Positions 1 to 64,000 of a DNA stretch of 64,000 nt are shown here, piece by piece. The translations under genes and the position numbers were made by a program. How positions within the stretch are numbered: position 1 is the first letter of the stretch; the number at the start of each line of letters is the position of its first letter. The notes under the pieces are model-generated. The model saw nothing but the letters and a program-made list of their open reading frames with translations, was not told the origin of the DNA and ran no database searches. This stretch comes from Melioribacteraceae bacterium (GTDB lineage: Bacteria; Bacteroidota; Ignavibacteria; Ignavibacteriales; Melioribacteraceae), in contig JAIPBD010000019.1 of assembly GCA_021739765.1 (NCBI GenBank), positions 16,242-80,241 on the forward strand, given 5' to 3'.

Positions 1-551
1 CGATATATTTTTGGTCCCCCGTAAAACGCCGCAGCGATCATTTTCCCGTCATCTTGAATGCCTCCCGCAACTTGATAGGTACTTAAATCATCTCCAGTAA
101 GAAAGACCTCTCCGCCTTCACCGTAATCTGAATCAACAGAGCCATCAGAATTAAATCTTTTTACATAAAGCTTGTATCCTGATGGTGGAAATTCAGCTTC
201 GCGCACCAAGCCAAAAACCACAATTTTGTCGTCGTCTTGAATCTCAACGTCCCATGGATAATCAGCATAAACAGCAGTATGAATTAAACGATCGGGAAAA
301 TAATTGCCATTGGATGGCAGGGCTTTTAGATATTTCCATTTACTATCGGCGTCTACTAACAATATCATTCTGCCATCAGATTGACGAGCCATATCCAGCA
401 TGTTATAAGCTGTTGTAATATTTCCCCAGCCCGAACCGGTGCTATAAACGATCCTACCGTTGGTACCGAAGGTACTGTCAATTTTTCCATCCTGTCCCAA
501 CATTCTAATAGTTGATAATAGTATTATTAGAACGGTTACACATCTTTTCAT
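1..551 (-). CDS. Delta-60 repeat secreted protein, partial (C-terminus beyond window)
   Basis: The reverse strand is open from an ATG at 551 to the window edge, giving 183 residues without a stop. The N-terminus (MKRCVTVLIILLSTIRMLGQ) is a signal peptide. It is followed by the phrase DGKIDSTFGTNGRIV and later DGRMILL and DDDKIVVFGL, which is the pattern of the uncharacterised delta-60 repeat family (TIGR02608: D-x-x-F-G-x-x-G, then DGKI-hydrophobic). These repeats are thought to fold as beta-propeller blades in exported proteins. The missing C-terminus would show whether a T9SS sorting domain is present, as in two other proteins of this window. Function is unknown. Confidence 0.75.
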   Translation of the reverse strand, partial: MKRCVTVLIILLSTIRMLGQDGKIDSTFGTNGRIVYSTGSGWGNITTAYNMLDMARQSDGRMILLVDADSKWKYLKALPSNGNYFPDRLIHTAVYADYPWDVEIQDDDKIVVFGLVREAEFPPSGYKLYVKRFNSDGSVDSDYGEGGEVFLTGDDLSTYQVAGGIQDDGKMIAAAFYGGPKIY

Positions 552-690
552 TTCACATACTCCAAGTTTATTACACTTCTCTATTTATAAAATCTGATAA
601 CGGTTTTGTTATTGTCGCAATGCACATATTCTATTCCTGTTATTTCAGTTTAATTTTATTTGTCCTGCCGGAATTGAGCACTGGAGTATT

Positions 691-1302
691 TTAACCGGCA
701 AAAACTCCAATCGCGATTGCACCGGTAAAAACCAAAACACTTATTCCGAGAATAAACCACAGCCAAAAGTTGTCGTCTCCATCATCGTAGCTGTTATTGA
801 ATAAAGGATGTTGTGAAGAATATTTTGCCTCTGAGCCGTAATTACCGGATTTGTACCACTGCTCCCACTCTCCCTTCACACGCACATATTCATACAAGTC
901 GGTGGCCTTCAGCCCTTTTTTGTCGAATGTTCCGACAATTTCTTTGAAGGTTTCAAATTCACCGTGTTTCATTTGTAAATCACTCGAAACGATTTCGATC
1001 TTTGCATTATATTTGTTTTCGGCAAAAGGATAAAAATTGTTTTTCAGCCACTCTTGAACCGTTTTCTTCTCATCAATGTCATAGAGTTGAGATATACCGT
1101 CTGGGAGACTGTACGCTGGGATGGAAATAAATTCTTCCTCTTTTATCGCTCAATCATATGATTTATTAAAAGTTGCATTAAACTTAATTTTGCCCTGAAT
1201 CCAGACATAAACTTCAGAATTGAAAAATTCATTGGCGGGTGCAGCGAATAAATTTCCAAAAAGAAAAAGAATGACAAGATGTCTCATTCCTGTTTTTTTC
1301 AT
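691..1302 (-). pseudogene. Secreted, C-terminally membrane-anchored protein interrupted by in-frame TGA
   Basis: Reading the reverse strand from the ATG at 1302 gives a signal peptide (MKKTGMRHLVILFLFGNLFA), then a soluble stretch, a TGA at 1152-1150 (codon 51), and the same frame stays open to the stop at 691, for 203 residues in all. The distal part is globular and acidic and ends in one hydrophobic helix (FWLWFILGISVLVFTGAIAI). The frame is intact on both sides of the TGA, so it is a single nonsense change, a base-call error or a recently decayed gene. An ATG at 972 could restart translation of the last 93 residues, but that piece would lack the signal peptide. I do not recognise the family. 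Confidence 0.55.
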
Positions 1303-1465
1303 CTGAACTCCAAATCACTTAAAAAAAAGATCCACTTCGAACAATCAAATAATGAATGAATGCTTTTCGTTCTGATATAATTTTCCGGATTTCACTTCAA
1401 AGTTTTTATCCTAAGACAAAAATCCCCTCAATCCTGAATTAATTTTCTATTTCAATTTCCCCAAG

Positions 1466-1588
1466 ATGGATTTTAAAAATGGAATAATTGTCTTAAAGGA
1501 ATCTGATAATTATGTCGAACCCAAAGGTTCTGGAAAAGAGCTTGTTATTGTTGAATTATTCAGCAGTCAGGAGGAACAATTGCAGTAA
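1466..1588 (+). CDS. Very small ORF, possibly a gene remnant
   Basis: A 40-residue frame, ATG to TAA. It contains KELVIVELFSSQ, which resembles the start of DUF1223 thioredoxin-like proteins (usually VELFTSQGCSSCPPAD). The conserved cysteines that should follow are missing, because the frame ends six residues later. If the likeness is real, this is a truncated remnant. No convincing ribosome binding site precedes it. It may equally be chance coding in an AT-rich gap. Confidence 0.2.
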   Translation: MDFKNGIIVLKESDNYVEPKGSGKELVIVELFSSQEEQLQ

Positions 1589-1643
1589 AAGAATGTTCTC
1601 AAAAATTTATAATAAAGATTCAAGCATAGTATAGTAGAAGATA

Positions 1644-1970
1644 ATGCGTCTAAATAATAATGTCAATCATTTTAAATCGAAACTTAAAGGTCTTTTTATA
1701 ATCTTTATTAAACCTGCCCGGAAAATTTTGATGATGGATCAGGATCTAAAAGAGGTCCCTTGCAAATACTTAAACAGAGTTAAATTGCCTCAAATAAAAA
1801 AGAGAATCAAAACCGATCCCCGCTTTAACAGTTGGTATATTTTTTTAATTGATAAAAATGTAGAATTAGATAAGTTTGAATTTCTAAGACAGACCATTTT
1901 TGAAGAGCTGACGCGGCTACACTTTGAAGCTACAGCTCTTGACTACAATACCGATTCAAATGCCAGATAA
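1644..1970 (+). CDS. Hypothetical protein
   Basis: A 108-residue basic protein with no recognised domain. The first 30 residues are lysine-rich and hydrophobic; an internal start at 1731 (MDQDLKEV) would give a compact 79-residue alternative. The 3' end overlaps the convergent membrane-protein gene by 28 bases. Its codon use looks like that of the neighbouring genes, but there is no other support. Confidence 0.35.
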   Translation: MRLNNNVNHFKSKLKGLFIIFIKPARKILMMDQDLKEVPCKYLNRVKLPQIKKRIKTDPRFNSWYIFLIDKNVELDKFEFLRQTIFEELTRLHFEATALDYNTDSNAR

Positions 1971-2194
1971 ACTAATCTTGCTAAAACAAAAATTGAAAGA
2001 ATAAAAATTATTCCGAGGAAACGGATAAAAACTTCGTATCCGATGTTTTCCGCAGAAGGAATCTCCCAATTTAATCTTGATATTTTCGAAAGAGTTTGCC
2101 AAACCCTTCCCCATCCTTTAAATATAAAGATTGCAACAAAGTGGGCGTAAAGACTTACAATAATTATCGTCAATATCGCTGCCAACAAGTTCAT
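1943..2194 (-). CDS. Small two-helix membrane protein
   Basis: An 83-residue protein with two clear hydrophobic segments, residues 2-26 (LLAAILTIIIVSLYAHFVAI) and about 58-80 (FLGIIFILSIFVLARLVYLA). They are joined by a polar loop containing GWGRVWQTLSKISRLNWEI. It is probably an inner-membrane protein, but no family was recognised. It stands alone downstream of nothing obvious on its strand and converges on the 1644 gene. Confidence 0.5.
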   Translation of the reverse strand: MNLLAAILTIIIVSLYAHFVAIFIFKGWGRVWQTLSKISRLNWEIPSAENIGYEVFIRFLGIIFILSIFVLARLVYLAFESVL

Positions 2195-2345
2195 TGTTAA
2201 AATGCCGTTATATCTGTTTGTTCAGATAGTATTATACTAATATTCGCCATAAAACCCATTAATCTCGAACAAACGCCAATTTAAAAGGTTTTAGTGCGAT
2301 GTTAAATTTATGGATGCGAATATCATTAGAATAAAATCATCGGGA

Positions 2346-3437
2346 TCATTTTCTCTTCAAAACAACAACGCTTACATCGTCGTTTTGAATTGCGTTTGCT
2401 AGAAAATAGTTAAGGTTTTCTTTCAAGCGGTTTGTTATCTCTTCTACTGATTTATCAGCATTACTTAGAATAGTTTTTTCAACTCGTTCGAGTCCGAATT
2501 GCAATTTCGCCTCGTTCATAAGTTCGCAAAGGCCATCGGTGTAAAAAACCAAAATATCTCCCGAACTGGATTTAACTTGTACTTCTTCGAGGGATTTTTC
2601 GAATACTCCGTGATCGTTAAATCCGATTCCAAGTCCTTTTTGCTCGATGTGTTCGAATTCCCCACTTTCCTTCTTAAAGTGAATAACCGGAGCGTGACCG
2701 GCTCTGCAAATTTTTAAAGTTCCATCTTTCTCTATCGAAGCGGCGGAAAGTGTTAAGAAAAAATCCCGCTTTAATTTTTGAGAAAAATATTTTTTCAATT
2801 TGATAACGATTTCTTTAACATCTTTTATTTGACTCGAAAGCAGATTAATTATTGCTTGAACTCGAACCATATAAAGAGCCGCCGCGATTCCTTTTCCGGA
2901 AATATCGCCAATCACCAGCAAATGCCTGTCTTCACAATCCAGTTCGATATAATCGTAATAATCTCCGCCAACCTCCTTGGCCGACTGATAGAAAGCAGCA
3001 ATGTCGTAGTTTTTATTTTCGAATGGTGGTTTGGGAATTAAGCTGTCCTGAACTTTTGTCGCAGAAACCAAATCGCTTTTTGAAATCAGTTTATCCGCAA
3101 GTTCAAACGCGAGCAGCAGGTTCATAATTAGAAATGAAAGAACCAGATACATGTTGTTTGGTCCGAGAATTCCGATAAAGAAGATAAAAACCGCGATAAA
3201 GTAAAAAAGTCTCCTTGCCGGTGTAAGTTTAAGCAGAAACGCATTGATCAGATTTTTAATAAAAACAAGAACCCGAACAAACTTCCCGGAACGTTCATCA
3301 GGTCGTTTAATTTCATGAGCAAAATATTCATAAACCTCATTAGCGTCCCTTTTAATAAGGCGTTCAATCTCATCAAAACTGAGATCGCTTGTGTATAAAT
3401 CAAATATTCTTTTTATAGGGTTTTCTTTTTTCACCAA
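2346..3437 (-). CDS. Membrane-anchored PP2C/SpoIIE-type serine phosphatase (RsbU-like)
   Basis: A 363-residue protein. Residues about 80-130 hold two membrane helices (FYFIAVFIFFIGILG and MYLVLSFLIMNLLLAFEL), followed by a SpoIIE-type PP2C domain to the C-terminus. Visible metal-binding and fold motifs are GGDYYDYI, VIGDISGKGIAAAL, RAGHAP, FYTDGLCE and the terminal NDDVSVVVLK. Family members dephosphorylate anti-anti-sigma (STAS) proteins in partner-switching pathways that control alternative sigma factors or c-di-GMP and stress responses. No STAS or anti-sigma kinase gene lies in the window, so the partner is unknown. It is divergent from the ccm operon. The N-terminal 70 residues are cytosolic and unrecognised. 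Confidence 0.85.
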   Translation of the reverse strand: MVKKENPIKRIFDLYTSDLSFDEIERLIKRDANEVYEYFAHEIKRPDERSGKFVRVLVFIKNLINAFLLKLTPARRLFYFIAVFIFFIGILGPNNMYLVLSFLIMNLLLAFELADKLISKSDLVSATKVQDSLIPKPPFENKNYDIAAFYQSAKEVGGDYYDYIELDCEDRHLLVIGDISGKGIAAALYMVRVQAIINLLSSQIKDVKEIVIKLKKYFSQKLKRDFFLTLSAASIEKDGTLKICRAGHAPVIHFKKESGEFEHIEQKGLGIGFNDHGVFEKSLEEVQVKSSSGDILVFYTDGLCELMNEAKLQFGLERVEKTILSNADKSVEEITNRLKENLNYFLANAIQNDDVSVVVLKRK

Positions 3438-3777
3438 ACTATCCGGAGATTATTGATTTTTAGACGGTTGTTTTTTGAATCTGTTCTTATAATTTAAAAA
3501 TAGTTTTCATTTGCCTCTAAACCAAACCGAACAAATTTTCTCATAATTGAAGAAGACAAAAAGACAAAGAATCTTATAAATGAGAACGGCAGTTATATTA
3601 TGAGGAATTGACGAAAGCTCTCAATAATTTCCGAAAAGCGTATTGGGCGTCCTTTTTCAATTTTTTGGTTAAACAGAATTAATTACCTTTAGTATCGCAA
3701 TAAATTTTTATTTGTATTTGAGGACTTAAATATCTGGTCTAATATTTGAGACCCTAAAACATTCGGAAAGGAAACAC
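3438..3777. other. Divergent intergenic region, 340 bp
   Basis: AT-rich, without a coding frame that I believe. It must carry the promoters for the reverse-strand phosphatase and for the forward ccm operon. I could not fix a promoter with confidence. Confidence 0.5.
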
Positions 3778-4476
3778 ATGTACTGGAAATATACACTCTT
3801 TGTTTTAATGTCATTTGTAATCGTTGCCGGGTTGTCTTTCCCCATTGTCAGCAGTCCGTCTGTGTGGTACGAATTCCCATTAATACCGGGATTGGAGGAA
3901 AAAGCAAAAATCATATTTTTTCATGTTCCCACTGCCTGGTTATCCGTAATTTCGTTTTTGATGGCAATGGTTTATGGTATAAAATATCTTAGCAAAAAAA
4001 ATCTTGATGACGACGCAAAATCAAACGCGGCGCTTCAACTTGGAATGATATTCACAATCCTCGCGACAGTTACCGGATCAATTTGGGCGAAGTTTACTTG
4101 GGGTGCTTTTTGGCACTGGGATCCCCGTGAAACAAGCATTTTTATTCTTCTTTTAATTTACGGCTCCCTTTTTGCTTTACGTTCCGCGATCGAAAACGAA
4201 GATAAAAGAGCTCGCCTTTCTGCCGTTTATTCGATTTTTGCATTTTTAACCGTTCCCTTTTTCATATTTATAATGCCGCGCATCATGCCCGGTTTACATC
4301 CCGGTTCTGCAAACGACACAAACTCCGGCCCGGTTGTAGATTTTCAAATGAATGCCAATATGATGTTGGTGTTTTACTTGTCGCTTACCGCTTTCACAAT
4401 TCTGTATTTTTGGATGTGGAATATCGGATACAAAACAATCATAATTAAAGACAAACTTTCTAAAAAATTAATCTGA
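3778..4476 (+). CDS. ccmC: Cytochrome c maturation protein CcmC (heme handling)
   Basis: A 232-residue protein with six hydrophobic segments. The tryptophan-rich WWD signature is WGAFWHWDPRET at residues 108-119, with flanking histidines at 49 (HVPTAW) and 174 (LHPG) that ligate heme in the family. CcmC transfers heme on the outer face of the membrane to CcmE. It is the first gene of a ccmC-D-E-F operon, with 8 bases to the TTG of the next gene. The cluster has no ccmA or ccmB (ABC exporter) and no ccmG or ccmH, so those functions must be encoded elsewhere or be dispensable here. It ends with TGA, showing that TGA is a working stop in this genome. Confidence 0.92.
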   Translation: MYWKYTLFVLMSFVIVAGLSFPIVSSPSVWYEFPLIPGLEEKAKIIFFHVPTAWLSVISFLMAMVYGIKYLSKKNLDDDAKSNAALQLGMIFTILATVTGSIWAKFTWGAFWHWDPRETSIFILLLIYGSLFALRSAIENEDKRARLSAVYSIFAFLTVPFFIFIMPRIMPGLHPGSANDTNSGPVVDFQMNANMMLVFYLSLTAFTILYFWMWNIGYKTIIIKDKLSKKLI

Positions 4477-4484
4477 GGTATAAA

Positions 4485-4634
4485 TTGGAAAGCTTTCTCG
4501 AACAAAATTCTATATATATTGTATTATTCATTGTCCTTACCGTTTGGACGGGCATATTTGTTTATTTATTAAATCTCGATAAAAGTCTTAAAAAAATCGA
4601 AGAGGAATTAGGAGATAGTCTAAATGAAAAGTAA
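4485..4634 (+). CDS. ccmD: Small CcmD-like membrane protein
   Basis: A 49-residue frame starting at TTG 4485 just after the SD-like GAGGT and ending TAA at 4634. It has one hydrophobic helix (SIYIVLFIVLTVWTGIFVYLL) followed by a charged tail (DKSLKKIEEELGDSLNEK). This is the size and layout of CcmD, which helps release holo-CcmE from the CcmC complex. It sits exactly between ccmC and ccmE and overlaps the ccmE start by 11 bases, so the two are probably translationally coupled. CcmD sequences are poorly conserved, so position carries most of the call. Confidence 0.75.
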   Translation: MESFLEQNSIYIVLFIVLTVWTGIFVYLLNLDKSLKKIEEELGDSLNEK

Positions 4635-5010
4635 ATATATTTTTGGCGGTTTTATCATCGTGGTTTTTTTCTCGTTGATGGGATACCTCTTTACCGAAAC
4701 CAATATTGGTTACGAAGAGGATTTTTCTAACGTAATTAATTCTGAGAAAACTGTTCGCGCTACCGGGTTTTGGGTAAAGGAAAAAAGCTATAATGTTGAT
4801 AATCAAAAAAAGCTGTTTTCGTTTTACATGAAGGATTACAACGACACCGAAATCAAAGTTGTTTATAAAGGAGCGATTCCAAATAATTTTGAATCGGCAA
4901 CAAGTGTTGTTGTAACCGGAAAATATCAAAATGGCGTTTTTGTGGCAAAAGACATCCTAACCAAATGTCCTTCAAAGTATGAAGAAGAATTTGAAGGAAG
5001 TGCAACTTAA
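4624..5010 (+). CDS. ccmE: Heme chaperone CcmE, CxxxY variant
   Basis: A 128-residue protein with an N-terminal membrane anchor (YIFGGFIIVVFFSLMGYLF) and an OB-fold periplasmic domain (KTVRATGFWV ... VVVTGKYQNGVFVAKDIL). The heme-binding site is CPSKY, that is Cys115 and Tyr119, in place of the usual HxxxY histidine. A cysteine variant is known from archaea and sulfate reducers (System I*). CcmE holds heme covalently and hands it to CcmF. The start overlaps ccmD, and ccmF follows after 24 bases. Confidence 0.9.
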   Translation: MKSKYIFGGFIIVVFFSLMGYLFTETNIGYEEDFSNVINSEKTVRATGFWVKEKSYNVDNQKKLFSFYMKDYNDTEIKVVYKGAIPNNFESATSVVVTGKYQNGVFVAKDILTKCPSKYEEEFEGSAT

Positions 5011-5034
5011 TCTTGACTCGAAAGGAGTTTTTCA

Positions 5035-7434
5035 ATGATCGGCAATATACTCGTAACTCTTGCTCTGCTCGCAAGTATATTTACAATGATAATGTACTAT
5101 TATTCTTACAAGGGCTACACAAATACATTAGTTTACGCTCGAATAGGATATCATGTGATGGCTGTAGCGGTTGTTGTGGCAAGTGCTTTGCTTCTGCATG
5201 CAATTATTACTCATGATTATTCATATAAATATGTTTACAGTTACAGCGGTAGCGGAATGTCGCTGGGGCTTCTGATATCAACCTTTTACGCCGGACAGGA
5301 AGGAAGCTTTATGCTTTGGTTCTTGTTCACAACCATTGTTGGATTGGTTCTCCTGGATTATTCATCCAAACGAGGTGATCTCGAACCACGGGTAATGCTT
5401 GTTTTTACTCTGGCAGTTTCATTTCTGGCTTTGATGGTAAATCCGGCTCTTAAATCACCATTCAATTTTATTTGGATGGAAGAGGCTTACATTGATATCA
5501 GTAAAATCAATCAAGCGTTTCTCTCTTTACCTCTTCTGCAAGGTCACATATTCCAAGATGCTCAAAACAACACCTCTTTCGTTCGAATGAGTGCAGAGTT
5601 GGTAGCCGGCTTAAAAGGAGCCGGAATAGCCTTCAATCAATTTCTGATTGAAGGAAAAGGACTAAATCCGCTGCTTCAAAACTTCTGGATGCAAATTCAC
5701 CCCCCATTGCTTTTTGTAGGCTTCTCGATGGCAACCGTTCCTTTCGCTTTCGCTTTCGCGGCAATGATGAAAAACGATTATCAAGATTGGGTTAAACAAG
5801 CTTTGCCCTGGACTCTTGCCGGAATGGGAGTTCTTGGTCTGGCAATTATGCTCGGCGGTTATTGGGCTTACGGAGTACTCGGATGGGGCGGATATTGGGG
5901 CTGGGATCCTGTAGAAAATTCATCCCTCGTTCCTTGGATTATAGGAGTGGCATCTGTACACACTCTTCTCGTTCAAAAGAAAACTCAGGATTCCGGAAAA
6001 GGAAGCCGCTTTGTTAAAACAAATCTAATTCTAAGCATAATGACATACCTGTTGGTGCTTTACAGTACGTTTTTAACAAGAAGCGGAATCCTTGGCGATT
6101 CTTCAGTTCATTCTTTTGTCGATCCCGGAATGACGGTTTATCTTCTTCTCGTGCTGTTTGTCGGTACGTTTACGCTCTTGGGTTTTGGCGGAATCATTTA
6201 CCGATGGAAATATTTAAACCAAAAATTCAATTTTGAAGATGATACACTTTCCAGGGAATTGGCTTTGTTTACCGGGGCGGCAACACTTATCGCTTCAGCG
6301 GTAATAATTTTGGTTGGAACTTCCGCTCCAATTTTTGGGCAAACTGTAGAAATTAGATTTTATAATGAATTAAACCTTCCGATTGGAATTATAATTGGTC
6401 TGATAAACGGACTCAGTTTGATTTTGAAATGGAAACACACTAAAGGAAATGATCTCTGGAAATCCTCACAAATATACCTTGGAGTTGCTACGGCAATTAC
6501 TCTCGGAGTTGTTTTTATAGGCGGAGTTACCGATGTAATGCAGGTGATTTTCACGTTTTCGGCTTCATTCGCTTTGTCTGTAAATTCAGACATCGCTTAT
6601 AAGATTGTAAGAAAGAAAACAACTTTTGCCGGCGCATACATTGCTCATGTAGGAATAGCGTTATTTATGCTTGGTGTTGTCGCTACGGGAGGTTATACCT
6701 CAAACGAACAAGTTGATTTAGTAAAAGGCAAGCCAACCGAAGTTCTGGGTCGCCAACTTACTTTTACCGGCTATTCTCCCACTGTGGATGGGAAGTATGC
6801 TTTCAATATCGAAGTTGACGAAGGCGGAAGTAAATCAACCGTTGCTCCGGTGATGTATATCGCCGAGTTTAACAACAGCTTGATGCGCGAGCCGGATATA
6901 TTAACAACGCTGACAAAGGATTTCTACGTTTCCCCACTTAGTTACGATGATAAACGTCAAACTCAATCCGGTTCGGATGGTAGAGCGGTTACTTTAACAA
7001 AAGGAACTTCAACCGATTACAACGGAGCAAAAATCACATTCGAAAGTTTTGACTTCCCCGAAGAAGGAATGTCTTCAATGATGGGCGGTGGAGATTTTGA
7101 GATTGGTGCAAAAATAATCGTCAACGTGGATGGACAAACGTTTGAAGTTGAACCAAAACTTACAAGCGATGGCCAAAATAGAGTCTTTGTTCCCGCATCC
7201 ATTCAAGAAGCAAATCTAAAAATTGGGATGACAAACTTAGACGCTTCGGGCTCGGTTAGTCTTTTGTTATCTACGATTTCAGGGGGTTCGGAACCGGTTC
7301 AAACACCGGAAGAAGTTCTTTCGGTGGAAGCCAGCGTTAAACCTTTTATTAATCTTGTTTGGTTAGGCGTTTTGCTTATGACTGCGGGCTTTGTTGTTTC
7401 CGTTGTCCGAAGAACAAAAGAATCTCAATCATAA
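5035..7434 (+). CDS. ccmF: Cytochrome c heme lyase CcmF
   Basis: A 799-residue polytopic protein, longer than the roughly 650 of proteobacterial CcmF. It shows GLNPLLQNFWMQIHPP near residue 209 (periplasmic histidine at 222) and the WWD domain GWGGYWGWDPVENSS at 283-297. There is a C-terminal periplasmic domain rich in beta strands before a last membrane helix (FINLVWLGVLLMTAGFVVSVV). It attaches heme from CcmE to apocytochrome c. The strong site AAAGGAG precedes the ATG. It is the last gene of the operon, followed by a hairpin terminator. Residues about 150-205 and the glycine/methionine-rich loop near 680 look like lineage-specific insertions. Confidence 0.92.
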   Translation: MIGNILVTLALLASIFTMIMYYYSYKGYTNTLVYARIGYHVMAVAVVVASALLLHAIITHDYSYKYVYSYSGSGMSLGLLISTFYAGQEGSFMLWFLFTTIVGLVLLDYSSKRGDLEPRVMLVFTLAVSFLALMVNPALKSPFNFIWMEEAYIDISKINQAFLSLPLLQGHIFQDAQNNTSFVRMSAELVAGLKGAGIAFNQFLIEGKGLNPLLQNFWMQIHPPLLFVGFSMATVPFAFAFAAMMKNDYQDWVKQALPWTLAGMGVLGLAIMLGGYWAYGVLGWGGYWGWDPVENSSLVPWIIGVASVHTLLVQKKTQDSGKGSRFVKTNLILSIMTYLLVLYSTFLTRSGILGDSSVHSFVDPGMTVYLLLVLFVGTFTLLGFGGIIYRWKYLNQKFNFEDDTLSRELALFTGAATLIASAVIILVGTSAPIFGQTVEIRFYNELNLPIGIIIGLINGLSLILKWKHTKGNDLWKSSQIYLGVATAITLGVVFIGGVTDVMQVIFTFSASFALSVNSDIAYKIVRKKTTFAGAYIAHVGIALFMLGVVATGGYTSNEQVDLVKGKPTEVLGRQLTFTGYSPTVDGKYAFNIEVDEGGSKSTVAPVMYIAEFNNSLMREPDILTTLTKDFYVSPLSYDDKRQTQSGSDGRAVTLTKGTSTDYNGAKITFESFDFPEEGMSSMMGGGDFEIGAKIIVNVDGQTFEVEPKLTSDGQNRVFVPASIQEANLKIGMTNLDASGSVSLLLSTISGGSEPVQTPEEVLSVEASVKPFINLVWLGVLLMTAGFVVSVVRRTKESQS

Positions 7435-7447
7435 CCTCTTAAATTAA

Positions 7448-7484
7448 TAATTAAAGACCGCTAGCAACCTGCGGTCTTTAATTA
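7448..7484 (+). terminator. Rho-independent-type terminator of the ccm operon
   Basis: A perfect 14-bp inverted repeat (left arm 7448-7461, right arm 7471-7484) with a 9-base loop, 14 bases after the ccmF stop. The arms contain AAAGACCGC and GCGGTCTTT. The A/T ends of the stem give A and T tracts on both sides, so it could act in both directions. Confidence 0.8.
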
Positions 7485-7599
7485 AATTTAATAGCTCACA
7501 AATACATTCCCGCTTATCTTCAACTCGCTTGATTGCTCCCTGAGCTTTGTCTAAATTGGTTGTTGTGAAATTTATCCTCTCCCAGTCGGAAAAAATATT

Positions 7600-7902
7600 A
7601 TGAAAAAGAACGAACTTGTTGCACAAATTCTAAAGTTTGTTAAAGAAAAGGGCGGCTCTCCAAAACACTACTATGTTGGTACATCAAGCGATCCGGGCAC
7701 AAAAATGTTTACGATGCACTTGGTACAGCCACTTGGAGGAATATACAAATATATTGCTGCCGATAGTTTTGAAGAAGCCGTTGCCGCAAAAACCGATCTG
7801 ATCGAAAACCATGGGTTTGACGGAAGAGATTCGAGAGAAAGCCCGAAGGCGACCTATATATATGTTTACAAAAAAACTGCCGGATCAAAACAAGAACTCT
7901 AA
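7600..7902 (+). CDS. Small conserved-looking protein, GIY-YIG-like pattern
   Basis: A 100-residue protein. The segment HYYVGTSSDPGTKMFTMH resembles the GIY-YIG signature (YVGITxDPxxRLxxH) but has lysine or threonine where the conserved arginine is expected. The C-terminal half (ADSFEEAVAAKTDLIENHGFDG ... ATYIYVYKK) recalls small GIY-YIG-fold proteins in Bacteroidota that end in VYVYKK. If related, it is probably catalytically dead or altered. It is monocistronic, between two terminators. The family assignment is my pattern match only. Confidence 0.5.
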   Translation: MKKNELVAQILKFVKEKGGSPKHYYVGTSSDPGTKMFTMHLVQPLGGIYKYIAADSFEEAVAAKTDLIENHGFDGRDSRESPKATYIYVYKKTAGSKQEL

Positions 7903-8032
7903 TCTTTTTCCACCACTGAAAAATTTATCGTAGTTATACGTAGTCCGTTCTTAAAATCTTTTACTATACTTGGAAATAGCAGGTTGTTATGAGACCAACC
8001 TTGATGCGCTTCATTGCGTTCTCTTCCTTTAA

Positions 8033-8067
8033 AGTCCGATACGAATTATTGTATCGGGCTTTTTTTA
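8033..8067 (+). terminator. Terminator hairpin downstream of the 7600 gene
   Basis: A 10-bp stem (AGTCCGATAC at 8033-8042 with GTATCGGGCT at 8051-8060, one G-T pair), an 8-base loop, then seven T residues at 8061-8067. This is a typical intrinsic terminator on the plus strand, upstream of the TauE/SafE gene. Confidence 0.8.
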
Positions 8068-8112
8068 TATTGTCGATCAAATCCATAATTCTTTTAATTT
8101 AGTGAGTTTGTC

Positions 8113-8901
8113 TTGGAATACTTAATAATTATCCTGGTTGCGCTTTTTGTTGCCGGACTAACATTTTTCTCCGGATTTGGACTTGGGACCTTGTTGATGC
8201 CGGCATTTGCTCTATTTTTCCCGATCGAAGTCGCAATTGCCGCAACAGCGGTAGTTCATTTGGCAAATAATATTTTCAAAATCTTTCTGATCGGAAAGCA
8301 TACTAACTTTAATATTCTTGCACGATTCGCTATTCCTGCGGCAATATTTGCTGCCGTTGGAGCTTATCTTTTAAGCTATTTGTCCAAACTTGAACCAATC
8401 TTTGAATATACTTTATTCGATTCCTCTTTTTTTGTTGAACCAATAAAATTAATTGTCGCCATTTTGATGGGAATTTTTGCTTATGTGGAGTTAACTCCAA
8501 AGTTAAAGGATCTATCAATTGATCAAAAATATATTCCGTTTGGAGGCGTACTTTCAGGTTTTTTTGGAGGTCTTTCCGGCCATCAAGGAGCTTTAAGAAC
8601 AGCGTTTTTAATTCACGCCGGACTAGAAAAGAAGGCGTTTATAGGCACAATGGTTTCCTCTGCCGTATTGATTGATGTAAGCCGACTTATAATTTACGGA
8701 ACATCCTTTTTCGCGGAAAGTTTTTCGATCCTCAGCGCACGAGGCTCTCTGGATCTAATTTTATACGGAAGTCTTGCCGCTTTCGTCGGTTCTGCAATCG
8801 GAAGATATTTGTTGGAAAAAGTAACCTTCGACGGAATTCAAAGAACCGTTGCGGTGATGTTGGTCATTCTCGCAATTGGGTTGGCCGCCGGGATAATTTA
8901 A
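8113..8901 (+). CDS. TauE/SafE-family membrane permease
   Basis: A 262-residue, very hydrophobic protein with seven or eight helices. It shows the family pattern: an N-terminal GLTFFSGFGLGTLLMPAFALFFP repeat and a central GGVLSGFFGGLSGHQGALRTAFLI repeat. Members export sulfite, sulfoacetate or similar organosulfur anions, but the substrate cannot be read from sequence. The start is TTG at 8113; no upstream in-frame ATG exists and the first hydrophobic residues are needed for helix one. Sulfite export would fit a genome that handles sulfated compounds, but the link to the sulfotransferase island 40 kb away is conjecture. Confidence 0.82.
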   Translation: MEYLIIILVALFVAGLTFFSGFGLGTLLMPAFALFFPIEVAIAATAVVHLANNIFKIFLIGKHTNFNILARFAIPAAIFAAVGAYLLSYLSKLEPIFEYTLFDSSFFVEPIKLIVAILMGIFAYVELTPKLKDLSIDQKYIPFGGVLSGFFGGLSGHQGALRTAFLIHAGLEKKAFIGTMVSSAVLIDVSRLIIYGTSFFAESFSILSARGSLDLILYGSLAAFVGSAIGRYLLEKVTFDGIQRTVAVMLVILAIGLAAGII

Positions 8902-8965
8902 TTAATGATTCTTTTGGCTTATCTCAATATCTTTAGGACTTCTATTTTTATTATTGGGGGAAATA

Positions 8966-9604
8966 ATGAAAAAATTAGCTTTTGTACTTTTATTCTGCGC
9001 TTTTGCTAATTCGTACGGACAATACACTTCTGCATCAATAAAGTTGGGGACATTTGTTCCCGATGCAACCGATGCCGGATTTGTTCTGGGTTACATGGGC
9101 GGAAAGTATATCGACGAAAATCTGGATATCGGTTGGAGTGTTGACTGGTTTCATAAAACATATGTTGATAAAAGTTTAGTAACAGAACTAAACAATCAGA
9201 TCGGAATTCCCAACGCGGAAATCAATGAACTAAGAGCCAGAACCAACCTGCACGATATTCCCGTTCTTTTTAATATGGTTGGTCATTTTCCGCTGGATCA
9301 CAGAAAACTTAGAGCCTATGTAACCGGTGGAATCGGAGCAGAAATATTGCTTGTCTTTTACCGCGATTTTACTAATCCCGACGAGGACGACCTGCAAGTC
9401 GCTTTTGATTTTAGCTGGCGTCTTGGTGCCGGAGTAACTTATGAATTAGGAAAACGTTCTGATTTACTCGCCGAAATCGGATATCATTCTTCCGAACCAA
9501 GCTGGACTTATGAAGTAGACGACAATAACGTTACACGAACTTTTGAAAGACGATTTGACATGAGCGGTTTTATGTTCAGGGTTGGTGTGAGATTATTCTA
9601 TTAA
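8966..9604 (+). CDS. Outer-membrane beta-barrel protein
   Basis: A 212-residue protein from ATG 8966, preceded by GGGGGAAATA. An upstream TTG at 8954 would add only four residues. The signal peptide (MKKLAFVLLFCAFANSYG) is followed by alternating hydrophobic strands (SIKLGTFVP, NLDIGWSVDWF, LRAYVTGGIGAEILLVF, WRLGAGVTYEL, LLAEIGYHS). The protein ends in the aromatic GFMFRVGVRLFY with terminal tyrosine, typical of BamA-assembled barrels. It resembles the small OmpW/OmpA-barrel 'outer membrane beta-barrel' group. Its ligand or role is unknown. Confidence 0.78.
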   Translation: MKKLAFVLLFCAFANSYGQYTSASIKLGTFVPDATDAGFVLGYMGGKYIDENLDIGWSVDWFHKTYVDKSLVTELNNQIGIPNAEINELRARTNLHDIPVLFNMVGHFPLDHRKLRAYVTGGIGAEILLVFYRDFTNPDEDDLQVAFDFSWRLGAGVTYELGKRSDLLAEIGYHSSEPSWTYEVDDNNVTRTFERRFDMSGFMFRVGVRLFY

Positions 9605-9614
9605 TGGAGATTTA

Positions 9615-10562
9615 ATGACGAGTAAAAAGATTTATGTCGCCGGTCATCGTGGAATGGTGGGCTCGGCAATTTTAAGAAAGCTGGATACGGAAGGTTATAA
9701 AAACATCGTAACCAAAACTTTGTCAGAACTTGATCTTACCAATCAATCAGAAACCGAAAAGTTTGTTTTATCAGAAAGGCCCGATATTGTAATTGTTGCG
9801 GCAGCAAAAGTTGGAGGTATTTTAGCCAACAATACTTACCGCGCGGAGTTTTTGTATGATAACCTAATGATCGAAGCAAATTTGATTCACAGCGCCCACA
9901 AAGCCGGTGTTGAAAAATTAATTTTCCTCGGGAGTTCGTGTATTTATCCCAAACTTGCACCGCAGCCATTAAAGGAAGAATATTTGCTCACGGATTCGCT
10001 GGAGGAAACCAACGAGCCGTACGCAATTGCAAAAATCGCCGGAATTAAACTTTGTGAAAATTATTACCGGCAATATGGAAGCAACTTTATTTCTGCAATG
10101 CCGACAAACCTTTACGGTCCGAATGATAATTTCGATTTAAAATCTTCGCATGTTTTGCCCGCACTTATGAGAAAATTTCACGAAGCAAAAGTTAACAAAT
10201 CCGATTCTGTTGTAATCTGGGGATCCGGAAAGCCCAAAAGAGAGTTTTTACACGTTGATGACTTAGCCAACGGAATTTACTTTTTAATGAAAAACGTTGG
10301 TGCAGCTGATTTATATTCAAAAAATATTAGTCAGATAAATATCGGAACCGGGGTTGATTTATCAATTTTGGAATTAGCCGAAAAGGTTAAAGCCGTTGTG
10401 GGTTATGATGGAAAAATCGAGATGGATTCTTCGAAACCTGACGGAACACCTCGCAAACTGATGGATGTTTCTCTCGCCCATGAACTCGGCTGGAAACACA
10501 CAATCTCTCTTGATGAAGGAATCGCTTCAACTTATAAATGGTTTTTAGAAAACAATAAATAG
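9615..10562 (+). CDS. fcl: GDP-L-fucose synthase
   Basis: A 315-residue short-chain dehydrogenase (extended type). It has the NADP-binding [10 protein letters not shown] at the N-terminus, [11 protein letters not shown], the catalytic serine in FLGSSCIYP and the YAIAK tyrosine/lysine pair, plus [10 protein letters not shown]. It is the 3,5-epimerase/4-reductase that turns GDP-4-keto-6-deoxymannose into GDP-L-fucose. The partner dehydratase gmd follows after 11 bases in the same operon, so this pair makes the fucosyl donor for surface glycans. Confidence 0.94.
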
Positions 10563-10573
10563 GACTCCTACTA

Positions 10574-11665
10574 ATGAAAAAAGCCTTAATAACAGGTATA
10601 ACCGGACAAGATGGCAGTTATTTGACCGAGATTCTACTCGAAAAAGGATATGAAGTTCACGGAATTATCCGTAGAAGCAGCTCATTTAATACTCAAAGAA
10701 TTGATCACCTCTACAGACAAAAAGAGGTTTTAAATCACAAGCTATATTTACATTACGGCGATGTGGTCGATACATCAAGCTTAAATCGTTTGCTTGAAAA
10801 AATCGAACCGGATGAAATTTATAATCTCGCCGCTCAATCTCACGTTAAAGTCTCGTTTGAAGTTCCCGATTATACAGCGCAAGTGGACGGATTAGGAACG
10901 CTCAGATTTTTGGACGCGATTCGAGAAACCGGACTTCGTCAGGTTAAATTTTATCAAGCTTCTACGAGTGAGCTGTTTGGTAAAGTGCAGGAAATTCCTC
11001 AAACCGAAAAAACGCCGTTTTATCCACGCTCCCCTTACGGTGTCGCAAAATTATATGGTTACTGGATTATTGTAAATTTCCGTGAAGCTTATAACATTTT
11101 TGCGTCGAACGGTATATTATTCAATCATGAATCTCCCAGAAGAGGCGAAACTTTTGTAACCCGAAAAATTACTCGCGCCGTTTCAGATATTATGACTGGA
11201 AAACAACAAATGCTCGCCCTGGGAAATTTAAACTCGAAAAGGGATTGGGGTTATGCTCCTGAGTATTGTGAAGGAATGTGGAGAATATTACAACATGATA
11301 CCGCTGAAGATTTCGTTCTTTCGACTAATGAAACTCATACAGTAAGAGAATTTGTTGAAAACTCTTTTAACCGTCTCGGCGTTGAAATCGATTGGGTTGG
11401 AGAACAAGAAAACGAAGTTGGTGTTGTAAAATCAGTAAATCTTGATGCCAACGAATTTATATCTAACCTTAAAGATAAAGTGACCGCTCCAAAAGTTGGT
11501 GATAAATTGGTGAAAGTAAATCCTAAATATTACCGTCCGACAGAAGTTGAATTGCTTATCGGGGATTACTCGAAAGCTAAAGAAAAACTTGGCTGGTCTC
11601 CCAAAACAACATTTAAGGATTTAGTGACAATTATGATTGAAGCGGATTTACAAGCCGCTTTATAA
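10574..11665 (+). CDS. gmd: GDP-mannose 4,6-dehydratase
   Basis: A 363-residue extended SDR enzyme. The [19 protein letters not shown] dinucleotide site is at residues 7-25, with [12 protein letters not shown], the NLAAQSHV motif, the catalytic STSELFGK and [10 protein letters not shown] tyrosine/lysine, and [16 protein letters not shown], all diagnostic of Gmd. It converts GDP-mannose to GDP-4-keto-6-deoxymannose, which the upstream fcl product uses. Its stop is 1 base from the convergent epimerase gene. Confidence 0.95.
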
Positions 11666-11666
11666 A

Positions 11667-12578
11667 TCATTTCAATAAGTTCGCCAATGCGTTATCAACA
11701 TTGGCGAACTTGTACTTAAATCCATTTTGAACCGCTTTTTCACCACTTACATTAACGCCCTTAATAACAGCGTTTGCGGCTTCCCCCATTATTAACTTTA
11801 AAACAAATTCCGGCACTTTAAAAATCGATGGCCTTTTAATCGTTTTGCCGAGACTTTTTGCAAAGTCGTTCATTGTAACACCCTTCGGTGCAACGGCGTT
11901 AAAAACTCCACTCAAATTCTTTTCAATTGCATAAATGAAAAGCTCCGAAAGATCATCAATGTGAATCCACGGAAACCACTGATTTCCCGATCCGATCGGA
12001 CCTCCGACAAAAAACCGGAACGGTGGAAGCATTTTCGCCAGAGCTCCTCCGTTTTTGTCGATCACAATTCCGATTCGAATAATTGTCCTGACTATTTCTT
12101 CCTGCTCTAAATCTTCTGAAGAATTCTCCCAACTTTCAACAACATCCGCAAGAAATCCTTCACCCTTTCTTGAACTTTCATCTACCGCTTGCTGACGTTC
12201 ATATCCATAAAATCCTATTGCAGACGCGCTTATAAATTGTTTTGGTTTTGACGAGGATTTTTTAATTTCATCAACTAATGATTTGGTGCTAACAGTTCTA
12301 CTTTTCAATATTCTTTTTTTGTATGACTCACTCCATCTTTTATCAACAACTCCTTCGCCCGCCAAATTAATAATAACATCTGAACCGCCAATCGCGTTTT
12401 TCCATTTTCCGTCATCTGAACCCAACGGATTCCATTCATAATAATCATCAGCATCAACAATGGTTTTCGCTTTTTCCGGATTTCGTGAAAAGACTATTAC
12501 TTCATGCCTATTTCTCTTCAGTTTTTCCGATATTTTTCCGCCGATTAATCCGGTTGCGCCGGTAACAATAACTTTCAT
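11667..12578 (-). CDS. TIGR01777-family SDR epimerase (YfcH-like)
   Basis: A 303-residue protein with VTGATGLIGGKI at the N-terminus, the NLAGEGVVDKRWSESYKKRILKSR stretch and SASAIGFYG, and a C-terminal DUF1731-type segment (VPEFVLKLIMGEAANAVIKG). This combination marks the TIGR01777 family, nucleotide-sugar-epimerase-like proteins often linked to cell division or stress, with no proven reaction. It is convergent with gmd and monocistronic. Confidence 0.88.
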   Translation of the reverse strand: MKVIVTGATGLIGGKISEKLKRNRHEVIVFSRNPEKAKTIVDADDYYEWNPLGSDDGKWKNAIGGSDVIINLAGEGVVDKRWSESYKKRILKSRTVSTKSLVDEIKKSSSKPKQFISASAIGFYGYERQQAVDESSRKGEGFLADVVESWENSSEDLEQEEIVRTIIRIGIVIDKNGGALAKMLPPFRFFVGGPIGSGNQWFPWIHIDDLSELFIYAIEKNLSGVFNAVAPKGVTMNDFAKSLGKTIKRPSIFKVPEFVLKLIMGEAANAVIKGVNVSGEKAVQNGFKYKFANVDNALANLLK

Positions 12579-12746
12579 ACTTTCTCTTTTTTAAGATGGA
12601 ACAATTTGTCGTGTAACAGAGTTCATCGCATTTTCAATCCTGATGCAAAATAACCCAAACAAAAAATTACTGCAAAGAATAAGATATTATTAATATTTTA
12701 GTCAGTCGCTCCAAAACGACAATTTTTTAACAATGCGAGGTGCAAA

Positions 12747-13145
12747 ATGAAAAAGCTTCTTTTGTCCGTTCTCGCCATTACAGTCTCCTGGCAAATCTTA
12801 GATTATCTTCTCCACGGCGTATTGCTTTCTTCGGCATACGAAGAAACATCAAGCCTTTGGAGACCAATGGAAGAAATGAGCATGGGAATGATGGTGCTTA
12901 TTTCAATCCTGGTTTCCGGCTCGTTTTCATATATTTATTATAAGTTTGTAAATAATAAAAACTTGAAAACGGCACTAATGTATTCCCTTGTTTACGGATT
13001 CGGGGCGGGCGTTTCATTCGGTTACGGATCTTATATGGTTATGCCGATACCATACTACATGGCGCTTACATGGTTCCTCGGCACTATTGTGGAAGCGTTA
13101 GTCGCCGGAGTAATTGTTGGATATCTGATAACCGATTCGGAATAA
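12747..13145 (+). CDS. Four-helix membrane protein, unknown
   Basis: A 132-residue protein with four predicted membrane segments (LLLSVLAITVSWQILDYLL, MGMMVLISILVSGSFSYIYY, ALMYSLVYGFGAGVSFGYG, ALTWFLGTIVEALVAGVIVGYL). The first helix carries DYLLHG and the first loop LWRPMEEM, which look conserved-type rather than random. The GAGGTG site precedes the ATG. The function is not recognised. Confidence 0.65.
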   Translation: MKKLLLSVLAITVSWQILDYLLHGVLLSSAYEETSSLWRPMEEMSMGMMVLISILVSGSFSYIYYKFVNNKNLKTALMYSLVYGFGAGVSFGYGSYMVMPIPYYMALTWFLGTIVEALVAGVIVGYLITDSE

Positions 13146-13151
13146 CTCTTC

Positions 13152-13181
13152 TTCCACCCGGGTGTTTATATTCGGGTGGAA
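13152..13181 (+). terminator. Hairpin after the 12747 gene
   Basis: A 9-bp perfect stem, TTCCACCCG at 13152-13160 with CGGGTGGAA at 13173-13181, loop of 12. It lies 7 bases after the stop. The downstream tract is only TATATTTG, so it is a weak or structural terminator. Confidence 0.55.
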
Positions 13182-13257
13182 TATATTTGCACCATTCTAA
13201 AACTTTGCTAAGTTCTTTCCATATTCTATTTTTGTTTTTCTATTTAGGAAATACTCA

Positions 13258-14055
13258 TTGGCAGAAAATTTCTACAGGCACGCAAAAGCATACGATATCG
13301 CCTTCTCCGACCGCGAATATAAAATTGAGTGTGATTTTTTGGAGTGGGCTTTTCAAAATCATGGACGTCTCGATTTGAAATTGAACGAGAAGAATTTTTT
13401 GGAACTTGGCGCCGGACCAGCTCAGCATGCGCGCGAAATGGCAAAACGCGGTTGGAATTCTACAGCTCTTGATCTTTCACCCGATATGCTTAAATATGCG
13501 GATGATGAGAGCAGAAAAGAGGGCTTGGTCCTCAATTGTGTGGTTGCTGATATGTCAGAGTTTAAATTAAATACCAAGTTTCAGCTTGCAGCCACTTTGA
13601 TGGAAAGCATCTCGCACCTTGTAACAAACGAACAAATCATTTCACATTTTAAATCGGTTGCCGAATCGCTTATCCAAGGCGGCGTTTATGTTATTGAAGC
13701 AACACATCCAATGTTTTTCTTCCCGGACAATGAGCCGAACACCTGGCATTCGAAAAACGAAGAAATGGAGGTCGAAGTTACATTCGGCAATCCGGATGAC
13801 TTTTACGATTCTATCACTCAGCAGTGGACAACCTCAACAATCATCAAAATAAAAGATGGCGATAAAAGCTGGGAAACTTATGAAACTAAAAGCCAGATAA
13901 GGTGGTATTTAGCTCAGGAAATGAAAGCATTAATCGAACTTTCGGGCGATTTCGAGTTATGCTATTTTTATGGCAGTTTATATTCTTTGCCACCGCAAAA
14001 CTTTGACCACAGTGAAAAATCTGATGCTATGGTAATTGTACTTAAAAAGAAATAA
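13258..14055 (+). CDS. Class I SAM-dependent methyltransferase
   Basis: A 265-residue protein with motif I FLELGAGPAQHAREMAKRGW near residue 43, motif II ALDLSPDMLKYA and the acidic VVADMSEF, the usual Rossmann methyltransferase order. The start is TTG 13258, with TAGGAA seven bases upstream. The small-molecule or protein substrate cannot be inferred. It precedes the DUF5686 gene by 12 bases and may be co-transcribed with it. Confidence 0.82.
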   Translation: MAENFYRHAKAYDIAFSDREYKIECDFLEWAFQNHGRLDLKLNEKNFLELGAGPAQHAREMAKRGWNSTALDLSPDMLKYADDESRKEGLVLNCVVADMSEFKLNTKFQLAATLMESISHLVTNEQIISHFKSVAESLIQGGVYVIEATHPMFFFPDNEPNTWHSKNEEMEVEVTFGNPDDFYDSITQQWTTSTIIKIKDGDKSWETYETKSQIRWYLAQEMKALIELSGDFELCYFYGSLYSLPPQNFDHSEKSDAMVIVLKKK

Positions 14056-14067
14056 CCCGGGGGAACA

Positions 14068-16473
14068 TTGAAATATTTCTTGAACTTAATTTTAATCCTA
14101 AACGTTTCGTTATCCGCTCAGCAGTTTCAAATAAAAGGAATTGTTTCGGATAACAAATCCGGCGAGGTTCTACGATTTGCGAACATACTCGTTTTAGGCG
14201 AAGCGACCGGAACAACGTCAAACGTTGAAGGAAATTATCAAATTTACTTACCGAAGGGGAAGCATTCTCTCATTTTTTCCTTTATCGGATATGTAAGCGA
14301 TACACTTTCTATTAATTTAACAGACCATATAGCCTACAACGCAAAGCTAAAGCCTGTTTCGCTTGAGCTTCCGGAGGTAACGGTATTGCCTGGAGAAAAT
14401 CCCGCGTTGGAAATTATTCGCCGTGCTATTGATTATAAAAATGTAAGGCTAAGCAAGCTTGATTCTTATGTATTTAAAGCTTACACAAAAGGACTTGTAA
14501 AAACCACCGAAGATTTTTCTTCGGACGATAACAACGTAACCGTTGGACTTGGAGTTGACGATTCAACTCAGCTTAAAATTACCGGAATAATTGAAAATGA
14601 AAGCCGTGGGTATTTTAAAAAGCCGGATCAATACAAAGATGAAATTATTGCTCGAAAACAAACTTCCAACACTCCGTCTTCGATTAATGTATTAACCGGA
14701 GGACGATTGATTCAAGATTTTTACTCGGACGAAATCGAATTTTTCGGCAGGGAACAAGTCGGACCCGTTTCCGAAAACGCGTTGGATTATTACTTCTTTT
14801 TGTTGAAAGACACTCTTCAGCTTGATAAACAAAATGTATTCAAAATACATTTTGAGCCATACGATAATTCCGATCCGGGTTTCGTTGGAGATGTTTATAT
14901 CGCGGACGAAACTTTTGCCATGCTAAAACTTGATGTAGGTTTGAATGACGCCGCAAATATTGGTGGAATATTTAACGAGATAAACATTTTTCAACAGTTT
15001 GTTCCTTTCGAACAAGATGTTTATATGCCGGTAGATTATAGAATACTTGTTGAAGGAAATTTCCTCGGGATTGCAAAGTTTGGTTTTGAGTTAAATTCGA
15101 TATTCTACAACTATGATATAAATTATTCGATTCTTGATGATTTTTTCGACTACGCGATTGTAACGGTTCATCCTGATGCCGATTTAAAGGATTCCACTTA
15201 CTGGAGCAATGTTCAATCAATACCAAGCTCACTCGATGAAGTTGAAGCTTACAAAAGAATCGACAGCATCGAGTCAGTCGAAAAATCATTTTGGGATAGA
15301 AATTCTATTCTGTCTCCGACACTTTCTTTCAATAAAAACTTAAGCACCAGCGGCTTAACGGGAATTTATCATTTTAACAGAGTTGAAGGAAACGCTTTAG
15401 ATTTTGGCTTTTACCTCCGCGATCTTTTTAATAAACGGTTTCGCTCCGATTTGGATTTTTCCTATGGATTTGCCGACGAAAAGTTTAAAGCCGATTTTTC
15501 CGGACGTTATCGTTTTGGAGATTACCGCACGGGATATATCAATTTAGACGCTTTTGATAAAACAGAAATTTTATTTAAAGAATCGGACAATTACAACAAT
15601 TTGACCTCAACGCTAACAAATCTTTTCGGGAAATACGACTTCAGGGATTACTACTATTCTAAAGGATTTTCGGTTAATGTCGGCGGATACATTTTGCCGT
15701 TCCTTTCAGTCGGAGCAGGATTTGTAAACCGAACCGACAACTCCGCAAGTGTAAATACTGATTTTTCCTTTTTTTACCGGGATGAATTGTTCGATATCAA
15801 TCCACCGATTTACGAATCCAAAATCAACGGAATAACTGCGGAGTTTACTTTAGATTTTAGGAAATATGTAGAAGATGGATATTTTAGAAGGAAGGTGACA
15901 AGCCGTAAACCAACATTTATTTTGAGAGGGAATTTGATGCATAGTTCAAAAGACTTTGCCAGCGATCTCACATTTACAAAATATGAATTTAATATTTCGG
16001 GGTTTGTTCCATCAATTAAAAGCACACAATTGGATGTATTGGCAAAAATAATTAAAACCGACGGCGCTATTCCTTATCAAATGATGTACGCGCTTCCGGG
16101 AAATATTTCGGGTGGTTCAAAAAATTCCAGCTTTCGAACGCTTGAAATCGGCGACCATTTCGGCGATGAAATTTATCAATTAAACTTAAGTTATAATTTT
16201 CGCGATGAATTTTTTAGATTTCTCGGAGTTCCATATTTGGAAGATTCCGAAATTTATATTGGCGTTCATTACAATTCAGCGATAACAAAAGTATCCGAAA
16301 AATCTTCTGCTATTCAACCGATTTCATCAATATTATTTGAAAAAACACCGTTTCAAGAACTTGGGTTTTCGCTCGGCCATCCTCTATTCCCTTTAACCTT
16401 GGAATTTACATGGAAACTGAACTATTTTGGAAAAAACAATTTTGTAGTTAGTGTAAACTCGTTTGCTTTATAA
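14068..16473 (+). CDS. DUF5686 outer-membrane protein with CarboxypepD_reg-like domain
   Basis: An 801-residue protein: signal peptide (to about residue 18, ending LSAQ), then a carboxypeptidase-regulatory-like beta domain (IKGIVSDNKSGEVLRFANILV) and the DUF5686 start EIIRRAIDYKNVR at about 116. A long stretch of alternating amphipathic strands follows, ending in WKLNYFGKNNFVVSVNSFAL. This is the standard Bacteroidota DUF5686 architecture, an outer-membrane barrel of unproven function. The start is TTG 14068 after GGGGGAACA. It lies 12 bases upstream of the GH13 gene. Confidence 0.85.
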   Translation: MKYFLNLILILNVSLSAQQFQIKGIVSDNKSGEVLRFANILVLGEATGTTSNVEGNYQIYLPKGKHSLIFSFIGYVSDTLSINLTDHIAYNAKLKPVSLELPEVTVLPGENPALEIIRRAIDYKNVRLSKLDSYVFKAYTKGLVKTTEDFSSDDNNVTVGLGVDDSTQLKITGIIENESRGYFKKPDQYKDEIIARKQTSNTPSSINVLTGGRLIQDFYSDEIEFFGREQVGPVSENALDYYFFLLKDTLQLDKQNVFKIHFEPYDNSDPGFVGDVYIADETFAMLKLDVGLNDAANIGGIFNEINIFQQFVPFEQDVYMPVDYRILVEGNFLGIAKFGFELNSIFYNYDINYSILDDFFDYAIVTVHPDADLKDSTYWSNVQSIPSSLDEVEAYKRIDSIESVEKSFWDRNSILSPTLSFNKNLSTSGLTGIYHFNRVEGNALDFGFYLRDLFNKRFRSDLDFSYGFADEKFKADFSGRYRFGDYRTGYINLDAFDKTEILFKESDNYNNLTSTLTNLFGKYDFRDYYYSKGFSVNVGGYILPFLSVGAGFVNRTDNSASVNTDFSFFYRDELFDINPPIYESKINGITAEFTLDFRKYVEDGYFRRKVTSRKPTFILRGNLMHSSKDFASDLTFTKYEFNISGFVPSIKSTQLDVLAKIIKTDGAIPYQMMYALPGNISGGSKNSSFRTLEIGDHFGDEIYQLNLSYNFRDEFFRFLGVPYLEDSEIYIGVHYNSAITKVSEKSSAIQPISSILFEKTPFQELGFSLGHPLFPLTLEFTWKLNYFGKNNFVVSVNSFAL

Positions 16474-16485
16474 AGGACTTCAACA

Positions 16486-18309
16486 ATGAAACTTTTGTGT
16501 AAATTCATTCTTTTTTCAATTCTAACAATTTCATTAAATGCTCAGAGTTTAAATATTAGCCGTATCGAGCCACCAAATTGGTGGGTTGGAATGAAAACCA
16601 GCACTATTCAATTGATGGTTTATGGTGAAAACTTAAACGATGTGGAGGTGATCCCAAACGATGGGATTGAGGTTTTGAAGGTTCACAAAATCGAGAATCC
16701 GTCTTATGCCTTTGTTGATATTAAAATTGACAATGATGCGAAACCGGGTGATTATACTTTAACTTTTAGGAAAAACGGGCACCAAATAGAATACAGCTAT
16801 AAATTGAATGCGCGCTCCGACGATCCTTTGCGTTATCAAGGCTTTGACAACTCCGACGCGATTTATCTTTTAATGCCCGATCGATTCGCAAACGGTGATG
16901 TTGAAAACGATTCCATTGACGGATATTACGATTCGATGCAGCACATTGAATTTCAAAAACGATACGGTGGCGATCTTCAGGGAGTAATCAACAACTTAAA
17001 CTATATCAAAGAACTTGGTTTTACAACAATTTGGCTTAATCCGGTTTTTGAGAATAATACTTTCCGAAGCTACCACGGTTATAACGGAACAGATTTTTAC
17101 AAAGTTGATCCAAGGCTTGGTACAATTGAAAAATATACTGAGTTGATTGAGAAAGCTCATAAAATGGGATTAAAAATCATTTTCGATCATGTCGCCAATC
17201 ATTTTTCTAACGACCACGAGTGGTTTAATAATCTTCCCGTTAAAGAGTGGATTAACGGAACGCCGGAGAAGTTTCCAGCCGCGAATCATAACAAAATGGC
17301 TTTTACCGATCCACACACGGACAGCTCAACAATCAACCATGTTATCAAAGGTTGGTTTGTAGACTATATGGCCGACTTCAATCAGCGTAACCCATTTGTC
17401 GCGAATTATATTATTCAAAATACAATTTGGTGGATTGAAACCACCGGATTTAATGGAATTCGTGAAGACACCTATCCGTATTGTGACCAAGATTTTATGG
17501 CCCGTTGGGCAAAAACAATTTTGGACGAATATCCGTCCTTCAATATTGTTGGCGAAGTTTGGACCGGAGAACCGGCCTTTCTTTCCGGCTATCAGAAAAA
17601 CAATCCTTTGACTCAAAATGAAACCCACCTGCCTTCAGTAACCGATTTTGCCCTGCGTGATTTTTTTGTACATGCCGTTCAAGGACAGGAAGGATTTTAC
17701 AAGCTGTTCAATATTTTCGCCAAGGATTTTCTCTATTCCAATCCGGATATGCTGTTGACTTTTGCCGACAACCACGATGTTGGGAGAATTCTCTATTACG
17801 CGAAAGGAAATCTTGATTTGGCTAAAATGGTTTATACAATTTTATTTACATCGCGCGGAATTCCATCGGTTCTATACGCGTCGGAACTTGGAGTTGTTTC
17901 GAATGAAGATCACGGGCAATTGCGTGTTACGATGCCCGGAGGATTTCCGAATGATAAAAGAAATGCTTTTGAAGAATCCGGCAGAACGGATTACGAAAAG
18001 GAAATTTTTAATTATTTGAGAACTCTGCTCCATCTGAGAAAAGATTTCCCCGCGCTTGCGACAGGAAAAATGACACACTTTCCGCCGAAAAATGAAACGT
18101 ATTTTTATTTCAAATCCAACGGCGATCAAACACTGCTTGTTGTATTGAACGGAAACCCGGAAGAAAAAACAATATCGTTTGAAGAACAATCCACGTTTGT
18201 GAATGAAAACTCAGAACTAATAGATCTGTTCACGAATGAAAAATCAACGTTGAACGGACTTGAGTTAACTATTCCCCCAATAACCTGGAAAGTGTATTTA
18301 ATTCAATAA
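16486..18309 (+). CDS. GH13 alpha-amylase-family enzyme (cyclomaltodextrinase/neopullulanase-like), secreted
   Basis: A 607-residue protein with a signal peptide (to about residue 20, SLNAQ), an Ig-like N-terminal domain (residues about 22-110, as in cyclomaltodextrinases and SusA) and a GH13 barrel. The four regions are visible: DHVANH (234-239), GIREDTYPY with nucleophile Asp328, GEVW with acid/base Glu357, and FADNHD with Asp431. A C-terminal beta domain follows. It hydrolyses alpha-1,4 glucans or cyclodextrins, probably in the periplasm. No SusC/D pair or sugar transporter adjoins it, so it is not a classic polysaccharide utilisation locus. Confidence 0.9.
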   Translation: MKLLCKFILFSILTISLNAQSLNISRIEPPNWWVGMKTSTIQLMVYGENLNDVEVIPNDGIEVLKVHKIENPSYAFVDIKIDNDAKPGDYTLTFRKNGHQIEYSYKLNARSDDPLRYQGFDNSDAIYLLMPDRFANGDVENDSIDGYYDSMQHIEFQKRYGGDLQGVINNLNYIKELGFTTIWLNPVFENNTFRSYHGYNGTDFYKVDPRLGTIEKYTELIEKAHKMGLKIIFDHVANHFSNDHEWFNNLPVKEWINGTPEKFPAANHNKMAFTDPHTDSSTINHVIKGWFVDYMADFNQRNPFVANYIIQNTIWWIETTGFNGIREDTYPYCDQDFMARWAKTILDEYPSFNIVGEVWTGEPAFLSGYQKNNPLTQNETHLPSVTDFALRDFFVHAVQGQEGFYKLFNIFAKDFLYSNPDMLLTFADNHDVGRILYYAKGNLDLAKMVYTILFTSRGIPSVLYASELGVVSNEDHGQLRVTMPGGFPNDKRNAFEESGRTDYEKEIFNYLRTLLHLRKDFPALATGKMTHFPPKNETYFYFKSNGDQTLLVVLNGNPEEKTISFEEQSTFVNENSELIDLFTNEKSTLNGLELTIPPITWKVYLIQ

Positions 18310-18357
18310 ACTTTTTTTTCTTGGCTATCCGAGCTTTCAAATTGCATAAAGAAGTTT

Positions 18358-18407
18358 AGCTTACGAATTAATCGGATTCGATTCTTTTTTATCCGATTTC
18401 GTAAGCT
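18358..18407. repeat. Long inverted repeat (17 paired bases) between amylase and sco genes
   Basis: The left arm AGCTTACGAA-TTA-ATCGGAT (18358-18377) pairs with ATCCGATTTCGTAAGCT (18391-18407): 17 pairs, with a TTA bulge on the left and a 13-base T-rich loop. It starts 49 bases after the amylase stop and 57 before the sco start. There is no T-tract after the stem, so it may be a terminator variant, a processing site or a binding site. Confidence 0.6.
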
Positions 18408-18463
18408 CGAATCTATTTCATAAGTTTTTACATCTAATTTTATTCAGTTTATTAAAGCCAAAC

Positions 18464-19066
18464 ATGAAAATCAAACAGACAGTCAAATATTTATCACTCA
18501 CACTTATCGCAGCCGCTTTTATTTCATGCGGAAATGAATTACCCATTGAGGATGATATCAAAGGATTAAACATTTCTCTCATTAATCAAGACAGCGTCTC
18601 CGTTATTTTCCCCGAAAAATATCTCGGGAAACCCTTGATCGCCGGATATATTTTTACGAATTGTCCCGATATTTGTCCGCTCACAACAAACAACATTCGA
18701 TTAATTAGAGATCGCGCGGAAAAAGAAGGCATCGAAGATGTTAATTATTTGGCCATCAGTTTCGACCCCGAAGTTGACAAGCCCAATGTTTTAAAGGCTT
18801 ACGCTGAAATCCGAAATCTCGATCTTTCCAATTGGGATTTGCTCACCGGAGAAAAAACCGTTATCGATTCATTAATGAAAAGACTTGGAATCTTCTACGT
18901 TCCAAGCGATACGACTCAAATGCCCGACGGAACCGAGAAAGTTTATTTTGTTCATACGGATAGGATTTCCCTTTTTGACGCGCAAGGAAGACTGCGGAAT
19001 TATTACAAAGGGAGCAACACAAACATCGAACAAGTTATTACGGATTTGAAAACTCTAACAAATTAA
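18464..19066 (+). CDS. SCO1/SenC-family copper chaperone lipoprotein
   Basis: A 200-residue protein. The lipobox AFISC puts the lipidated cysteine at 22. A thioredoxin-fold domain carries the copper site CPDIC (Cys67, Cys71) and the third ligand His164 (YFVHTDRISLFD). Sco proteins deliver copper to, or reduce cysteines of, the CuA site of cytochrome oxidase. No oxidase genes are present nearby. The next gene, 11 bases on, is a PCuAC copper chaperone, and the two families are known partners in CuA assembly, so they form a functional operon. Confidence 0.9.
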   Translation: MKIKQTVKYLSLTLIAAAFISCGNELPIEDDIKGLNISLINQDSVSVIFPEKYLGKPLIAGYIFTNCPDICPLTTNNIRLIRDRAEKEGIEDVNYLAISFDPEVDKPNVLKAYAEIRNLDLSNWDLLTGEKTVIDSLMKRLGIFYVPSDTTQMPDGTEKVYFVHTDRISLFDAQGRLRNYYKGSNTNIEQVITDLKTLTN

Positions 19067-19077
19067 CGGATATAAAG

Positions 19078-19551
19078 ATGAAAAAAATCGCATCAGCTAT
19101 TATTTTAATCTTAATGGTTTTTACTGCTTGCCAAAAATCGGAAGACGGGCCGGCAAAGAAGAGCGCTGAAACCAAAAGTACAATCGAAATTAACTCCCCT
19201 TGGATTAGGGCCGCGGCGAAAAATATGAACACCGCGTTGTTTTTTGAAATAGCAAATAACACCGAAAACGAAATTGCACTTGTAAAAGTTGAGTCAGAGA
19301 TATCTAAAGTTGTGGAAGTTCACGAAACTTTCGAAAAGGGCGAAGATATGATGGGAATGCGACAAGTTGATGAGGTGACTATTCCGGCGAACGGATCACG
19401 CCTTTTCAAACCGATGAGTTTTCATGTGATGTTAATTGGGCTAAACCAGGATGTAAAAGAAGGTGAAACGTATTCAGCGAATTTGTTCTTTGATAACGGA
19501 TCTCAAATTGCAATCTCAGCTCCGGTTAAGGTTTTTGAGATGAAGAAGTAG
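19078..19551 (+). CDS. PCuAC-family periplasmic copper chaperone, lipoprotein
   Basis: A 157-residue protein. The lipobox VFTAC gives Cys18. The family motif H-x11-M-x21-H-x-M is complete: His82, Met94, His116, Met118. Two extra methionines (91, 92) sit in the flexible loop. PCuAC binds Cu(I) and passes it to CuA oxidase, often with Sco1, which is encoded immediately upstream. No promoter is visible between the two genes. Confidence 0.9.
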   Translation: MKKIASAIILILMVFTACQKSEDGPAKKSAETKSTIEINSPWIRAAAKNMNTALFFEIANNTENEIALVKVESEISKVVEVHETFEKGEDMMGMRQVDEVTIPANGSRLFKPMSFHVMLIGLNQDVKEGETYSANLFFDNGSQIAISAPVKVFEMKK

Positions 19552-19847
19552 CGTTCTTTTGGCGATAAAGGAATTTAAATCGAAGTGAGGAATTCTACGC
19601 TTCAAACTATATCTGATAATTAGGCGCGGATTTTATACACACTTCCTCTGACCGATTTGCAAAATTAATACGGTCTGATTCTCTAAAATCATATAGATTA
19701 TCCTAAAATCGCCTATATGAAATATTCTCAATAAATGGAGCTAAATAATATATTCAACCCTTTGGACGGGCGTACCGACTGGTCTTAATTTATCATGAGG
19801 GTTTTTATGCGTTGTTGGTTTTATTATCCGCGTAATGTACAGTTGAT
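19552..19847. other. Non-coding gap, about 300 bp
   Basis: It lies between the convergent PCuAC and AbiEii genes. I see no coding frame, no clear hairpin with a T-tract and no RNA gene. Confidence 0.4.
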
Positions 19848-20924
19848 CTACTCATTATTGTCCTTAATTAACTTGTGCATTTTGTACCAGTAAAAGTAAG
19901 CTTCCGGATTTGATTTTTTCAACCTGTTCATTCTTACCCAAAGAGGATTTTCAATGATCCACTCTTCCATCTGTAGCGGATCACTATATTTTTCAACATT
20001 TTTCTGTTTGTATTTTATTGCAGTTGAAGCATAAGCCGCTTTGGAAGCCGCAGTAATCGCCTTATCCAGGTGAAATGCTTCTGAAAAGATGAAGCCTGAT
20101 ACCCTGTTAATGCCACTTCGAAGTTCATCGAAATTTCCATTCCCCGCATTTCCTCTGCTTGTAATACATAGGGCTGTTTCAATAATATCGTTTACCACAT
20201 GATTATAATTCAAATCACCTTTCCCCCGGTAGCTAAGCTCTGTTTCCGAAAATGATTTAAAAGTATTTGCAACTATCTCCAGATCAGATATATTGTCAAA
20301 TAAATTTGAGATATCATAAAGCTGTTTCATAATTTCCATACTCATGCTTGTTTCATTTTTAAAGTATGGAATTCCCGTTGTGTTTGGTGCAAATGCGGTC
20401 AACTTATCACCTAAAATATCTTCGACAGATGGAATTGGAACCGAAATATTTTCTTCTTTTGAAATTACAAAATCAGAGACAATAGGAATGTTCGTGATGT
20501 TTTGATAGGTTGCTTTTTCAAATAAAATATCAAGTAAAATATACTCTTCTTCAGCTCGTGTCTTGTGAATCGGCGTATAATAAAATTTATAATGTGCCTT
20601 TTTAATTTTTGATTCTGTAACTCTTAAATGCAATTCAACTCTGTTAAAAAATTGCTCTCCAACTAATTTCTGGAAAAGCGTTTCAAGCTCCTTTGGTTCA
20701 TTCTGAATAATTATATCAATGTCAATTGAAAGTCTTCTTGAGGAATTTAATAGCAGCATTAATGCTGTACCGCCTTTAAATATAAATTCCAGATTAATTT
20801 TTGCCAGCCCCTCGAGCAATAATAATGCTCTTATTACCTTTTCAACAAGAATTCGGTCCGCGTTTCTTTTTATCGCAGAGACTTTATTAATCCATTCTAT
20901 ATCAAGCGATTCTTTGTCAATCAT
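19848..20924 (-). CDS. abiEii: AbiEii/AbiGii-type nucleotidyltransferase toxin
   Basis: A 358-residue protein with the nucleotidyltransferase signature KGGTALMLLL (GG at 51-52) and RLSIDIDIII (acidic pair Asp68/Asp70), then a conserved region IPIPSVEDILGDKLTAFAPNTTG. AbiEii toxins are GTP- or NTP-dependent nucleotidyltransferases of type IV toxin-antitoxin systems. Some modify tRNA acceptor ends and abort phage infection. It follows its antitoxin-like partner on the same strand, with a 29-base gap that contains an operator-like repeat. Its length is somewhat above the 280-310 of streptococcal AbiEii; the C-terminal 60 residues are helical and lysine-rich. Confidence 0.88.
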   Translation of the reverse strand: MIDKESLDIEWINKVSAIKRNADRILVEKVIRALLLLEGLAKINLEFIFKGGTALMLLLNSSRRLSIDIDIIIQNEPKELETLFQKLVGEQFFNRVELHLRVTESKIKKAHYKFYYTPIHKTRAEEEYILLDILFEKATYQNITNIPIVSDFVISKEENISVPIPSVEDILGDKLTAFAPNTTGIPYFKNETSMSMEIMKQLYDISNLFDNISDLEIVANTFKSFSETELSYRGKGDLNYNHVVNDIIETALCITSRGNAGNGNFDELRSGINRVSGFIFSEAFHLDKAITAASKAAYASTAIKYKQKNVEKYSDPLQMEEWIIENPLWVRMNRLKKSNPEAYFYWYKMHKLIKDNNE

Positions 20925-20937
20925 ATATCAATAATTT

Positions 20938-20961
20938 GGCAGCAAAATTAGGTTTACTGCC
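20938..20961. promoter_or_regulatory. Second operator-like inverted repeat, between antitoxin and toxin genes
   Basis: GGCAG at 20938-20942 pairs with CTGCC at 20957-20961, and the flanks AAA/TTT extend the symmetry. On the minus strand it reads TCGGCAGTAA, 6-7 bases, TTTGCTGCCAA, matching the repeat upstream of the antitoxin gene. It covers the antitoxin stop codon and ends 13 bases before the toxin ATG. AbiEi antitoxins repress by binding inverted repeats, so this is probably a second site allowing separate control of the toxin. Confidence 0.6.
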
Positions 20962-21718
20962 GATATTTTGAAACCTTGTTTAAGTAATTGTCTATCTGCT
21001 CTTTTTTTCTTCTGCGGGCCGCATATCTTAACAATTTGTTTTCATTAATAATGTACTTATCAAATGCTTCTTCAAAAATTCTATTTTTTTCGGCCCCCTG
21101 TTGTGCATCTAAAATATCCGAGTCTGTAAATAAATCAACTAATAATTTTTCCAGAGTAGTTGTCTGAATGCCCTTTATATTCAGAACTGGTGCTTCTGAA
21201 ACTAAGGATTTAACTATCCAGACCTCTTTACCCTCAGGCAAATATCTGTTTAACAGTTCTTTGGTGGGCTTAAGGAACACAGAATATTTAAACTCTTTGA
21301 GTAAATAAAAAACTGCATCCGCAGCATCATTTTCAACTTCAACTATAAAAAAGAATTTTCCCGGTTGATGAAGCATAAACTCATTCAATAATGACGTTGA
21401 CCATAAACAGTAATTCAGATATGGAAGATTCTTTTTTAGTAACCTGTCAAGTTTTATTAGTTTTGGTTGTATTTCCGGAACATAGCTTTGCTTATTACCT
21501 AAAATATATTTTCCACGTCCTATTCTGTTCAATGCACCCATCTGAACTAGTGAATAAATTCGCCAGTTTATTGTGGTCTTTTTAAGGTCAGGTTCTGATT
21601 CTCTGTAAAAATTAATGATTTGCTCATTGTGAATTACATCTGTCTGTAAGAATCGTGCTTTAAGTTTGTCGATATTTATTTTTTTCTTATTGATTGTATT
21701 TTTTTTACAAAGATACAA
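20954..21718 (-). CDS. AbiEi-like type IV antitoxin / transcriptional repressor (DUF6577-like)
   Basis: A 254-residue protein with an N-terminal winged-helix region (INWRIYSLVQMGALNRIGRGKYIL) and a C-terminal domain (LWSTSLLNEFMLHQPGKFFFIVEVE ... GIQTTTLEKLLVDLFTD), the layout of AbiEi-type antitoxins. It should repress its own operon and oppose the downstream nucleotidyltransferase. The only in-frame start is TTG at 21718, and this overlaps a Bacteroidota-style promoter. The homologous part begins near INIDKLKARF, so the true start may lie about 13 codons further in at a non-standard codon. The C-terminus is basic (YAARRRKKEQ). Confidence 0.8.
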   Translation of the reverse strand: MYLCKKNTINKKKINIDKLKARFLQTDVIHNEQIINFYRESEPDLKKTTINWRIYSLVQMGALNRIGRGKYILGNKQSYVPEIQPKLIKLDRLLKKNLPYLNYCLWSTSLLNEFMLHQPGKFFFIVEVENDAADAVFYLLKEFKYSVFLKPTKELLNRYLPEGKEVWIVKSLVSEAPVLNIKGIQTTTLEKLLVDLFTDSDILDAQQGAEKNRIFEEAFDKYIINENKLLRYAARRRKKEQIDNYLNKVSKYRQ

Positions 21719-21738
21719 AACAAATTATTGGCAGCAAA
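21708..21738 (-). promoter_or_regulatory. Candidate Bacteroidota-type promoter of the AbiE operon
   Basis: On the minus strand TTTG (21738-21735), a 19-base spacer and TATCTTTG (21715-21708) match the Bacteroidetes consensus TTTG-N19-21-TAnnTTTG. The -33 element lies inside the right arm of the adjoining inverted repeat, so a bound repressor would block it. This is a pattern match; sigma usage in this class is not established from the sequence. Confidence 0.5.
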
Positions 21739-21752
21739 TGCAAGTTGCTGCC
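21730..21752. promoter_or_regulatory. Operator-like inverted repeat upstream of the antitoxin gene
   Basis: A perfect 8-bp inverted repeat GGCAGCAA / TTGCTGCC with a 7-base spacer, 11 bases upstream of the TTG start and overlapping the predicted -33 element. A diverged copy lies at 20938-20961. It is the likely binding site of the AbiEi-like repressor. Confidence 0.65.
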
Positions 21753-21931
21753 GAAATATAGCAATGGGGATAAAAAAGGATTATCCACCGAATCTAACAG
21801 AATGAAATACTGAATGCTTTCTTAACAATACAATAAAAAAACATTTAAACAATGTCCGTGAGGAAGAAATAAGTACGTCAAAAAACCCAATCTATTCGCT
21901 TCTAATAACCGACAAAGATTAATTTAACATA

Positions 21932-22903
21932 TCAGTCAAAAAGCTTTCTTAGTTCATTCATATCTGTGGTTTTACCTAAGCAGAGCATCAGCTTTATTCT
22001 TGCTTTTTGACCGTTTAGATACTCGACAAAAATAACCCCTTCTTTCTTAAGCCATTTACCGGCACCGGGATAGCCGTAAATATCCATTGTTTCTCCGCTT
22101 GGGCAGCGTGAAACTAGAACCACCGGAATACCTTTAGACATCACGTACTTAATTCCGTCAAATGCTTTCGGCGGCACATTGCCTACACCCATTGCTTCAA
22201 CTACAAGTCCTTCGATTTTACTATCAGCGGAAAACTTAAACATTCGTTCATCCATTCCGACATAAGTTTTAATCAGGTGAACGTTGGAATTTACTCCGGG
22301 TGTTTCAATGTGCTCGAGTTTCATAGGTGTTCGGTTAAAAACCACACGACCACGATCCACAAAACCAAGCGAGCCAAAATCAAGACTCCGGAAGGTTTCC
22401 AAGTCTTCAGTATGCGTTTTGGTAACTTCGCTTGCCGCGTTAATTTCTCCATCAAGGCAAACCAATACACCCATGTTTCTGCTATTCGGATTATTGCATA
22501 TATGAACAGCGTCCAGCATATTTTTTGGTCCGTCCCAATCAGGTTCCGATGAAGTTTTCATCGCGCCGATAAAAACAATTGGCTTTTCGGTTTTTATTAC
22601 AAGATCTAAAAGATAGGAAGATTCCTCGAGTGTATCAGTTCCATGAGTAACAATTATTCCGTCAATATCGTCGTCCTCGGCAAAACGCCGAACCTTATTT
22701 GCAAGTTCAAAAATAAGATCAGGGGTCATGTGTGGACCGGGGTAAATTCCAAATTCGTACATGCTGATTTTCGCGAGGCTATTTAGCTCGGGAATCATAT
22801 CAAGAAGTTCGTTTCCGTGAAAATGTGGAACGGCGCCTCCCGTAACTTCATCAACTTTCATGGAAAAAGTGCCGCCTGTAAATACAATTTTTATATGATT
22901 CAT
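21932..22903 (-). CDS. ansA: Type I L-asparaginase
   Basis: A 323-residue protein with no signal peptide, so cytoplasmic. The first catalytic threonine is in TGGTFSM (N-terminal), and the second triad is in VTHGTDTLEESSYLLDLV (Thr-Asp), with a lysine in FIGAMKTSSEPDWDGPKN. It hydrolyses asparagine to aspartate and ammonia. The length is near that of cytoplasmic type I enzymes. It is divergent from dnaA and stands alone. Confidence 0.9.
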   Translation of the reverse strand: MNHIKIVFTGGTFSMKVDEVTGGAVPHFHGNELLDMIPELNSLAKISMYEFGIYPGPHMTPDLIFELANKVRRFAEDDDIDGIIVTHGTDTLEESSYLLDLVIKTEKPIVFIGAMKTSSEPDWDGPKNMLDAVHICNNPNSRNMGVLVCLDGEINAASEVTKTHTEDLETFRSLDFGSLGFVDRGRVVFNRTPMKLEHIETPGVNSNVHLIKTYVGMDERMFKFSADSKIEGLVVEAMGVGNVPPKAFDGIKYVMSKGIPVVLVSRCPSGETMDIYGYPGAGKWLKKEGVIFVEYLNGQKARIKLMLCLGKTTDMNELRKLFD

Positions 22904-23329
22904 TTCACCCTCGATTACGATTTTAAATATAACAAAGAGACCCGAAATATTTGTTTAATTTTAAAGAAACTTTATGTTATTTTATTTCAACAACTTAGAG
23001 GGACTTCAAAGAATTAATTTGCAGGTGAGCCGTTCTAAATATATTTTCGTGTCGAGTTGGGAGTGCAGAAACGGTGTTGATAACTTGTTAACATCTTATA
23101 ATTGTGGAACGTTTCACGATCTGCCACCGCAAAACAGCTTTAGAATTAAAACAAATCAATTAGTGTACAAGCATTAACTATTGCGACTAACTCTTTTATT
23201 TACAACAACTTACGGCTTGACGCTAAATGTTGACAACATGTGGACAGCTTTGGTGTTGAACTTTATAATCCAAGAAATCCTTTGTTATAGCTTGGTTTTT
23301 AGACAATTAAAAATTGTGGATATCTTTTA
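22904..23329. other. dnaA upstream region (426 bp)
   Basis: An AT-rich spacer between divergent ansA and dnaA. It contains TGTTGATAA (23075-23083, the reverse of TTATCAACA) and TGTGGATAT (23315-23323, one mismatch to a DnaA box). Weaker relatives TGTGGACAG and TGTTGACAA lie near 23230-23245. The boxes probably serve DnaA autoregulation. It could contribute to the origin, but the denser cluster is upstream of dnaN. Confidence 0.5.
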
Positions 23330-24715
23330 ATGAATGAAATCGTAAACCGGGTATCTGATCCGAAATTAGCCTGGAAAGAATGTCTGAATATTATAAAAGA
23401 TAATGTTCCTCATATCACTTACAATACCTGGTTTATCCCAATTAAACCACTAGAAATTAACGAAACGACCCTTAAAGTTCAGGTTCCAAACAGCTTTTTT
23501 GTTGAATGGATCGACGAACATTTTAATACTCTTATAAACAAAACCATTATTCATGTACTTGGTGATCAGGGCGAGCTTCAATTTAAGATAAAAGATGACA
23601 GCAATGAGCCGGAACTGCCTTTTGAACCGACAATCAGCAAACAGGAGCGTGTAACTGTTTCAGTTGCTGAAGAAAAGGTAGAGTTCGAAACTTATCTTAA
23701 TCCACGTTATCATTTCGAAAATTTTATTAAAGGGGAAAGTAATCAATTAGCGAGAGCCGCCGCTTACGCCGTGGGTGAAAATCCCGGTGAAACCTCTTTC
23801 AATCCATTGTTTATTTATGGCGGTGTCGGACTCGGAAAAACGCATTTAATTCAAGCAATCGGGAATCGTGTTCTAAAGAAAAATCCGAAGAAAAAAGTCA
23901 TTTATATCTCTTCCGATGTTTTTACCGTAGAATTTGTTGAAGCGATTCAAACGAATACTGTAAATAATTTTTCGAATTTTTATAAAAAAATGGATGTTTT
24001 AATTATTGACGACATCCAATTCCTTATCGGGAAAGAAAAAACACAGGATCTGTTCTTTCACATTTTTAACACACTTCACCAATCCGGGAAGCAAGTTATT
24101 TTATCTTCCGATAAACCTCCGAAGGATCTGAAAGGATTGAACGAGCGTTTAATTTCAAGATTTCAATGGGGATTAAGTGCGGATGTTCAACCGCCAGATT
24201 TTGAAACAAGAATCGCGATCCTTAAAAATAAAAGTGAGACTTACGGAATATATCTCACAAACGAAATTCTCGAATATATTGCTCATAATATCACTTCAAA
24301 TATTCGTGAGTTGGAAGGCTGCTTGATAAAACTTCTCGCAAACTCTTCGCTTAACTCGAAAGAAATCGATTTTGAGCTTGCAAAAAAAACCGTTAAGGAA
24401 ATCTCCACAAACCGCCAAGTAAATATCTCAATCGATAATATCGCCAAAGTAGTTTGTGAATATTTTCATGTTGATGAAAATAAAGTGCGGGAAAAGAACC
24501 GTAAAAAAGAAGTTGTGGAAGCCCGGCAGGTTGCGATGTTTCTTTCTAAAAAGCTTACAAAGTCGTCTCTTAAAACAATCGGACTGCATTTCGGTGGAAG
24601 AGATCACTCAACCGTAATTCACGCATTTAACTCTATCGACAGGCAGGTCGGAGAGGACCTTCATTTAAAGGAAACTGTTGACACTCTCCGAAATAAAATT
24701 GAGCTGAACATTTAA
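23330..24715 (+). CDS. dnaA: Chromosomal replication initiator DnaA
   Basis: A 461-residue protein. Domain I is residues about 13-90 (WKECLNIIKDNVPHITYNTWFIPI) with a short domain II. The AAA+ domain has Walker A GGVGLGKTHL, Walker B VLIIDDIQFL and the arginine-bearing LNERLISRFQWGL. Domain IV ends with the DNA-binding signature FGGRDHSTVIHAFNSI. It binds DnaA boxes to open the origin. The stop codon abuts the stop of the convergent TonB receptor gene with no spacer. The usual dnaA-dnaN adjacency is broken here by two reverse-strand genes. Confidence 0.97.
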   Translation: MNEIVNRVSDPKLAWKECLNIIKDNVPHITYNTWFIPIKPLEINETTLKVQVPNSFFVEWIDEHFNTLINKTIIHVLGDQGELQFKIKDDSNEPELPFEPTISKQERVTVSVAEEKVEFETYLNPRYHFENFIKGESNQLARAAAYAVGENPGETSFNPLFIYGGVGLGKTHLIQAIGNRVLKKNPKKKVIYISSDVFTVEFVEAIQTNTVNNFSNFYKKMDVLIIDDIQFLIGKEKTQDLFFHIFNTLHQSGKQVILSSDKPPKDLKGLNERLISRFQWGLSADVQPPDFETRIAILKNKSETYGIYLTNEILEYIAHNITSNIRELEGCLIKLLANSSLNSKEIDFELAKKTVKEISTNRQVNISIDNIAKVVCEYFHVDENKVREKNRKKEVVEARQVAMFLSKKLTKSSLKTIGLHFGGRDHSTVIHAFNSIDRQVGEDLHLKETVDTLRNKIELNI

Positions 24716-27199
24716 TTAAAACTCCACTTCAATTCCTGCAACCGGAAATAAGCTAAATTGCGAAACATTCTCTATAGTTCCGTCAGAGTTGTATTGGTAA
24801 AAAGCGATATTATCCCTGTTATAAATATTCATAACGGACAAAAACACTCCAAGACTCCAACCATCCAGATTATATCTGCTGTTAAATGCGACATCTAGTC
24901 TGTGATACGCGGGATAACGTTCCGAGTTAATATTATTACTCGGCACCCAAGCTCCCTTGCTCCAGCGAGTTTCGCCTTCAAAATATTGTTCGTTTGTAGA
25001 AAAATTCATCGGCGTATAAGGTCTTCCGCTTGCGTATCTCCAACGGAAGCTGATTTCCATATCGTTTGAGAATGGTAAAATATATGACGGATATTTTATA
25101 TAAAACGGCATTTGGTCCAATTCGTCCCTCAAGTTATCGAACCTTTTGCCCAAAACAACAGAAAGCACGTACGGAAAATCATAATCCGAAGGATATGTTT
25201 CGCCCTCTCTTCCTATTCTTGGATCTCCAAAGTCGCTCCACATTCTTGAAAAACTGAACGTTCCGTAATACCGGTCAACAAGTTTTTGTTGAAGCAGGAT
25301 GTCAACTCCATAAGTAGTTTTTTTGCCGACATTTAGATTTTTATTTGAACGAAAAGTCCGATCATCAAAACGTATAAATTCCTCTGAAACAGGAATATCA
25401 TCATAGTTTTTGTAATAACCTTCTACTGTCAGTTTAAGTCCGGTATCAAGCAGGTGCTCCAAACCCAAAACTACATGCCTTGAATGAGAGTTTTTTAAGT
25501 AACGATTAATGTCTTGTTGTTCCCGGTCGCCGTATGTGGGATAATTCTGAGTTTGATAAAACTCTCCATAGGCAATATTAATGTTTGTGATTTCCGGAAT
25601 AAGAAAGTATGACGCTGATATTCTGGGACTAATGTTTCCTTTCTCGCTGTAAGAAAAATAATCGTAACGTATTCCGACATTTAACGCAGCCCGATCGGAT
25701 AGCAGTTTAAATCTATTATTCAAATAAAGATAGTCCCTAAAATAATCGAAAAACGCCAAATCGTATTCCAGCTGTGCGGGTTGAACAACAACTGTCGGAC
25801 TCCAATTACCATTAATTTGATACCTTGCGGAATCTCCAAAAAGGTAAAAGTCTTGCTTAAATCCGCCAAACAGATGCTGTCCGCCAAACTCCATCTGGTA
25901 TCTTTTGGTTGGATTCCAGGTAAACTGCGCCTTAATTCCTCCTTGTCGATTCATACTATTATCATCAAAGATAGGTCTTGAGTTCAAAATTGCAGATTGA
26001 ACAGCCTTTCCATCGCTGTTATATGTTCTTTCAACAAAACTTTCCCGGACATCAACGTTTGTATAAAAGCTTGTAAAATAAGCAGTTACCTCTGATAGAA
26101 GATTTTTGCTCCAAAGACTTTTTAATGTAATTCCGGTTGCAAATTGCTGCTGATGAACATCAACGTCATCAAATCCTACTGAGTCAACTTTATTTGCCAT
26201 TGTTCGGTCGGTTTTTTCCGATTCGCCTTCAATGTTGATTCTATCGTTTCCGAATATTCCGGTCCATGAGATTTTGTGCGAATTAGAAAAATCGTAGGAA
26301 AGCTTAAATTGTCCGTCATAGTATCGAGGAACGGCGGTTAACCCGATGGCGCCGGTTACAAGATCGAGATAGCTTTTTCTAATGGAGAGAATCCACGATC
26401 CTTTTCCCGAAAACATTTTTCCTTCGAGAACGGCTCCCAATCCGGCCATAGAGAAGTTAATATTTGCATTAAGATTATTGATTCTTGTTCCGTCTCTCGT
26501 ATCAATATTCATCACAGAAGAAAGCTTATCTCCATATTTTGAGATAAAACCGCCGGTTGAGAATTGAATGTTTTCAATCAATTCCACATTGATCATGTTA
26601 ATCGGACCGCCGGAATTTTGTTCATTCGGATAGTGGTTGGTTGAGTGAATTTCAATATTATCAAAAACAATAAGATTTTCGTTGGGCGACCCTCCTCTTA
26701 CAAGCAGCTCGTTGTTTTTATCATCTGTAAAAGAAACACCGGCCATTCCTTGTAAAATACGCTGAAAGTCCTGAGCAGAACCGGGTGATCGTCTAATTTC
26801 CTCAGGACTAAGAACGACCGTGCTTAAATCGTTTTCCTTAATTGATCTATCGAAATAGTCGGCTTTCACTTCAACCTGATCCATCTGAATAGATGTTTCG
26901 CTCATCCGGATTACAAGTTGAACTTCACTACCCTCATTAACAACAATATCTGTTTTAACAACCGGTTTAAACCCTATCATTTTTGCGGTTAATGTATAGC
27001 TTCCGAGAGGTACGTTGACCGAAAAGAACCCATCAAGATCGGATGCCGCACCGACATTTTCCAGTTCATTAATAATTATGTTAACACCGATCAATGGTTC
27101 TTCGGTTTGGGAATCAACAACCTTTCCGTTGATAAAATTGCTCTGTGCGCAGATCACTGTTGAGGTAAAAATGAGGGCAAGAATAATTCGCTTTATCAT
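24716..27199 (-). CDS. TonB-dependent outer-membrane receptor
   Basis: An 827-residue protein with signal peptide (to about residue 18), a CarboxypepD_reg-like domain (INGKVVDSQTEEPLIGVNIII ... GSYTLTAKMIGFKPV) and a plug domain with RILQGMAGVSF and LLVRGGSPNENLIVFDNIEI. A barrel of about 22 strands ends in LFPVAGIEVEF with terminal phenylalanine. It imports a large ligand with TonB energy. No SusD partner or metal-uptake gene lies nearby, so the substrate is open. It is convergent with dnaA. Confidence 0.9.
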   Translation of the reverse strand: MIKRIILALIFTSTVICAQSNFINGKVVDSQTEEPLIGVNIIINELENVGAASDLDGFFSVNVPLGSYTLTAKMIGFKPVVKTDIVVNEGSEVQLVIRMSETSIQMDQVEVKADYFDRSIKENDLSTVVLSPEEIRRSPGSAQDFQRILQGMAGVSFTDDKNNELLVRGGSPNENLIVFDNIEIHSTNHYPNEQNSGGPINMINVELIENIQFSTGGFISKYGDKLSSVMNIDTRDGTRINNLNANINFSMAGLGAVLEGKMFSGKGSWILSIRKSYLDLVTGAIGLTAVPRYYDGQFKLSYDFSNSHKISWTGIFGNDRINIEGESEKTDRTMANKVDSVGFDDVDVHQQQFATGITLKSLWSKNLLSEVTAYFTSFYTNVDVRESFVERTYNSDGKAVQSAILNSRPIFDDNSMNRQGGIKAQFTWNPTKRYQMEFGGQHLFGGFKQDFYLFGDSARYQINGNWSPTVVVQPAQLEYDLAFFDYFRDYLYLNNRFKLLSDRAALNVGIRYDYFSYSEKGNISPRISASYFLIPEITNINIAYGEFYQTQNYPTYGDREQQDINRYLKNSHSRHVVLGLEHLLDTGLKLTVEGYYKNYDDIPVSEEFIRFDDRTFRSNKNLNVGKKTTYGVDILLQQKLVDRYYGTFSFSRMWSDFGDPRIGREGETYPSDYDFPYVLSVVLGKRFDNLRDELDQMPFYIKYPSYILPFSNDMEISFRWRYASGRPYTPMNFSTNEQYFEGETRWSKGAWVPSNNINSERYPAYHRLDVAFNSRYNLDGWSLGVFLSVMNIYNRDNIAFYQYNSDGTIENVSQFSLFPVAGIEVEF

Positions 27200-27310
27200 A
27201 AAATCCTTAAGAGATTAATATTCATAAACTATTTTGACGAGCAAGTCACAAAATTGTTTACTTAACACACAAAAAGATTAGATTTTAAATTAGATTAATG
27301 AACAGTCTTA

Positions 27311-30300
27311 TTATTTTAAATATATCACCTTTATTACTTCCGAAAAGTTTCTGCTTGAAGCTTCGGCTTTCGCAATAACTTTAATGAAAAAAACACCGCT
27401 TGAAACACCCTCAGGTTGCCATGATGTTTCATAATATCCTTTATCCAAATTCTCCGATAAAAGTTGTCGGATTTCTTCACCAAGAGAGTTATAAACGATT
27501 ATAGAAACATTGCTTTCTTCGGGAATCGAATAACGAATTCTGGTTTCGGGATTAAACGGATTAGGAAAGTTTTGACTCACTCTAAAGTCGGTAATTTCAA
27601 CCGATTCTTCTCCATCTACATCTGTGTAAAGTGTATTTCTTTCTCCCGGCGTTCCGTGACCCGGTGACGCCGACCAACTGTTTGGGTTAGAATTATCACT
27701 ACTTGGGTCATCCAATTCCAGCGTTGGGCCGTTTCCGTCCGCATCTGTTGGCCAGGGCGCACTATCTCTATAGGTAAGCGAATCAATTAGGAATCCATCG
27801 GATGAGTATAAAAAGATTGATTCTCCACTTCCGCTTAATCCGCTTGCCATATTAAAAAACAAATTTTCTATCCCCGTAAATCGAGATGCGAATTTTTGCT
27901 GCTCCCTGCAAATAATAAGATATGCCCCCACATCTAAATACGTTCCTTCAGGTAAAACAAAAGAGGGCTCATTGTTTTCATCCATAAAAACCCAATCGGA
28001 TAGGGATGTCCGACCATCACTATTATTAAGAATTTCAATCCAATCTTCCGTATCAAAAAGCGCGGAAGAATTATAGTTGATTTCATTTATTACGACTTTA
28101 GACCCCGACTGGCCTTTAAAGTAATATGCGCCGAGATCTCTCACTTGAGATTCCGGCGACGCTTTGCCAAGGCTTAAGGAATTAGCCTGAAGAAAATAAT
28201 TGTTCCCTCCCGGATTAATAAAACCCGGAGCACCCGATAAATTATTAGAGCCGGTTAGTGTTCTGGTGTCTGATATAGAATAAGATACCGTGCCTGAAGA
28301 CTTGCCATCTACTGTAAAATCAGTATCCGTAGAGTTATAAAAAATTGAGTTGATTACATTTAGTTCAGCCCCACCATGTCCTACCGTTTTCTCATAAACG
28401 GCCGCTGCAGCTTCATTGTTTGCGAATGTAACGTGATCAATTTCAGCAACCGAAAAACTATCCTTAACACCCACACCAATAAGACAGTCTTGAATTAAAG
28501 AGAATTCGATTTTTACTTCTGACCCCTGTCCGATTGATACACCTTTATCTCCACATATTCTAATTATGTTATTTGAAATTAAAACGTTTTGGCTAGCTTC
28601 GCCAATATCGATTCCATCGCTGTTTGATCCGGTAAAATTTTCAATCAAATTATTATTAATTGTACCCGAAAGAACATAATCAAGATCGATTCCATCCGTA
28701 TCAAAGTTGTTGTTTCCAAGAAATTTGGAATTCGAAATCGTCGCAGTCCCACCTTTACTATTTATATAATCTCCGATTTCCGATACATTTCTGAACTCAC
28801 AATAATCAACAATAAGGTTCGAGTTCTTCGCAAATATCGGAATACCGACATCTGCAATGAGCGAGTTGCTAATCGTAACAATGCTGTTTTTTAAGGATAT
28901 TGCCGCAAAATAATCATCACTCCCTTCCACACCGCCGGCATTTTTTATAATTACATTATCCAATACCGAGCTAGAAGCTGAGTTGGAAAAAATTATTGAG
29001 CCCCAGTTTTCGTCTTCATTAACAGAATGAAAATTGATTTTATCTTCTTCTGTTCCGGTTGCGATAAGCTGACCGGTCACAATAATTGAATAGTTTGGAG
29101 AAATAATTACCTCCACACCTCTTTCAATTTTGAGCACTCCTGTTTCGGTAACCGTGATATTTTGGGTTACATAGTATGGTGATTTGTCTTTTGTCAAAGT
29201 TAGATTGCCGGAAATTGTACCGGGAAGTTCAGAAATATCTATTTTAGAAAAATTGGCAATGATTTCGGTGTTTCCCGTAAGAGTAACGCTTACCGAGTCG
29301 GCAGTTCCCAATACAACCGACTGCCCTGTGGATGACTGATTGCTCGCAATCAATTCAAGATCGAAACTTATATCACTGCTTCCTCCATCCACCTGGTGTA
29401 TTTCAACAGCAACCAGGTTAGTCCCATTCGTTAAAATTGATTGATCAACATTAAATTCAAAAAAGAAATCTTCGTCGGAACCTCCAACCGTCTCTGAGGC
29501 ATTTGTCTCATATCCGACAACTCCCGTCGGCATATTCGATCTGACAACTTCAACCCCATTTAAATAGATAATGGCTCCATCGTCACGTTGAACTTTTATT
29601 GACAAAGACTCTATATCAGAAATATCAGATATGTTAAACGTCTTTCTAAAATAGTACGCGCTGTATTTATCCGATGAATTAGATCCGTAATCTAAAACCG
29701 TACTTTCATCACCTTCACCATAACCGAACTTGGCTGATCCCGAACTCCAACCCGAATCATCAAAATCGATTCCTTTCCAATCACCAACCGGCGCCTGGTC
29801 TTGGTTAAAATATTTCCAATTTGCACCATGCTCTATCAATAGAGTATTACTGGTTGTTGAGCTAATTGACGACCAATTATCAAACTTATATCCGGGTGGA
29901 ACCATCGCCTTCAAGTTGATCGGAAATCCCGCAAAATATTTTAACACCGAGGGTGCGGTATATTTAAAATCACTGATATAAATTGATGGTGCGTCAAGAC
30001 CCACCGAGCTTAGCGCGAGCTCAAGCGTTCCATCAGTTTCAAAGAAATCTCCAAGTATTCTTAAAGCATTATTCGGTCTTTCGTTTGCGAAAGTCTTCAA
30101 ACCCTCAATATTATTCCTCCAAGCCGACATCGACTGAATCCCCCTCTCAATTCCCCATTCTTTAATTGAAAGACTATCTATATAAGTACTCCACTTTGAA
30201 ATGTGGTTTGGCATTTCACTTTCTAATAACTGGCTAACGCTATCAATAATTGCAACCACACGATCTGAGTTAAATGTATCGTTAATATGGTTCGCATAAC

Positions 30301-31999
30301 GCTGCAAAAATGTTGATCTAAACTCATTATTCTCCATCAATTTTCGAAAAATTTCAAGTGAAGAATAAAGATCACTTATTAGGTTGTAATTAATTCTGCT
30401 TGTGTAGAAACCGCGGTCCATATCAACAAGCACCCATCGCCATTTGTTTTCAGCACCCCTGTCACGCCATAACTCCCTGTTGTGTCCCCAGGAAGTATTT
30501 CCTAAATAATCTTGAACAATCACAAAATCCATCAAATTCAATAAATCTACATTATTACTAACGTAACTGTAATTGTTGCTATCTGACATATCACTAATAC
30601 TTATATAGGTTAGCAGACTTAAATAATCATCGGCAGAACCAGAAATTATATTGTAATTTGATTCTAAATGGTCCAAGTCAATAGCTTCTGTATTATAGTG
30701 CAACTCAAAATATTTATCATCCAATTTTTCTCTCATATTTTGAATTCCCCAGTAAGCTCCGTTCAAATACAGAACAGCCGGATTAAATGCTTGTAACGAG
30801 TTTGAAACCTTGCCTCTAACAATATTACCAATCATACCGTCTTTAAACATCGTAAAAGGCCAATCATCTCCTCCGTTTCTGAGATACAGTTTATCATATT
30901 CCGCATAATTAAAATTGTTGAAAAACTTGTATTTTAAATCATTATCACCATATCTGCCTCGAGCATATATATTAAGGGGTTTCTGAGCGAATCTGTAAAT
31001 ATTTTCTCCCCCGATCTGCATACCGGCGTTAGTTTTATAATTACCGTTCGCGTCAAAAATTTCGAATGAAACCGGTATCTCTCTGTCTTTATAGCTATTC
31101 AGATAGATTCCGAGTTCTTTATCCCACAAGTTTTCCGGATTTGTAGAAATGGAAACAACCGGTAAATCATGCGATTCGTTTATCAAATAAGAATTAGTAA
31201 TTGTTTTGCCGGGAAATTTCTGGTCTTCAAAAACTCTCGCTCTAATTACAACACTTTCCTGAATAATTAGCGGAGATGAATAAAGAGTGGACGTCTCTTT
31301 AGGAATCGAACCATCATCTGTATATCTAATTTCCCCGGATCCATTTTTAACATTTAGAGATAAAAGAAACGAATCATCATAAACACCGCCGGCGGTTGAA
31401 AACTCAACCTCGGTGGTAAAGACCGGCAAATCGATTCCCGGATTGTTTCTTCCATCAGGTGTCGGTGTGCTAAATTTCCACTGTCCGGTTCCGTCAGGAT
31501 ATCGAGCAAAGGAAATATCATCCACTTGATTGTCGTAAGTAATCGAGTCAACAATCAACCCACCCGAATTATACAAACCGATAAATTCGCCCGCGTCATT
31601 TAACTTAAAGTTAGAATGATAATTTTTTGTCGTAAAACTTGTACCGCTGGGCCACCAAGGCCGTGTATACGTTTGCCCTGGGGAATCATCAAATCCATCA
31701 GCCCAAATAATAAGGAATCCCTTTCCCCCAATTTTGGTGTTGTTTGGAATAACCCATTGTGTTGGTTCGGATGGATTGTCGGTTAAGAAATAACCACTTA
31801 AATCAACCTCAAAGCTTTCATCATTATACAGTTCTATCCAGTCTGAAAAATCTCCGAAATCGACCATTTCCATGTTTATAGAAACGTTGGAAGAGAGAAA
31901 TTCGTTGATATAAATTTTGTGATTTTGTGATTTTAGGTTGGTTCCAAATGCCATTATAAAAATGGTTAATGCGGCGAAAAGTCTGATTTTTTTATTCAT
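27311..31999 (-). CDS. Large T9SS-exported protein with lamin-tail, CotH and beta-helix regions
   Basis: 1562 residues from the ATG at 31999 (MNKKIRLFAALTIFIMAFG, a signal peptide); an upstream ATG at 32065 would add an unlikely leader. The order is: lamin-tail domain (NEFLSSNVSINMEMVDFGDFSDWIELYN is its core), a chitobiase/HexA C-terminal-like domain (GEIRYTDDGSIPKETSTLYSSPL), and a CotH kinase-like domain (LYLRNGGDDWPFTMFKDGMI, WGIQNMREKLDD, WVLVDMDRGF). Then come jelly-roll and parallel beta-helix repeats, a second lamin-tail domain (VVINEINYNSS) and a T9SS type A sorting domain (SQNFPNPFNPETRIRYSIP). CotH proteins can phosphorylate surface proteins with ATP. It is a surface or secreted protein of unknown target. 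Confidence 0.88.
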   Translation of the reverse strand: MNKKIRLFAALTIFIMAFGTNLKSQNHKIYINEFLSSNVSINMEMVDFGDFSDWIELYNDESFEVDLSGYFLTDNPSEPTQWVIPNNTKIGGKGFLIIWADGFDDSPGQTYTRPWWPSGTSFTTKNYHSNFKLNDAGEFIGLYNSGGLIVDSITYDNQVDDISFARYPDGTGQWKFSTPTPDGRNNPGIDLPVFTTEVEFSTAGGVYDDSFLLSLNVKNGSGEIRYTDDGSIPKETSTLYSSPLIIQESVVIRARVFEDQKFPGKTITNSYLINESHDLPVVSISTNPENLWDKELGIYLNSYKDREIPVSFEIFDANGNYKTNAGMQIGGENIYRFAQKPLNIYARGRYGDNDLKYKFFNNFNYAEYDKLYLRNGGDDWPFTMFKDGMIGNIVRGKVSNSLQAFNPAVLYLNGAYWGIQNMREKLDDKYFELHYNTEAIDLDHLESNYNIISGSADDYLSLLTYISISDMSDSNNYSYVSNNVDLLNLMDFVIVQDYLGNTSWGHNRELWRDRGAENKWRWVLVDMDRGFYTSRINYNLISDLYSSLEIFRKLMENNEFRSTFLQRYANHINDTFNSDRVVAIIDSVSQLLESEMPNHISKWSTYIDSLSIKEWGIERGIQSMSAWRNNIEGLKTFANERPNNALRILGDFFETDGTLELALSSVGLDAPSIYISDFKYTAPSVLKYFAGFPINLKAMVPPGYKFDNWSSISSTTSNTLLIEHGANWKYFNQDQAPVGDWKGIDFDDSGWSSGSAKFGYGEGDESTVLDYGSNSSDKYSAYYFRKTFNISDISDIESLSIKVQRDDGAIIYLNGVEVVRSNMPTGVVGYETNASETVGGSDEDFFFEFNVDQSILTNGTNLVAVEIHQVDGGSSDISFDLELIASNQSSTGQSVVLGTADSVSVTLTGNTEIIANFSKIDISELPGTISGNLTLTKDKSPYYVTQNITVTETGVLKIERGVEVIISPNYSIIVTGQLIATGTEEDKINFHSVNEDENWGSIIFSNSASSSVLDNVIIKNAGGVEGSDDYFAAISLKNSIVTISNSLIADVGIPIFAKNSNLIVDYCEFRNVSEIGDYINSKGGTATISNSKFLGNNNFDTDGIDLDYVLSGTINNNLIENFTGSNSDGIDIGEASQNVLISNNIIRICGDKGVSIGQGSEVKIEFSLIQDCLIGVGVKDSFSVAEIDHVTFANNEAAAAVYEKTVGHGGAELNVINSIFYNSTDTDFTVDGKSSGTVSYSISDTRTLTGSNNLSGAPGFINPGGNNYFLQANSLSLGKASPESQVRDLGAYYFKGQSGSKVVINEINYNSSALFDTEDWIEILNNSDGRTSLSDWVFMDENNEPSFVLPEGTYLDVGAYLIICREQQKFASRFTGIENLFFNMASGLSGSGESIFLYSSDGFLIDSLTYRDSAPWPTDADGNGPTLELDDPSSDNSNPNSWSASPGHGTPGERNTLYTDVDGEESVEITDFRVSQNFPNPFNPETRIRYSIPEESNVSIIVYNSLGEEIRQLLSENLDKGYYETSWQPEGVSSGVFFIKVIAKAEASSRNFSEVIKVIYLK

Positions 32000-32466
32000 A
32001 AAAACAATATAATAAATGCTTAAAAATATCTTTTGAATTACTGTGAAAATGTGATATAGATCCAATCACGATTTTGAAATTAACCAAATTTTTTTCATTT
32101 ACTCTTAAAACTAAACTAAAATTAAAGTGGTTTTAGAGAAAAAATAAGTGTTAATAGGATGTTGATAATTTACAAACAAAGTGTGCATAAATGGATAATT
32201 GTAGACGAGTTCAAAGTAAGTCATATTTGTACACATTTTACCCACAATAATCCGTACCGGAATCGTTCGATTTCGAATCAGAATCGGATGATAATTAGGT
32301 TATCAACATATTAACGCCCTTATTACTATTACATATTTTTAAAATATATCATATGATTAATACAATAGAGTGTTGATAAGATAAAAGACTATCAGATGCC
32401 TGATTTAAATTGATAAAAGAGGGCTTTTTTCGTATATTTTGAGGTTCAAAAAAGGAGCAAATCAAT
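32000..32466. other. Candidate oriC / DnaA-box cluster upstream of dnaN
   Basis: A 467-bp AT-rich spacer with no gene. DnaA-box-like 9-mers: TGTTGATAA 32160-32168, TGTGCATAA 32182-32190 (perfect TTATNCACA reversed), TTACCCACA 32238-32246 (one mismatch), TTATCAACA 32300-32308 and TGTTGATAA 32371-32379. An AT-rich stretch (32309-32370) lies beside the last boxes and could be the unwinding element. AAGGAG at 32453 is the ribosome site for dnaN. Box density and position support an origin, but a GC-skew test was not possible. Confidence 0.6.
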
Positions 32467-33597
32467 ATGGAATTTAAGGTAAACAGTAAAGAATTTGAAA
32501 GGCTTTTAACAAAAATTATCCCGGCCGTACCTTCCCGAACTCCAATGCAAATTCTTGAAAATTTTCTGATCGAAATCAAAGACGGGCAGCTGACTGTTTT
32601 TGCAACCGACTTGGAAATATCACTTAAATCTTCATTAAATATTGTTGCCGATTCCAATGCTTCATTCGTTGTTCCCGCAAAATTGCTTTACGATGTTGTT
32701 CGTTCGTTGGGCGAAACTACACTAAATATTAAGGTTGAAGAAAAAGGCAAATTACAACTAACAACCGATAGTGGTGAGTATTCACTTAGTTACCTTGACT
32801 CAAGCGACTTTCCAGAAATACCTTCTTTTCCGGGCGACACCGTAGACCAAGAAGACTTAAAAGAAATAAGTATAAATGGCGAAGAATTAAATACTGCGTT
32901 TTTATATACTTCCTTTGCGATGAGCAAAGAAGAAATGCGCCCGGCTATGATGGGAACACTTTTTGAATTTATCGAAGAAGGATTAAGATTCGTTGCTACC
33001 GATGGTCATAGATTGGTAAACATGTTAAATACAAATATTAAACATGAAATTACCGAACAATACATTATTCCGGAAAGAGCAATATCCGTTCTTCATAAAG
33101 TACTTGATGAAAAAGATGTTAAAATATATTTAAGTAAATCCCATGTTTCTTTTGTTCTGAGTGATATTGAATTAATTACCAGATTAATCGGTCAAAGATA
33201 TCCCGACTACAAAACGGTAATTCCAATGGAAAATGAATTTTTACTTCATGTAAAAACAAAGGATTTACACAACGCCGTTAAACGAATGATGCTATTCTCG
33301 ACCAGTAACACACGAAGAGTAAAATTCAGTATTGATGGTGATAATTTAGAAATTTCAGCTGAGGATCTTGATATTGGTGCTTCCGGTAAGGAAAGCATAC
33401 ATTGTACTTACGAAGGCGATCCTCTTACAATTGGATTTAACTCAGCTTATGTAAATGATATTCTTAGTCACATTAGAGCCGAAGAAATTATACTTAAGCT
33501 CCATTCACCGACTAAGGCAGTTATTGTTGAACCTAAAGATAATAAGGATAATCTCGACTTAATGATGCTGCTGATGCCGGTTCGATTAAATAATTGA
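32467..33597 (+). CDS. dnaN: DNA polymerase III beta sliding clamp
   Basis: A 376-residue protein with the three repeated clamp domains. Recognisable stretches are MEFKVNSKEFERLLTKIIPAVP, FVVPAKLLYDVVRSL, GTLFEFIEEGLRFVATDGHRLV and the C-terminal LMMLLMPVRLNN (the family ends in MPMRL). It tethers polymerase III to DNA. It is the first gene of dnaN-recF-dciA-gyrB-gyrA, and recF starts one base after its TGA stop. Confidence 0.96.
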   Translation: MEFKVNSKEFERLLTKIIPAVPSRTPMQILENFLIEIKDGQLTVFATDLEISLKSSLNIVADSNASFVVPAKLLYDVVRSLGETTLNIKVEEKGKLQLTTDSGEYSLSYLDSSDFPEIPSFPGDTVDQEDLKEISINGEELNTAFLYTSFAMSKEEMRPAMMGTLFEFIEEGLRFVATDGHRLVNMLNTNIKHEITEQYIIPERAISVLHKVLDEKDVKIYLSKSHVSFVLSDIELITRLIGQRYPDYKTVIPMENEFLLHVKTKDLHNAVKRMMLFSTSNTRRVKFSIDGDNLEISAEDLDIGASGKESIHCTYEGDPLTIGFNSAYVNDILSHIRAEEIILKLHSPTKAVIVEPKDNKDNLDLMMLLMPVRLNN

Positions 33598-33598
33598 G

Positions 33599-34714
33599 AT
33601 GACCCTGAATAAACTTTTTCTGACTAATTTTAGGCTGCATGAGAATACAACTTTAGAATTCTCAAATAACCTAAACTATATAGTAGGTGGCAACGGACAA
33701 GGAAAGACATCTATTTTAGAGGCTATTTACTATCTCTGTACCACCAGAAATATCAGCCAATCATCAGACCAAGAAGCTGTTACTTTTTCAAAAAAATATT
33801 TTGAGTTGAACGGGAATTTTAAAGATTTGACGACTAACAAAACTAAAGTTTTTTACGATAATGAATCTAATCGCAAAAACTATTTTTTAGATGATAAACA
33901 AATCTACAGAGCCTCATCGATTATTGGAAAATTTCCCGTGGTTACTTTAACTCCATCCGATCATTCTATTACAATGGGATCGCCTGCTGATCGAAGAAAA
34001 TTTATTGATTCTGTTATTTCTCAATCAAGCGATACTTATTTAAAAATATTGATGGAGTATAACAAAACAATTAAACAAAGGTCATCGCTTTTGAGTCAAT
34101 TAAAAGATCACAGAAGCGCCGGTCTTTTACAAGAACTTGATGCTTGGGATTTAATGCTGGCAAAGAATGGCGCGGAAATAATTAGACACAGAATTAATTT
34201 TTTAAATGATTTTGAATTATTCGTTAAAGAAGCATATCATAATCTGATGGAAGAAGTTGAAGTTCCGGAGATTTTTTACTCGACAATTCAGATTAGTGAT
34301 TTTTCTAAAATTGAAGAAGATATTCTTTCAGCCCTCGAAAAAAGACGGAAGGATGAACTAATCCGGGGAACTAATTTAGTAGGCCCCCATCGGGATGATT
34401 TTGTTTTTAGTATAAACGGATTGGAGTTAAAAAAATTTGGAAGTCAGGGACAACACAAAACATTTCAAATTGCTTTACGCTTTGGCCAATTTTTCTTTAT
34501 GAATGAGAGGCTGGGACGAAAACCAATTTTTTTGATGGATGACGTATTCGGAGAGTTGGATACTTACCGCGCAAATAAAATCAGCGAGTATCTTAAAGAT
34601 ATCGGACAAGCTTTTATTACGATGACAGACTTCTCAAATGTAGCAAATCTTAGTATTAACGAAACAGATAGAATGATAAATGTTCATGGAGGAGTGGCGG
34701 AATATGTTTCATAA
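33599..34714 (+). CDS. recF: DNA replication and repair protein RecF
   Basis: A 371-residue SMC-like ATPase. Walker A is GGNGQGKTSILEAIYYLC near residue 31, the signature region is FGSQGQHKTFQIALRF, and Walker B is FLMDDVFGELD. RecF helps load RecA at gaps through RecOR. Its 3' end overlaps the DUF721 gene start by 11 bases. Confidence 0.95.
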   Translation: MTLNKLFLTNFRLHENTTLEFSNNLNYIVGGNGQGKTSILEAIYYLCTTRNISQSSDQEAVTFSKKYFELNGNFKDLTTNKTKVFYDNESNRKNYFLDDKQIYRASSIIGKFPVVTLTPSDHSITMGSPADRRKFIDSVISQSSDTYLKILMEYNKTIKQRSSLLSQLKDHRSAGLLQELDAWDLMLAKNGAEIIRHRINFLNDFELFVKEAYHNLMEEVEVPEIFYSTIQISDFSKIEEDILSALEKRRKDELIRGTNLVGPHRDDFVFSINGLELKKFGSQGQHKTFQIALRFGQFFFMNERLGRKPIFLMDDVFGELDTYRANKISEYLKDIGQAFITMTDFSNVANLSINETDRMINVHGGVAEYVS

Positions 34715-34991
34715 ATTCAGCGCGATCTCAGATTTGGTTACTAAAGATGAACATTTTGCAAGCGTAAGAAGAGCAGCTGATGAGTATGAAGCGGTAAATC
34801 AATTTTTGAAAATCTTTCCGGAATTTAAAAATGCCGTAAAGCCTGTAAAGGTAAAAAATGGTGTTCTTTTTTTGAGTGTCGATAACTCAATTTTGAGGAA
34901 CGAAATACAAATACAAAAAACTGAGTTTATTAAAAAAATAAACAAAAGTCTAAATAGTGAAATTATAAAATCAATTAAATTTGTGATGTAA
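34704..34991 (+). CDS. DUF721 (DciA-like) protein
   Basis: 95 residues from ATG 34704, chosen because GGAGG lies 11 bases upstream; a longer start at 34680 would add eight residues inside recF. The C-terminal half (VKVKNGVLFLSVDNSILRNEIQIQKTEFIKKIN) matches the DUF721 core. The family includes DciA, a predicted loader of the replicative helicase DnaB in bacteria without DnaC. The location between recF and gyrB agrees with a replication role. Confidence 0.82.
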   Translation: MFHKFSAISDLVTKDEHFASVRRAADEYEAVNQFLKIFPEFKNAVKPVKVKNGVLFLSVDNSILRNEIQIQKTEFIKKINKSLNSEIIKSIKFVM

Positions 34992-36947
<1,956 letters not shown>

Positions 36948-36959
36948 TTAGGTGACTTT

Positions 36960-39413
36960 ATGGCAACTATTTTTGAAAAAATAACCCCGGTTTCTTTAGA
37001 AGATGAGATGAAATCATCTTACATCGATTATGCGATGTCCGTTATTGTTTCCAGAGCATTACCCGATGTTAGGGATGGCTTAAAACCGGTACATAGAAGA
37101 GTTCTTTTCGGAATGAGTGAACTCGGTATGACTTACAACAAAGCTTATAAAAAATGCGCCAGAATCGTTGGTGAGGTTCTTGGTAAATATCATCCGCACG
37201 GAGATACAGCCGTTTACGATTCGATGGTGAGAATGGTACAGGATTTTTCACTCCGTTATCCTTTAATTGATGGACAAGGGAACTTCGGATCTGTGGATGG
37301 TGACTCAGCTGCGGCGATGAGATACACAGAAGCGCGGATGCAAAGAATTACTGAAGAAATGCTTCGTGATCTTGATAAAAACACCGTTGATTTTGCACCC
37401 AACTTTGATGATTCGCTTCAAGAACCAACCGTTCTTCCGGCCTATCTTCCAAACCTTTTGATTAACGGGGCGAGTGGAATTGCCGTAGGTATGGCCACAA
37501 ACATTCCACCGCACAATATCACGGAAGTGATAAACGGCTTGGTTGAATTTATCGATAATCCAAATATGACAGTCGCGGACTTGATGCGTCATGTAACCGC
37601 TCCGGATTTTCCGACTGCCGGAATAATTTACGGTTACAACGGCGTCAGAGACGCATATGAAACCGGTCGTGGAAAAATAAACGTCCGTGCTAAAGCAAAT
37701 ATTGAAACTCACAAAAACGATCGGGAAAGTATCGTTATTACTGAAATTCCCTTTCAAGTTAACAAAGCTAACCTGATCGAAAAAATGGCCGATCTTGTTC
37801 GAGCGGGAAAAATTAACGACATATCAAATATTCGCGATGAATCTGATAAAGATGGATTAAGAATAGTTGTTGAGTTAAAAAGAGACGCTCAACCGGCGGT
37901 AATTTTAAACCAGTTGTTTATGCATACACAAATGTCGGTTACATTTGGCGTGATAATGCTTGCACTTGTTAATGGCGCTCCTCAAGTGTTAACTCTAAAA
38001 GAAGTTATGCATCATTTCTTAGTTCATAGAATGGATGTTCTTGTTAAAAGGACAAAGTTTGAATTAGATGCCGCAGAAAGAAGAGCACACATTTTAGAAG
38101 GTTACATAATCGCTCTTGATAACATCGACGAAGTGATTGAAACAATCAAAAAATCGAAGGATGTTGAAACAGCGAAGAATAACTTAATCGCAAGATTCAA
38201 ACTTTCTGAAATTCAGGCCAAAGCAATTCTGGATATGAGATTGCAAAGACTGACCGGACTTGAAAGACAAAAGATAGAAGATGAATACAAAGAAACAATT
38301 AAGCTGATTGCGAAACTTCAGGGAATTTTGGAAAGCGAAACCAAAAGAAATACAATCATTAAGGAAGAGCTTCTCGCAATTAAAGAGCGTTACGGAGATG
38401 AAAGGAGAACTTTAGTTATTCACGATACTCAAGAGTTTTCGCTGGAAGACGTAATTGCTGAAGAAGACGTTGTGGTAACAATTTCGCACAGAGGATTTAT
38501 TAAAAGATTCCCTGTAAGCGGATATCGAAAGCAAGCAAGAGGTGGAAGAGGCGTTGCTGGAGCCGGAACGAAAGATGAAGATTTCATCGAACATATGTTT
38601 ATTGCTTCCACGCATCAATACATTATGTTCTTCACGGATAAAGGAAAAGTCTATTGGCTTAAAGTGCACGAACTTCCTGAAGGTGGAAGGGCTACACGCG
38701 GACGATCAATTCTTAATTTGATTCAAAAAGAAAAGGATGAAAGAATTACCGCGTTTGTAAATGTTAAGGAATTTTCCGAAGATAGATACCTTGTTATGAT
38801 CACTGAAAACGGAACGGTTAAGAAAACTGTTCTTTCAGCATACTCAAATGTTCGTAAAGGCGGAATCAACGCGATCAATTTGGTTGAAGGAGATAGTTTA
38901 ATCGAAGTTCTTCTTAGTGAAGGAAACAACGATGTTGTTATCGGAACCCGCAATGGAATGGCGATTCGTTTCCACGAAACAGACGTTCGGGATATGGGAA
39001 GAACATCAACCGGTGTAAGAGGTATTAAACTTGCCAAAGATGATATTGTAATAGGCGCGATTGTTATTAAAAAAGCTTCAAACTTACTTGTTGTTACCGA
39101 TAAGGGATATGGTAAACGTTCCGATCTTAAAGATTACAGAATAACAAAACGTGGCGGCAAGGGTATTATCACTATCAAAACCGGTGAGAAAATTGGTAAA
39201 ATGATAGCAATGATGGAAGTTGCAGATGCCGATGAATTGGTAATTATAAGCACCGGCGGAATCGTTATTCGTCAAGGTGTAAAAGCTCTTAGAGTTATGG
39301 GTCGAAATACTCAAGGCGTCAGACTTGTCAGACTTGATGAAGGAGACTCGATCGCTGACATAGCAAGAGTTGTTCCCGAAGATGATGTAGAAGTAATAGA
39401 ACAGAATATATAA
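36960..39413 (+). CDS. gyrA: DNA gyrase subunit A
   Basis: An 817-residue protein. The catalytic tyrosine lies in [10 protein letters not shown]. The quinolone region reads [15 protein letters not shown]: the E. coli Ser83 position is threonine and Asp87 is kept. The GyrA box of the wrapping domain appears as QARGGRG, so this is gyrase and not topoisomerase IV. The C-terminal pinwheel repeats follow, and a terminator lies just after the gene. No parC/parE pair is in the window. Confidence 0.97.
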
Positions 39414-39430
39414 AATCTATCGGATTTGAA

Positions 39431-39462
39431 TGCCGGATCAATTTTGATCCGGCATTTTTTTT
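39431..39462 (+). terminator. Intrinsic terminator of the dnaN-gyrA operon
   Basis: A 10-bp perfect stem TGCCGGATCA / TGATCCGGCA (39431-39440, 39445-39454) with loop ATTT, followed by eight T residues. It starts 18 bases after the gyrA stop. Confidence 0.9.
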
Positions 39463-39624
39463 GCCCTTCGTAAAAAATCATAGGTTCCCCATTTAAATTT
39501 ATTGCTCCAAGTTCCAAATTGCCTAAAAAGCAATATTTTATTGGAAACCGGAAGTCATCTTTCATTGTTTACCTGAATACCGCACCCTGAAATGGCTGCG
39601 TATAAACAAAATAGAGGTGATAAT

Positions 39625-40725
39625 ATGATCAAAAAAATAAATTTCAGCTTGTTGGCGTTGTTAGTTTTCTGGGGCTGTTTTGATAAGTCGTCTATCGGTT
39701 CTGATTCTGAAATACAATCGAATGGGGAAAAATCGAAATTAGTTTCCTATTCTGACGAGGAAGAGATTGCGACATTTGCGGGAGGTTGTTTTTGGTGCAT
39801 CGAAGCGCCCTTTGAAAAAATAGATGGTGTAAAAAAAGTAATATCTGGTTACGCCGGTGGGAATGAAAAAAATCCGAGCTACAAAGAGGTTTCAAGCGGA
39901 AATACAAGTCATGTGGAAGCGGTTCAAGTAACATTCGATCCTCAAGTTATTAGCTACAGCGAAATTCTCGACATCTTCTGGAAACAATTTGATCCAACCG
40001 ATGCAGGCGGATCGTTTTACGATAGAGGTTCGCAATATACCTCGGCGATTTTCTATCATGACGATAAACAAAAAACGGTTGCTGAAAATTCTAAAAAACT
40101 GTTAAGCAAGTCGGGAGTTTTCGAAAAACCGATAGTCACTCCAATTAAAAAGTTTACTACATTTTATCCGGCTGAAGATTATCACCAGGATTTTTATAAA
40201 AAAGATCCGGGCAGATATTACAGCTACAGAAACGGCTCCGGCAGGGATCGGTTTATTGAAAAGACCTGGGGAAAAATGTACGCTTCGAATTTTTCAAAAC
40301 CATCCGAAGATCAACTGAAGAAAAAACTGAATGAAATGCAGTATAAGGTTACTCAAGAAAAAGGAACCGAGCGATCTTTTAATAATGAATACTGGGATAA
40401 TAAAGAAGAAGGTATTTATGTAGATATCGTATCCGGTGAGCCGCTTTTCAGTTCAAAGGATAAATACAAGTCCGGGACGGGTTGGCCGTCATTTACGAAA
40501 CCGATTGATGCGAGATACATCAATAAAGTAATAGATGAATCTGCGTTTATGGAACGGGTTGAAATAAAAAGTCATGCCGGAGATTCTCATATCGGTCATG
40601 TTTTTTACGATGGGCCGGCTCCAACAAATCTTAGGTACTGCATGAATTCAGCGGCGATGGAGTTTATTCCAAAAGACAAAATGGAAGCGCGCGGTTACAA
40701 AAATCTATCATGGATATTTGAATAA
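39625..40725 (+). CDS. msrAB: Fused peptide-methionine sulfoxide reductase MsrA/MsrB, exported
   Basis: 366 residues from the ATG at 39625 (AGAGGTGA upstream). The N-terminus [18 protein letters not shown] looks like a lipoprotein signal with an imperfect lipobox. The MsrA domain carries [12 protein letters not shown] and YHQDF. The MsrB domain carries [22 protein letters not shown] and the active-site [11 protein letters not shown]. The zinc CxxC pairs of MsrB are absent, as in many fused enzymes. It repairs S- and R-methionine sulfoxide, presumably in the periplasm. Confidence 0.93.
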
Positions 40726-40756
40726 GAATTTTGTTTTAAATTAAAAGTGCTGTTTA

Positions 40757-40785
40757 GCTCCCACCGCTCTTAATAAGGTGGGGGC
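40757..40785. terminator. Hairpin between convergent msrAB and SRPBCC genes
   Basis: A 9-bp stem GCTCCCACC (40757-40765) / GGTGGGGGC (40777-40785, one T-G pair), loop of 11. It is placed to serve msrAB from the left and possibly the reverse gene. No long T-tract follows it, so efficiency is uncertain. Confidence 0.5.
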
Positions 40786-40789
40786 TTGG

Positions 40790-41224
40790 TTATCCATCCA
40801 GAAAGTTTTTTAGATTTTGTTTCAGAAAGTAAGTCCATCCACCAATACAGCTTTCCCTTGTAAACTCGGGAATATCACTCTGAAAATCTTCGAGAATTAT
40901 TGTTTGAAATTTCAGAATTGTCAAATCCCCGACTTCAGATAATTCGAAAATTACATTTGAATCGCCCGAATAACCATCATATTTCCAGTTGTATTCTAAT
41001 AGCTTTTGGGGAACAACTCTTGTAATTTTCCACCTATGTGGAAATGTTCTTGACTCATTTTTAATTTCGAACACTACTTCAAATCCGACTTCGGGTTTAA
41101 AATCCGGGATGTTTTCAAAAAACCATTTTCGCATTAATTCAACATCGGTAATTGCGGACCATACATCCGAAACAGATCGGTTGAATGTTTCTTCAATTAA
41201 AATTGGTCTATCTGTTTTTTTCAT
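40790..41224 (-). CDS. SRPBCC / AHSA1-type ligand-binding protein
   Basis: A 144-residue protein with the START-like AHSA1 pattern: ILIEETFNRSVSDVWSAITDVELMRKWFF at the N-terminus, the RWKITRVVPQKLLEYNWKYDGY strands and the terminal GGWTYFLKQNLKNFLDG helix. Such proteins bind hydrophobic ligands or chaperones, and the specific role is unknown. It is downstream of the 41239 lipoprotein gene with a 14-base gap. Confidence 0.8.
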   Translation of the reverse strand: MKKTDRPILIEETFNRSVSDVWSAITDVELMRKWFFENIPDFKPEVGFEVVFEIKNESRTFPHRWKITRVVPQKLLEYNWKYDGYSGDSNVIFELSEVGDLTILKFQTIILEDFQSDIPEFTRESCIGGWTYFLKQNLKNFLDG

Positions 41225-41238
41225 ATTTTCTCAAAAAG

Positions 41239-42429
41239 TTAAAATTGATTTGGCAAAGTTATTTCATATAATCCCCGAAAGTCTATCCAGGTTCCGATTA
41301 TAAATTTATTACCATCCATATTGATATCGGCTTCGCCATACATGTGTTCGGAAAGATCGAGTTCGTCAAATGCCATAAAATATGATTTTTTTCTGCTAAG
41401 TGAGTAAAAAGCCATTTCTCCGTCGAAATATATTCTATCATTATCACGAAGAATTCGGAATGGTGCATTAAATGGAATCTCGGAATATTCGGCTTCCACT
41501 GAATTAGAAGAAGTATTAAAGATAATCAACTTGCTTTCAGAATTATTTACCTCTTCCAGAATTGCAATTTTATCCGGTTGATCCGGAACGATACAGACAT
41601 AATCGCCTTTTTCATACAAATCAACAATTTGCTTGGTTTGCAAGTTATAAGATTTGATTCCGCTTGGTGTGTAGTTTTTATCAACTGAGACACAATAAAT
41701 CGATTCGTTGTCCAGGCTCCATGTTAATTTTCCCACGGGATACGATACAAGATTTATCGGTAAATCTATCGTTGTTGAGTCGTTTTTGGCTAAATCATAG
41801 ACGCAAAACAGATAATCTGTCCCGTTATCGAATAAGAGATTTTTTCCGTCAAAACTCGGTATTGAGATATGCATTTCACTAAACTTCTCCGATTCAAAAT
41901 CACAAAAGAAACACTTCATTGCAAAAGAATTTTGGTCAACAAATTGAACCTGGTGTCTTCGACCATGAGTCACCGATATCATGTTTCCGTTATAAATATT
42001 CGGCTCGTAAAATACTGACCCGTCAGCCGCGATAAGTTGCGGGTCTGTAACCCAAATTATAGTTGAGCATGAAAGTACGGTTTCGTCAGCAAGTACAACC
42101 GAACCGATAACTGTGTTATAACCAAATAGGCTGAACTTTGATTTGACGGTATCCTGAGCAGTTAATAAAGTATCGTAGTTGTTGTCGGATGTAAAATCGT
42201 ATTTTATTTTTGATACTCTCAATGTTGGATCTCTCAGAACCACCTTGAACTCGAAGTTTGTGTTTGTGCTTCCAAATGAAGGATAATTAAACAGCTCAAC
42301 CTTGTCACTAAAAACGAGATTCTCGTAAGTTGTATTTTCTGTTGGAGGTGTGTTCGGTGAAGATGGGTCTTCGTTACAACTTAAACAAAAGAGGATAATT
42401 ATCGAAATTGCGATTTTGTATCTTTTCAT
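41239..42429 (-). CDS. Lipoprotein, probable beta-propeller
   Basis: A 396-residue protein. The signal ends at lipobox LFCLSC, so the lipid cysteine is near residue 18. A Ser/Pro/Thr linker (EDPSSPNTPPTENTT) leads to an Ig-like section and then repeated beta strands with YCVSVD, IVPDQ and IYFDGEMAFYSLS, which suggest WD40 or TolB-like blades. No family name was recognised. It may share a transcript with the SRPBCC gene. Confidence 0.65.
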   Translation of the reverse strand: MKRYKIAISIIILFCLSCNEDPSSPNTPPTENTTYENLVFSDKVELFNYPSFGSTNTNFEFKVVLRDPTLRVSKIKYDFTSDNNYDTLLTAQDTVKSKFSLFGYNTVIGSVVLADETVLSCSTIIWVTDPQLIAADGSVFYEPNIYNGNMISVTHGRRHQVQFVDQNSFAMKCFFCDFESEKFSEMHISIPSFDGKNLLFDNGTDYLFCVYDLAKNDSTTIDLPINLVSYPVGKLTWSLDNESIYCVSVDKNYTPSGIKSYNLQTKQIVDLYEKGDYVCIVPDQPDKIAILEEVNNSESKLIIFNTSSNSVEAEYSEIPFNAPFRILRDNDRIYFDGEMAFYSLSRKKSYFMAFDELDLSEHMYGEADINMDGNKFIIGTWIDFRGLYEITLPNQF

Positions 42430-42561
42430 TGAAGGCTCCAGAGCGATTGTTGTAATAGCTTATCTTGATACCAAGCTGTTACAGTATTTAGATAGAAATA
42501 ATTTATATTAAAAAACAATACAATCTAATCTGAAAGGCTTTCGCTTATTTTAACAATCCAG

Positions 42562-43752
42562 CTATTTTACAATCAACATCTTTTTTGTTTTAGAAAAAAT
42601 GCCTGAAATCAAAGTGTAAAAATAAACACCTGAAGTTAAAGATGAACCATCAAAAATATATGTATAATTTCCCGGAGCTTTTGTTGTGTTAAATGCAGTT
42701 AAAGTTTCTTTTCCCAGAGCATCATAAATTGTTAATGACACTTGAGCATATCTTTCCGGACCGCTAGTTGAAAAATTTATTTTTGGAATTGTATAGTTTA
42801 TCGTTGTGGTAGGATTAAATGGATTCGGAAAGTTTTGTTCCAATATAAATTCTGTCGGGTTGTTTGGATTCTCCTTCTCATCTTTAACGGAAACGACACC
42901 AATCGATCTTATATAAACGGCGTTCGGTCTAATCAGTCCACCCGAGTTTTTGGGAATAAAATCTGAAAGGTATACGCCCTCATCACTAAACATTTTTACC
43001 GATCCCGTTGCACCGTTTCCAATCAGAATGTTTCCGTTTGGGAGAAATCCAACACCTTCAGAATTGCTCAATCCTGATAAAAAGTTCCCTTTATAATTGC
43101 CTTGTGAATCAAATCGTTTAACGGCCGTTCCATCATAATCGGAGACCAGCAAATCACCACTTTTATCAAACCAAATATCTGTCGGCCCGACCAGATTGGA
43201 GTTAATAAAAACCCCTAAATCGCCGCCGTTTTCATCATACTTTTTTACATAATCTAACTGGTAAGAGGAAACATACATGTTTCGTTTATTATCCCAATCA
43301 ATTCCTATGCTTTGAGGAACTCCGGCGGTCGTAAAATCATCGACAAACTCTCCGGTTAATTTATAGCGTTTCACTTTGCCGGAGCCACTCCATTGAAGTA
43401 CATATAGTAAGCTGTCTGGACCAATTTTCATTCTCGTCGGGGCATTGAGACCAACTGCGAAGTTACCCAGGTAATTTCCGCTTGCGATATCGTATTTTGT
43501 TATTCGCCCGGAACTAAAATTTGAAATTAAGCAGATTCCCTGATCTTCCAAGAAAAGAATGTCCTGAGGCCACGCCAAGTTCTGATTGATAAATGTTTCC
43601 GGATTTTCTCCGTTTTCGTCGAACTTCAAAATTTTCCAAGGTGGACTTGTAAAGTTTCCCGCATCGCTCACATAAACTTCAACTTTTTGAGCACATATAT
43701 AAATATTGGAAAACATCATTATGTACATTACAAGGCGAGCGGGAATCCCCAT
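42562..43752 (-). CDS. NHL/SMP-30-type beta-propeller with T9SS sorting domain
   Basis: A 396-residue protein with signal peptide (MYIMMFSNIYICAQ, the start could also be at 43728). Repeats such as GNYLGNFAVGLNAPTRMKIGPDSLLYVLQW and FDKSGDLLVSDYDGTAVKRFDSQGNYKGNFLSGL show NHL-like propeller blades of about 40 residues. The C-terminal 90 residues form a T9SS type A domain (EQNFPNPFNPTTTINYTIP ... SGVYFYTL). It should be secreted and attached to, or released from, the surface. The function is unknown. Confidence 0.82.
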   Translation of the reverse strand: MGIPARLVMYIMMFSNIYICAQKVEVYVSDAGNFTSPPWKILKFDENGENPETFINQNLAWPQDILFLEDQGICLISNFSSGRITKYDIASGNYLGNFAVGLNAPTRMKIGPDSLLYVLQWSGSGKVKRYKLTGEFVDDFTTAGVPQSIGIDWDNKRNMYVSSYQLDYVKKYDENGGDLGVFINSNLVGPTDIWFDKSGDLLVSDYDGTAVKRFDSQGNYKGNFLSGLSNSEGVGFLPNGNILIGNGATGSVKMFSDEGVYLSDFIPKNSGGLIRPNAVYIRSIGVVSVKDEKENPNNPTEFILEQNFPNPFNPTTTINYTIPKINFSTSGPERYAQVSLTIYDALGKETLTAFNTTKAPGNYTYIFDGSSLTSGVYFYTLISGIFSKTKKMLIVK

Positions 43753-43891
43753 TTTTGCTTCCTAAGATTTCGTCGGATTGAATATAACAATATGTCATGT
43801 TTTTGGGAAAATCAATCCCAATAATTAACTCTAAAGAGCGAGAAGATTTTGTTGGATTAAAATAATAACGCAGATTTGTGATCGAGCGTGA

Positions 43892-44092
43892 TTAAGCGCC
43901 AAGCATTTTTTGAATTACTAAAGTCGTTAAAGCCGCGATTCCATAAAAACAAAATCCGGCAAATGTAAAGCGCCAAAGCGTTTTGATAAATGGGTCTGAC
44001 CGGTTTTCGTTTAGTCGGGGGGAATAGACAAAATAAAATGGAAGCAGAAATGCGGACATAAGCAAAAAGCTGTCGAAATATTTTCTTTTCAT
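43892..44092 (-). CDS. Small two-helix membrane protein
   Basis: A 66-residue protein with two hydrophobic helices (FLLMSAFLLPFYFVY and FTFAGFCFYGIAALTTLVIQ) separated by a polar loop RLNENRSDPFIKT. The upstream GGGGAGCG could be the ribosome site. There is no recognised family. It lies between the propeller gene and marR. Confidence 0.5.
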   Translation of the reverse strand: MKRKYFDSFLLMSAFLLPFYFVYSPRLNENRSDPFIKTLWRFTFAGFCFYGIAALTTLVIQKMLGA

Positions 44093-44214
44093 CGGTGGCG
44101 CTCCCCTTTTAATCGGAAATAAACTTGGTTTTATTCGTTTCTAAAACGAAGTATAGTTTTGACGTTTCTTTGCCGGATTAGTTTGTCCGCTTTTATAATA
44201 TCTATTCAAAACCC

Positions 44215-44637
44215 TTAAAATAATTTTACTGAAAGATCGGTAATCGCCTCTAATTGTTTCGGACTTAATTTTTCCAACAAGTATTTTGCGGTTTCGTTAA
44301 ATGTAATCGTTGATTCATCGAAGAGCTTCTCACCAGGCTTTGAGAGCTTAACCAAACTCACCCTGGCATCTCTTGGATTCGCTTCCTTTTCAACAAGTTT
44401 TATTTTTTCCATCGGTGCGATTAGCCTGGTTACACCAGAAGCGCTTAATCCTACCGATTCAGCTAAATCAATTCGACGCATAGTTTTTTGAGGAGCACCG
44501 TTTAGACGATGCATTATTAAATATTCGGTAAAGCTTATTCCATGCACATTTAGCTGCCGATCAATTTTTTTTATTAGCATTGTATTAAGCATGGAATTCA
44601 AGATTATAAATTCGGATTCTTTGGAATGTGTTTTCAT
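44215..44637 (-). CDS. MarR-family transcriptional regulator
   Basis: 140 residues from ATG 44637, preferred over 44664 because GAGG sits five bases upstream. The winged helix shows SFTEYLIMHRLN, the recognition region IDLAESVGLSASGVTRLIAPMEKIKLVEK and the wing ANPRDARVSLVKLS, the typical DxRxxxxxLT pattern. Such regulators respond to phenolic compounds or oxidants. The target is not evident; the neighbouring nhaA on the same strand has its own terminator between them. Confidence 0.88.
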   Translation of the reverse strand: MKTHSKESEFIILNSMLNTMLIKKIDRQLNVHGISFTEYLIMHRLNGAPQKTMRRIDLAESVGLSASGVTRLIAPMEKIKLVEKEANPRDARVSLVKLSKPGEKLFDESTITFNETAKYLLEKLSPKQLEAITDLSVKLF

Positions 44638-44836
44638 ATCAGCCTCGATTATTTGATAACTCAAATATATATCAAGGAAAGCTCAAATACAAACGGGTTT
44701 TGCCTTTAGTGTAACAGACCGGTCAACTTCTGTCGGAAAAATTTATTTAATTCGTGCGTCGATATAGAAGGATTAAGATAAGGGCTGCGAGGAAAATATT
44801 CTGCACTGAAGTTCTGTCCTTTATTATTCTGCATAT

Positions 44837-44877
44837 AAAAGCTCTTCATCCCAGAAATTGACCGGGGATGAAAAGCT
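44837..44877 (-). terminator. Terminator hairpin downstream of nhaA
   Basis: On the minus strand a 12-of-13-pair stem, AGCTTTTCATCCC (44877-44865) with GGGATGAAGAGCT (44852-44840), followed by TTTATAT. It begins 23 bases after the nhaA stop. Confidence 0.7.
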
Positions 44878-44899
44878 CGGTAAGAGTTGAGAGCGGTTA

Positions 44900-46072
44900 T
44901 TATGCTTTTTTAAATTGTGTTTTCAACAACAAATAACCACCTACTGCAGAAAGCAAAGATCCGCTGATTATTCCCAGTCGAACAGAAGTCGCATAATCTG
45001 GCCCCCCATGCTCAAATGCGAGCGAACCGATAAACAGCGACATCGTGAATCCGATACCGCAGAGCATTGCCACACCATAAATTTTCGTCCAGTTCAAATC
45101 AGATGGCATTTTTCCGATGCCGAGTTTTACGGCAATCCAAGCAAATCCAAAAACACCGACTTGTTTACCTGCAAATAACCCGAGTAAAATACCCAACGCG
45201 ACCGGTTCGGAAAACGACTCAAAGGATAATCCGGATAACGAAACACCCGAATTGGCGAATGCAAATATCGGAAGAATCACATAAGCCACCGCCGGATGCA
45301 AATCGTGTTCAAGTTCTTTAACGGGTGATGTACCGTCTTTTCTTTTATATGGAATTAAGAATGCGAGGATCACTCCGGCAAGTGTCGCGTGTACGCCCGA
45401 TTTTAAAACCGCAATCCAAAAAACAACACCAAGCAATATATAAGCGGAAATATTTTCTACTCCCCTTTTATTCAAAATATATAGAAGAGCGATAATGAAG
45501 GCGGCGACCGCCAAAGCCGTTGTCGATAAATCGCCTGAGTAGAAAAAAGCGATAATTATTATAGCTCCAAGATCATCTATAATTGCGAGGGTGAGCAAAA
45601 AGATCTTTAAAGATGTAGGAACAGATCTCCCTAAAACAGCAAGAACTCCAAGTGCGAAAGCAATATCGGTTGCGGCCGGAATTGCCCAACCCTGCATTGA
45701 AATGGCGTTGCCCCAGTTAATGTAAGCATAAACAAGAGCAGGAACTAACATTCCGCCAACGGCTCCAATCATGGGTAAAGCTACTTTTTTCGGATCTGAA
45801 AGCTCACCGTCAACCAATTCACGTTTGAGCTCCAATCCAACAAGAAAGAAAAATATGGCCATTAAGCCATCATTTATCCATAAAAGCAATGGTTTTGAAA
45901 TGCCCGCTTCGCCAATTTGAACTGTAAACAAGGTGTTTAACAATGAGTCATAATCGCCTTCGAAAGGCGAATTTTTCATTGTAAGCGCGAATATCGCTCC
46001 AATAAGTAGAAGAATGCTGCTCGAGGTTTCGAGTTTTAGAAAATTTTTAATAGAATCCATCATTTGTATCAC
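44900..46072 (-). CDS. nhaA: Na+/H+ antiporter NhaA
   Basis: A 390-residue protein with 12 hydrophobic segments. The signature regions are present: WINDGLMAIFFFLVGLELKREL, AIPAATDIAFALGVLAVLG and LAIIDDLGAIIIIAFFY with the adjacent aspartate pair that binds sodium, and the ATLAGVILAFLIPYK loop. It exchanges sodium for protons for pH and salt tolerance. A second ATG at 46066 (MDSIKNF) is equally possible. Confidence 0.94.
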   Translation of the reverse strand: MIQMMDSIKNFLKLETSSSILLLIGAIFALTMKNSPFEGDYDSLLNTLFTVQIGEAGISKPLLLWINDGLMAIFFFLVGLELKRELVDGELSDPKKVALPMIGAVGGMLVPALVYAYINWGNAISMQGWAIPAATDIAFALGVLAVLGRSVPTSLKIFLLTLAIIDDLGAIIIIAFFYSGDLSTTALAVAAFIIALLYILNKRGVENISAYILLGVVFWIAVLKSGVHATLAGVILAFLIPYKRKDGTSPVKELEHDLHPAVAYVILPIFAFANSGVSLSGLSFESFSEPVALGILLGLFAGKQVGVFGFAWIAVKLGIGKMPSDLNWTKIYGVAMLCGIGFTMSLFIGSLAFEHGGPDYATSVRLGIISGSLLSAVGGYLLLKTQFKKA

Positions 46073-46269
46073 CCTTTCACAAGGTTACTGTTTTTAGTTA
46101 GTCAAAAAAGTAGAAATAAAAATTTGTAGTAATACTAACGACAAAAGAGCTATTAAAAGTTCAGCAAATCAACAAAAATCAAAAGATAACAGAACTTTTT
46201 ATAAATATAAAACCGCTTTTAACGATCCCTCGCAATTAATGATGACGCAGGTTTTGCCTGTAGAAAGTT

Positions 46270-46572
46270 TTAATTCGTTGGCGGGACAAATTGTTTTGAA
46301 ATAACCGCTGTTCCGTTTTCGGTTGCGGCAAATCTAATTTCCTTCACAGATTCGTAAGCCGGATCATTATACCAACCAAGAGCTGCCTCTTCAGATTCAA
46401 ATTTTAGAACTACTTGTACTGCTCGTGGATTTCCTTCGATAGACTTGGATTCCGGAGTTGCTACGAGTATTTCCGCTTTGTGCTTTTGGAGCAAGGGCAT
46501 TACTTGTTGAATGTATGTTTGATATTTATCCGGATCAACCACATCGTATGTTGTAATATAATATACCGACAT
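46270..46572 (-). CDS. DUF1330 protein
   Basis: A 100-residue protein with the ferredoxin-like DUF1330 pattern: YYITTYDVVDPDKYQTYIQQVMPLLQKHKAEIL, then EGNPRAVQVVLKFESEEAALGWYNDPAYESV. Members are of unknown function and are often dimeric. It has AGAGGT before the ATG and is monocistronic. Confidence 0.85.
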   Translation of the reverse strand: MSVYYITTYDVVDPDKYQTYIQQVMPLLQKHKAEILVATPESKSIEGNPRAVQVVLKFESEEAALGWYNDPAYESVKEIRFAATENGTAVISKQFVPPTN

Positions 46573-46633
46573 TTTTACCTCTTTCGTTTAGTGATTTACC
46601 AAGTTAGACAAAATGGGAGCAAATGTCTTAGAT

Positions 46634-47053
46634 TCATTTAAGAAAAGAGACTAGAGGCAGAGTATAACTTAACGCGAGAATAAAAAAGAGTAGAATAAAA
46701 ACAAATTCGTATCCGATCGTTTTTTCCTTTCGCTCGAACCGGAAATAATAGAATTGCCAGATTAATCTCCAAATCCAGAAAAGAGAAAGGGAGAGAACAA
46801 ATCCAAACGAAAGCCCACGACCTTTTGCCAGCTCTTCAGCGTAAAAAATTGTAAGGCTTCCGGTTAGAAAGCAGAACAATAACAATGCGATATGAATTGT
46901 ATAAATAATCTTATTGTTAATAAGCGAGATTCTTTTAAAGTCTCTTCCCCAGCGAAATAACTTGTAAAATTGAGTGTGTAGAACTCCAACTAAAATGGTT
47001 GTCACTCCGGCGATATATATGGAAGTTAACTCAATCAACAGAGTGGCCGACAA
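46634..47053 (-). CDS. Four-helix membrane protein, unknown
   Basis: A 139-residue protein with four hydrophobic stretches (ELTSIYIAGVTTILVGVLH, IIYTIHIALLLFCFLTGSLTIFY, LSFGFVLSLSLFWIWRLIWQFYYF, FVFILLFFILALSYTLPLV). No family was recognised. It overlaps the PHP-domain gene upstream by 23 bases, so the two are probably translated in a coupled way, suggesting a shared role. Confidence 0.6.
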   Translation of the reverse strand: MSATLLIELTSIYIAGVTTILVGVLHTQFYKLFRWGRDFKRISLINNKIIYTIHIALLLFCFLTGSLTIFYAEELAKGRGLSFGFVLSLSLFWIWRLIWQFYYFRFERKEKTIGYEFVFILLFFILALSYTLPLVSFLK

Positions 47054-48191
47054 TTATTTTTAGCTGAGGATTTGTTTTTGGTGCGGAATACGCGTTTATC
47101 ACATCGAAAGTCAATCTAAAGGATTCTATTTTTTTTAATGTTTTAACTTCGAGTTTTACAGTTGAAAAGGCTTTTAGTTCAACAAGATCGGCGTGCGAGT
47201 GAAGGCTGAATTCTGATTTATTTTTGAGAATAAAATCAGCGCTCGAATTGTTTGTAAGAACAACTTCCCAAATCATCGATTTTCCTTGATATCCCTTCGA
47301 GGAGTCCGTTGCCGCTACATCGATCGATGAATTTATTAAGGGAGCCAAAAACTCCTCGTTTCCAATAAGAATATTATTAAACCAAACAACTGTTCTTCCG
47401 GCAAACAAGGCTTCTTTCAAAGAAGATTCTGTTTTTTCCTTTGCGAAAACAAGTGTAATGGGACGATGTCCGCCCTCCGGAACATTATATTCCCAATCAA
47501 TTAATCCGTGAATATCTGATGTACCGATTACCGTTAAGTTGTTATCAAGCGCAATTTGAAATGCTTCTTCAGAATATGTGAATTCATTAACGACTTCAAT
47601 TCCGTTTAGCAATTCTTCGGCGATTAATTCTTTGTGCATTTCTGTCAGCGATGCAATTCCATCTTTTTTCTGTGAAGTCCAATTGGGATGATTCCAAAAA
47701 GTGAAGGCGCCTTGTTTCTTTGCTTCCCGGAAAACAGTAAAAACATCTTCCTGAAGCAAAAGATTTGCGTCATTAATAAAGATCGCATTTGCATGACCGG
47801 GAGGCATTTTGCGAGTTATTTCGGCTCCCCGGATGATCATCAACTCCTTCCCTTTCCCCGATTTTTTCGCGATGTCAAAGCTACGGTTTCTATCAGGGTG
47901 TGGAATGTCGTCTTTGTGAGGTTGGTATTCCAAATGATCGGTAATTGAAATTGCGTCTAATCCATCTTTTAATGCTTCTTCAACTCTGATATCCGGCCAG
48001 ACACTTCCATCGGAAAAAACGGTGTGTTGGTGGAAATCACAAGCGAGAGTAACAAACCCGGGAGTATTCGGAAATACTGTTTTGCGGTTTTTCCCATGGC
48101 CAAAAAGAGTTGTAGCGGTTATTTGAACTGTAAAAATTAGAATTAAGGTGAAAAATAGAGATGAACATGCGCCGGTGGTTTTTGGAGTCAT
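47031..48191 (-). CDS. PHP-domain metal-dependent phosphoesterase, exported
   Basis: A 386-residue protein. The N-terminal hydrophobic stretch (SLFFTLILIFTVQITATTLFG) is a signal or anchor. PHP metal-binding motifs are present: DFHQHTVFSDGSVWP, AISITDHLEY, IRGAEITR, WNHPNW and GTSDIHG. Residues about 290-386 form a beta domain. PHP proteins hydrolyse phosphoesters or oligonucleotides with a trinuclear metal site. An exported form is seen in Bacteroidota, where the substrate is not fixed. Confidence 0.85.
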   Translation of the reverse strand: MTPKTTGACSSLFFTLILIFTVQITATTLFGHGKNRKTVFPNTPGFVTLACDFHQHTVFSDGSVWPDIRVEEALKDGLDAISITDHLEYQPHKDDIPHPDRNRSFDIAKKSGKGKELMIIRGAEITRKMPPGHANAIFINDANLLLQEDVFTVFREAKKQGAFTFWNHPNWTSQKKDGIASLTEMHKELIAEELLNGIEVVNEFTYSEEAFQIALDNNLTVIGTSDIHGLIDWEYNVPEGGHRPITLVFAKEKTESSLKEALFAGRTVVWFNNILIGNEEFLAPLINSSIDVAATDSSKGYQGKSMIWEVVLTNNSSADFILKNKSEFSLHSHADLVELKAFSTVKLEVKTLKKIESFRLTFDVINAYSAPKTNPQLKIIVGHSVD

Positions 48192-48283
48192 TTGGTCCTC
48201 ATTTAATGTTTCTACAAAAAAATCATCTATGAACTTACTTGAATAAATGAATCTGTTTTCTATTTAGTTTTGAATGAATCAAA

Positions 48284-48979
48284 TTACTTCATACTTGGTA
48301 TTTCATAACCAAATTTGTCAATTTCGTATTTATATATTTTTTTAACATAAGCCAATGATCTTTTCGTGTACAATGATTCAATAGTTGTGTTTGGGCGTCG
48401 AACATCTGATTTAAACTTCGGAATATTTTTCGGCTCAAAAGGGAGCGACAGTTTTTCGCAAATTCTTTCGATTTCCGCTTCCAAGTTTTCATAACGAATT
48501 ACATCGTCAAGACAAAACTCACCATCAATTAAGTACTTATTTCTGTCAATAGAGGGTTGATGAACAAGAACATATTCAAACTTGCGTTTTTCTTCCGATG
48601 TAAATGGGTTTTTGAAACGACGTTTGATTTTTTCAGAGAGAGGTCGTTCCAAATTTTTTCCGGCATATTCATAATGTGAAATACACCTCTCAAAGGGGTT
48701 CCTAATTGAACAAAATTTGAAATAACTGTTCCAAATTTCATCTCCAAGCTGTTCTTTAATTTGGAATGCGGCCATGTGATTCCACCACTTAACCTTTTCC
48801 GGCAACAGCTTTCCACGAAATCCCACAATACCGGTTTCCGATTCGTATTCATCCCTCTCGTGTGACCGGGTAAACTCACCATCGGGCAAACAAAATCGTT
48901 CGAAATAATATTCGATACTGGTTCCGCCTGTTTTGGCGGTTTTTGTGTAGATAAATTTGTGCTTATGGCTAACTAACAT
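48284..48979 (-). CDS. Sulfotransferase-family protein (paralogue A)
   Basis: A 231-residue protein with a PAPS 5'-phosphosulfate-binding loop KTAKTGGTSIE (residues 13-23) and a 3'-phosphate-binding motif RNPFERCISHY (93-103), the layout of the carbohydrate sulfotransferase 2 family. These enzymes move sulfate from PAPS to sugar hydroxyls. It is last of a run of five reverse-strand sulfotransferase-like genes. The preceding gene product is a close paralogue, with a 13-base gap between them. No PAPS-synthesis gene is in the window. Confidence 0.8.
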   Translation of the reverse strand: MLVSHKHKFIYTKTAKTGGTSIEYYFERFCLPDGEFTRSHERDEYESETGIVGFRGKLLPEKVKWWNHMAAFQIKEQLGDEIWNSYFKFCSIRNPFERCISHYEYAGKNLERPLSEKIKRRFKNPFTSEEKRKFEYVLVHQPSIDRNKYLIDGEFCLDDVIRYENLEAEIERICEKLSLPFEPKNIPKFKSDVRRPNTTIESLYTKRSLAYVKKIYKYEIDKFGYEIPSMK

Positions 48980-48992
48980 TTACCTTATTCTC

Positions 48993-49676
48993 TTAAGCTT
49001 TGTATCCGAACTTTTCGAATTCGTATGCAAAAAGCTCGCGCACCAAATCAATCGATTCTTGTGTATAAAAATATTCAATATTTGCAATTTTTCTTCGGTT
49101 TTTGGATTTAAAGCTTGGAATGTACTCGGGTTCGAAAGGGATCGAGAGAATGTTGCAAACTCGCTCTATTTCCGAGTTCATCTTTTCATAACGTATAAAG
49201 TCGTCCAAGCAAAATTCTCCGTCAATTAAGTACATTTCGCTATCTAATATTATTCGCTGTTTAATAAGGTTTATAAATTGAATTTGTTCATATGTGTAGT
49301 TGGGGTGCTTTATTAAAAGCAAAAGGTTTTGAATAAGAGAAGTCTTTTTGCTTTTTCGCATAAACTCATAATGAGAAATACATTTTTCGAATGGATTCCG
49401 AATTGAACAGAACTTAAAGTAATTGTTCCAAATCTCCTCGCCGAGACTCTCCTTAATCTTTTTTGCGGGCATGTGACCCCACCATTTACAATTCGCAGGA
49501 ACAGAGGGTCCCCGATATCCAATAATTCCGGCATCCGACTCGTACTCATTCCTTAAATGTCGTTGTTTAAATTCGCCTTCATGCATGCAAAATCTTTCAA
49601 AATATGACTCGATGCTTGTCCCGCCGGTTTTTCGGGTTTTGGTGTAAATAAACTTGTATCTGTGGCTTACTAACAT
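48993..49676 (-). CDS. Sulfotransferase-family protein (paralogue B)
   Basis: 227 residues from ATG 49676 (MLVSHRYKFIYTK), chosen because both sister genes start with the same words; a longer frame begins inside the upstream gene. It has PAPS-loop KTRKTGGTSIE and RNPFEKCISHY. It shares the FCLDDFIRYE and NILSIPFEPEYIPSFKS blocks with the flanking paralogues. It is preceded by ACTAAGGAA, a possible ribosome site conserved in the tandem set. Confidence 0.8.
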   Translation of the reverse strand: MLVSHRYKFIYTKTRKTGGTSIESYFERFCMHEGEFKQRHLRNEYESDAGIIGYRGPSVPANCKWWGHMPAKKIKESLGEEIWNNYFKFCSIRNPFEKCISHYEFMRKSKKTSLIQNLLLLIKHPNYTYEQIQFINLIKQRIILDSEMYLIDGEFCLDDFIRYEKMNSEIERVCNILSIPFEPEYIPSFKSKNRRKIANIEYFYTQESIDLVRELFAYEFEKFGYKA

Positions 49677-49689
49677 TTCCTTAGTTCTC

Positions 49690-50370
49690 TTAAGTCTTGT
49701 ATCCGAACTTTTCGAATTCGTATGCAAACATTGTGCGAACCAAATCAATAGATTTTTGAGTGTATAGTTTGTCAACCGTTGCTTTCGGTCGCCGGAATTC
49801 AGATTTAAAGGTTGGAATATACTCGGGCTCAAATGGAATAGAAAGAATCTTGCAGATTCGTTCAATATCTGAGTTCAAATTTTCAAATCGAATGTAATCG
49901 TCTAAACAAAACTCTCCATCAATCAAATATTTGTTTCGATCAACCATTCTCCCCCGCTTCAGAATTATGAGAAACTGTCTTTGTTCATTTGTATATGTCG
50001 GATATCTCAAAAAAGCTTTCAAGTTCTCAGTTAGGGAAATTTTCTTTTTCTTTCCCAGATGCTCAAAATAAGAGATACATTTTTCATATGGATTTCTGAT
50101 TGAACAAAACTTGAAGTAACTGTTCCAAATCTCATCACCAAGATTCTCTTTAATGTTTTTGGCAGGCATATGATTCCACCATTTTGATTCTTTCGAACCG
50201 AGTCGCCGGCGTCCTACAATGCCAACTTCAGATTCATATTCTTCCCGATAATGTAATTGTTGAAACTCGCCATCGTGCATGCAAAACCTTTCGAAATAAG
50301 ACTCAATGCTCGTGCCGGCTGTTTTTAACGTTTTCGTATATATAAACTTGTATTTGTGACTAACCAGCAT
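49690..50370 (-). CDS. Sulfotransferase-family protein (paralogue C)
   Basis: A 226-residue protein, with PAPS-loop KTLKTAGTSIE (the second glycine of the loop is alanine) and RNPYEKCISYFE, where the terminal HY is replaced by YF. Residues elsewhere match paralogues A and B. The differences near the co-substrate site suggest divergence in donor or acceptor use. Its start overlaps the end of the 50360 gene by 11 bases. Confidence 0.78.
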   Translation of the reverse strand: MLVSHKYKFIYTKTLKTAGTSIESYFERFCMHDGEFQQLHYREEYESEVGIVGRRRLGSKESKWWNHMPAKNIKENLGDEIWNSYFKFCSIRNPYEKCISYFEHLGKKKKISLTENLKAFLRYPTYTNEQRQFLIILKRGRMVDRNKYLIDGEFCLDDYIRFENLNSDIERICKILSIPFEPEYIPTFKSEFRRPKATVDKLYTQKSIDLVRTMFAYEFEKFGYKT

Positions 50371-51157
50371 GACTCATCTGATCTTTATATCCCAAATTTT
50401 TCATCGTTTCAGTAACGTTTAATTCGATTCTTTTTAAATTTTTTGCAGAGAGTTCTTTTTTCCAACTTCCAACATTACCCGATCTAAGAAGTTTTGCTCT
50501 AGTATGGTCGTTGCCGTCAAGAAAATCTTTCCTTTTTTTCTCAAAACTTTGGTTTTTTATTGCTGTTATTAAGCTCTCATCTTCTTTATCAATCCCAAGA
50601 TACTCACAGATTTTTCTTGATTCCTTTAACGGATCGGCAATTAACTCTTCGTATTTCAGGAACAAAATATCGCGGTTGATAAACCCATTTACATGCGACA
50701 TCCAAGAATCGAACTTTGACAAAATGATTTGCCCACCCTCCAAAAGAATGTTTGTCATTATGTCTTGCCGATACTGCTGTTGATCCACAAACTTATGATA
50801 TAATCTTAAACCAAAAGGTACTTTGGAACTAATTGAGTTTAGTCGGGTTTTTTCAGCGGGGAAATAAAAATAATGTGATCCGGAAACAACAATGTCACGT
50901 GGATCTCTCACAATATATATTAATTTTTCTTCGCCTTCCAAATAGTACTTTGAGAGCTGTTTAAACTCATTATAAGAATGATGGGACTTAAAACATAAAG
51001 AATCGGAGATGCGGTTTTGTCCTTCCTCGGCCTGCTCATTAGTTTGGGGCGCAAGCCAATACCCTGCAACAGGACAACCAATTATTTCCGCTGTCAGCCT
51101 AACCAGCCACGTGTTTCCGCTTTTGGGATAACCACAAATGATGATTTTTTTCTTCAC
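50360..51157 (-). CDS. Sulfotransferase (PF00685-type)
   Basis: A 265-residue protein of a different subfamily. The PAPS loop IICGYPKSGNTWLVRL is near the N-terminus, then IYIVRDPRDIVVSGSHYFYF, a strong match to the RDPRDxxxS 3'-phosphate motif. The C-terminal FLKYEELIADPLKESRKICEYLGI and RSGNVGSWKKELS (RKGxxGDWK-type) motifs complete the Sulfotransfer_1 fold. It belongs to the middle of the five-gene run, abutting 51158 and overlapping paralogue C. Confidence 0.9.
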   Translation of the reverse strand: MKKKIIICGYPKSGNTWLVRLTAEIIGCPVAGYWLAPQTNEQAEEGQNRISDSLCFKSHHSYNEFKQLSKYYLEGEEKLIYIVRDPRDIVVSGSHYFYFPAEKTRLNSISSKVPFGLRLYHKFVDQQQYRQDIMTNILLEGGQIILSKFDSWMSHVNGFINRDILFLKYEELIADPLKESRKICEYLGIDKEDESLITAIKNQSFEKKRKDFLDGNDHTRAKLLRSGNVGSWKKELSAKNLKRIELNVTETMKNLGYKDQMSHAG

Positions 51158-51952
51158 TCAAGAACTCTTAAAATGTTCTTTTAATTTTTGATAAAGGGAA
51201 ATATCAAGAAAATTTATGTCTGCAATTTTTAGTCTGACAGCTTCCGATATATCGTCCAATTTAGGTCTTTTTTCAGTTTTATTCTCGTTTGTGGTCGCAT
51301 AGGGATTCCTCAATCTTGCCATTTTCCTTAAGTTCTCTATAAAAGCAATAAGATCGTCCTGAAAGCCAACCAAGTCATATCGACTGACTATCTTTTGAAA
51401 CGCAAGTTCAACTGATTTTTCAGGATTCTTTTCCGCCTCCTCAATAGACAATCCCGTAAAATGTGTTGTATACCAGTTTCGTAACTCATCACTTAGGTCT
51501 GATGAGATATATTCCAACAGGCTGAGGTTATTCTCTGTAACTTTTTTATATAAATAATGAATTTCGGTTCTTTTAACATAATAGTAATGTGAAATTAATC
51601 TATCGACCGGTTCCCGGAATACGGTTGCTGTGAGAGTTTTAGGGTGAATGTATTCTATTAATTCATCGGCAAAATGACCTGTAACAAATCGGAAACGATA
51701 TCGCTTTTTCTGAGGGAATGATTTAAACAACTCATGGTTTTTTTCCGTGACTTGCGAAGTGTGAAAAACCATGTGTGGAAAAAGGTGAGTTTTTACATAA
51801 TTGTTAATTTCGCTTCCGGCGCATTTGGGTAGATGATCGAACAAAATTCTTTTGGGTCGATTGCGGAGAAACCAAAAGGTTTCTTTCGGTTTGTTTCGTA
51901 TAAACCAAAGTTTTTCCCGCGTACTCTCAATTCTAAATCTGGATATATCCAT
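51158..51952 (-). CDS. Sulfotransferase-family protein (Sulfotransfer_2-type)
   Basis: A 264-residue protein with loop KRILFDHLPKCAGSEINNYV, where the usual K-T/C-G-G-T/S pattern reads KCAGSE, and ATVFREPVDRLISHYYYVKR as the 3'-phosphate motif. It resembles heparan-sulfate 2-O or chondroitin-type sulfotransferases. As the first gene of the reverse run, it shares the divergent region 51953-52138 with the glycosyltransferase. The N-terminal 35 residues (WFIRNKPKETFWFLRNRPKR) contain a short internal repeat. Confidence 0.82.
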   Translation of the reverse strand: MDISRFRIESTREKLWFIRNKPKETFWFLRNRPKRILFDHLPKCAGSEINNYVKTHLFPHMVFHTSQVTEKNHELFKSFPQKKRYRFRFVTGHFADELIEYIHPKTLTATVFREPVDRLISHYYYVKRTEIHYLYKKVTENNLSLLEYISSDLSDELRNWYTTHFTGLSIEEAEKNPEKSVELAFQKIVSRYDLVGFQDDLIAFIENLRKMARLRNPYATTNENKTEKRPKLDDISEAVRLKIADINFLDISLYQKLKEHFKSS

Positions 51953-52138
51953 TGTTCTTTAAGTTAAATTTGTTGAAATGTTATTTAGTCGGTCCATCTA
52001 AAAAGGCTTGCCTTTAAATTCAACGAAATAACGAATTAAAAATTCCTATCTTCCAATCTTGAATTTATAACGAAGGTTTTGTCAATTCGTAGAACAAGGC
52101 CTCTCATAATTGAGCCAACAGCAGTAATAGAATATACA

Positions 52139-53029
52139 ATGCCGAATTTTACGAAAATTTCTATTGTTACACCCTCTTTTAATCAGTCCGATTATTTGGA
52201 GCAGACAATTAATTCTGTTCTGTCTCAAAACTACCCGAATCTTGAATACATTGTAATTGATGGTGGAAGCACAGACAACTCCGCCGAAATTATTAAAAAA
52301 TATGAAAAAGATTTAAAATATTGGGTGAGTGAAAAGGACGATGGTCACGGTCATGCGCTTAATAAAGGGTTTACTCAATCGACGGGTGAAATTATGGCTT
52401 GGCTAAATAGTGACGATAAATATACCGCATGGTCGTTTCAAGTTGTTCAAGAGATCTTTGATAAATTTCCCCATGTTAATTGGATTGTTGGTTACAACGG
52501 CTTTTGGAATAATAAGGGTTATATGACGGGCGCGAATAGAATTCCTGTTAATATTTATAACTATTTACTTGGATCAAATTTTTGGATACAGCAAGAATCT
52601 ACTTTTTGGCGAAGAAGTTTATGGGAAAAAGCCGGAGGATTTATCAGCACAGATAACGAGTTTATGGTTGATGGTGAACTTTGGAGCCGTTTTTTTCTGC
52701 ACGATGATCTCTACACGGTTGACTGCATTCTTGGAGGTTACAGATTTCATTCGAAAAATAGAGCGAATCTTAATATCAAAGCATGTCATAATGAGATGAT
52801 GAAAATTGTTTCCAAAATGAAAGACAACTCTTCAGACGAAGTAATTGATTGTTTTAACCAATATGTTATGCTTTCAAAAATTGAAAAATTTCCTTTCGGC
52901 TACAGGCTTTTAAATTCGAAATTGGGCAAAAAACACATATTCCCCGATAGATTCGAAAAGATGGCATACAAGAACATTTATTATAAAGACGAAGAATGGG
53001 TTGAACGCAGACTTCCATTTAATTGTTAA
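52139..53029 (+). CDS. Family 2 glycosyltransferase
   Basis: 296 residues from ATG 52139 (MPNFTKISIVTPSFNQ); a TTG at 52079 would add 20 residues and cannot be excluded. The GT-A domain shows SIVTPSFNQSDYLEQTINSVLSQ, IDGGSTDNS, the nucleotide-binding WLNSDDKY and the acceptor-site WRRSLWEKAGGF. It adds a sugar from a nucleotide donor to a lipid- or peptide-linked glycan. It lies between sulfotransferase genes, which supports a sulfated-glycan role. Confidence 0.9.
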   Translation: MPNFTKISIVTPSFNQSDYLEQTINSVLSQNYPNLEYIVIDGGSTDNSAEIIKKYEKDLKYWVSEKDDGHGHALNKGFTQSTGEIMAWLNSDDKYTAWSFQVVQEIFDKFPHVNWIVGYNGFWNNKGYMTGANRIPVNIYNYLLGSNFWIQQESTFWRRSLWEKAGGFISTDNEFMVDGELWSRFFLHDDLYTVDCILGGYRFHSKNRANLNIKACHNEMMKIVSKMKDNSSDEVIDCFNQYVMLSKIEKFPFGYRLLNSKLGKKHIFPDRFEKMAYKNIYYKDEEWVERRLPFNC

Positions 53030-53066
53030 ATTTTAATAAAAATTAAATCCAATTTGGATCGCTGAA

Positions 53067-53918
53067 ATGTTAAATCCACCAACGATGTTACACAACTACA
53101 AGCGAAATGTCTATTCACAGTATGGTGAAGATGGTGTATTAGAAAAAATATTTGAAATTTTACCCGAGTTAGATCGTTGGTGTGTTGAGTTTGGAGCGTG
53201 GGATGGGAGTTTTCTTTCAAATACTAAAAATCTGATAGAGTCAAAAAATTACTCGGCGGTTTTAATAGAAGGAAATGAAAAGAAATCTGCCGAATTGAAA
53301 AAACAGCACTCATCGAAAACGAATGTTTACACCATTAACAGTTATGTCGGCTTTTCTGAAAACGATTCACTTGATGAAATCTTGAGCGAAATACCTATTC
53401 CCAAAACATTCGATTTATTATCAATTGATATTGACGGAAATGATTATCATGTCTGGAAAGCTCTTAAAAAATATCACCCCAAAGTTGTTGTTATTGAATT
53501 CAATCCAACCATTCAAAACGAAGTCCGTTTTGTACAGGCGGCGGATCTGAATATAAATCAAGGCTCGAGTTTAAGATCAATTGTTGAGCTGGGCGGGGAA
53601 AAAGGATATGAGTTGGTTTTCGTATCTAAAGTTAACGCAATTTTCGTAAAGAAAGAATTTTATGGTTTATTTGAATTGGAATCGAATTCAATCGAAGAAC
53701 TTCGTCTTGATTCCGATCTGATTACGAATTTATTTGTTGGTTTTGATGGGACCGTCTTTATAGATGGTTTTGGCAAACTACCCTGGCACGGAATCGAAAT
53801 TAATCAATCCAAAATTCAAAGTTTGCCGGGGTTTCTGCGTACATTTAAATCAAATTATAATTTTATGCAAAGGAGACTTTATTCCATTTTTGAATTCGTT
53901 AAAAGTAAATCTGCTTAG
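53067..53918 (+). CDS. Rossmann-fold methyltransferase-like protein
   Basis: A 283-residue protein. After YSQYGEDGVLEKIFEI comes CVEFGAWDGSFLSNT, a motif I-like loop, then AVLIEGNEKKSAEL and LLSIDIDGNDYHVWKAL with conserved acidic residues, as in FkbM-type and related glycan-modifying methyltransferases. Substrate and activity are unproven. It follows the GT2 gene by 37 bases and precedes another methyltransferase-like gene, so it is part of the same forward operon. Confidence 0.7.
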   Translation: MLNPPTMLHNYKRNVYSQYGEDGVLEKIFEILPELDRWCVEFGAWDGSFLSNTKNLIESKNYSAVLIEGNEKKSAELKKQHSSKTNVYTINSYVGFSENDSLDEILSEIPIPKTFDLLSIDIDGNDYHVWKALKKYHPKVVVIEFNPTIQNEVRFVQAADLNINQGSSLRSIVELGGEKGYELVFVSKVNAIFVKKEFYGLFELESNSIEELRLDSDLITNLFVGFDGTVFIDGFGKLPWHGIEINQSKIQSLPGFLRTFKSNYNFMQRRLYSIFEFVKSKSA

Positions 53919-53953
53919 ATGCGAAATAAACAATTTTAATAATCGGAACTAAG

Positions 53954-54715
53954 ATGTTTAATAATAGAGTTAAAAGCAAGTTAGGAGCGGCATGGTTTTA
54001 TGCTGGGCATCCTAATCATTTAATAAAAAGATATTATGGTGAGCTGTATTTGGGCGCTAAAGATTATTTCAAAAAACCCGAATATAAAATTACATGGGGC
54101 GGACCATTTAACGGGCAAGAAATTCGGCGACAAATATTTCTTAGTATAATTGCACGCTTGGATATAAATCTGATTATTGAGACAGGAACCTTTCGGGGCG
54201 GTACAACAGAGTTTATGGCAAAAAATACTTCTTGTAAAATCATTACAGTCGAAGCCAACGAAAGTTATTATGGTTACTCTAAGTTAAGGTTTTTACTAAA
54301 TCCGCAAATAAGGATTTTTAATAATGACAGCCGGAAGTTTTTAACTAAAGTTTTGAACAAAAAAACCGTCCAAAAGAAAAGACTCTTTTTTTATCTTGAT
54401 GCACATTGGGAAGAAGATCTTCCGCTGGTAGAAGAGCTCCAGATTATTTTTCAGCGCACTCAAAACGCGACAATAATGGTAGATGATTTTCAAGTTCCCG
54501 ATGACGAGGGATATAGTTTTGACAATTATGGACCCGGAAAAAAACTTAGTTTGGAATTATTGGATGAATTGGATAACGAGAAGATTTTTATATTTTTTCC
54601 AAAACAGAGTTCAGAGTTAGAAACCGGGTTTAAGAGAGGTTCGGTTGTTCTGACTAATTCTAAAGAAACCGCGGAGAAGCTGAATTCTGTTGAAAGTTTG
54701 AGAAGTTATTCTTAA
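53954..54715 (+). CDS. Class I methyltransferase-like protein
   Basis: A 253-residue protein with LIIETGTFRGGTTEFMAK as motif I, KIITVEANESYYGYSKL as motif II, and FFYLDAHWEEDLPLVEEL followed by ATIMVDDFQVPDDEGY. This order resembles the Methyltransf_24 / cephalosporin-hydroxylase-like group often found in polysaccharide clusters. The exact reaction is unknown. It is the last gene of the three-gene forward run. Confidence 0.72.
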   Translation: MFNNRVKSKLGAAWFYAGHPNHLIKRYYGELYLGAKDYFKKPEYKITWGGPFNGQEIRRQIFLSIIARLDINLIIETGTFRGGTTEFMAKNTSCKIITVEANESYYGYSKLRFLLNPQIRIFNNDSRKFLTKVLNKKTVQKKRLFFYLDAHWEEDLPLVEELQIIFQRTQNATIMVDDFQVPDDEGYSFDNYGPGKKLSLELLDELDNEKIFIFFPKQSSELETGFKRGSVVLTNSKETAEKLNSVESLRSYS

Positions 54716-54847
54716 ATGAATCTCGAAGTTTTGGTAAACTTTCGAACTGAAGATATTCTCGACTTCGGAATCGCTGAATCTAGATTCTTTAAGTTATACA
54801 CAAAACCTACCTTCGAAATGTTTTTATAATTCATGTCTCGAAGCCAA

Positions 54848-55612
54848 TTAAAAGCGGTTATACCCAAAAGCATCGAAAATGTTATTAAACTTGACATTGA
54901 GCAACTCAATAGTTTCTGCTGTCAGTTTGTTTTTATATCCCCCGGCCTTTCCCGAACGATGATGTGAAGATGTATCCTCTTTTACTTTTGGCCTTGTGTT
55001 TTGATAAATCTGATTAATCACCGAATCTGAAATATTTAAATACTTTTTTAATCCTTCTGAAAAAACATCCCAATTATCGATCATGTCTTCGTATTTAATC
55101 ACAACACTTTTTGAGGCAAATTTTTGTAGCTCGTTAATTTTGGAAAAATCATTTATTAATTTGTCGGCGGAGAATAAAGCATAATCATCGATCGAATTCG
55201 CTTGGATAAATTCCCTTGTTCTTTTTTCTACTTTACGGATTTTTTCAACAGGACTAAAACCATGTGTAAAACCAAAAGAGTAGTACGCGGAAACGAGCAA
55301 ATCTCGAGGGTCGCGGATAAAAAAGATTGCCGTTTTGTTTTTTATAAAATCGCTTTTGGTAGTTGGTGTTACGAGCCGGTTGAAAACGGGTGTGTTTGGT
55401 TCAACGGATAGTCGGATCGGACCATAAATCTTTCCATATTTTTTGAAAGAGATTTGTTCAACAGTTTTCCCCGAGTAGATTTCACTCGCGTAATCGACAT
55501 GTTTTAATCCACCAATGTTTTTTAAGACAAAGTTTGCGAACAAAAAACTTGCGCACTTGTGGAATGTATAAAAGTAAACCGACTTCCGCGGGAACAGATT
55601 AATTAAGGACAT
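54848..55612 (-). CDS. Sulfotransferase-like protein (PF00685-type)
   Basis: A 254-residue protein. VYFYTFHKCASFLFANFVLK occupies the PAPS-loop position in a divergent form (HKCAS instead of PKSGT). AIFFIRDPRDLLVSAYYSFGF is a clear 3'-phosphate motif, and VIKYEDMIDNW and HHRSGKAGGYKNKL match the C-terminal part. The altered loop occurs in bacterial sulfotransferases of exopolysaccharide loci. It converges on the methyltransferase gene. Confidence 0.78.
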   Translation of the reverse strand: MSLINLFPRKSVYFYTFHKCASFLFANFVLKNIGGLKHVDYASEIYSGKTVEQISFKKYGKIYGPIRLSVEPNTPVFNRLVTPTTKSDFIKNKTAIFFIRDPRDLLVSAYYSFGFTHGFSPVEKIRKVEKRTREFIQANSIDDYALFSADKLINDFSKINELQKFASKSVVIKYEDMIDNWDVFSEGLKKYLNISDSVINQIYQNTRPKVKEDTSSHHRSGKAGGYKNKLTAETIELLNVKFNNIFDAFGYNRF

Positions 55613-55672
55613 TTATATTTCTCAAAAAGTACTTAAAGAATAAATTTGTTGTGAGCAAAATATAGGTGTCGT

Positions 55673-56644
55673 TTATCTAAATTTCTCTGCGAGGAAATCC
55701 ATAAGTTTATCTTTCTCGATATCAACAATTTGGCGTTCCTTATTTTCCAAGTACCACATCACAATTTCCTTAGCGCCCTTCTCGAAAGAAACCTCACTCT
55801 TAAATTCCGGAGCGAGCGATTTAATTTTTGTGTTGTCGAAAATCATGCTATAAGCTTTGTCGCCAAGCAAACCCTCTCCCCATTCACGATCGTACTTTAA
55901 AATTATATCGGATGGAACATGCACAATTTTTGGAATAACGTTGATAGCTGCAGCCATCGTTTTGCAAATTTCATCCCATGTTAAATATTCATCGGAAGTT
56001 ATGTTGTAGGTTTCCCCGATTGCACTTTCGTTTCCAATTAACGCAAGAAAACCTTTTGCGAAGTCATTGGTGTGTGTCAGGGTCCAGAGCGAAGTTCCAT
56101 CCCCATGAATAATAATTGGTTTTCCGTCGATCATCCTTTTTAAGGTGGTCCAATAACCGGGCAATGGTATTTTTGTTTTATCGTAAGTGTGAGATGGTCG
56201 GACGATTGTTACCGGGAAATCTTCGGATAAGCGTTTTTCCGTTAAAAAAGATTCTCCGGCAATCTTATTTCTTGAATATTCCCAAACCGGATTCCCAAGT
56301 GGGAAATCTTCTTTTACGGGAAGCGATTTTACAGGTTTTAAGTAGGCCGATGCGGAACTGATATAAATAAATTGTTTTGTCCTGTTCCGGAATAATTCAA
56401 AATCGTTTTCAGCGTGTTCTCTGGTAAACGAAATCCAGTCAACAACCGAATCAAATTTATGATCTTCTAATAATACTTTAACTTCGTTTTGCTTTCGAAT
56501 ATCCGCTTTTATGTGTTTTGCACCATCCGGTAATTTTCTCGACTCGCCGCGATTTAGCAAAAAAACATCATATCCTTTTTCCAAACACAATTTTGTTACG
56601 GCGGAACTGATTATTCCCGTTCCCCCTATCATCAAAATTTTCAT
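55673..56644 (-). CDS. NAD-dependent epimerase/dehydratase (extended SDR)
   Basis: A 323-residue protein with MKILMIGGTGIISSAV at the N-terminus, DSVVDWISFTREHAE, YISSASAYLKP and EYSRNKIAGESFL as the tyrosine/lysine active site, then TIVRPSHTYDKTKIPLPGYW. It resembles CSP41-like and nucleotide-sugar epimerases. Its position beside the sulfotransferase island suggests sugar-nucleotide work, but the substrate is open. It is monocistronic. Confidence 0.82.
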   Translation of the reverse strand: MKILMIGGTGIISSAVTKLCLEKGYDVFLLNRGESRKLPDGAKHIKADIRKQNEVKVLLEDHKFDSVVDWISFTREHAENDFELFRNRTKQFIYISSASAYLKPVKSLPVKEDFPLGNPVWEYSRNKIAGESFLTEKRLSEDFPVTIVRPSHTYDKTKIPLPGYWTTLKRMIDGKPIIIHGDGTSLWTLTHTNDFAKGFLALIGNESAIGETYNITSDEYLTWDEICKTMAAAINVIPKIVHVPSDIILKYDREWGEGLLGDKAYSMIFDNTKIKSLAPEFKSEVSFEKGAKEIVMWYLENKERQIVDIEKDKLMDFLAEKFR

Positions 56645-56709
56645 TGTTCTCTTTCGTTTATTGTTGTAAAAAATGACACAAATTGTAAAGGCTTCATAAT
56701 CGTTTCAAA

Positions 56710-57834
56710 TTAATTCAAAATTTCCGACATCATGTTTTCATCAAAAGCCAAATCTTCAAATGATCGATTTATAAACTTAACAGATTTAGACAACGCCTTA
56801 TATTTCAGTCTAAGCCCGTTAGAGTTAAATGGGTTGATTACAATTATCTCAACGTCCGGACTCAAATTTTTCTTCAATAGAGCTTTAATGTGAATATCGG
56901 CATCCGACATCGAATAACCACAGAAAACCAGTTTTTTGGTTGCCCTTAACTCTCGAGACGCTTCTGATAGTAATTGCGAAATAACTTGTTGGTTCAAAGA
57001 TTTCACATAGGATGGCGGCATTATTAATGTAGAGAATTCGGTTTTGTCAAGCGGACAGACATATTCATATTCTTTCATATCGGGATATGTGTAGCCTATA
57101 AATTTATCTAAATTCAAATCGATTTTTCTATCCCAAGGTGTAAGCAAAGTTTGGTTGCAGCAATTACAGTATTTCCAATTCAAACTACCGTGAAGTTTAA
57201 TAATTTTAAATGCCGTTGGATTTGCGTTGTTCTCAAAAACCGGAACTGGTTCTTTCGGGTTCACCCAATATCGAAATTGTTTTAAGTCATCTCGTTTTTC
57301 ATAATTCATTAAGTGTATACAGTAATCAATATATCCGACTTTCTTGAACATAATATCAAACGCCTGTTCCAGCAATGTATCATAGTTTAAAGTGATAATA
57401 GTTATATTGTTATTAAATAGTCTGATCACTTCCCAAAATCTGTGATAGAAAATACTATCTTCGTTCGTTTTCTCATCAACGACATAATGAATAAGTTTTA
57501 TCAGATATTCTCTAATTTCAATCAAGGAGCTGTGTGTATATTCGGCGTTTAAGCTTTCGTTTTGTTGAATGAAATAATCTAAAAATCCGAAAACGCCCTC
57601 CAATTTCGGATATTGTTTTTTTTCAACATTAAAATGAAAATTTTCGGAAATGAATTTTATAACTTTTTTCCCGATAGAAGAATTATAAATGTATTTGTTT
57701 TGTGGGTTTACGATAAGCGGAAGCAATTCGTTTTGCAACGGTACACCGTCGGGTTGTGAAGTTCCGGCTCCGAAAATAAAGACAGTGTCTCTTTCCGCGG
57801 GTTGTTGGATAAATGTAAATTGGTTGGTTTGCAT
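56710..57834 (-). CDS. SIR2-domain protein, standalone
   Basis: A 374-residue protein. The NAD site GAGTSQPDG is at residues 22-30. Also present are ITLNYDTLLEQAF (NYD 150-152), the catalytic-type KLHGSLNW (His215), a cysteine-rich CNCC (223-226) that may bind zinc, and FCGYSMSDADIHIKALLKK near the end. This is the SIR2_2 family. Related proteins in phage-defence systems (Thoeris, DSR, SIR2-HerA and others) deplete NAD+. No partner gene adjoins it, so defence is a hypothesis. Deacetylase activity is unlikely for this family. Confidence 0.85.
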   Translation of the reverse strand: MQTNQFTFIQQPAERDTVFIFGAGTSQPDGVPLQNELLPLIVNPQNKYIYNSSIGKKVIKFISENFHFNVEKKQYPKLEGVFGFLDYFIQQNESLNAEYTHSSLIEIREYLIKLIHYVVDEKTNEDSIFYHRFWEVIRLFNNNITIITLNYDTLLEQAFDIMFKKVGYIDYCIHLMNYEKRDDLKQFRYWVNPKEPVPVFENNANPTAFKIIKLHGSLNWKYCNCCNQTLLTPWDRKIDLNLDKFIGYTYPDMKEYEYVCPLDKTEFSTLIMPPSYVKSLNQQVISQLLSEASRELRATKKLVFCGYSMSDADIHIKALLKKNLSPDVEIIVINPFNSNGLRLKYKALSKSVKFINRSFEDLAFDENMMSEILN

Positions 57835-57889
57835 TCAACAAAAATATTGAATTCCGGAAGGAAGAACTGTTTTATTTATTTAAAATTGG

Positions 57890-58816
57890 TCAGGGTTGTT
57901 TTAATGCTTCTCTTACAAATCCATCCGAATTGTCTAATCTTTTTTTCGCTTCATCCTTGTTCACACCTGCAAGAATCATTACGAGGGAGGTTTTAACATG
58001 TCCGCCGGATTCCAGAAGAAATCTTCCAGCTTCTTCATAAGTAACGCCTGTAATTGTCATTATAATTTTTTTCGATCTCTCCATAAGTTTTTTATTCGTC
58101 TGCTGTAGGTCGATCATCATATTTTCATAAACCTTTCCCAGTCGTATCATTGAAGCAGTAGTCATCATATTCAATACCAACTTGGTCGCTGTTCCGCTTT
58201 TCATCCTAGTTGAACCCATAATAACTTCAGGTCCGACATCCAGACAAATTGAAACATCAACCTCTTCCATATTAAATGTGCTTCGTGGATTACATGTGAC
58301 GAAAATTGTTGTCGCGCCAATCTGCTTGGCTTTTTTTACTGCACCAACTACATAAGGCGTTCTTTTGCTTGCGGCTATTCCGCAAACAACATCATTCTTG
58401 TTTACAGCAACATTTACCACATCTTTTTCTCCATTTTCCTCATAATCTTCAGCACCTTCCTGAGATCTGAACATTGCTTCTTTTCCACCGGCTATAAATC
58501 CTTGAACCATTTCATGATTTACACCAAAAGTCGGAGGACATTCCGAGGCATCTACAACTCCAAGTCTTCCGCTTGTTCCCGCCCCAAAATATAATAAACG
58601 CCCTCCATTTTTGAATGCATGAACAATCAAATCAACAGCTTTTTCAATTTGGAGGATTTCAGACCCAACAACTTTGGCTATTTTTTGGTCTTCGTTATTT
58701 ATTATTGTTAGAATATCGCGGGTGGATTTGGCATCGATTTCCATCGATGCCAGATTCCGTTGTTCTGTGGAAAGGTTGCTAATTTCGTGGAAAAATTTGT
58801 TCGCTTCAGAACTCAT
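57890..58816 (-). CDS. murQ: N-acetylmuramic acid 6-phosphate etherase
   Basis: A 308-residue SIS-domain protein. GAGTSGRLGVVDASECPPTFG and the catalytic-type FRSQEGAEDYEENGEKDV, GIAASKRTPYVVGAVKKA and MGSTRMKSGTATKLVLNMM stretches are diagnostic. It cleaves the lactyl ether of MurNAc-6-P in peptidoglycan recycling. The ATG overlaps the rsmG stop as ATGA, so translation is coupled. No murP-type transporter is near. Confidence 0.93.
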   Translation of the reverse strand: MSSEANKFFHEISNLSTEQRNLASMEIDAKSTRDILTIINNEDQKIAKVVGSEILQIEKAVDLIVHAFKNGGRLLYFGAGTSGRLGVVDASECPPTFGVNHEMVQGFIAGGKEAMFRSQEGAEDYEENGEKDVVNVAVNKNDVVCGIAASKRTPYVVGAVKKAKQIGATTIFVTCNPRSTFNMEEVDVSICLDVGPEVIMGSTRMKSGTATKLVLNMMTTASMIRLGKVYENMMIDLQQTNKKLMERSKKIIMTITGVTYEEAGRFLLESGGHVKTSLVMILAGVNKDEAKKRLDNSDGFVREALKQP

Positions 58817-59493
58817 TTATTGAGTTCGAGAAGAATCAACTTCTTCCCTTTTTTGTTTCTCAGATTCGTCGGTTTGTATGCAAGTTCAAAAATTGTTGAT
58901 TTTTTTATGTAGGACTTGTATTTCATTTCAGCAATTTTTAATTCTTCTTCCAGGTTCCCACCTTTAACCGCAACAAGATATGCCTTGTCTTTTATTAATG
59001 GTAAAGAATAACGGAATAGAATTATCATTGGCACCGTTGCCCTACTCACAACGAGGTCGAATTTACCTGCATACTGAGTTTTAAATTCTTCACTTTCTAC
59101 ACGATCATTCTCAGCTTTTACGTTGCTTAACCTAAGTTTTTTGATAAACTCCTGAACGGCTTCAATTTTCTTGGAAGTGGAATCAACAAGCACGCCCCTC
59201 ATTAAGGGTCTTGTAATTGCGAGTGGAATTCCCGGAAATCCTCCGCCTGTGCCAATATCTAAAAAATAATTTACTTTAGGTGGCAAATATTCAGATATAA
59301 AGGAAGACATGAACACATGGTTTTCGATTATCTTTTCGATATCACGGCGGGAAATTAAATTAACTTTTTCGTTTTTTTCTGTTACAAGTGACGCGAAATG
59401 CGCAAGTCTTTCCAATTGATAAAGATCCGGATTAAGACTGTTTTCCCAGAAAAAACTTTTTAGCTCTCTTAAATATTGTTCTTGAATGTCCAA
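58813..59493 (-). CDS. rsmG: 16S rRNA (guanine527-N7)-methyltransferase
   Basis: A 226-residue class I methyltransferase. It shows NLISRRDIEKIIENHVFMSSF, the SAM motif YFLDIGTGGGFPGIPLAITRP and VVSRATVPMIILFRYSLPL, the typical RsmG/GidB order. It methylates G527 near the decoding centre, and its loss gives low-level streptomycin resistance in other bacteria. It sits between mnmG and murQ in one operon; the usual parAB genes are not behind it. Confidence 0.95.
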   Translation of the reverse strand: MDIQEQYLRELKSFFWENSLNPDLYQLERLAHFASLVTEKNEKVNLISRRDIEKIIENHVFMSSFISEYLPPKVNYFLDIGTGGGFPGIPLAITRPLMRGVLVDSTSKKIEAVQEFIKKLRLSNVKAENDRVESEEFKTQYAGKFDLVVSRATVPMIILFRYSLPLIKDKAYLVAVKGGNLEEELKIAEMKYKSYIKKSTIFELAYKPTNLRNKKGKKLILLELNK

Positions 59494-59509
59494 TACAACT
59501 CCAGTAAAA

Positions 59510-61387
59510 TTAATTCTTTAAATATACTAATAACGCAGAAATATCTGAAGGAGAAACTCCAGATATTCTTGAAGCTTGTCCAATAGATCGTGGCTTTATT
59601 TTGGTTAACTTTTCCCTTCCTTCATTTGATATCGATTTTAAATTCCGAAAATCAAACATTAAGGGAATGTGCGTTTTCTCGAGTTTTTCCATTTTAGCAA
59701 TCAATTCAGTTTGACGCTGAATGTATCCTTCATACTTTAGTTCTATACTAACCTGTTCTAATGCTTTTTCATCCTCATACAGTTTTTTTAATAAAGGATG
59801 CAAATCAAGATTTAGAGTCTCTATTATTTCTTTGAGCTCAACATGTGGTCTTTTCGATAGTTTTGAAACAGGTTCTGAATTGATTATCTCGCGAGAATCT
59901 TTCGATTCTAAATAAACGTTGATTTCAGACGGCTTTAGTTTTAATTCGTTTAGATAAGACTCACTTTCGGAGATTAAATTTTCACGTTCGCTTAGTTCAA
60001 TCATTTTCTCGTCTGAAATTAATCCAAGACTATGACCATATTTCAGCAAACGTCGGTCACAATTATCCTGTCTTAACAGCAATCGGTGCTCAGCCCGCGA
60101 CGTAAACATTCTATAAGGTTCATTTGTTGATTTGTTTACAAGATCGTCAATTAATACACCGATGTAAGCCTCACTCCTCAAAAGAGTGAAGTCTTTCCTT
60201 TTTTGAATTTTGGAAGCCGCATTAATTCCCGCAATCAACCCTTGACCCGCAGCCTCTTCATAACCGGAAGTTCCATTAATTTGTCCCGCAAAATACAATC
60301 CTTCTAAGATTTTTGTTTCCAGAGTGAGATCAACTTGATAAGGTGGAAAGTAATCATACTCAACCGCGTATCCGGGTCTAACCATTTCGGCATTTTCTAA
60401 TCCGGGAATTAAATGGAGCGCTTCCAACTGAATCTCAGCCGGCAGCGATGTTGAAAATCCGTTTACATAGATTAAATCTCCGGCAAGAGTTTCGGGTTCC
60501 AAAAAGATCTGGTGCGACTTTTTATCCGAGAACCTTACAATTTTATCTTCGATGGAGGGGCAATACCTCGGGCCCGTTCCATTTATTAATCCCATAAACA
60601 TCGGGGATCTATCGAATCCTTGTTCGAGGATTTTGTGCACTCGTTCATCAGTATTCGTCAAGTAACAACTTACTTGAGGTAAAAACGGAAATAGTTTCTT
60701 ATCAGTATGGATAGAAAACGGTTCAGGATTTTCATCGCCGGGTTGCTCTTTCATTGAGCTAAAATCAATGGTATCCAACTTCAACCGAGGAGGTGTTCCC
60801 GTTTTTAATCGTCCTGAGACAAAGCCATGTTTTTCTAAGGATGCCGTTAAGCCCACGGACGGATTCTCACCGAATCTGCCTCCTTTTTTTGCATCGAGAC
60901 CCGTGTGCATTAAACCGTTCATGAATGTTCCCGAACATAAAATGAGTGCCTTACAACTTATTTCTGTGCCACTTCCTGTTAAAACACCGGCAATTTTGTT
61001 GTCTTCAATAACAGCCTCAACTACAGAATCCTGTATAATTTCCAAGTTTTTGGTTTGGTCGACTACCCTTTGTGCTTCTTCGGAATATTTATCGCGATCA
61101 GATTGACACCTTCCCGCCCAAACAGCAGGTCCTTTGGATTTGTTAAGAATTCTAAACTGAATTCCGGTCTTGTCTGCTATTTGACCCATAACACCGCCAA
61201 GAGCATCAATTTCATGAACCAAATGCCCTTTTGCGCTGCCCCCAATCGCAGGGTTGCAGGACATCCTACCGATTGCTTTCTTATCCATCGTAATCATCGC
61301 AACAGAGCAGCCCATCCGAGCAGCTGCTATTGCTCCCTCAATTCCGGCATGTCCGCCACCGACTACAATCACATCAAAATTTATCAT
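59510..61387 (-). CDS. mnmG: tRNA uridine 5-carboxymethylaminomethyl modification enzyme MnmG
   Basis: A 625-residue FAD enzyme. [21 protein letters not shown] starts the dinucleotide fold, followed by [35 protein letters not shown] and the [17 protein letters not shown] tail. With MnmE it builds the cmnm5 group on U34 of tRNAs. It is first in mnmG-rsmG-murQ. A region with two parS sites lies upstream. Confidence 0.96.
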
Positions 61388-61558
61388 CTATTAATCTGCT
61401 TCCTTTCTATACTTTTCAATAATTGTGTTGCTTGTTAATTCATTATTATCCAATGGCTTTACGCCCCACAGCGCTGAATAATTTGTCGAACCCAACTAGT
61501 TTTCTGAACACCGTAATAAAAACCGATAATCGGAATAATACACAAACTTGGTCAGATA

Positions 61559-61574
61559 TGTTTCACGTGAAACT
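61559..61574. promoter_or_regulatory. parS-like ParB-binding site 1
   Basis: TGTTTCACGTGAAACT, 15 of 16 bases of the conserved parS palindrome TGTTTCACGTGAAACA. A CTP-dependent ParB would load here and spread to organise chromosome segregation. Confidence 0.85.
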
Positions 61575-61593
61575 TTCCGCTAAGCGGAACTAA

Positions 61594-61628
61594 CAATTAA
61601 CAAATGGCAATTATCAATTAATAATTGT
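61594..61628. repeat. Inverted repeat, left copy (35 bp)
   Basis: Matches the reverse complement of 62084-62118 at 29 of 35 positions, with CAATTA and CAATTAATAATT cores. The pair brackets the broken four-helix-bundle gene. It is AT-rich and internally repetitive, so some of the match could be compositional. Confidence 0.5.
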
Positions 61629-61641
61629 TTCACGTGGAACA
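61626..61641. promoter_or_regulatory. parS-like ParB-binding site 2
   Basis: TGTTTCACGTGGAACA, the exact reverse complement of the B. subtilis-type parS TGTTCCACGTGAAACA. It lies 51 bases after site 1 and partly overlaps the end of the inverted repeat. Confidence 0.88.
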
Positions 61642-61719
61642 ATTTGTTAGATACAATGCGCAATGAACAATCAACGTTTTTCTACTATTTTTGATCTGTT
61701 TATAAAATTATCTGTTTTT

Positions 61720-62067
61720 TCACAAGCCCTTTTTCGCACTCTCGATGATTGAATATAATAGCTTGCAAAGCTCTTCAATCGTGTTCAGGTTCTTAGTTAA
61801 ATCCGATTTCGTAATTTGACCTTCCGACAACAACCTCAGCCAATATTTCGTTTCTCAAGCTTCTTTATACGCAATACTCATTTTGCTGATGAAATCCTGT
61901 CGAGATTGAGCTCCAATTGCCTCCTCTACATTCGCTCCAATGCTCGTCCCGGATTTTAACAACTGCTTTGACAAAACAAACTCTTTCTCAGAAATCAATT
62001 TTTTATACAATTCAACAGTATCCAAAGCAAATTCAAATGACTTTTTCTGAACAACGTTCTCTTTCAT
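61720..62067 (-). pseudogene. Four-helix-bundle (23S rRNA intervening-sequence-type) protein, broken by TGA
   Basis: From ATG 62067 the frame encodes FALDTVELYKKLISEKEFVLSKQLLKSGTSIGANVEEA, typical of the small four-helix-bundle IVS family. It stops at TGA 61857-61855 (codon 71, after AYKEA), then stays open as ETKYWLRLLSEGQITKSDLTKN to a TGA at 61722-61720, giving the family's usual 115 or so residues. The homologous text continues across the stop, so a single codon changed, probably from CGA (arginine). These genes are found in 23S rRNA insertions and in other loci. It is bracketed by inverted repeats. Confidence 0.75.
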
Positions 62068-62083
62068 AAATCTAATTCCATTG

Positions 62084-62118
62084 ATAATTATTAATTGCTA
62101 ATTGTCCCTTGCTAATTG
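62084..62118. repeat. Inverted repeat, right copy (35 bp)
   Basis: Partner of 61594-61628. It sits between the start of the broken gene and the mnmE stop. The reverse complement begins CAATTAGCAAGGGACAATTA. Confidence 0.5.
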
Positions 62119-62121
62119 ACA

Positions 62122-63486
62122 TTATTTTCCAATACAAAAATTCGCGAAGATGTTGTTCAGAATATCATCCGTTGTTACTTCTCCAATTATTTCTCCGAGT
62201 GAGCTTTCTGCGTTTCTGAGGTCAACGGAAATAAATTCACCGGATAGTTTTTCGTCTAGAGAGTCCAATGCTCTCTCGAGATTTTCAGTAGTTTTCACCA
62301 ATGCGTTGTAATGGCGAATATTTGTAACGACAGCAGATTTTTCTGAATAAACATCAGAACCGATTGTTTTTTCTTTCATCAAATTAAACAAGTCGTCGAT
62401 ACCTTCACCCGTAAGAGCCGATATAAAAGCGTCTCCTTTGGTATCAATTCTTAGATTAAGATCAACCTTGTTTATAACCGTAACAATTCGCTCCTCGTCA
62501 GAAATTGAGACAAGTTCGTTATAAAGAGCTAAGGAAAACCCGGAAACAACATCATTTATAAATAAAACAACATCAGCTCTTTTAATTGCTTCTCTACTTC
62601 TGATGACTCCTTCTTTTTCAACAAAATCATCGGTTAATCTGATTCCTGCTGTATCGAAAAGTTTGAAAAGAAAGCCATTGTATGTAACTTCCTCGCTGAT
62701 AATATCTCTTGTCGTTCCGGGAATCTCGCTCACAATTGCCCGGGCTTCTTTCACCATATAATTAAGTAAAGAAGACTTACCAACGTTTGGTTTTCCAACC
62801 AACGCAACATTAATTCCATCTCGTACAACTTTGCCGATTGAATATGAGCTGATCAATTTTTCGATTTCTGTTTTAATATCGATAATTCTTGTTCTTAGAG
62901 CACTTAGGTCAACAAACTCAACGTCTTCCTCTGAAAAATCCAACTCTAATTCAACAAGTGAAGAAGCGTTGATTAAAGAATCCCGCAATAACTTAACTTT
63001 AATTGAAAGCAATCCGTCAAGCTGATTTCTGGCTCCTTTCAGTGAAGCTGAAGTTCTTGCGTTTATAACATCCAAAACCGCTTCCGCTTGGGAGAGATCC
63101 AGTTTGCCATTCATAAATGCTCGACGGGTAAATTCCCCAGGTTCGGCAAGACGGATATTATACTCTAATAGTAGAGCAATGATTTTTTGCGAAATTAACG
63201 GACTTCCATGCGTGCTGATCTCAACAGAATCCTCTCCCGTAAATGAATTAGGATTTCGGAAAACCGAAACCAATACATCGTCGATAACTTCACTTCTTGA
63301 GGATAGAATTTTACCATATAGAATTGTGTGGGAATCCGCATTTGCAACCCTTCCTTTTCCGCGAAAAATTTTATCGGTTACAGAAAACGAATCCGGACCG
63401 CTTATCCGAATAACGGATATTGCGCCGGAACCGGGCGGAGTAGCGAGAGCGGTAATTGTGTCGTCACTAAATTGAATCTGAGCCAT
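62122..63486 (-). CDS. mnmE: tRNA modification GTPase MnmE
   Basis: A 454-residue protein. The N-terminal tetrahydrofolate-binding domain has DTITALATPPGSGAISVIRISG and FTRRAFMNGKLDLSQAEAVLDVI. The G domain has GKPNVGKSSLLNYM, GTTRDIISEEV, DTAG and NKVD. The C-terminal motif is the required CIGK. It works with MnmG on U34 of tRNA. It is the only gene on its transcript here, and its 3' end abuts the right inverted repeat. Confidence 0.96.
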   Translation of the reverse strand: MAQIQFSDDTITALATPPGSGAISVIRISGPDSFSVTDKIFRGKGRVANADSHTILYGKILSSRSEVIDDVLVSVFRNPNSFTGEDSVEISTHGSPLISQKIIALLLEYNIRLAEPGEFTRRAFMNGKLDLSQAEAVLDVINARTSASLKGARNQLDGLLSIKVKLLRDSLINASSLVELELDFSEEDVEFVDLSALRTRIIDIKTEIEKLISSYSIGKVVRDGINVALVGKPNVGKSSLLNYMVKEARAIVSEIPGTTRDIISEEVTYNGFLFKLFDTAGIRLTDDFVEKEGVIRSREAIKRADVVLFINDVVSGFSLALYNELVSISDEERIVTVINKVDLNLRIDTKGDAFISALTGEGIDDLFNLMKEKTIGSDVYSEKSAVVTNIRHYNALVKTTENLERALDSLDEKLSGEFISVDLRNAESSLGEIIGEVTTDDILNNIFANFCIGK

Positions 63487-63988
63487 TAATTATTTGTCCG
63501 GGTGATATCAAAAAAAGTAAACTTTAAAACTACACATTAAATAACAGTCAATCAACTACAATGTTTTGTAAGTTGTTGTAAATAAATAAGTTAAGGTGAT
63601 ATTTGTCTGCAGAACCGTTAGCAGATTGTTGTGAAGTAAATACCGCGTCGTCTTAGAGGCGAAACTCGCTACTTCTCAACAATTATACAAAGCAAGACTC
63701 CGTTTATTAGATCAAGTTGGAACAGCTTCCCGCAAAACGGGACAAGTTGTCAAAGAAAAATTTAATTTGGGAAGTCACGTTGGCTGAGCCCGTCGAAGCC
63801 AACATTGGTGCGAACGCCCCCCGCATTTCGACAAGCTCAATGCAGCGCATTTCTAAACCTTAATACACAAAAAAAACACAACAAGTTTCCTTACAACGCA
63901 AACTGATTCTTTTTTCAATATTTGTGTAATTATAATATTTTTATTATTCTCATTTGTGATTTGATTTTTTGTAAATCGGAGAGGCATT
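63487..63988. other. Non-coding region upstream of mnmE (about 500 bp)
   Basis: No believable coding frame. It contains the REP-like palindrome at 63785-63839 and a T/A-rich stretch 63890-63975 that probably holds promoters for mnmE's divergent neighbour. I see no tRNA. Confidence 0.4.
63785..63839. repeat. REP-like inverted repeat
   Basis: TGAGCCCGTCGAA (63785-63797) and TTCGACAAGCTCA (63827-63839) pair as inverted arms (11 of 13) around a GC-rich centre. The TGAGCxxGTCGAA word is a common core of dispersed REP elements in bacteria. The local GC content is clearly above its surroundings. Confidence 0.55.
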
Positions 63989-64000
63989 ATGAATATAACT
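63989..64000 (+). CDS. Probable start of next gene, cut by window edge
   Basis: An ATG at 63989 follows GGAGAGG at a proper distance. Only four codons (MNIT) are visible, so the product cannot be named. Confidence 0.35.

Follow-up and report, generated by a model that had tools for sequence, protein, structure and literature searches.

Sulfated polysaccharides have been described in few bacterial groups (PMC8205485; PMC11625862, in which six genera are counted). According to the sections drawn on here, the xss cluster for synechan in Synechocystis PCC 6803 combines two sulfotransferases of distinct families with eight glycosyltransferases and its own Wzx/Wzy/PCP genes in one cluster, and its OPX export gene lies off the cluster (PMC8205485). 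In Vibrio sp. KMM 8419, the sulfated capsule is ascribed, in the relevant sections of the report, to a single 80-gene cluster in which cysN, cysD and cysC accompany polysaccharide genes, three sulfotransferases and an ABC transporter, and its structure was solved (PMC11641403). The marine anaerobe Pontiella sulfatireligans F21, in which a sulfated exopolymer was detected, has a putative sulfated glycosaminoglycan cluster with sulfotransferase, GT2/GT4 and methyltransferase genes; from the excerpted text, the cluster includes one of its three putative sulfotransferases, which are tabulated there under PF13469 (PMC7356697). In the Shark Bay mat metagenomes, PF13469 was the sole sulfotransferase query and, by the extract available, was absent from all Bacteroidetes and Verrucomicrobia genomes there (PMC9723792). 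Literature searches on Ignavibacteria, Melioribacter and Chlorobi listed no account of a sulfated polysaccharide for the group.

In the present study, we analysed the window, that is the whole stretch of 64,000 nucleotides from a Melioribacteraceae bacterium, in which a sulfotransferase island occupies positions 48284-55612 (Table 1). This type of system is already known from loci such as that for synechan, and the present locus is a further case. As in xss, sulfotransferases of distinct families are clustered with a glycosyltransferase, here a GT2 gene amid six sulfotransferases, and the off-cluster OPX gene of xss is comparable to the split layout found here. Unlike xss, the island has six sulfotransferases with one glycosyltransferase, and the export and PAPS genes are on another contig. 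With the Vibrio cluster the genome shares cysN, cysD and cysC, polysaccharide genes and sulfotransferases, but its loci are dispersed and known from genes alone; with Pontiella it shares the combination of sulfotransferase, glycosyltransferase and methyltransferase genes. Overall, with a probability of about 0.7, we read the island as a satellite of the pathway for a surface or exported glycan, which it would decorate; sulfation would be cytoplasmic and PAPS-dependent.

Table 1. Genes of the sulfotransferase island and its right neighbour (positions in the window)
Feature	Positions	Strand	Remarks
ST_a, PF03567 sulfotransferase, KTGGTS loop	48284..48979	-	231 aa; Pfam 48.3 bits; both motifs present
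ST_b, PF03567 sulfotransferase	48993..49676	-	227 aa; Pfam 37.6 bits
ST_c, PF03567 sulfotransferase, KTAGTS loop	49690..50370	-	226 aa; Pfam 35.6 bits
ST_d, PF00685 sulfotransferase	50360..51157	-	265 aa; Pfam 102 bits; 11-base overlap with ST_c
ST_e, PF03567 sulfotransferase, KCAGSE loop	51158..51952	-	264 aa; Pfam 31.2 bits
GT2 glycosyltransferase	52139..53029	+	PF00535, 101 bits
FkbM-type methyltransferase	53067..53918	+	PF05050, 29.8 bits (cut-off 22.7)
Possible class I methyltransferase, family uncertain	53954..54715	+	weak COMT similarity; below all family cut-offs
ST_f, divergent PF00685 sulfotransferase	54848..55612	-	254 aa; Pfam 24.3 bits (cut-off 22)
NAD-dependent epimerase/dehydratase	55673..56644	-	PF01370, 91.2 bits; right neighbour, island membership uncertain

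All nine ORFs of the island are present where the ORF list of this stretch places them. The listed ORF of ST_b (from 49865) is too long, its paralogues placing the start at 49676; the GT2 ORF opens with TTG at 52079, its likely ATG is at 52139, and its family scan used 52133-53029. The genes from ST_e, the first, to ST_a form a single, tightly packed minus-strand unit (gaps, from ST_a to ST_e, of 13, 13, -11 and 0 bases), and the reading frames of all six sulfotransferase genes are intact. Among the nine ORFs scanned, there is a single glycosyltransferase and no flippase, polymerase, exporter or Wzx/Wzy gene. The first-pass annotation had proposed that the locus builds or decorates a sulfated surface or exported glycan; the glycan context is good, but with one glycosyltransferase and no Wzx/Wzy or export gene the building of a backbone finds no support. 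It had also described a GT2 gene and two methyltransferase-like genes. The GT2 and FkbM assignments held, but the second methyltransferase-like gene stayed below every Pfam and NCBIfam cut-off and showed weak similarities only, to RMNT_CmcI (E 0.063) and catechol O-methyltransferase (E 0.037). The FkbM-type protein had no match in the PDB up to E 1.

With a Pfam cut-off of 22 bits for both families, all six sulfotransferases were placed, four in PF03567 and two in PF00685, with ST_f marginal; no NCBIfam model passed its cut-off for any of them. The PAPS-loop motif and the R[NDE]Pxx...S 3'-phosphate motif were found in all six, which confirms both the number of genes and the motifs annotated at first pass. 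The PAPS-loop Lys and the 3'-phosphate-site Ser are given as defining sulfotransferase features in the passage concerned (PMC11625862). Family and motif support the prediction that the six proteins are PAPS-type sulfotransferases. The three tandem paralogues ST_a, ST_b and ST_c are 56-66% identical (ST_b-ST_c 66%, ST_c-ST_a 61%, ST_b-ST_a 56%). In an alignment of 42 rows (three from the window and 39 relatives; K16 and S100 numbered as in ST_c), the PAPS-loop K16, H67 and R92 were invariant in all rows, and S100 was at least 90% conserved.

Against PDB sequences, the three-row profile of ST_a-c found no sulfotransferase up to E 1, and the best sulfotransferase match of the 42-row profile was weak (E 0.024). 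Nothing better than E 0.33 was found for ST_f. The best match of ST_e, a weak one, was heparan sulfate 2-O-sulfotransferase, a PF03567 enzyme with the same PAPS loop and 3'-phosphate motif; it is marginal (E 0.018), so its specificity is not transferable. Prediction of the sulfation position was rejected because the PDB matches of these sulfotransferases are too weak. The earlier step from donor-site differences to several sulfation positions on a single polymer is not supported, since the same donor is expected for all six enzymes and acceptor choice lies outside the donor loop; a single shared polymer is likewise unsupported.

The first-pass annotation had named absence of PAPS-synthesis genes from the genome as a finding that would refute its reading. 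These genes are present: CysC, CysD, CysN, CysQ and a DUF2061-APS kinase fusion (a second APS kinase) exceeded the NCBIfam cut-offs on contig C36. The same run of genes also encodes a Poly_export/SLBB protein, a Wzz-like protein, a pyruvyl transferase and Wzy_C, so polymerisation and export genes adjoin the PAPS genes on another contig than the island; a flippase-like gene there is below the Pfam cut-off (21.5 vs 24.9). No PAPS/APS reductase was seen in the genome, and CysD is its only PF01507 match, thus no reductive outlet for PAPS is visible to the search. Furthermore, a second sulfotransferase locus on contig C28 contains a Polysacc_synt flippase, FkbM and glycosyltransferase genes, and sulfotransferase and glycosyltransferase genes are clustered on C33 as well as on C28.

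From the gene families, motifs, PAPS, PAP-recycling and export genes observed, together with the co-occurrence of sulfotransferases and APS kinase described below, we infer what the enzymes do, that their acceptor is a glycan, in which order the steps occur and that the dispersed loci act jointly. Sulfate and ATP would be converted to PAPS by CysD/CysN and then CysC, encoded off the island beside the polysaccharide-export genes. In the cytoplasm, the six sulfotransferases would transfer the sulfuryl group of PAPS to hydroxyls or amines of sugars on lipid-linked glycan intermediates. The GT2 enzyme would contribute a sugar, and one sugar would probably be O-methylated by the FkbM enzyme. CysQ would clear the by-product PAP, and export of the finished glycan would fall to a Wzx/Wzy/OPX-type system whose genes lie outside the island. 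The same chemistry may act on a short, cell-bound oligosaccharide, with LPS core, O-antigen or a glycoprotein glycan as the acceptor rather than free exopolysaccharide or capsule. The lone glycosyltransferase and missing polymerase of the island, kdsB near the C36 PAPS genes and the sulfated O-antigen likewise proposed for Vibrio KMM 8419 in part of that report (PMC11641403) make this a possibility to be considered, but the OPX/Wzz/Wzy-type genes adjoining the PAPS genes fit a polymer, and we hold it to be the less likely acceptor.

The sulfation of small molecules or lipids, such as glycolipids and secondary metabolites, appears unlikely. Lipo-oligosaccharide and glycolipid sulfation is known in rhizobia and mycobacteria from the relevant parts of two sources (PMC8205485, PMC11625862), but no biosynthetic genes for such metabolites were seen in the island. 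ST_d, which is 36% identical to its C1 paralogue and 25% to ST_f, matched SULT structures in the PDB (best E 3e-17). Its best structural relatives are small-molecule sulfotransferases, the cytosolic SULTs, with the glycopeptide sulfotransferases Teg12, Teg14 and StaL further down; the GT2 and FkbM neighbours, and FkbM with glycosyltransferases again at C28, argue for glycans instead. So do five of the nine closest named relatives of ST_a-c, in which GT2 or sugar-transferase genes lie no more than about 6 kb away, directly upstream in three. Among the scanned neighbours of the other four there was no glycosyltransferase, and two relatives (L037, L043) are surrounded by housekeeping-type genes. 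Proteins as acceptors, for example tyrosine on exported proteins, would be compatible with the motifs taken alone, but the glycosyltransferase and FkbM neighbours indicate sugars, and we regard this as highly improbable.

In the class survey of 392 genomes, PF03567 exceeded the cut-off in nine genomes and in none of 14 control genomes, with the highest match count in the source genome, and PF00685 in 34; sulfation genes of any kind are in a minority of sampled genomes. The earlier claim that dense clusters are uncommon in the class agrees with these counts, but such clustering is not unique: in each of three genomes (G195, G330, G321), three PF00685 matches share a stretch of about 2-4 kb. APS kinase was detected in 29 of 39 genomes with a sulfotransferase match, against 18 of 353 without (Fisher p 2.8e-23, which ignores kinship), leaving ten sulfotransferase genomes without detected APS kinase and 18 genomes with the reverse; in ten genomes the two matches are at most 7.1 kb apart. 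This pairing across the sampled genomes suggests that PAPS often serves sulfation in this class.

Alternatively, transferred genes that have little function in common could have accumulated in the array. ST_a-c belong to a PF03567 subfamily with a patchy spread across phyla, and a search of 394 other sampled genomes of the phylum gave no close member. Moreover, the island adjoins a conserved mnmG-rsmG-murQ-SIR2 block, and in the neighbourhood comparison, which drew on nine relatives out of the 22 that had an mnmG match, the island ORFs had no match in the corresponding stretches. The epimerase was dropped as synteny anchor in favour of mnmG because its homologues (49-63% identity in eight other genomes) had none of the locus's nearest flanking genes alongside in the four relatives checked. 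A phage origin of the ST_c type was discarded after a search of 50,697 phage records gave no match. Such an accumulation is nevertheless improbable, given six intact frames, a tightly packed five-gene unit and a synonymous difference among ST_a-c (pS 0.74-0.82) far above the non-synonymous (pN 0.18-0.27). The GC content of the island (35.4%) lies inside the spread of sampled stretches, 53 of 240 overlapping segments being equally low, and recent transfer by base composition gave no signal.

The decoration of a surface or exported glycan thus remains our preferred reading. Six sulfotransferase genes around a glycosyltransferase, and PAPS machinery beside export genes, make it probable that the organism makes a sulfated surface sugar coat. 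More tentatively, and doubtful as a whole, the glycan may be heavily and variably sulfated. ST_a-c would then represent an expansion, old and retained, within an uncharacterised PF03567 subfamily, with divergence in the region from the 3'-phosphate site to the conserved YxIDGxFC segment such that each paralogue would sulfate a different sugar position. This would parallel, in a bacterium, the patterned sulfation of glycosaminoglycans. The small PF03567 enzymes (226-231 aa) allow their acceptors to be assayed side by side. The genes for PAPS making, PAP recycling, polysaccharide export and sulfation point to a further group of producers of sulfated polysaccharides.

All nine open reading frames of the island were found where the first-pass annotation had placed them, and its six sulfotransferase genes (ST_a to ST_f) each exceeded the Pfam cut-off of 22 bits. 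PF03567 was matched by the tandem paralogues ST_a, ST_b and ST_c (48.3, 37.6 and 35.6 bits) and by ST_e (31.2 bits), and PF00685 by ST_d (102 bits) and ST_f (24.3 bits); an NCBIfam scan of the six gave no family name over cut-off. The PAPS-loop and RxP...S motifs described earlier were present in all six. In addition, the GT2 gene was matched by PF00535 (101 bits). Two further genes had been described as methyltransferase-like; this held for the FkbM gene (PF05050, 29.8 bits against a cut-off of 22.7). In the third plus-strand gene, methyltransferase similarity was weak and the Pfam and NCBIfam cut-offs were missed. The genes from ST_e to ST_a form a minus-strand unit with successive gaps of 0, -11, 13 and 13 bases, the GT2, FkbM and third genes lie on the opposite strand, and ST_f is isolated on the minus strand. 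The donor-site differences among the sulfotransferases had been taken as a sign of several acceptor positions. Since all six would bind PAPS, these differences would reflect family membership and are silent on acceptor positions.

The genome-wide search for PAPS-synthesis genes recovered cysC, cysD and cysN on another contig (C36), and the family assignments were made by NCBIfam for CysD (TIGR02039, 428 bits against a cut-off of 397), CysN (TIGR02034, 553 against 336), CysC (TIGR00455, 267 against 139), a DUF2061-APS kinase fusion (TIGR00455, 150 against 139) and CysQ (TIGR01331, 264 against 229). The order on C36, with other ORFs interspersed, is an OPX-like export protein (Poly_export, SLBB), cysC, cysD, cysN, the DUF2061 fusion, cysQ, a Wzz-like gene, a pyruvyl transferase, a weak flippase-like protein (MatE, 21.5 bits, under the cut-off of 24.9) and Wzy_C. 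The two APS kinase genes of this run are strong (239 and 151 bits), and two weak matches (about 20 bits) lie away from them; the second kinase, the fusion, would be membrane-tethered. A CysH-type reductase was not detected: at E≤0.001, PF01507 matched nothing in the genome but CysD. In the relative G211, a large OPX-like gene shares one run with cysC, DUF2061-cysC, cysD, cysN and cysQ, as assigned by eye.

The enzyme families and the donor pathway are established by these sequence matches; the acceptor, the order of steps and the joint action of the separate loci we infer. CysD and CysN, followed by CysC, would convert sulfate to PAPS, from which the sulfotransferases would sulfate sugars of lipid-linked intermediates in the cytoplasm. 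GT2 would extend and FkbM would methylate the glycan, PAP would be cleared by CysQ, and the product would be exported via a Wzx/Wzy/OPX-type route. Going by excerpts of the respective reports, this locus resembles in kind the synechan system (PMC8205485), the capsule of Vibrio KMM 8419 (PMC11641403) and the Pontiella cluster (PMC7356697). In contrast to what these excerpts describe, the sulfotransferases of the island outnumber its glycosyltransferases, and the island is separated from the export and PAPS genes.

We surveyed 392 evenly drawn genomes of the class and 14 control genomes; at most six sulfotransferase and nine APS kinase candidates were scored per genome, so the class counts are lower bounds. 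PF03567 passed the cut-off in at least 9 class genomes (at least 18 at E≤0.01), PF00685 in at least 34, either family in at least 39, and APS kinase was matched at E≤1e-20 in at least 47; among the candidates scored in the controls, the numbers were 0 for PF03567, 2 for PF00685 and 6 for APS kinase. APS kinase was found in at least 29 of the 39 sulfotransferase genomes versus at least 18 of the 353 others (Fisher p 2.8e-23, kinship ignored), in at least 28 of 38 with the source genome set aside, and, when PF03567 is taken by itself, in at least 6 of 9. Furthermore, sulfotransferase and APS kinase matches lay on one contig no more than 7.1 kb apart in at least ten class genomes (G214, G225, G324, G261, G312, G206, G155, G178, G103 and G132), with a spacing of 122-132 bases in three of them; in the source genome they are on separate contigs. 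Dense sulfotransferase clusters, previously called uncommon in the class, are indeed rare but not unique, as G195, G330 and G321 each carry three PF00685 matches spanning about 2-4 kb. PF00685 domains were also seen within open frames of about 2100-3400 codons (G275:C21; G338:C69 and C121; G359:C337, C199 and C251), possibly giant multidomain glycan enzymes.

The tandem paralogues are 66% (ST_b/ST_c), 61% (ST_a/ST_c) and 56% (ST_a/ST_b) identical. They appear to stem from ancient duplications and to be under constraint as proteins, because pS is near or past saturation (0.74-0.82) while pN is 0.18-0.27; dN/dS was finite in one of three pairs only (0.06) and is unreliable at such saturation. 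A three-row profile found 76 loci with relatives in named genomes, 40 of which were tried and 39 kept (one over-long frame was left out), giving 42 rows with the paralogues. In the resulting tree, the three form one group with moderate support (92/87) and nest in a long-stemmed clade of 12 (100/100), whose other nine rows are from Verrucomicrobiota (4), Bacteroidota (2), Cyanobacteriota (2) and Kiritimatiellota (1). PF03567 was matched at E≤0.001 in 38 of the 42 rows; no variation was seen at K16, H67 and R92, and S100 is at least 90% conserved. H67 would be the catalytic base of this type, a role held in sulfotransferases by histidine or glutamate according to an excerpt of a review (PMC11625862). 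With a 12-row profile, 14 of 395 phylum genomes matched at E≤1e-10, source genome included. The three window copies scored 355 bits, whereas 112 bits was the highest score in the remaining 13 genomes; among the candidates scored (at most seven per genome), the other 394 genomes thus yielded no close member. Members of the wider KTAGTS family also occur in threes, within a few kb, on each of six Verrucomicrobia contigs (L052, L057, L061, L066, L067 and L071).

Among the nine closest named relatives (L037-L045), GT2 lies immediately upstream at L038, L040 and L042, and a GT2/sugar-transferase gene lies within 2 kb at L041. At L039, FkbM and GT2 are no farther than about 6 kb away, and two more sulfotransferase-domain genes are present. 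At L037, L043, L044 and L045, the portion of the neighbour genes that was scanned held no glycosyltransferase. The neighbours are housekeeping-like at L037 (stress protein, DUF3122, TPR) and L043 (FtsH-like, S30AE), and an MBOAT acyltransferase lies about 4 kb off at L044.

mnmG was matched in 22 relatives, and we compared the stretches downstream of it in nine of these; three stretches were under 20 kb long. The island sits at a variable site adjoining a conserved block, because rsmG comes after mnmG in all nine, murQ (7/9) and a SIR2_2 gene (6/9) recur, gene content varies farther on, and the nine island ORFs had no tblastn match (E≤1e-8) in these stretches. Base composition was not unusual (GC 35.4%; 53 of 240 overlapping windows from sampled stretches were as low). 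The SIR2_2 gene is probably not a mobile defence gene, since it is kept near murQ and rsmG in those six relatives. A replication origin region probably lies some 15-25 kb from the island, given the genes there (table) and a GC-skew shift near 33 kb.

Location of features in the window, the source genome and fetched loci
Location	Feature	Remark
Window 48284-55612	Sulfotransferase island
Window 9615-11665	Adjacent GDP-L-fucose synthase and GDP-mannose 4,6-dehydratase genes	GDP-fucose supply for a glycan
Window 23330-39413	dnaA, dnaN, recF, gyrB, gyrA	Named by eye
Window 56710-57834	SIR2_2-domain gene
C28	Four sulfotransferase genes	Over cut-off
C28:46960-47585	PF00685 gene	Reading frame seemingly broken in two; one of the four on C28
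C33	Four sulfotransferase genes, one PF17784	Over cut-off
C1	One sulfotransferase gene	Over cut-off; a further match under cut-off
C6	One sulfotransferase gene	Over cut-off
L023:8507-9226	DUF2061 N-terminal membrane domain fused to APS kinase	Beside normal cysC; Pfam
L184:8177-8896	DUF2061 N-terminal membrane domain fused to APS kinase	Beside normal cysC; by eye
L023:9269-9610; L023:11055-11426	Two small four-helix-bundle-like ORFs amid PAPS genes	Presumably resembling 23S intervening-sequence type proteins
L045:1015-2826	603-aa single frame matching UbiA and galactose-3-O-sulfotransferase	Next door to the ST_a-ST_c relative

Beyond the six genes of the island, ten pass a sulfotransferase cut-off, giving at least 16 in the genome, the one PF17784 gene seen on C33 included. 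The C28 locus also has a Polysacc_synt flippase, glycosyltransferases and two FkbM genes (one over cut-off, one just below), the C33 locus has a GT61, and a paralogue of ST_d (36% identical) lies on C1. The genome further contains 15 sulfatase-family matches (PF00884, E≤1e-10) on C28, C37, C11, C1 and other contigs; three are on C28, with the sulfotransferases farther along. Sulfated glycans may accordingly be broken down as well as synthesised by this organism.
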